From a virus, in the IMG/VR virus record IMGVR_UViG_3300042465_001347, positions 1 through 23,956 of that record: DNA of 23,956 nucleotides. One strand, written 5' to 3'. Shown here in pieces: positions 1 to 23,956 of the stretch. The notes under the pieces are model-generated. The model made no database searches, was not told the DNA's origin, and saw nothing but the letters and a program-made list of their open reading frames with translations. Numbering within the stretch: the first letter of the stretch is position 1; every line of letters begins with the position of its first letter. The position numbers were made by a program, and so were the translations under genes.

Positions 1-339
1 GCCTGTAAGCGTGGAAGAATATGATAATCCTGATGAAACAGATAATGTTGTAAATGCCCCTGATGCTGCAGTTGTTCCACCAATAGCACCTGGACTTGCA
101 AAAGTAGCACCACTTAAAGAAGAAGCATTTAAATTAGCAACATTAGTTGTTGAAGTTACAGATAATGGTGCAGTTCCAGTAGCAATAGTTGATGCAAATG
201 ATCCAGAAGTGGTGACAGTTCCAGTAAAAGATGGACTAGCAAGTTCTGCTTTATTGGTATTTAAGTTAGTAAAGTTTGCATCAACTTCTGTCGATAGTAA
301 TGCAGATCCTTTAACACTCCTAAGAACTATTGTTGTCAT
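1..339 (-). CDS. Tail fibre protein, N-terminal fragment (runs off window)
   Basis: An open frame starts at the ATG at 339 and continues without a stop for 113 codons to the left edge, so only the N-terminus is present. It begins MTTIVLRSVKGSALLSTEVD, then ANFTNLNTNKAELASPSF, the same anchoring module as the neighbouring 211-residue protein. It continues into Ser/Thr/Gly/Ala-rich repeats (PSFTGTVTTSGSF, GATFASPGAIGGTTAASGAF) typical of fibre shafts. AAGGAAC lies about six bases before the ATG, a good ribosome site. It probably encodes another fibre of the same particle, perhaps the long receptor-binding one, but its length and tip are not visible here. Confidence 0.8.
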   Translation of the reverse strand, partial: MTTIVLRSVKGSALLSTEVDANFTNLNTNKAELASPSFTGTVTTSGSFASTIATGTAPLSVTSTTNVANLNASSLSGATFASPGAIGGTTAASGAFTTLSVSSGLSYSSTLTG

Positions 340-377
340 ATTGTTCCTTGTTTAATTGGTTATATAAATGGTAATAC

Positions 378-1013
378 TTACACAGATGTTATAGTCTGCC
401 AAGCCACGCCTGTATATAAACAGAGTTTTGCCAGAGTTGTGTCAAAGATTACGAGACCAGCGGCAGGACTAGCTATAGCGTTCTTTTGTGTAGTAGTCAT
501 ATTAGGCATACGCACACCTTTAGTCGTACTTTGTGCGTCTAATATTGCTGATGCGTTTGGCGAACTCGTCCCAATCCCCACGTTGCCGAATGGTATAATA
601 GTTTTAGTAACTGTACTTCCACCTAACGTAACTGAATTGCTACCAGAACCAATAGCATTATATCCTATTACTGTTTCATTTGTAATGTTGTTAGCAGACG
701 CTCTAGTTCCATATCCTATAAAAGTAGAATTATTTAGGATAGTTGCTGAAGTTATTCCATCGGCAATATATCTACCAGCAATAGCGCCAGCTGATAAATT
801 ATAACTCCCAGTAGTATTACCATAGAGTGCATTTACCCCTATAGAGGTATTATTAGATCCTGTTGAGTTAGAATTTAACGCATAATTTCCAATAGCAACA
901 TTTGTTGTTATATTACCTGTCCCATAAGCATTATTTAAGCTAGTGAAATTTGCATCAAGTTCTGCAACAGTTAATGGTGTTCCCTTAACAGATCTCAGTG
1001 TTAATGTAGCCAT
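378..1013 (-). CDS. Short tail fibre/adhesin-like protein
   Basis: This 211-residue protein has three parts. Residues 1-30 carry the N-terminal module LRSVKGTPLTVAELDANFTS, also present in the next gene and reminiscent of fibre and pin proteins that anchor to baseplates. Residues 35-130 contain repeated units (NVAIGNYALNSNSTGSNNTS, IGVNALYGNTTGSYN, ETVIGYNAIGSGSNSVTLGG) of the kind that fold as trimeric beta-rolls in YadA-like adhesins and phage fibres. Residues 145-211 contain GNVGIGTSSP, then DAQSTTKGVRMPNMTTTQKN and AGLVIFDTTLAKLCLYTGVAW, a C-terminal segment common in short fibres. The GNVGIG codons are identical to those in the 921-residue fibre gene. It lies 46 bases after the 70-residue gene; its ribosome site (TAGGT) is weak and rather distant. 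Confidence 0.75.
   Translation of the reverse strand: MATLTLRSVKGTPLTVAELDANFTSLNNAYGTGNITTNVAIGNYALNSNSTGSNNTSIGVNALYGNTTGSYNLSAGAIAGRYIADGITSATILNNSTFIGYGTRASANNITNETVIGYNAIGSGSNSVTLGGSTVTKTIIPFGNVGIGTSSPNASAILDAQSTTKGVRMPNMTTTQKNAIASPAAGLVIFDTTLAKLCLYTGVAWQTITSV
570..587 (-). repeat. 18-bp GNVGIG-coding repeat, copy in short fibre gene
   Basis: This is an exact copy of the 18-mer found three times in the long fibre gene about 17 kb away, in the same reading frame and encoding the same GNVGIG peptide. Confidence 0.85.
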
Positions 1014-1059
1014 ATTTTTATTTTACCTATATTCATGGTTGAACTAATAATCGTATCAG

Positions 1060-1272
1060 TTATTTATTTATCAAAAGTTTAAGAAGTTCTTTTATTTCTG
1101 TTAGATCATCATTCAATTTAAGAATATCTGAAGAATTTTTATATGCTAATCTGAGAGCATCACGTTTCAAGTTATGCTCTTTTAATTTATTTTGATTGAC
1201 TGATAGTAAAGCCTTAGAGTGAGTATCCCTCATAAGGTCTTTGGTATCATCCACTTCCATCAAATCAATCAT
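1060..1272 (-). CDS. Small helical protein, 70 residues, unknown
   Basis: This 70-residue charged protein is predicted to be almost wholly helical, with a coiled-coil-like end (LNDDLTEIKELLKLLINK) and the phrase DTKDLMRDTHSKALLSVNQNKL, which I associate with small conserved proteins near baseplate genes in T4-like phages but cannot name. No membrane segment or signal peptide is seen. The ATG at 1272 overlaps the end of the 1483-residue gene by eight bases and has AAGGG about 12 bases upstream; a second in-frame ATG at 1260 has no ribosome site. It could be a small structural or assembly factor for the fibre proteins around it; that is inference. Confidence 0.6.
   Translation of the reverse strand: MIDLMEVDDTKDLMRDTHSKALLSVNQNKLKEHNLKRDALRLAYKNSSDILKLNDDLTEIKELLKLLINK
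1061..1068 (-). promoter_or_regulatory. Possible late promoter AATAAATA
   Basis: AATAAATA on the minus strand, one mismatch from the T4 late sequence, lies at the end of the 70-residue gene, 47 bases before the ATG of the short fibre gene. An overlapping GATAAATA at 1065-1072 also has one mismatch. Base composition makes this weak evidence. Confidence 0.22.
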
Positions 1273-4200
1273 TTAAAGCAATAACCCTTAAGTCTCTAAT
1301 TTTAGGAACAATAACTGTATCTGTTGATAACATAACAATCTTAATAATGAATTGGTTAAATAATTGTTTATTTGGTAAAGCGAACCTAACTCCTGGACTT
1401 GCAACATCATCGTAATCACATATAAATTTATGTTCAACATATTGTGATGTAAAGGAAGCACCTCTTTCTGACATACTCATTTCATAATAAGGAGATTGTT
1501 CTAAAGTGTTATTTCCGCTAACAAATACTGCTTTATAATAAACCTTTATAGAAGATCCAATTGGAGTATTAGCATTAAATCTAACGACAATATCAGTAGA
1601 TTCGAATCCATCTGCCAAGATAACTTTTCTAGTTATATATTTTGATAAAGCCATCCCACCAGCAGGTAATAGTTCAGTATCACCATTATGTGTTTCTCCT
1701 ATATACCTCAATAATGCACTACCATTCAAGGTATCATTACCATCAAAAGATGGAGCCAATGTACTTGTTACCCCAGGAACAATAACAGAATACATTTTAT
1801 ACATAGAGCCATATAGGACTTTTATATATTTATCAGCAGTAATAGCTGTACTAGCAATAAAATTAGGTGCTATTGTATCGGAATTTACAAGGTTTTTTAC
1901 CAGAATATTTGATAGTCTAAAGATATCTATAACAGGTGAAAGTTTATCGTCTTCAGTAGTCAATTCAATTTTAGAGAATAAATCTTTACTTACAGAATCT
2001 ATAACTTTTCTTTCAGGTAAGTCGTATGATATATCTTTCATTATGCCAGTATAATTTGTATCTGTAACACCTGCTTCATTTGTTGATTTATAATAATATT
2101 TAGTATCAGTTTTATTGAAGGATAAATTTTCGCCTTGTTGGTATATAACATCATATGCAACAGGAATAGTTTGCCATCTTGCTTCAGTTCTTAGGAATAA
2201 AAGGCTTAATGAACCATTTGTTTCAGTGCCTGTAGTATGAGTTGGAGCAGTTGTTCCACTTATTCCATTTGTTCCTTGAGTTGTGACCATATATACCCTA
2301 TCAGTATTTTCAGCAGATTCAACTCTTATGATAGAATCTTGATTATAACGTGTCGATGGTATAAATTTATTATATTGCAGTTCAAAATTAGAAACTGGTT
2401 TACTAGAGATAAAAGACAGTTCCCCAGATGGAACGAAATTACATCTGTTTATAACAAAGCATAAATCTTGATAAGGAGAAGGAAGCCACGTTTGTGAATT
2501 TGAACTTTTAAATAGATCACCAGAATACGGTGGTTCTGCTATTCTAGAAGTCAAACTATCTAACCTAAAATTTCCTAATGTTGCAGTAAATAGTTCATAA
2601 TCGATAGATGGTGATATAATAACAATCGAATATGTTCCAGCTGACAAATATATAGGAGATGAAAACCTAAATTTAGTTGCTGAATTAGCATCTGTTGATG
2701 GATACACTGTTGTATTCACTTGTGATGCAGACAAAGAAGAAGTAGCGAATGGAACTATATCAACTGCACTAGGAATGCCATTTACCACTGGTCTTATTTG
2801 AACTGTTATATCATCAGTAAATGATTTCTTTTTAAAGTATAAATCAATAGATGAAACAAAATAACCTTCAGGATGTTCCGATGGATTAATAAAGAATGTT
2901 TGCGCTAATGGATCAATATTTGCTATAGCCGTAGCATTAGATATCAGTTTTAAATTAGATGAAACATCTAATTTAGGATCTCCTGCATACAGTGGTGTGA
3001 CTTCCCAATTTAGTAAAAAAGTATTTATAGCTTTGACAGGTTCATAAACTGTTTTTTTATAGTCGGCTATTATAGCTGCATAATTTGACAATTTAGATAA
3101 TTTATTATAAGAAATAGGTTGAGTAAGACCTGTTTTTGCAGCCCAATCAAATGCGGGTGAATAGAAAACATATGGCCAAGTCACAGTAACATTAAACACA
3201 ACAGACTCACCAACTTGAAGAGTAATGGGAAACGCAGTGCGATTTGTACGAACCTTTTTACTTACAGAAACTATGTTTGATATAGCAGTTGTTATATTAG
3301 CTCTAAATGGTAAATTATATGCAGGACTTTTAGCGGAGGCTCCAGAATAATCTTGTGACATATTAACATTGACAGATTCTATAGTACCAGGACCTTTCCC
3401 ATTATTAGCTATAGTATAAGTAATTGTTTTGTTACCTGCAGGGAATGTAACAAGACATTGCCCACGATTAGCATATAGAATTTCGTTATTTTGCCCTCTA
3501 TATTGTAAAGTAGCAATTGATTTTCCACCAACATTATTAGGAAGTCCAAATTGTGACTTTGTATTTGAATAAAATGCTTTATCGCCTAGATGCCACATAG
3601 ATAATATGCCATCTAATTTTGGTGGAGCGAAATTAGTATTATTTGGAGTAAGATTAAGATTCGCTCTACCATCAGTAACTATTGTAGATGCTGGTAATAC
3701 GCTATTCCAAGTATTACTACCCCAAGAAGTAACTCTCAATAATGCACCTTTAGGATATGACTTATCTTTGTTAAATCTGTATTTAAGTGGATTTGTTTTA
3801 GTGGGTGGTATTATTGTAACCCAATTATGAATACCTTTATACCGTTTACCTATTTTTGTGAAAGGCGATACATCTGAAGTAACAAATGATGGTTCTTCTA
3901 AAGTTCCTCCTGATCCAGCAACTATTTTCCCATCCCAGATTAACTGAAACGATTCTACACCTTCTACTGTTGGACCGCCACCTAAACACTGTGTCACATC
4001 AATACCACACATACCAAGACCAGTAGAAAAATCTATTTCATAATCTGTTACTGAATGTCTTCGTTCAACTGTTTTACCTATTACAATATTTGTAGTTGCA
4101 ATAGGTGTGGTAAAATCATATTGGGTTGTTCCGACCCAAAATATGCTGTTATTCTCTGCTGATTTAATCGCTGTTCCTGGAATACCAACAACATATTTTG

Positions 4201-5716
4201 TGATCGGAGACAAATTTTGTGAAGGATTTATAGTTAATGTATTGCCAACAAAAGATAACAGTGTGCTTGTAGCAACATCAAAAGCCTCAAACACTGTTGC
4301 ACCTATATATAAATTTATAGTCCCAGTTCCTTTTAATATACCACTGTTGAACTCAATTTTGATATTTGTGCCCATATCAATATCGGTTGCCCCATCAGAA
4401 GGGAAAAAACTTATAGCAGATAATGTTGTTGGAACACCAACAACAACTGGTTCTGGTATTGTCGTGAAAGAATAATTACTGCTACCAGCGTAAGGATTAG
4501 CCACAGCATCTCTTATAGAATCATATGGTATATCCACATAATATGTTACATCTTTAAATAAATCTGCTGTTGGATTTATAGTTAATGTATTGCCAACAAA
4601 AGATAACCGTGTGCTTGTTGCTATATCAAATGTTTCAACCACAGTCCCATTTGATTTTTTAAGAACTATATTTCCGCCCCCTTTTACAATATTTTCACTG
4701 AAAGTAAAGACTATGTTTGAGTTTACCGCAATTCCAGTTTGCCCAAGAGTTGGTGAATACGCAGTTATATATGGATTAGATGAATCTACAGTTATTGTTA
4801 TTGGATTTGATGGAGAAGATGCGGTAGGTGCGGCAACTGTAGTTGCTACTTCAGTGGTAGATGATTTAAGTATTGGATCTATCGTAACTTGATTAATTCT
4901 AGTCGCTAAAGTTGTTGCTTGTTTAGTTTGAGTTGTACCACTCGCATAATACGAAAATTCTGCAGCGGTATGAATTTCTGCTGAATTATTGGTTACACTA
5001 TCACATAATAAAAAAGAACGAGTGCCTGTTTTGAATGATGCTTGATCGGTATTAGGTAATACGAAAACCCCCGCAACATAACCATCTTTATCGGTTGTCA
5101 ATTTTTCATCTTGATTTATTGCGGTGATTTCATATGTCTCATTATATGTCTCATTACCCCAAGTAAAAGTATCAGCGGCAGTTAATGTATGATTAGTTAT
5201 AAGACTAGGATCGTTAAATTTCTGTCTGATGAAAGCTGTCTTACCTTTCGCAAATAAAACAGTAACAACACTATCCGTCAAGGTAAATTCTTTAGAGTAT
5301 TTTTCAGGTATTGCTTTATCCAATACCAACCTTGTAGAAGTAAAAACATAATTATCTACATTAACATTATCAAAAAATGCATACAAATTTGTTAAAGGTT
5401 TTAGATGATATGCACTAAAGTTTATAGACCTAGACCGAATTGTATTAATAACAGATATATCAATAACAGATTCACCGATAGACACAGTATTAGTAGATTG
5501 AGTAGAACCGAATTGTAATCCAACTTGTGATTGAGTTGTAGACGCATTATAGGTAGCAGAAACATCCATAGAAACTACTGGTGGTTGTGTTGCTGCTAAT
5601 AAAGCTGCTGCTGCAACACCAAGGGTAATTACTGCAGTTGGATCTGGATTTATTGGTGTAGTCGAACCTTGTGTCGTGGTGGTAGTTGGATTATTAGCTG
5701 AAACTGTTGCCATCAT
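1265..5716 (-). CDS. Large virion protein with two Ig-like domains
   Basis: This 1483-residue protein is probably a peripheral baseplate or fibre-connecting component. The N-terminus is Thr/Asn-rich, then a hydrophobic Ala-rich stretch (about 28-42). Residues 314-420 and 432-538 are two tandem bacterial Ig-like domains of SbsA (Big_5) type, each ending in SFVGNTLTINP...YYV/YVV...I and a YSFTT/YDFTT strand. Residues 545-930 are unrecognised and contain several Cys (about 570-580). From 934, DPLAQTFFINPSEHPEGYFV with SSIDLYFKKKS, TVQIRPVVNG and SPIYLSAGTYSIVI recalls a conserved segment of virion proteins encoded after DUF4815 genes in T4-like aquatic phages. Two adjacent ATG codons are possible starts (5716 and 5713); AAGGA lies upstream of both. 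The gene overlaps the next one by eight bases. Function is inferred from context. Confidence 0.72.
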   Translation of the reverse strand: MMATVSANNPTTTTTQGSTTPINPDPTAVITLGVAAAALLAATQPPVVSMDVSATYNASTTQSQVGLQFGSTQSTNTVSIGESVIDISVINTIRSRSINFSAYHLKPLTNLYAFFDNVNVDNYVFTSTRLVLDKAIPEKYSKEFTLTDSVVTVLFAKGKTAFIRQKFNDPSLITNHTLTAADTFTWGNETYNETYEITAINQDEKLTTDKDGYVAGVFVLPNTDQASFKTGTRSFLLCDSVTNNSAEIHTAAEFSYYASGTTQTKQATTLATRINQVTIDPILKSSTTEVATTVAAPTASSPSNPITITVDSSNPYITAYSPTLGQTGIAVNSNIVFTFSENIVKGGGNIVLKKSNGTVVETFDIATSTRLSFVGNTLTINPTADLFKDVTYYVDIPYDSIRDAVANPYAGSSNYSFTTIPEPVVVGVPTTLSAISFFPSDGATDIDMGTNIKIEFNSGILKGTGTINLYIGATVFEAFDVATSTLLSFVGNTLTINPSQNLSPITKYVVGIPGTAIKSAENNSIFWVGTTQYDFTTPIATTNIVIGKTVERRHSVTDYEIDFSTGLGMCGIDVTQCLGGGPTVEGVESFQLIWDGKIVAGSGGTLEEPSFVTSDVSPFTKIGKRYKGIHNWVTIIPPTKTNPLKYRFNKDKSYPKGALLRVTSWGSNTWNSVLPASTIVTDGRANLNLTPNNTNFAPPKLDGILSMWHLGDKAFYSNTKSQFGLPNNVGGKSIATLQYRGQNNEILYANRGQCLVTFPAGNKTITYTIANNGKGPGTIESVNVNMSQDYSGASAKSPAYNLPFRANITTAISNIVSVSKKVRTNRTAFPITLQVGESVVFNVTVTWPYVFYSPAFDWAAKTGLTQPISYNKLSKLSNYAAIIADYKKTVYEPVKAINTFLLNWEVTPLYAGDPKLDVSSNLKLISNATAIANIDPLAQTFFINPSEHPEGYFVSSIDLYFKKKSFTDDITVQIRPVVNGIPSAVDIVPFATSSLSASQVNTTVYPSTDANSATKFRFSSPIYLSAGTYSIVIISPSIDYELFTATLGNFRLDSLTSRIAEPPYSGDLFKSSNSQTWLPSPYQDLCFVINRCNFVPSGELSFISSKPVSNFELQYNKFIPSTRYNQDSIIRVESAENTDRVYMVTTQGTNGISGTTAPTHTTGTETNGSLSLLFLRTEARWQTIPVAYDVIYQQGENLSFNKTDTKYYYKSTNEAGVTDTNYTGIMKDISYDLPERKVIDSVSKDLFSKIELTTEDDKLSPVIDIFRLSNILVKNLVNSDTIAPNFIASTAITADKYIKVLYGSMYKMYSVIVPGVTSTLAPSFDGNDTLNGSALLRYIGETHNGDTELLPAGGMALSKYITRKVILADGFESTDIVVRFNANTPIGSSIKVYYKAVFVSGNNTLEQSPYYEMSMSERGASFTSQYVEHKFICDYDDVASPGVRFALPNKQLFNQFIIKIVMLSTDTVIVPKIRDLRVIALND
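4103..4777 (-). repeat. Duplicated Ig-like domain coding segments
   Basis: The two Ig-like domains are related at the DNA level. The 36-base stretch 4224-4259 recurs exactly at 4572-4607, an offset of 348 bases (116 codons), and most flanking bases also agree, encoding SFVGNTLTINP in both. This suggests an internal domain duplication followed by divergence. Confidence 0.85.
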
Positions 5717-5727
5717 TTATTCCTTAA

Positions 5728-8700
5728 TTATTGATTAATTATTGTAACATTAGATCGAACAGAAACATTAGATTGTAACGCTAAATCTGTAACACCCTTA
5801 CCTGTCGTTTCCCAATTTGACCAGGATTGTCCATTACCTGTCGCAAATACCGAATATGCATCATGTTCACCATTCAAATTAACTGTCACTTCTGGCTTAG
5901 TAACTGTATCTATCCATACATCAGTTGGAGGGTCCATAGCCATAATTCCATTCCAATTGAACACACCAAAGGGTTGAACGGATTCTGCTTCAGAAGCGAT
6001 CATTTGTATAACAACAGGGGATTCAGTAAAATCTAATGTCGCTAGATCTCTTGATATATCTATATTTATAATGCTATTATCAACAACATTATAACCATAT
6101 GAATTACTATCAAAGGCAGGTCTTAAAATTCTAGTGTTAAAATCGATTGCACAATTGTAATCCGGATTATATACATCACCAACACTATGTCCAGCGAAAG
6201 CGTCCACTAAAATACCATTTTTAAATTTATCCATTCCAGGAACATCAGAAGCAACTGATTCATCAGAGGCTTGTTTTTCTAAAAGAGATAATGTTGAATA
6301 ATATTCTAAACGATTAACCCTCTTATCAATTTTTGCTATATCTTTCATAGTATAACGTCTGTTATCTATATACTCTATAGTAATATCATCAGCCGAAAAG
6401 GTATAAGCTGGGATTGATACAATATACAAAGTCAATGAGTCTCCAACAGAAGGAATCAATGGAAATTTTGCTGGAACCCCTTGGACAATAGACAGATTTA
6501 AATCTGGAGTAACTACTATTCTATCTGTTCTTGGTAAGTAAAACTCATAATCTGTGGTTAATAAACTATCAAATATTGGCAGATGAAATGCATCAAAAGT
6601 TGTAGAATTATCTGTTCTTCTTGGTCTAAAATCTAACACATCAGATAATCTAAAAATATCACCAGATGCAACTTTATAACTAGGAATTTGATCATATGAT
6701 AATGCAGTGCTGTACGAATCTACTGTAATCGGACCAACGCCAGTATGTGAAAAATACTTAAACGATACTGTTAATGATGTAATTCGTTGATTAGTTGACC
6801 TTGGTGTGATATTAGGATTTTTTAGTTTTATATAAGCATGATCATAATAGGCATCTTTCTGCCCACTATACAAATTGTATAGGTCTGTTTGATCACCACC
6901 TTGATCATCCATTACTGATATTAATTCATATCCATCAGCTGTATTCAAAGATATACTTGTATCATCAATAGTAACCCCAGATATAACCCCAGATATAACC
7001 TTAGACCCATTTGTTAAAGTTTTATTTCTAGTAGAGGTAAGACTATTACTAACAACAACAAAAACATCTATTGTCATATTAGTATTTTTGTTTATACGCA
7101 CTGTAGCTGAAGTAGGACTAGAAATATTGACAGAAGCAATATCAGTAATCGGAACAATTTGTCCAACAGTATAGCCAGAACCACCTGCGGAAACCACTCT
7201 TGCATACCAGTGTTGGGAAATAGTAGATGCAGACAACAATCCACTACCTATAAATGATTGAGGTGAAGTTAAAGTAAATGAACCCTGACTCATAGAACTA
7301 ACAGCAGCAAAAGATACATATAAAAATTCTTTATAAGATTGATAAGATATATCAGTTAAATTATTTGTAGATAGATGTGTTTTTACTGGTGTGTTAGGTA
7401 ACTTAAATAATTGCGAATAGTTTTGAGAATTATACACCGAAACTGCAGCAGTGTATTCTTCATTGCTAAAATCTGCACTAAATTGTTTAGCGTACGGACC
7501 AGTTCCTGTTTTCACAATAAAAGATTTTGCGTTTGCAAAACTCTTTCCTGTAAACATACTTATATCTGTTAAAAATAATTTGTATGTTCCAGTAACACCA
7601 GAATTGATTGTATATAAGGCAGTAGCTGTTCCTATTTTTGTAGTATTATAAGTTGTTGCTGATGTTAAATTTACGCCTGCATCTACGCCTGCAGTAGTAA
7701 GATTACTATGAATATCTATTGTTGTTCTTGTGGAATATGGAAATATTAAACCAAACAAATTTTCGACAACAACATAAGGACCTTTATCTAAAATAATTTG
7801 AGCATTATTGACAGATGAAGTTGTTCTTGCTTTTGGAGCAGTTAAAGTTGTTTGTTCTTTTGTGCTAAACTCAAACCCTTGTATATAAGCTAGACCTTTA
7901 TCTAATTTTACCGAATAATCTGTTGTATAAGTTGTTTCAGGAACAACTTTACCCATGAATGGCATTACGGTGTAATCACCCGATTCATTATAGGTTCTTT
8001 CTGCTAAATGTTTTTCTAAATCAGAATATGCAGGTTTATCAATGTCTACAACAATTGTTCCATTTCTATAAGATGCTAAAAGAAAATGTTTATTACTAGT
8101 GTCTAAAGTTTCACCAGCGTGAGTAGAAGTAAGAGTTAATTCTATACAATATCTATCTGCTCCAGGAGCAGAATAATTTGGAGAACCTGCAGCATTGTCT
8201 AATAGTGATTCATCTTCACTATATGTTATAATAGATTCTATCGCCTCTAAGTAAACATCAATATTAGCAGTGTTATCGCCAGATACTAATATAGTTTGTT
8301 CTTCTACTGTTGTAAAGTACCCAGATATAAAATATACACCTTTTAGGATTTTGTGTAAGATATAATCTGTATAGACAGCAAAATTATCAGAACTCTCAAC
8401 TAACAAGGTAAATGTTACATTACCTTCAACAGTAAGAGTAGTATTTTCTGATATAATACCATCAGTTTTATCGACTGTAAAAATATAGTTAACAGAGTTG
8501 ATAACTTCGGTATGAACTATTAATTTTCTAGTGGTTCCAATGTAAACTATTTTACCCAAAAAATCAGCTAATACTATTGTTCCAGAAAAGGATTTTATTG
8601 GAATAGCTTTTGTGTATACTGCAGAATGATCCCCATTATGAACAACTGATCCATCTTTAAAGATATGTGAACCAAATTTATCTATTTGAGATTGTATAAT

Positions 8701-8826
8701 AGATTGTAGTTGTGTTAATTCCCTAGCTTGAACTGCATATCCAGGCTTAAACAGAATTTTATGAAAATGTTTACTGTCGTCAAAATCGTCAAAATATGGT
8801 TCAATATTAAAATCTAGATTAGCCAT
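5728..8826 (-). CDS. DUF4815-type baseplate/virion structural protein
   Basis: This 1032-residue protein has the N-terminal signature of the DUF4815-type phage structural proteins: NIEPYFDDFDDSKHFHKILF (6-25), PGYAVQARELTQLQSIIQSQ (28-47) and HIFKDGSVV. Later family-like phrases are VKLDKGLAYIQGFEF (about 305-320), SGDIFRLSDVLDFRPRRTDN and YEFYLPRTDRIVV in the C-terminal half. Such proteins occur in T4-like phages of aquatic bacteria and in some other myoviruses, next to wedge genes. A role at the outer wedge or fibre-joining layer, perhaps replacing T4 gp9/gp10, is inferred from gene order. One GGSGY turn near residue 545 resembles the repeats of the gp8-like protein. AGGT lies about eight bases before the ATG. 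The equal length to T4 gp7 is coincidental: I see no gp7 motifs. Confidence 0.75.
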   Translation of the reverse strand: MANLDFNIEPYFDDFDDSKHFHKILFKPGYAVQARELTQLQSIIQSQIDKFGSHIFKDGSVVHNGDHSAVYTKAIPIKSFSGTIVLADFLGKIVYIGTTRKLIVHTEVINSVNYIFTVDKTDGIISENTTLTVEGNVTFTLLVESSDNFAVYTDYILHKILKGVYFISGYFTTVEEQTILVSGDNTANIDVYLEAIESIITYSEDESLLDNAAGSPNYSAPGADRYCIELTLTSTHAGETLDTSNKHFLLASYRNGTIVVDIDKPAYSDLEKHLAERTYNESGDYTVMPFMGKVVPETTYTTDYSVKLDKGLAYIQGFEFSTKEQTTLTAPKARTTSSVNNAQIILDKGPYVVVENLFGLIFPYSTRTTIDIHSNLTTAGVDAGVNLTSATTYNTTKIGTATALYTINSGVTGTYKLFLTDISMFTGKSFANAKSFIVKTGTGPYAKQFSADFSNEEYTAAVSVYNSQNYSQLFKLPNTPVKTHLSTNNLTDISYQSYKEFLYVSFAAVSSMSQGSFTLTSPQSFIGSGLLSASTISQHWYARVVSAGGSGYTVGQIVPITDIASVNISSPTSATVRINKNTNMTIDVFVVVSNSLTSTRNKTLTNGSKVISGVISGVTIDDTSISLNTADGYELISVMDDQGGDQTDLYNLYSGQKDAYYDHAYIKLKNPNITPRSTNQRITSLTVSFKYFSHTGVGPITVDSYSTALSYDQIPSYKVASGDIFRLSDVLDFRPRRTDNSTTFDAFHLPIFDSLLTTDYEFYLPRTDRIVVTPDLNLSIVQGVPAKFPLIPSVGDSLTLYIVSIPAYTFSADDITIEYIDNRRYTMKDIAKIDKRVNRLEYYSTLSLLEKQASDESVASDVPGMDKFKNGILVDAFAGHSVGDVYNPDYNCAIDFNTRILRPAFDSNSYGYNVVDNSIINIDISRDLATLDFTESPVVIQMIASEAESVQPFGVFNWNGIMAMDPPTDVWIDTVTKPEVTVNLNGEHDAYSVFATGNGQSWSNWETTGKGVTDLALQSNVSVRSNVTIINQ

Positions 8827-8860
8827 TTGTATACCTGTGTTAAATCATTGTAATTTAATA

Positions 8861-8868
8861 TATTTATT
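8861..8868 (-). promoter_or_regulatory. Possible late promoter AATAAATA
   Basis: The minus strand has AATAAATA, seven of eight bases of the T4 late sequence, overlapping the gp8-like stop and 34 bases before the ATG of the DUF4815-type gene. The spacing would allow a short leader, but a one-mismatch A/T octamer is common in DNA this AT-rich. Confidence 0.25.
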
Positions 8869-10711
8869 AGAACTTTAGAATAGTTTGTAGAGTAACTGTT
8901 TGATCTTCTGTTTGATAGAACGATGTTCTATTATTAATATACAGCAAATCGCCACTATACTTATCGACAGTTGGATTAATGACTGTTCCTATAGTGAAAG
9001 TAATGGCTCCATTAGTTAATACTTGCCCTATTACTGGAGTAGAATTTGTATTTGGCTGTAATAGAATTTTTGTATTAGTCGTAACCGATATAACTGTATA
9101 TGAATTACCGGAAGTGTCTGATAGAATTAGATCATTGACTAACGTACCAGTAGTAGTTCCAGTCGTAACATAACAAGCAGTTCCTAAAATATCATTATAA
9201 AATTGTGTTGAATCAAATTTAGTAGGATTTCTAATTATCCCAAACTGACGATAATCATTATTGAATATAAACCCAGAGGTGTTAGAATTGCTGATTGTGC
9301 TATATAACATTAATGTATCAGAAAATAGTTGAGAAATTGCATTTTTTCCATGACCATATCTAGGTGACATAATTGCCCTAGCAGAAGCAACTGAAGTTGG
9401 TGCTGTTCCTACTGCAACCACAGACACGGTTGCGTATGTATATCCACTTCCTCTATTGGTTATATTTATTTTTACTAATTGACCACTACTTATAACAGCA
9501 GAAGCTGTTGCTCCCTGCCCATCACCACTTATTGTAATAGTTATAGAAGTATAACCAGATCCATTATTTTCTACTTGGATATAATCTATTGTGCCATCAA
9601 CACTCAATAATTCTACATTCGCTTGTGTGGTATTTAATTGACCACCAGATGTAGATGCAGTAAATGTCGCTCCAGAACCACCAGTTCCAGAGGCAGTAAT
9701 TTTTGCAGCTTTATAACCTACTCCTGGTTGATCTATAATAACATCAACAATTTGACCACCTTGGACAATAGGAGTTAAAGTTGCACCAGTTCCTGTATCA
9801 CTTGTTACAATTAATGTAGTTGTTGGTGTACTATAACTCTTTCCTGGATCATCAATAGAAACAAAAGAAATAACACCACCTACAATAACAGGTGTTAGCA
9901 TCGCTCTGATATTAGGAGTAAATTTACCAGTTCCTGTATCACTTGTTACAGTTAATGTAGTTGTTCCTAAAACATAACCAGTTCCCCCTGAAATTATATC
10001 AACCCTTGTTATTTCTCCACTGGTAGAAACTCTAGGAGATAATAAAGCACCTGTTCCAGCACCAGTAACTGTTATTGTTGTTGCTACTGAGGCACTTGGA
10101 TAACCTGTTCCAGAATTATTGATAACAATTGAATCTAAAGCACCATTGTTATAGAAAATATTATTTACCGCAGTTGTTACTGGTATATAAAATGATGTCA
10201 GGAATTTTACTTTTAGAGCAGGAGGAACAGTCATTATAAATTTCCATTTATAACCATCCCCTGTAGAAAATGGTAATTCACTATTCCCAGTAGGCTTTAC
10301 TGTAGATACAGAATTGTTATTATTATCTAAACAAATATATAAATTAGTTTCATCTACAAATACATAAAATTTTGATTCACTTATAGATGACGCACCAGAA
10401 TGTGATAGATAATTAACTGAATAATTATCATCATAATGATCATATACTTCATTAGTCACCCAATTTATTCTAGGAATAACAAAACTAATATCATTGTTTG
10501 TTATTTCCTTGAATGATATAATATCTTTTCTTGTTGACAATTCATATTTGTAAGTAGGAACAGCTTCCTCTATTTCTTCAATCCCATTAACAAGAGCATA
10601 AGGTGTAGTTTTACCTAAAAAATAAAAATATTTAGAAGATTTCGATAACACATTATTATAGATCGATTGAGCTATAGTAGTATGCATTAATGGATTGATT
10701 GAAATTGACAT
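8867..10711 (-). CDS. Baseplate wedge gp8-like protein with GSGY repeats
   Basis: This 614-residue protein appears to be gp8, the dimeric wedge subunit at the outer baseplate. The ends match what I remember of T4 gp8 (334 residues): an N-terminal helix AQSIYNNVLSKSSKYFYFLG, then VIPRINW (78-84) for T4 VIPRRDW, GDGYKWKFIMTVPP (151-164) for GDGYVWEYLFEIPP, DYRQFGIIRNP (486-496) for GFRQISIITNP, and a C-terminal SGDLLYINNR...TVTLQTILKF. The extra length lies between: about 190-450 holds six units of roughly 40-47 residues, each with a turn such as NSGTGY, GGTGY, PGVGY, NGSGY or RGSGY. A second insertion lies at about 510-580. The ribosome site before 10711 is poor. Confidence 0.82.
   Translation of the reverse strand: MSISINPLMHTTIAQSIYNNVLSKSSKYFYFLGKTTPYALVNGIEEIEEAVPTYKYELSTRKDIISFKEITNNDISFVIPRINWVTNEVYDHYDDNYSVNYLSHSGASSISESKFYVFVDETNLYICLDNNNNSVSTVKPTGNSELPFSTGDGYKWKFIMTVPPALKVKFLTSFYIPVTTAVNNIFYNNGALDSIVINNSGTGYPSASVATTITVTGAGTGALLSPRVSTSGEITRVDIISGGTGYVLGTTTLTVTSDTGTGKFTPNIRAMLTPVIVGGVISFVSIDDPGKSYSTPTTTLIVTSDTGTGATLTPIVQGGQIVDVIIDQPGVGYKAAKITASGTGGSGATFTASTSGGQLNTTQANVELLSVDGTIDYIQVENNGSGYTSITITISGDGQGATASAVISSGQLVKINITNRGSGYTYATVSVVAVGTAPTSVASARAIMSPRYGHGKNAISQLFSDTLMLYSTISNSNTSGFIFNNDYRQFGIIRNPTKFDSTQFYNDILGTACYVTTGTTTGTLVNDLILSDTSGNSYTVISVTTNTKILLQPNTNSTPVIGQVLTNGAITFTIGTVINPTVDKYSGDLLYINNRTSFYQTEDQTVTLQTILKF
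9362..10144 (-). repeat. Six GSGY-type repeats in the gp8-like gene
   Basis: Six in-frame units encode a strand, a Gly-x-Gly-Tyr turn and a Gly-rich strand pair. Part is duplicated at the DNA level: the 25-base segment at 9785-9809 recurs exactly at 9926-9950 (offset 141 bases, 47 codons), and similarity continues for about 15 bases further. This indicates internal duplication rather than only convergent composition. Confidence 0.8.
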
Positions 10712-10723
10712 AGGTTAATCCAA

Positions 10724-11176
10724 TTAAGAAAGTGTAATTACCCAAGTAATAACAATACTATCTGAAATACCCTTAGTGACTACAGCAAATTGGGTTCTGC
10801 ATAACATAGTACCTCCAGTAACAGCATTAAAAATACCAGCCTCTGAAATAGCACCAGTATTTACACCAGCAGCAAATGTAGCGACATAAGTAACAACATT
10901 TGATGCTTGTGTAGGTGTAGCCATCGCAGTTCTGTTACCAGCAAATGCACCACTTAATGCAGTTTGTCCTAGAGCTGGTGCTGTTACCGTATCTGTCCCA
11001 AGACCAATATGTGTCATACTTGCATCAGCAACTCCAAGCATTCTAGATATGATATGAGCCTTACCAGCGGTAACGACCATATTCGGAATGCTTCTCGTAT
11101 CAGTAACTACACCATCTGCATTAGTTTTAACAATAGTTAAAGCACCAGTTATTTTTATTTGTTCGTTTGTATCCAT
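10724..11176 (-). CDS. Conserved phage virion-type protein, 150 residues
   Basis: This 150-residue protein belongs to a small family I recall from phage tail regions but cannot name. It opens with a beta-rich segment (QIKITGALTIVKTNADGVV), has a conserved helix NMVVTAGKAHIISRMLG (27-43), a Gly-rich strand MTHIGLGTDT, and a closing block AISEAGIFNAVTGGTMLCRTQFAVV with Ser/Ile-rich final strands. There is no signal peptide, membrane segment or catalytic motif. It sits between the gp7-like and gp8-like wedge genes, where T4 has no gene. An AAGGAA site lies seven bases before the ATG. A structural role at the baseplate or a fibre attachment point is inferred from position only. Confidence 0.7.
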   Translation of the reverse strand: MDTNEQIKITGALTIVKTNADGVVTDTRSIPNMVVTAGKAHIISRMLGVADASMTHIGLGTDTVTAPALGQTALSGAFAGNRTAMATPTQASNVVTYVATFAAGVNTGAISEAGIFNAVTGGTMLCRTQFAVVTKGISDSIVITWVITLS

Positions 11177-11194
11177 TTGTATTTCCTTAGTTGT

Positions 11195-12973
11195 TTAGTT
11201 GTTTAATGTAATAGAAAAAGTAGAGCCAGAATAAGTAATAACCGCAGGAGTTTCGGTGTTAACATAATCCACATTATAATCAGAAACCCAATGCTCAAAC
11301 CCTAAAATAGATATAGCATCAATTAATCCTTTATTTAGTACAAAAGATTTTGATTCAGAAACCGAAACACTTTCAGTTAATCCTTTATTTAGTACAAAAG
11401 ATTTTGATTCAGAAACCGAAACACTTTCAGGTAAACCTTTGTTTAGTATAAAAGATTGTAATTCGCCAATTAGAACACTTTCAGGTAATGAGTTATTTAA
11501 CGAATTGTATATAGTATCAGTAATTAAAATATTTTCAGTAAAAAATTTACTTATTTCAAAAGATTTTGATTCAGAAACTGAAACACTTTCAGATATTGCT
11601 CCTTTCCTAAAAATGAAAGATTGTAATTCATCAATTACAACTTCATTACTTAAACCTTTACTTACCGCAAATCTACAAATTTCATTAACCGATAAGAAAT
11701 CAATTGGAGATACATTAATAAATTTTTCAAGAATTTCAAGAGTATTTATCAAAAATATTTCATTAGATAGCACCTGTGTTCCAAACAATTTCATACCTGT
11801 AGGATGCACAAGAGTTTTAACTATATCCCTATAAGTATTAATAGATTCTGAGCAATTTATCACATAAGAATACAGTTGATAATATACACTATCTTGTAAC
11901 TTATAAGAATTTGATACAAACCCCCTTTCACTTTTGTAATATCCTTTATATTTTCTAACGCTACCAGTGTTAATTTTTATATAAGCTGAAGTTTCATCCA
12001 AGGAATAATCTGGTGTAGATGTATCAGAAGATAGTTGAGTAACAAGAGTCCCAAAATAGCTATCATCTACATAACCGCTAACAACAAAAAAATCAGAAAC
12101 AATATTTTTTGTAACAAGGAAACTTTCTTTTAATCCTATTTTATCTACTAAATAAGGAAAGTTTGGAACATATACATAAAAAGGATTTACATAACCAACA
12201 CCAAAATTTATTACTTCAATTTTTAATATTCCACCGCTTGAATCAACATCAGAAACTTTCAATAAAGCATTCGTGCCTGTTGGGGTTGTTATGGTTATTA
12301 ATTGCCCTCTATAGAACCCAGAACCAGAAGAAACAACATCAACTTTTGTGATTGAATTTATGATAGTTGCATCGAAGTCATTTAATGATATTTTATCACC
12401 AACCGATATTATGTTATACACTGTTGGTTCTATAAAAACTTCAAAATATGATCCTAATTGTTGTATCTTTATGACATTAACTAAGATAGTTTGTGATGCA
12501 GAATTGATATAAATTTGTTTACCTACAATACTGTAGATATCACCGTGAGACACATTAACTAAAAAAGAAACATCTTGTTGCCATTCACCATCTGAAGGTT
12601 TGAAGATATATTCAGCTGGATATTTTATATCTATTTCAATATTGAAAAGATGTCTAAATAGAATTTTAAAAGATTCTTCACTACCTTTAGATGAATAGAA
12701 ATCTTTAATATGTTTTAGAAAATGTATGTCATTAGCTACATTTGTTCTAGGAACATTAATACCAAATTCTTTCCATAGGGAATCTATAAATTTATCTAAT
12801 GTATTATCAACATCCCTTATTGAATTAAAACTTTCACCAACACCCTCAAGTTCTGATGTTTTCAGAAATTCATAATAGAGTTCAACGAATCTGATAAATT
12901 TGGGATAATCTTCTTTAACAAATTCGGGAAACTGGTGTGATACTGTAGAAACTGCTGGTATTTTATAAGTCAT
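11195..12973 (-). CDS. Baseplate wedge gp7-like protein, short form
   Basis: This 592-residue protein matches the C-terminal third of T4 gp7, the wedge core protein that bundles with gp6 and gp25. Residues 90-108 (KDFYSSKGSEESFKILFRHL) parallel T4 YDFYSTKGIEASYKFLF, and IVKTLVHPTGMKLFGTQVL (384-402) parallels the T4 segment with RFVHPVGFGF. The N-terminal FPEFVKEDYPKFIRFVELYY is a helix typical of these proteins. T4 gp7 has 1032 residues, so the N-terminal half of the T4 protein is absent. Residues 210-270 contain two GSGF/GVGY-type repeats shared with neighbouring proteins. From about 427 to 562 there are seven or more 18-residue repeats (consensus SVSVSESKSFxLNKGLxE), two of them identical at the DNA level. 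The ATG lies two bases after the gp6-like stop; its ribosome site is weak, suggesting coupling. Confidence 0.82.
   Translation of the reverse strand: MTYKIPAVSTVSHQFPEFVKEDYPKFIRFVELYYEFLKTSELEGVGESFNSIRDVDNTLDKFIDSLWKEFGINVPRTNVANDIHFLKHIKDFYSSKGSEESFKILFRHLFNIEIDIKYPAEYIFKPSDGEWQQDVSFLVNVSHGDIYSIVGKQIYINSASQTILVNVIKIQQLGSYFEVFIEPTVYNIISVGDKISLNDFDATIINSITKVDVVSSGSGFYRGQLITITTPTGTNALLKVSDVDSSGGILKIEVINFGVGYVNPFYVYVPNFPYLVDKIGLKESFLVTKNIVSDFFVVSGYVDDSYFGTLVTQLSSDTSTPDYSLDETSAYIKINTGSVRKYKGYYKSERGFVSNSYKLQDSVYYQLYSYVINCSESINTYRDIVKTLVHPTGMKLFGTQVLSNEIFLINTLEILEKFINVSPIDFLSVNEICRFAVSKGLSNEVVIDELQSFIFRKGAISESVSVSESKSFEISKFFTENILITDTIYNSLNNSLPESVLIGELQSFILNKGLPESVSVSESKSFVLNKGLTESVSVSESKSFVLNKGLIDAISILGFEHWVSDYNVDYVNTETPAVITYSGSTFSITLNN
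11323..11700 (-). repeat. 54-bp tandem repeats inside the gp7-like gene
   Basis: Seven consecutive 54-bp units encode 18-residue repeats in frame. Units 11323-11376 and 11377-11430 are identical base for base. Unit 11539-11592 is very close over its last 36 bases. Units 11431-11484, 11485-11538, 11593-11646 and 11647-11700 are diverged but keep length and reading frame. The pattern fits repeat expansion by slippage or unequal recombination, with the newest copies at the 3' end of the gene. Confidence 0.9.
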
Positions 12974-12975
12974 TG

Positions 12976-14775
12976 TTATCTACTTGGTGTAAATATATAT
13001 TGAGAACCTGTTACCTTAGTTTCTGCTATTGCATCAACTTTTAACTCCAATTCATCTATTCTGACAATATGTTCCCTAATAGAAATAATATCATTAGATT
13101 GTAGTTTAAAAGCAATTAAAAAATACGCCTCTGCCAATCCTACAATATTTATAGATTTGAGTGTAATACTACCCATTGTATAATCTACAATACCTTGTGC
13201 TTTATTAGTTATGACTTTATTTCCATTATTATCTTTATAATATCTTTGCAGAATACTATATCCATTATCTTCAATATACTGAATATTGCTATCCCCACTA
13301 ACATAAAACCCATTAGAAGTGACAGCCTCTTCTGGAACACCAGCAGAATAGATTGGATTATCTATTTTAAAGGAATAATCGGCTGTTATATTAAATTTAG
13401 GGTATATTTTTCTTTTCACTACTAATGAAGAAATATTACTCGTAATTGCTGGATCAGTTGCATCAATAATGCCCATCAACTTCGAATATCTAAAGATAGA
13501 ATCAAACCGCTTCAAATCTGTGTTATTATAATTTAATATGTTATTTTTTACTTGTAAAATTAGATCATAAGAAGATTGTGTTGTGATATTTGGGTTATAG
13601 TAAACTGTTGTGGATAAACTAATATTCAGATAAAATGGATCAACAAATTCTGGTATAACTGTTACAATTTTCTTATTCTTTAGAATTTGTTCTTTTATTG
13701 CTATTTTTTCTTCAATCGTTAAAACTTCATTATTTTTTGGTGCAACAGAGATAAACACTTTACCATAAATTGGTGGGATATTTTCATCGCCTCCCCAAAC
13801 TTGTATAGAATCAAGATTATAGAAATTTGAAGTAATAATTGCTTTGTAGTCATCATTTGTAACTGCTCTATGGGCAGCACTAAACAATCTAGGAGCATTG
13901 TGTTTTATTTCATCTACAGTTTCAGCTTCTGCGCCACCTCTTGATGAACTAACTGTTGTAATAATAGCATTGCTAAGAGAACCACAACTAAATGTTCTTG
14001 CTCCATTAGCAGAACCTTTGTTAGTAACAAAATAAGATAACCTAACAACATTACCTGTATTAACAGATTTACCTATTCTATCATTACCAAATTGTATTTC
14101 ATATAAACCATTTTCTATTTCTTTTAAGAAGTAAATAGTATCAGTCGCAGTTATAGATAAGATATCATCTACTTTTCTGAAATTGGTCACAATACTAGAA
14201 TTGATGTTATTGAATATACCAACAGTTAATGTAGAGATATCACAATTATTGTTTGAAATGATATATCTTGAACTATCAGATACCACATAAGATTGTGTTA
14301 AAGGAGTTCCTTCAAGCAAAAATACATTACTAAAGTTATATGTTCCAGATGAATTAACAGCAGTATAAGGAACATCGTTATAGAATGTGTAAGGAGTACC
14401 ATTAACTGAGGTATTAAAAGGAGTTAAAGCATTTAGAACTATTGTATCTGGCGTACCACTAACATTAGTAAGTTTAATGTTAACTTTTGCTTTAGCTGTA
14501 GAAGCAGATCTAGGTAGATAACCCAGTTCAAATGCTTTAGAAACAACACTTTCTCTTTTAACAGCAGAATCAAGGAATGATTCATTTACAGCAAGATTAG
14601 TGTATAAGGAATTGTAATGTGTATTATATGATAACACATCTAAAAGAATCGAAAGTCCTGAACCCTCAAAATCGTAATCTGAAAATTCTTCTTGACCTTG
14701 AAAGAATTGTTTGATATTAGATTTGATATTATCAAAACCCAATTCAGTGGTAGAAATTTTATTATTTGTTGCCAC
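12976..14775 (-). CDS. Baseplate wedge gp6-like protein (baseplate J family)
   Basis: This 599-residue protein is a gp6/baseplate-J-type wedge subunit. In T4 a gp6 dimer joins neighbouring wedges and drives the change from hexagonal to star-shaped baseplate. The segment FSDYDFEGSGLSILLDVLSY (36-55) closely matches what I remember of T4 gp6 (FLDYDFEGSRLNVLCDLLAY), followed by a shared ESF...AVKRESVV...GYLPRSASTA stretch. The middle has the baseplate-J features of a Gly-rich turn (SRGGAEAETVDEIKHNAPR) and AVTNDDYKAII, then a long alpha/beta region. Length is near T4 gp6 (660). The start codon is GTG at 14775, with AAAGGG eight bases upstream overlapping the gp25 stop. The next gene begins two bases after its TAA. 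Confidence 0.93.
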   Translation of the reverse strand: MATNNKISTTELGFDNIKSNIKQFFQGQEEFSDYDFEGSGLSILLDVLSYNTHYNSLYTNLAVNESFLDSAVKRESVVSKAFELGYLPRSASTAKAKVNIKLTNVSGTPDTIVLNALTPFNTSVNGTPYTFYNDVPYTAVNSSGTYNFSNVFLLEGTPLTQSYVVSDSSRYIISNNNCDISTLTVGIFNNINSSIVTNFRKVDDILSITATDTIYFLKEIENGLYEIQFGNDRIGKSVNTGNVVRLSYFVTNKGSANGARTFSCGSLSNAIITTVSSSRGGAEAETVDEIKHNAPRLFSAAHRAVTNDDYKAIITSNFYNLDSIQVWGGDENIPPIYGKVFISVAPKNNEVLTIEEKIAIKEQILKNKKIVTVIPEFVDPFYLNISLSTTVYYNPNITTQSSYDLILQVKNNILNYNNTDLKRFDSIFRYSKLMGIIDATDPAITSNISSLVVKRKIYPKFNITADYSFKIDNPIYSAGVPEEAVTSNGFYVSGDSNIQYIEDNGYSILQRYYKDNNGNKVITNKAQGIVDYTMGSITLKSINIVGLAEAYFLIAFKLQSNDIISIREHIVRIDELELKVDAIAETKVTGSQYIFTPSR

Positions 14776-14783
14776 TAATCTAT

Positions 14784-14789
14784 CCCTTT
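14784..14789 (-). promoter_or_regulatory. Shine-Dalgarno for the GTG start of gp6-like gene
   Basis: AAAGGG on the minus strand, overlapping the TAA of the gp25-like gene, lies eight bases before a GTG codon at 14775. No ATG in frame is as well placed, and the residues after the GTG (ATNNKIS) match the expected gp6 N-terminus, so GTG initiation is the likely case. Confidence 0.6.
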
Positions 14790-15405
14790 AACGTGTTCTT
14801 TCTAACACTAAGTCTATCCTTAGTGGTTGTGTTGTATTTACTATTTGGAAATATATGGAAATATTAGCAGTATGATTTTCTTTATCCATATTTATCACAA
14901 TATCTAATATAATAACTCTAGGCTCAAAAGATGTTATAGTATCTTCTATAGATCTTCGTAACAAAATTTCAGTCATAGGAGAAGCTGGTTCAAACATTAT
15001 TGCATTAACTTGCGAACCAACTTTACTATTGAAATGTCTTTCATAGTTCATAGTAAGAATTAGATGCTTAAGAGACGCTTTTATTGCATTAGCATCAGTC
15101 TTTACTGATATATCTGCAGGTAAAGAATAAGTAAATGCCTTATTTATTTCACTAGAAAGAGATACAACTCCATAAAGTTCTAATGATGAATCTGAAATAA
15201 TAGTTTTAATTTTACCCAAGAATACATTATCGACATAGAGATTATTATTTACTTCTAAGAATGTTAGAAAAATAGCATTTATTCCAGACACTATAGAATT
15301 CAGATTAGTAAAGGAAATTGTTCCCGTTCCAACATATCTATCCTGTGAAGATGGTGCTGGTGTAAAGTTAAGATCTAAATCTGTAAATGTTCTTGTGTTT
15401 TTCAT
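14788..15405 (-). CDS. Baseplate wedge gp25-like protein with inserted domain
   Basis: This 205-residue protein is a gp25-family wedge component, the subunit that in T4 bundles with gp6 and gp7 and primes sheath assembly (TssE is the type VI counterpart). The family signature is clear in the C-terminal half: DISVKTDANAIKASLKHLIL (98-117), FEPASPMTEILLRRSI (138-153) and the conserved Glu-Pro-Arg motif at 161-163 (SFEPRVIILDI). The N-terminal FTDLDLNFTP (7-16) is also typical. T4 gp25 is about 132 residues; the surplus is an insertion at about 26-95 (GTGTISFTNLNSIVSG through ELYGVVSLSS), which resembles a small beta-barrel module seen in other phage structural proteins. The gene starts a run ordered gp25, gp6, gp7, as in myovirus baseplate modules, and may be read from the late promoter just upstream. 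Confidence 0.88.
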   Translation of the reverse strand: MKNTRTFTDLDLNFTPAPSSQDRYVGTGTISFTNLNSIVSGINAIFLTFLEVNNNLYVDNVFLGKIKTIISDSSLELYGVVSLSSEINKAFTYSLPADISVKTDANAIKASLKHLILTMNYERHFNSKVGSQVNAIMFEPASPMTEILLRRSIEDTITSFEPRVIILDIVINMDKENHTANISIYFQIVNTTQPLRIDLVLERTR

Positions 15406-15428
15406 ATCAACTACCTAATTTTATATAG

Positions 15429-15436
15429 TATTTATA
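15429..15436 (-). promoter_or_regulatory. T4-type late promoter TATAAATA
   Basis: The minus strand reads TATAAATA, an exact match to the T4 late promoter -10 sequence recognised by the gp55 sigma factor, 23 bases before the ATG of the gp25-like gene. A start about 12 bases downstream would leave a leader of roughly 10-15 bases carrying the AGGT ribosome site. The motif spans the stop of the preceding gene and the short gap before gp25. In DNA this AT-rich a few copies of any A/T octamer are expected by chance, so position and spacing carry the argument. Confidence 0.5.
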
Positions 15437-15710
15437 TAGATATTTGAGTAGGAATCTTGGTTTCAAATTTTATTATTTGTGATCCATTGGGGAGTTGGGC
15501 TGCTTTAAGTTCATCAAGCGTAGTCAAGCTGTCAACCTGTTTAGTTGCATCTCGTAGCACTTGTTTCTTAGCTTCAATATCCGCTAAAGCTACAGGATCA
15601 GCTAGATTTCTAAGTTGAGCCACATCTAATGCTTGAAGCAATGGTGTGCGTTCTTGGCGTAGGCGGTCTTTAGTAATCGCTTTAGCTTTGTCTAAGTTAA
15701 TGACAATCAT
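15432..15710 (-). CDS. XkdW/fibre-assembly-like protein, C-terminal half
   Basis: I take the ATG at 15710, giving 92 residues beginning MIVINLDKAKAITKDRLRQE. An in-frame ATG at 15725 would add five residues. The later start is preferred because its ATG overlaps the upstream TGA (ATGA), GGGAG lies eight bases before it, and family members have this INLDKAKAI phrase directly after the FRNAW segment. The body is helical and charged (RTPLLQALDVAQLRNLAD, ADIEAKKQVLRDAT), typical of the second half of XkdW-like and fibre-assembly proteins. The protein probably works together with its 65-residue neighbour to fold or attach the fibre. Whether the pair is a genuine two-chain version or a recently split gene cannot be decided from one sequence. 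Confidence 0.68.
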   Translation of the reverse strand: MIVINLDKAKAITKDRLRQERTPLLQALDVAQLRNLADPVALADIEAKKQVLRDATKQVDSLTTLDELKAAQLPNGSQIIKFETKIPTQISI

Positions 15711-15904
15711 TCTTGGTACTCCCATGCGTTACGGAAAGTCCTGTCTTCTGGGATATCTGACACATCCACAATCTTGAACGGTTTACCGACAGGCACAGTT
15801 TTTTCGGCAATATCTTCAATAGTCATGGTTTCCAACGCCTCTGGGGTCGGGATAACAATAGCAACGCCACCATCATCGTTAGGGTAAATAATTCGTTGAT
15901 TCAT
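15707..15904 (-). CDS. XkdW/fibre-assembly-like protein, N-terminal half
   Basis: This 65-residue protein reads like the first half of a widespread small phage protein encoded next to fibre genes. RIIYPNDDGGVAIVIPTPE at the start and FKIVDVSDIPEDRTFRNAWE at the end are its recognisable phrases. In the related proteins I recall, this segment continues in one chain into a Lys/Arg/Glu-rich helical half; here it stops (TGA), and the second half is the next gene, overlapping it as ATGA. A fibre-assembly or folding role is inferred from position behind the 921-residue fibre and from the family, not from a catalytic motif. AGAGGA lies eight bases before the ATG. Its GC is near 48% in the stretch I counted, like the fibre tip and unlike the baseplate genes. 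Confidence 0.7.
   Translation of the reverse strand: MNQRIIYPNDDGGVAIVIPTPEALETMTIEDIAEKTVPVGKPFKIVDVSDIPEDRTFRNAWEYQE
15719..15723 (-). promoter_or_regulatory. Shine-Dalgarno deciding the 15710 start
   Basis: GGGAG on the minus strand sits eight bases before the ATG at 15710, inside the end of the upstream 65-residue gene. The alternative ATG at 15725 overlaps the region just before this site and has no comparable ribosome site of its own, so the shorter protein is the better call. Confidence 0.55.
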
Positions 15905-15916
15905 TTTGATGTCCTC

Positions 15917-18682
15917 TTAGCGGAATATGGCAGCACACACTATTGCAAAATCAGATTGGACTGGAGTGCCATTCCCAGTTTCGCAATCAATTCTAAAGTT
16001 AGAAGAAGTAAAATCTACTGCGGCAATAGTACCAGTAGATGCCGTATCAGTCCCTGTTGTCGTAGTACCACTCACTACTGCCGCATAATTAATATCAGGC
16101 ATAGCAGTTATAAAGTTGACTGTGTAAGACCCAGTCCCGTTATCCGTAATACTCGACACGTTCCCACTTGCACGAATACCCATAGGAGCACCAGTACCGT
16201 TGAAGTTTACCCACGCTCTGCATGCGTAGACTGGGGCGGTTCCGGATATTACTGGGACGTTTGCGCCTACAAAAGACCCACTTGTTCCAATATCTCCAGA
16301 CCTACAATCAATATATGCTTTAACCGTAGTTAAATCTTGATAATCTCTAAACCCAATACCCCAATGGCTATGAATAGCTGTGTTATAAACAGTGAATGAA
16401 GCTCCATCGCCCGTGCCATTCTGTATATTAAATGCTCCAGTCGCACATGGAAATGAAGTAGTACCACTAAACGCTCCAGTGGTTGCGCTAACAGTACCCC
16501 CTGATTGATTTGTAGCAGTAGCAGCGTTGCCTGTGCAAGAAGTTGAAGAACCTGTTACGTCACCGCCAGTAGTTATGTTTGTGCCTGATATGTTGCCGTT
16601 TTCATTGAATGTTACACGCTGACCCCCATTATTACCCCAACTCGCCATTGTACCTATTGCTTGAAATTCAATGCCTGCAGGGGTTGTTCCTTGATCTGTA
16701 AATCCAACAAGAGTTATTCTATTTCCTGTTACATCAGCAATATCATTTTTGACAATAACATTATAAGTAAGGGAACCAGTATTCCCTAAGATTTGTACGT
16801 CAATATGCGTAGCACTATTAACACCAATATCATAAACTCGAACTTTGTTAATTGCAGGATACCCAGCATTATCTGTTGGATTTACATAATATCCAGCACG
16901 ATAAACTTCGGCACGCCATTGACCAGTACCTTTGGCAACTTTTATTACAGTATTATTATGTGTGTGTCCGTGTCGAATATGAATCTCAACATCTTGTCCT
17001 TGGTTAGAGGCAGGAAATGTCGCTATTCGATACCAATTTCCTGCCACTAAAGATGCTGTTGTACTGAGTATATCCCCAAAAGATAGTTGACTGTTTGCTG
17101 TGGTTATATAACCACCATAAACATCCAATTTTGATGTAGGACTAGCAGTCCCAATCCCCACGTTGCCGCCATTAGGGTTAATTGCAATATCAGCAGTTGT
17201 TGAAGAAGTGGCAGTTGCCATCCCTTGGATAAGGCCAATACTTGCGTTATTACCGATGCCAATACCAGCAGTGGAACTATTAAGACCAAAAAAAGAATTT
17301 AGCCCAAATATTCCATTATTTCCAAAAACATGAAGTTTTGCACCTGGAATACTCGCCCCAATCCCCACGTTGCCGAAGACGTCTATGGTCGTTTTTACAG
17401 ATGCCCCTGTCCATAACTGCAAGCTTCTTGAGCTATTATCGTATTTAAGCCCCGCATCAAATAGTGATATACCCGCTGAACCGAACCCTATTTGTTGCGT
17501 TCTAGTAGCTGCGTTATCAGTTAGTAATGTTAAACCTAAATCACCAGCGTTATACATTATTAAATTACTTGCCCCTACAACTGGGTTTCCTGTTGCTGGA
17601 ATTGAAGTAGGTGTACACCCAATCCCCACGTTGCCGGAAGCATCTTTATAGACTTGACCTGAACCAATGTTCAGTATGTCCGTTGAGCCTGTGAGTGTGC
17701 CTGTGTAGGTTGGGTTACTTAATGTCGGTGAAGCCAGTGGTGCTTTTAAGTCCAATGTTCCCGTGATACCGTCCAGTTTAGTCTTGTCTGCGGCACTCAT
17801 ACTACCAGCGACTGATGTTGTTGATGCGCCTATTGCAGTTACTAATTGGGCAGCAGTTGCAACAGTAAAGGCAGAAGTTGCATTACCGTATGGAATACCA
17901 GTTAAAGTTGTTACACCTGTACCACCAGAACCGACAATTAAAGTAGCAGATAATCCAGCAGCTGTACCTGATGTGTTCAAACTACCTAAAGCAAGAGTTC
18001 CACCTAAAGTTAAAGAACCAGTAGAAGTGACAGTACCAGTTAATGTCAGTCCTGAAACAGTTCCTGTACCACCGACAGAAGTTACCGTGCCTGTTGTAGG
18101 AGTTGTCCAAGTTGGTGCTGCGTTACCTGCCGATGTTAATACTTGTCCAGATGTACCATACGCTGTACCCGATGAACCAAAAGATATGCCTCCTGCGGAG
18201 GTGATGCGCATTTTTTCTGTTACTTGATTTCCACTTAACCTTGTTCCAAATGCAAGATATGAGGCAAAATTACCATCAGTTGCGTTTTCTTTAGCCCCCT
18301 TAATTATTGCAAATTGAGCAAATGATGTCCCTGTATACCTGCCACCTAAACCTATGGTTGCACCAACATCAATACCTAAAGTTGAATTTGATTGTATTTG
18401 AAATGTTGCAGGATTACTTCCTGTGTTAAAGTTATAATTTAGTCCAGTAAATGAAGCAACAGCACTTGCTATAGAATCTCCCGCACTATTGGCTACTCCA
18501 TTAAGTACATCTAATCTGTTATTAGGACTACTCGTCCCAATCCCAACGCTGCCAGTCGAGGTAATACCATTAAAACTACCATAAGGTATCTGAACAGAAA
18601 CCCCACTTTGTAAACCAAAAATAGTTTCAGTTCCAACTATTGTTGAAGCTACTGGTAAATCAGATAATTTTTTTGTTGCCAT
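15917..18682 (-). CDS. Long tail fibre protein with VGIGT motifs
   Basis: This 921-residue Gly/Thr/Ser-rich fibre probably binds the host receptor. The N-terminus (KKLSDLPVASTIVGTETIF) resembles the anchoring end of many phage fibres. Motifs of the form GNVGIGTSSP followed by LDV recur near residue 45 and several times in the centre, as in trimeric beta-structured fibres. The long Thr/Gly stretch (about 185-330) reads as repeated strands such as GTVTSVGGTGTVSGL. Residues 820-921 form a distinct C-terminal domain beginning ACRAWVNFNGTG, with GNVSSITDNGTGSYTVNF and AMPDINYAAV, a tip domain I recognise from many phage fibres. No intramolecular chaperone is visible; the two small genes just downstream may assist folding. 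The start has an exceptionally good ribosome site. GC is clearly above that of the baseplate genes, which suggests exchange. Confidence 0.85.
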   Translation of the reverse strand: MATKKLSDLPVASTIVGTETIFGLQSGVSVQIPYGSFNGITSTGSVGIGTSSPNNRLDVLNGVANSAGDSIASAVASFTGLNYNFNTGSNPATFQIQSNSTLGIDVGATIGLGGRYTGTSFAQFAIIKGAKENATDGNFASYLAFGTRLSGNQVTEKMRITSAGGISFGSSGTAYGTSGQVLTSAGNAAPTWTTPTTGTVTSVGGTGTVSGLTLTGTVTSTGSLTLGGTLALGSLNTSGTAAGLSATLIVGSGGTGVTTLTGIPYGNATSAFTVATAAQLVTAIGASTTSVAGSMSAADKTKLDGITGTLDLKAPLASPTLSNPTYTGTLTGSTDILNIGSGQVYKDASGNVGIGCTPTSIPATGNPVVGASNLIMYNAGDLGLTLLTDNAATRTQQIGFGSAGISLFDAGLKYDNSSRSLQLWTGASVKTTIDVFGNVGIGASIPGAKLHVFGNNGIFGLNSFFGLNSSTAGIGIGNNASIGLIQGMATATSSTTADIAINPNGGNVGIGTASPTSKLDVYGGYITTANSQLSFGDILSTTASLVAGNWYRIATFPASNQGQDVEIHIRHGHTHNNTVIKVAKGTGQWRAEVYRAGYYVNPTDNAGYPAINKVRVYDIGVNSATHIDVQILGNTGSLTYNVIVKNDIADVTGNRITLVGFTDQGTTPAGIEFQAIGTMASWGNNGGQRVTFNENGNISGTNITTGGDVTGSSTSCTGNAATATNQSGGTVSATTGAFSGTTSFPCATGAFNIQNGTGDGASFTVYNTAIHSHWGIGFRDYQDLTTVKAYIDCRSGDIGTSGSFVGANVPVISGTAPVYACRAWVNFNGTGAPMGIRASGNVSSITDNGTGSYTVNFITAMPDINYAAVVSGTTTTGTDTASTGTIAAVDFTSSNFRIDCETGNGTPVQSDFAIVCAAIFR
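17150..17167 (-). repeat. 18-bp GNVGIG-coding repeat, copy in long fibre gene
   Basis: The 18-mer GGCAACGTGGGGATTGGG (minus strand, 12 of 18 bases G/C) encodes Gly-Asn-Val-Gly-Ile-Gly. Exact copies lie here and at 17357-17374, 17618-17635 and, in another gene, 570-587. A copy with two mismatches is at 18536-18553. Confidence 0.85.
17357..17374 (-). repeat. 18-bp GNVGIG-coding repeat, copy in long fibre gene
   Basis: This is an exact copy of the 18-mer at 17150-17167, here followed in the protein by ASIPGAKLHV. Confidence 0.85.
17618..17635 (-). repeat. 18-bp GNVGIG-coding repeat, copy in long fibre gene
   Basis: This is an exact copy of the 18-mer at 17150-17167, here followed in the protein by CTPTSIP. 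Confidence 0.85.
18536..18553 (-). repeat. 18-bp repeat, diverged copy near the fibre N-terminus
   Basis: This copy differs from the 17150-17167 unit at two of 18 bases and encodes GSVGIG. Its downstream flank shares a few further bases with the copy in the short fibre gene. Confidence 0.8.
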
Positions 18683-19062
18683 TAATACCCTCCTTCATAT
18701 ATAAATCCATCTTCTGTGATTATTTGAAAACCATCTTCTGTTACTAACAGGAAAGTTCCTGTTCCTGCAAATACGTTTGAAGAACCAGATGTTAAAGTTC
18801 CAAGATCAGTAGAATCCCCATTTCTAGCAATAGGTTTTCCATTAACATAAACACTATTAGAACCTGTATTGATAACAGCTGTATGTGGGACACAGTATTG
18901 TCCAACTTTAATGTTATGTATTTGAATTGCATCACCTTGTCTACAAACACCATAACCATTCACAAACACATTAGACGAACCAACATCAGTTACAGTAGTA
19001 GCATCACAAGTATGACCAGTATTTACTGTATCCTGTCCTCCTCTTCTCGCTACTGCTGGCAT
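18682..19062 (-). CDS. PAAR-motif spike tip protein, gp5.4-like
   Basis: This 126-residue protein has the PAAR architecture: two similar halves, each with a Gly-Asp turn (RQGDAI and RNGDST), the phrase SNVFVNG/NSVYVNGKPIAR, and scattered His and Cys residues that can bind a metal (H17, C19, C41, H57-type positions and CVPH). PAAR proteins cap the beta-helix spike of contractile tails and type VI secretion systems and sharpen the tip; T4 gp5.4 is the phage example. The position directly after the spike gene supports this role. Past the core, about residue 105 onward, there is an extension with two TEDGF units and a Gly-Tyr end, so the protein is longer than a minimal PAAR of about 95 residues. 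An AAGGAA site lies six bases before the ATG. Its stop overlaps the fibre start (TAATG). Confidence 0.88.
   Translation of the reverse strand: MPAVARRGGQDTVNTGHTCDATTVTDVGSSNVFVNGYGVCRQGDAIQIHNIKVGQYCVPHTAVINTGSNSVYVNGKPIARNGDSTDLGTLTSGSSNVFAGTGTFLLVTEDGFQIITEDGFIYEGGY
18688..18695 (-). promoter_or_regulatory. Strong Shine-Dalgarno of the fibre gene
   Basis: The minus strand reads AAGGAGGG, then five bases, then ATG at 18682. This near-perfect anti-16S match is the best ribosome site I found in the window and fixes the fibre start. It lies inside the end of the PAAR gene, whose TAA overlaps the ATG by one base. Confidence 0.75.
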
Positions 19063-19071
19063 ATCAATTCC

Positions 19072-21978
19072 TTATGAAAATAGTTTTTCTATTTTATTAG
19101 ATTTCTTTTTCCACTCTACCTGAGTAGTAACTTCTTTAGATGAATTATTTTTATCATATGCTAAATGAATCCATCTAGATTTTCCACCATTAGCATATTC
19201 CATAAAGCATTCTTGATATGGTAATATCTTTTCTAACTTTACACATAGATCATACAGATCAGATATTTTATTTGGTGTTACTAATTGAATATCTGCAGCC
19301 CTACCTTTTAGATGGTGTGAAGTTTTAGAACCTTTAGAATTTGCTCTATTATTAGGTCTAAATCCATCAGAAATTCTCCAAGTAGCACCATTTCCTCCAC
19401 CTTGACAAGGACCAAGTTCATCATATATTTTTTCTAATAAATTTTCGCACAACTCAGATAAATTAGCAACTATATTGGCTTTTGTGTATAGAGTTCCTGC
19501 TATAGTTTGTTCCTGTAGATTACCATCTTTACATAACATACCTAAAGTAAAATGTTTAGATAATGGATAACTTAAAGGGAAATCACCTCTTCCATTTATA
19601 TCATTAAGTTTATCTTGAGAAATATCAGTCCCCCCAGATTTTCCTCCAGAAGGAGTAGTAGAATCTTCAGCAGTTGGATCAACATGATTGTGTTCATAAT
19701 CACTTGTTGATGATATTTTATGTTCTAATTTCTGACCACCCGAACTTGCCCAATCCGCTTCAGTTTCATATTTTGATGTTGATTCAGAATGTCTTTCTGG
19801 AGTTTTTAAATTATTTTGTGGTGGTTTATTTGAACCTACACTTGGTGGTACTTGTAATTTAGAATAAGGACTAACACTTGCTCCAGATGAAGTTAATGAT
19901 GTCTTATTCTCAATTGGTGCACCAGTATATTTAACATCATATATATCTGGAGCAATACCACCAACAAATGGTATACCAGTTAACGCATATTCAATAATAG
20001 ATTTTGATAATGTGTTTGGGTTATATTCACCAGCAGGATTTAATACAGTATCAACTAATACTTGCTCTTCTTTTCTATCTTTAACAGGATCTCCAGCAAA
20101 ATCTACTGGAACTTTTGGGGCACCTAATAATACTAATGGTTCTACTTTATCGGATATTGCAGTTATTGGGGTTGGTGGTATAGCAGTTCCATTCAAATCT
20201 ATAAAACCTGCTGTTGCAGATAATGTGGCATTAGCGTTTATAATAGCAGTTCCAGTAGAATTTAGTTGAAGAATACCCATAGTTGTAGTAGTATTAAACA
20301 TTCCTGTAAGAATATCTGTAGATGTTGTTCCATCTAATTGAAACATATCTGTTTTAATCTTAGTAGTTTCTTCTGTTTGAAGCAAAAAGGTTTTAGTTTT
20401 TATCTCAGTTGAATCTTCTATATCCAGCGTGAAAGTTTTTGCTTTAATTTGAAAATCAGCAGGTGTTTCCAATTTGAAACTACTAGACATCTTCATTAAT
20501 GTTTCAGCAGTAGAAGCAGTATCACCCCCTTCCATGCTCATAGTCTTAGCAGTTTTTAATTTTAATGCATCAGTAGATTCAATAGACATTGTACCAATTG
20601 ATCTAGTATTAGAAGTTTTAGCAACTTCAACATTATAATTTCCTTCTACAAGAACATTATAATCCCCACCCACAGCAATATTAAGATCTTTTGCAACACC
20701 AATATTAAGGTCATCATGAATAACAACATCTGCTGTTCCGTTCACTTCAATATTAGCATTTCCTTGACATAAAATATTCAATTCACTAGCAACTGTTATA
20801 TTACATGTTCCATTAATAAAAACATTTCCATTATTTTCTGTGATATAAAATCCATCACCAACGATATAATTAATTTGAGAACCATTAGGATCTATTTCAA
20901 TAAATGTCCCTTTACTGTGGTAGATATTTACCCGTTCACCATCTGGACTATCATCAAATTCTAAAACATGTCCAGCCTCAGACTCAAATACCTTGTTAAA
21001 TGGATATACCGTATTATACGCACATTCTGGTTGATCCCAAGTGCCCTGTTCACCCGTACCACCTGCCATATTAGCAATAGGGATATCAAGTTTTCTAGTT
21101 ATATCTTTAAATTTTACATGAGTTCCATCTATAATACCACGAGCAAGTCTATTGGTATCTGGTTCATTCATAAAATCTCTAAGTGGGTATTTCCCTTCCG
21201 GATCAGTAAATCCTTCTGTATTGAAATTTGCAGATCTATCTTCAGTATATGCTTCTCGTTTATTTGGATTAGATAAATCTATTTCTCTAGCAGTTTTATT
21301 TACTGAGGTTGAGGATGGATCTTTATTTGTTGGAGGAGAATCCGATTTACCACCTAAGAAGTATTCATAATATTTTCTTTTTACTGGCCAGCCATTCGCA
21401 TCACCGCCTACTTTACTCAGTAAATAATCAAAAAATCCAGAACTCCATTGTCGTGTTTCCCAGTCTTTCATTTTCCACTTGACAAATTCCACCATAACCT
21501 TACCGCCAATATCAGCAGAAGAAGCCACTAAATCAGGATTCCCAACTAAATCAATACCTAATTTATCCCCAATAGCCTTATATGCTTCTGGGAAAGTAAT
21601 TTGTATAAACCCCCTACCATGATAATTTCCGATAGATGCAGGTTTGTTTTTACTTGTGCCATAGATAAAACCAAAGAATTCTACCCTAGAATATTGATTT
21701 GGTTTATTATTCCAATGTTCTGCGTCTGGTTGTTTAATCCTTGGCCAAGTTCCACGTATACCCTTGGTGGAATAAGTATGATCTTCTAATGCCGAATATA
21801 ACCATTTGCTTTCAACACCAGCAACACCAAGCAAGGCACATTTAGCATATTTAGATTTTAAACCAGCAGCATCACAGGCAGCGATAATAGCTGCTATACC
21901 TGCGACTGCTCCTTGTGTTGCACCAGAACTAGTAGGTGGTGTACTTGGGATTGGTATGCTTTCTATTGGATCAGCCAT
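19072..21978 (-). CDS. Baseplate spike with GH19 and M15 lytic domains
   Basis: This 968-residue spike protein probably cuts the host cell wall during tail contraction. Residues 25-215 look like a GH19 glycosidase: GVESKW with candidate catalytic Glu56, Glu65 in ALEDHTYS, and the signature NYHGRGFIQIT (118-128) followed by GIDLVGNPDLV. Residues 330-600 are repetitive, with many short beta-strand units such as NIEVNGTADV and DLNIAVGGDYNV, fitting a gp5/VgrG-like trimeric beta-helix. Residues 610-790 are a low-complexity linker. Residues 800-968 resemble an M15 D-Ala-D-Ala-type peptidase: WRISDGFRP, then S887-x-H889-x-x-G-x-A-x-D896, Glu927 and H938 in RWIHLAY, giving a plausible His/Asp/His zinc site. 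T4 gp5 has a GH24 lysozyme and no peptidase. It lies 8 bases after the OB-fold gene and 9 bases before the PAAR gene. An AAGGT ribosome site precedes the start. Confidence 0.85.
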   Translation of the reverse strand: MADPIESIPIPSTPPTSSGATQGAVAGIAAIIAACDAAGLKSKYAKCALLGVAGVESKWLYSALEDHTYSTKGIRGTWPRIKQPDAEHWNNKPNQYSRVEFFGFIYGTSKNKPASIGNYHGRGFIQITFPEAYKAIGDKLGIDLVGNPDLVASSADIGGKVMVEFVKWKMKDWETRQWSSGFFDYLLSKVGGDANGWPVKRKYYEYFLGGKSDSPPTNKDPSSTSVNKTAREIDLSNPNKREAYTEDRSANFNTEGFTDPEGKYPLRDFMNEPDTNRLARGIIDGTHVKFKDITRKLDIPIANMAGGTGEQGTWDQPECAYNTVYPFNKVFESEAGHVLEFDDSPDGERVNIYHSKGTFIEIDPNGSQINYIVGDGFYITENNGNVFINGTCNITVASELNILCQGNANIEVNGTADVVIHDDLNIGVAKDLNIAVGGDYNVLVEGNYNVEVAKTSNTRSIGTMSIESTDALKLKTAKTMSMEGGDTASTAETLMKMSSSFKLETPADFQIKAKTFTLDIEDSTEIKTKTFLLQTEETTKIKTDMFQLDGTTSTDILTGMFNTTTTMGILQLNSTGTAIINANATLSATAGFIDLNGTAIPPTPITAISDKVEPLVLLGAPKVPVDFAGDPVKDRKEEQVLVDTVLNPAGEYNPNTLSKSIIEYALTGIPFVGGIAPDIYDVKYTGAPIENKTSLTSSGASVSPYSKLQVPPSVGSNKPPQNNLKTPERHSESTSKYETEADWASSGGQKLEHKISSTSDYEHNHVDPTAEDSTTPSGGKSGGTDISQDKLNDINGRGDFPLSYPLSKHFTLGMLCKDGNLQEQTIAGTLYTKANIVANLSELCENLLEKIYDELGPCQGGGNGATWRISDGFRPNNRANSKGSKTSHHLKGRAADIQLVTPNKISDLYDLCVKLEKILPYQECFMEYANGGKSRWIHLAYDKNNSSKEVTTQVEWKKKSNKIEKLFS

Positions 21979-21986
21979 AATATACC

Positions 21987-22673
21987 TTAAAAGTTATTGT
22001 CAAAATAGTTTAATACTTGTTCTTTAGTATCAAAAGACATACTGGTTCCTTTGAATGGCAAATATTGGAAATCTTCCCATTGTTCAGGGTTTAATAAAGT
22101 TGCGTTGTATTTCTTAGTGTTCTCATCATAAGCAACAGTTGAAATTGTCGTATCATCAATATTAGATTTAATATCATATGTTGTATGTGTTCCTTCTGAT
22201 AATTGAACTGTTATCGCATTGATATGATATTTCTTGGCAGTTTCTTGAGTAACACCTTCAACCTTATCTTCAGCAATAGAATCAATTAATTCTGTTACTA
22301 CATCTCCAGTTGTGCTTATTAATTCACCATCTACATCTGTAGTTACAGCACCATTAGTAACTTCTGAAACATATGCGGCAGATCTTGTTTGAGGTATACC
22401 ACCAAGAGTCCCAAGCATTATAGGTTGTTGTTGAGCATCATCAAGAAATATTACAACTACCCACGAACCTTGAACAACTCCAGTAGGACTCCAACCAATA
22501 CCATTCATAGAAGCAGAATTAATAGGCATCATAGGATGTGCCCAAGGTAAATCAAATGTTGGCAATTCCACTTTGTTTTCTGTATGTAAACCAACAATCC
22601 TAACTTGACATCTACCAAGTTTTAGGGGATCAAGTCTATTTTCAACTACCCCAGTGTAAAATATCTGATTCAT
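21987..22673 (-). CDS. gp5-type OB-fold spike-base protein
   Basis: This 228-residue protein has an N-terminal gp5/VgrG-type OB-fold over about residues 1-95: FYTGVVENRLDPLKLGRCQVRIVG at the start, GWSPTGVVQGSWVVVIFLDD in the middle and QQPIMLGTLGG at the end. In T4 this domain sits at the N-terminus of gp5, binds the gp27 hub and is continuous with the lysozyme and the needle. Here the chain ends soon after, with an acidic linker (about 100-145) and a tail (146-228) I do not recognise. The start codon overlaps the hub gene stop as ATGA, with GGAAG five bases upstream. The separate downstream spike gene supplies the enzyme and needle parts, so this protein probably adapts hub to spike. OB assignment is strong; the role of the C-terminal half is unknown. 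Confidence 0.82.
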   Translation of the reverse strand: MNQIFYTGVVENRLDPLKLGRCQVRIVGLHTENKVELPTFDLPWAHPMMPINSASMNGIGWSPTGVVQGSWVVVIFLDDAQQQPIMLGTLGGIPQTRSAAYVSEVTNGAVTTDVDGELISTTGDVVTELIDSIAEDKVEGVTQETAKKYHINAITVQLSEGTHTTYDIKSNIDDTTISTVAYDENTKKYNATLLNPEQWEDFQYLPFKGTSMSFDTKEQVLNYFDNNF

Positions 22674-23938
22674 ATGCTTCCCATATTTAGATTTATATCA
22701 AAAGAATCTTTTATCAATTCAAAAATACATTCATGTAATTGATTATTTATTTTGTGGCGTATAGATGAAATGATATAATAACCAGAAAATACTTTATCAA
22801 CTATATCTTTATCTTGTTTTTCAATAGCCTGATTCTTATATAACTTTAACTTAATTTTTTGTCCAACTGTATAATCAGTTCTACCAAGTACAGTAATTTC
22901 TACTTTACAACTCTCTGCAATATTCATAAGAGATCTTCTTCTTTGAAAATATTTAGAATTTGACCAATCATGATTACCAGTCATTAAAGCATTTGCCTTA
23001 TGAATTGTTGCAATAGCAGAATTTGAATTGTGCATCAATGTTTTAGTTAAATAAGGATACTTATTAAGTCTTACATCTTTTGTATAATTTTCCAAAACAT
23101 CAAACTTTCTAACCATATAGTTTTTTGTAGTAACATCATGTGTTATCAGAGTAGAGGAATAAGAACCATTCTGAATATTATCCATATAGTTAAATGCTGT
23201 TGGAATAACTATATCCATAATACCACTATAATCTTGTTCTATATTTCTTATGTTACCATTGTATGTAAAGTCTCTAACAAAATTGTCTTTGCTAAATTCT
23301 CGCACAGATTCATTATTGTATAGAGCTTCTAAAGATATAAAATTCAATCCATTTCTATTTTCAAAGAATAAGAATGTTGGAGAATTGGTTAATGATAATG
23401 CATGATCTGCTAAATAATTTAAATTTTTAAATGGTGACCAAAAATTAGAAACATAAGCTAACCCATTATTTGTTGGTTCTACATGGTATCTTTCTACATT
23501 AGATTTAACACTATATTCATCAAGAAGTTTTGCTGCAAGAACTCCAATATTATCATTATATGCACGACTAATCTTTACATTAAGATCTACCATTGCTTCA
23601 GCAGATACGAAATGTAAAATATAACTTACACAACGATCACCCATAAATTCCCTATCTGATAACTTGTATATCCTAAAGGTATTTTGAATATATGAACCTT
23701 CTTTAGTGAAACCTGGGGTTGCCATTTTTACATGAAGAGTTTCATCACCAATAAGAGGAAAAGAGTTTACCAAATCTAAAGAATCTTTTATAACTAATGA
23801 ACCAGTTATGAATGGTGAAAATATATCTTCATAGATATTGATAGTCAAACAAAGATGCCTAATATCAAGAGTTAACCCTGTAGAAGAGACTATATCTAAT
23901 TGATGAATATCTATATCACCCGCACTCTTTAACCCCAT
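22670..23938 (-). CDS. Baseplate hub protein, gp27-like
   Basis: This 422-residue protein is the likely central hub subunit. In T4 a gp27 trimer forms a ring that joins the tail tube to the gp5 spike. Length is close to T4 gp27 (391 residues). The N-terminal part (DIVSSTGLTLDIRHL, then NIYEDIFSPFITGSLVIKDS, around residues 13-50) is the pattern I associate with phage hub proteins that open with a small beta-barrel. The C-terminal part has GQKIKLKLYK followed by GYYIISSIRHKI, a typical late hub beta-strand pair. The gene overlaps the next gene by four bases (ATGA), which suggests translational coupling, and that gene encodes the expected OB-fold partner. The start at 23938 is the first ATG in frame and its upstream context is cut by the window edge, so a slightly longer N-terminus cannot be excluded. 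The identification rests on remembered family pattern, size and neighbours. Confidence 0.78.
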   Translation of the reverse strand: MGLKSAGDIDIHQLDIVSSTGLTLDIRHLCLTINIYEDIFSPFITGSLVIKDSLDLVNSFPLIGDETLHVKMATPGFTKEGSYIQNTFRIYKLSDREFMGDRCVSYILHFVSAEAMVDLNVKISRAYNDNIGVLAAKLLDEYSVKSNVERYHVEPTNNGLAYVSNFWSPFKNLNYLADHALSLTNSPTFLFFENRNGLNFISLEALYNNESVREFSKDNFVRDFTYNGNIRNIEQDYSGIMDIVIPTAFNYMDNIQNGSYSSTLITHDVTTKNYMVRKFDVLENYTKDVRLNKYPYLTKTLMHNSNSAIATIHKANALMTGNHDWSNSKYFQRRRSLMNIAESCKVEITVLGRTDYTVGQKIKLKLYKNQAIEKQDKDIVDKVFSGYYIISSIRHKINNQLHECIFELIKDSFDINLNMGSI

Positions 23939-23956
23939 TACATAACCCCAAATTCA

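Follow-up and report, generated by a model that had tools for sequence, protein, structure and literature searches.

The spike protein encoded in the window, the whole stretch of 23,956 nucleotides of viral DNA that was analysed (IMG/VR record IMGVR_UViG_3300042465_001347), carries two different peptidoglycan-hydrolase domains on one T4-type chain. This had been proposed in a sequence-only reading of the same DNA and was borne out by profile searches, relatives and fold comparison, with the activities being predicted. The protein is very probably a homologue of T4 gp5 that would act as an entry lysin and cut both the glycan and the peptide bonds. A GH19-type domain precedes the needle, an M15-type domain follows it, the active-site residues of both are intact and a PAAR gene adjoins the spike gene.

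The spike gene is a complete open reading frame with an ATG start and a stop codon at its end. Its position and its length of 968 residues had been given correctly in the sequence-only reading, which omitted that the gene lies on the minus strand. The following features were assigned.

19072-21978, minus strand: spike gene, 968 residues, with GH19 domain, gp5-type segment, beta-helix needle, linker and M15 domain
21352-21909, minus strand: GH19-type lysozyme domain, residues about 24-209 (PF00182, phrog_181, PDB endolysins, AF2 and Foldseek)
21784-21813, minus strand: catalytic glutamates E56 (21811-21813) and E65 (21784-21786), invariant in 34 chains and placed by the TseP-C alignment
21079-21222, minus strand: GFTDPEGKYPLRDFMNEPDTNRLARG segment, residues 253-300 (C-terminal part of the Gp5_OB profile, PF06714 positions 78-108)
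20179-21039, minus strand: triple-stranded beta-helix needle, residues 314 to about 600 (T4 gp5-type structures, phrog_430)
19621-20178, minus strand: linker, residues about 601-786 (pLDDT, conserved short motif)
19114-19620, minus strand: M15-type zinc peptidase domain, residues about 787-955 (Pfam M15_3, phrog_894, AF2 and Foldseek)
19165-19314, minus strand: predicted zinc ligands H889 (19312-19314), D896 (19291-19293) and H938 (19165-19167), invariant in 34 chains
19198-19200, minus strand: predicted catalytic E927, invariant in 34 chains

All residues quoted in the sequence-only reading were found in place: E56, E65, NYHGRGFIQIT at 118-128, S887-x-H889-xx-G892-x-A-x-D896, E927 and H938. 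Matches to GH19 and to M15, the latter just below the cut-off in Pfam, were obtained at the two ends with Pfam and PHROGs. In PHROGs, the spike matched gp5 (phrog_430) at 4e-52, an M15 endolysin (phrog_894) at 2.6e-15 and a GH19 endolysin (phrog_181) at 7e-15, and the three matches fell in the three expected places independently of Pfam.

The GH19 domain was matched by PF00182 with an E-value of 1.4e-7 and 32 bits against a cut-off of 25.5, and the GH19 profile matched 34 of 34 aligned chains at E-values up to 0.1. When the A2 alignment profile was compared with PDB endolysins, 1.6e-14 was obtained for this domain. The AF2 model of residues 1-300 showed a confident core, with a mean pLDDT of 76.6 overall. 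In Foldseek, GH19 phage endolysins ranked highest (E 6.7e-5 to 6.6e-4), ahead of TseP-C and chitinases, the leading matches being GH19-type proteins throughout. E56 and E65 aligned with the dyad E655/E663 of TseP-C (numbering from PMC11893102), an experimentally shown lysozyme whose activity is abolished by mutation of E663 (PMC11893102), and the clustering of the catalytic residues would follow from this homology. With the Pfam score above the cut-off, the fold match and the invariant residues, an N-terminal GH19 domain with Glu56 and Glu65 is upheld, and the comparisons support that it is nearer to phage endolysins and TseP-C than to chitinases. Since a further GH19 open reading frame of about 210 residues, probably the lysis endolysin, was found in 7 of the 14 spike contigs, the GH19 domain of the spike is probably not the lysis enzyme.

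Downstream of the GH19 domain, the C-terminal part of Gp5_OB matched residues 253-286 (Pfam, E 7e-6). The GFTDPEGKYPLRDFMNEPDTNRLARG segment aligned with EGFSDPTGQYP of T4 gp5 and was near invariant in the alignment of 34 chains. The repetitive middle, which had been described as beta-helix-like, matched the T4 gp5 needle: residues 314-499 matched T4 gp5-type structures at 2e-19 to 4e-16 with phmmer, the value for the T4 gp5 beta-helix itself being 4e-16, and the phrog_430 match covered residues 311-553. Judged from the repeats, the helix would end near residue 600. In the AF2 model, most of the linker stretch 690-734 fell under a pLDDT of 50, and short helices were predicted at about 740-758. 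A motif PxR...ETPxD...PEG at residues 727-748 (19735-19800, minus strand) was present in most relatives, the rest of the linker being variable; E738 was invariant and T739, D742 and G748 were near invariant in the 34 chains. A Pfam match to Aerolysin at 721-792 (E 0.011) was seen in only 1 of 34 members and was taken as chance.

For the M15 domain, the sequence matches to known M15 structures were weak and the assignment was decided by fold comparison. Peptidase_M15_3 matched residues 869-904 with an E-value of 7e-4 and 20.1 bits, just below the cut-off of 23.2; the score was 23.4 bits, over this cut-off, for the identical copy of the spike on a second contig of 54 kb (L098, the contig of L001) and 26.8 bits for the relative L061. 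In sequence searches of the PDB, no M15 structure was hit with a profile that spanned the linker as well as the rest of the C-terminal segment; with a profile of M15 alone, M15 peptidases were matched weakly, the best being 2VO9 at 0.0018. In the AF2 model of residues 690-968, pLDDT was about 72-97 over 787-955. The best solved match in Foldseek was the zinc DD-peptidase 1LBU (probability 1.00, E 1.2e-3), followed by hedgehog domains, fold relatives that share the M15 fold. Among viral predictions, the best matches were Gp5 proteins of uncultured phages, pf16 and two proteins of 701 and 329 residues, which agree in length with the spike of Cr30 and the PAAR-M15 protein of the Vibrio phages. 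The C-terminal M15 assignment is supported by phrog_894, the 1LBU fold and the invariant ligands and glutamate. By profile and fold, the relatives of the domain are mostly peptidoglycan peptidases.

In the IMG/VR scan, relatives of the spike, whole or partial, were encoded at 77 loci on viral contigs. The window protein was aligned with relatives that were 31-76% identical to it, 34 chains in all. In this alignment, E56, E65, GRG121-123, S887, H889, G892, D896, E927, W936 and H938 were invariant, whereas most columns of the M15 domain varied. Given the number of invariant columns in the domain, the probability that the 4 predicted M15 catalytic positions would all be invariant by chance was 3e-5. 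The conservation of the predicted catalytic residues is far beyond that of a chance motif. The M15 catalytic residues were also kept in the C-terminal M15 of BUCT-ZZ01, Cr30, pf16, Melnitz and Vibrio phage 1.244. Both motif sets were found in 52 of the 61 complete chains, neither in the 9 other spikes and one alone in no chain; the census was seeded with peptides of the window protein, so dual chains are over-sampled compared with nature. Dozens of uncultivated viruses from water, and at least one phage in culture, share this needle with both predicted enzymes. The 54-kb contig also encodes PhoH, a gp32-like protein and two large proteins with leucine-rich-variant repeats. The psbA gene, looked for as a host clue, was found in none of the 14 spike contigs, a result that speaks neither for nor against cyanobacterial hosts.

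By sequence similarity, the spike gene stands in a T4-type baseplate cluster. On the minus strand, the order is a hub protein in the gp27 position, the OB collar, the spike, PAAR, a tail-fibre-like protein and gp25-like and gp6-like wedge proteins. The immediate neighbours are the following.

22670-23938, minus strand: hub/tail protein in the gp27 position (phrog_350 tail protein, 1.6e-75)
21987-22673, minus strand: separate OB-fold gene (the gp5 N-terminal collar), 228 residues (PF06714, 8e-20; phrog_430 positions 17-183)
18682-19062, minus strand: PAAR spike-tip protein, 126 residues (PF05488, 3e-11)

A gp27-like role is assigned to the first of these by position only. Between the OB gene and the spike gene downstream of it lie 8 bases. 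Most relatives have a single chain of about 1,000 residues with OB, GH19, needle and M15; in the window and at L001-L004, L006 and L007, OB is encoded by a separate gene whose end lies a few bases ahead of the spike gene. In a maximum-likelihood tree, whose rooting rests on long outgroup branches, 5 of 5 split chains tested fell in one clade (100/99) that was grouped with the fused chains L010 and L015 (95/91). Because the split chains form one clade grouped with these fused chains, the simplest reading is that one derived fission moved the OB collar into its own gene in the clade of the window. The two enzymes would thereby have remained with the needle, the collar becoming a protein of its own. 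Neither this derived fission nor the wide occurrence of the architecture, cultured phages included, had been noticed in the sequence-only reading. Of the T4 gp5-type features, the needle, the hydrolase at its base and the PAAR gene are present, and the OB collar is not on the spike chain; the spike is a fission variant of the gp5 type, not a canonical gp5.

PAAR genes were found in 10 of the 14 spike-bearing contigs, mostly just downstream of the spike, which rules out that PAAR is lost when M15 is present; the 4 contigs in which no PAAR gene was seen were all fragments. The PAAR protein of the window ends in a tail in which a TEDGF element is repeated (LLVTEDGFQIITEDGFIYEGGY), and its similarity to L002 and L004 stops at residue 100, so that the tail is variable. 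Near-identical C-terminal repeats (ESVSVSESKSFVLNKGL and variants) were also seen in a wedge-like protein of 592 residues (11195-12973, minus strand). Two bacterial Ig-like Big_5 stretches (1.4e-24) occur in a protein of 1,483 residues (1265-5716, minus strand), which adjoins a DUF4815 protein at 5728-8826.

The sequence-only reading had called a peptidase past the needle end topologically odd and had left a choice between a linker that folds back and a domain that is released. Neither point was supported. In T6SS, evolved VgrG proteins bear enzymes at the C-terminus, past a needle of this type (PMC7043769), and PAAR genes accompany the spikes, so no fold-back or release is required. In the Vibrio phages 1.244 and 1.255, a homologous M15 domain is fused to the C-terminus of PAAR itself. 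Since the linker is partly predicted to be disordered, the M15 domain could hang beside the tip. Its place after the needle and the analogy to the Vibrio PAAR fusion suggest a position near the tip.

In the proposed mechanism, three copies of the spike would assemble into the beta-helix needle, and PAAR would cap it. The three GH19 domains would surround its base, and the three M15 domains would sit near the tip on flexible linkers. Upon sheath contraction the needle would pierce the outer membrane. The leading M15 domains would cleave bonds of the stem peptides or cross-links and the GH19 domains that follow would cleave the glycan, and together they may make an opening for the tube. This function as an entry lysin is suggested by the shown lysozyme activity of TseP-C, which aligns at both glutamates (PMC11893102). 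It is also suggested by the domain and fold matches, the conservation, the all-or-none census, the OB, hub, PAAR, gp25 and gp6 neighbours and the M15 domain on the PAAR tip of Vibrio 1.244. A tentative and rather doubtful extension is that the fission made a needle trimer with six catalytic domains and no covalent link to the OB collar; such a trimer could come off the hub and keep cutting glycan and peptide in the periplasm. In T4, by contrast, the lysozyme stays with the collar after maturation cleavage.

It is unlikely that a maturation cleavage frees the M15 domain, which would then be a soluble passenger or be shed. T4 gp5 is cleaved in maturation (Kanamaru 1999, as cited in PMC4576200) and the partly disordered linker would allow it, but a conserved motif is kept in this linker, and the homologous M15 fixed on PAAR in Vibrio 1.244 suggests selection for retention at the tip. 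One of the two domains might instead be an idle relic or a binding module, with M15 for example binding peptides or shaping the tip, and only one bond type would then be cut. The M15 domain is divergent, with the window protein below the Pfam cut-off, and its fold is able to serve other roles, as in the hedgehog domains, which have a signalling role. This is quite improbable, since the zinc ligands and the catalytic glutamate are invariant in the 34 chains although most M15 columns vary, and the catalytic residues persist in five other phage groups.

That the enzymes target a surface layer other than peptidoglycan, with GH19 cutting an exopolysaccharide or chitin-like glycan and M15 another peptide, is very improbable. 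The GH19 family includes chitinases, but the best relatives of this GH19 domain in profile and fold comparisons are endolysins of phages and TseP-C, a T6SS lysozyme, and the character of the M15 relatives also speaks against it. A gene-prediction or assembly artefact that joined or split unrelated genes has practically no probability. The window is a metagenomic contig, but an identical spike was found on a second contig, the same split was found at six loci from several samples, and the cultured phage BUCT-ZZ01 has the same domain order; the independent contigs refute an artefact.

As a predicted entry lysin with two hydrolase domains, the spike was compared with known systems. It shares with T4 gp5 the triple-stranded beta-helix, the GFxDPxxxYP segment, a gene for the PAAR cap, the hub and wedge neighbours and a hydrolase near the needle base. 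In T4 gp5, however, a GH24 domain follows the GFxDP segment. The window spike instead has GH19 ahead of this segment and an additional M15 domain beyond the needle, and its OB collar is encoded separately. The hub of Synechococcus phage BUCT-ZZ01 (UTS51949.1, annotated as T4-like gp5) likewise has OB, GH19, beta-helix and C-terminal M15, but it is a single chain of 939 residues without fission, and its annotation is silent on both enzymes. With the fused relative L041 as query, 1 of 50,697 phage records was covered to at least 80%, namely BUCT-ZZ01 (86%).

A glycosidase and an M15 domain are also combined on the T4-type spikes of Caulobacter phage Cr30 and Ochrobactrum phage vB_OspM_OC. In Cr30 the glycosidase is a Phage_lysozyme2 and M15 is C-terminal, whereas in vB_OspM_OC M15_3 (5.7e-13) and Phage_lysozyme2 (1.2e-20) both precede the needle. 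The pf16 spike has a C-terminal M15 only. Methylophilales phage Melnitz (L079:4871-5911) has a VanY-type domain on the OB protein and M15 after the needle, possibly a spike with two peptidases. In Vibrio 1.244 and 1.255, the homologous M15 (31% identity) is likewise at the spike tip and associated with PAAR, but it is on PAAR and the spike itself is unarmed. Another pairing of M15 and spike was seen in Sinorhizobium phage phiN3 (L097:4093-5655), where a separate M15 gene of 520 residues directly follows the hub/spike gene.

Evolved VgrG proteins (VgrG2b, VgrG3) resemble the spike in having an enzyme past a gp5-like, PAAR-binding needle, but they are bacterial weapons, and the accessible part of PMC7043769 describes no second hydrolase at the needle base. 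The window spike stands in a phage baseplate context and the protein in the gp27 position is a separate gene; by analogy the spike would work like an evolved VgrG, but it is not one. A glycan-cutting domain and a peptide-cutting or amidase domain are joined in the virion-associated lysins phi11 Gp49, phiMR11 Gp61, HydH5 and CwlP of Gram-positive phages and in the T6SS effectors TseP and WHIX (PMC5380687, PMC11893102, PMC12135965), but none of these is a gp5-type spike.

According to a 2017 review, every virion-associated lysin with two different lytic domains belonged to a phage of a Gram-positive host, and phi6 Gp5 was the one case of demonstrated endopeptidase activity in phages that infect Gram-negative bacteria (PMC5380687). 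Two-domain virion lysins are thus already known, and the spike sequences are public with their architecture unremarked in cultured phages. No description of a two-enzyme gp5 spike was found in the open-access literature, most subscription papers being outside the scope of the search. Our results point to a large, mostly uncultivated T4-type group with both kinds of domain on the spike, and to at least two other combinations in cultured phages. They suggest that attack on both bonds during entry is common among certain environmental myophages. The natural fusions of M15 to the spike end or to PAAR provide testable evidence for the required position of an enzyme on the tip, and the GH19 and M15 domains are candidate antibacterial enzymes.
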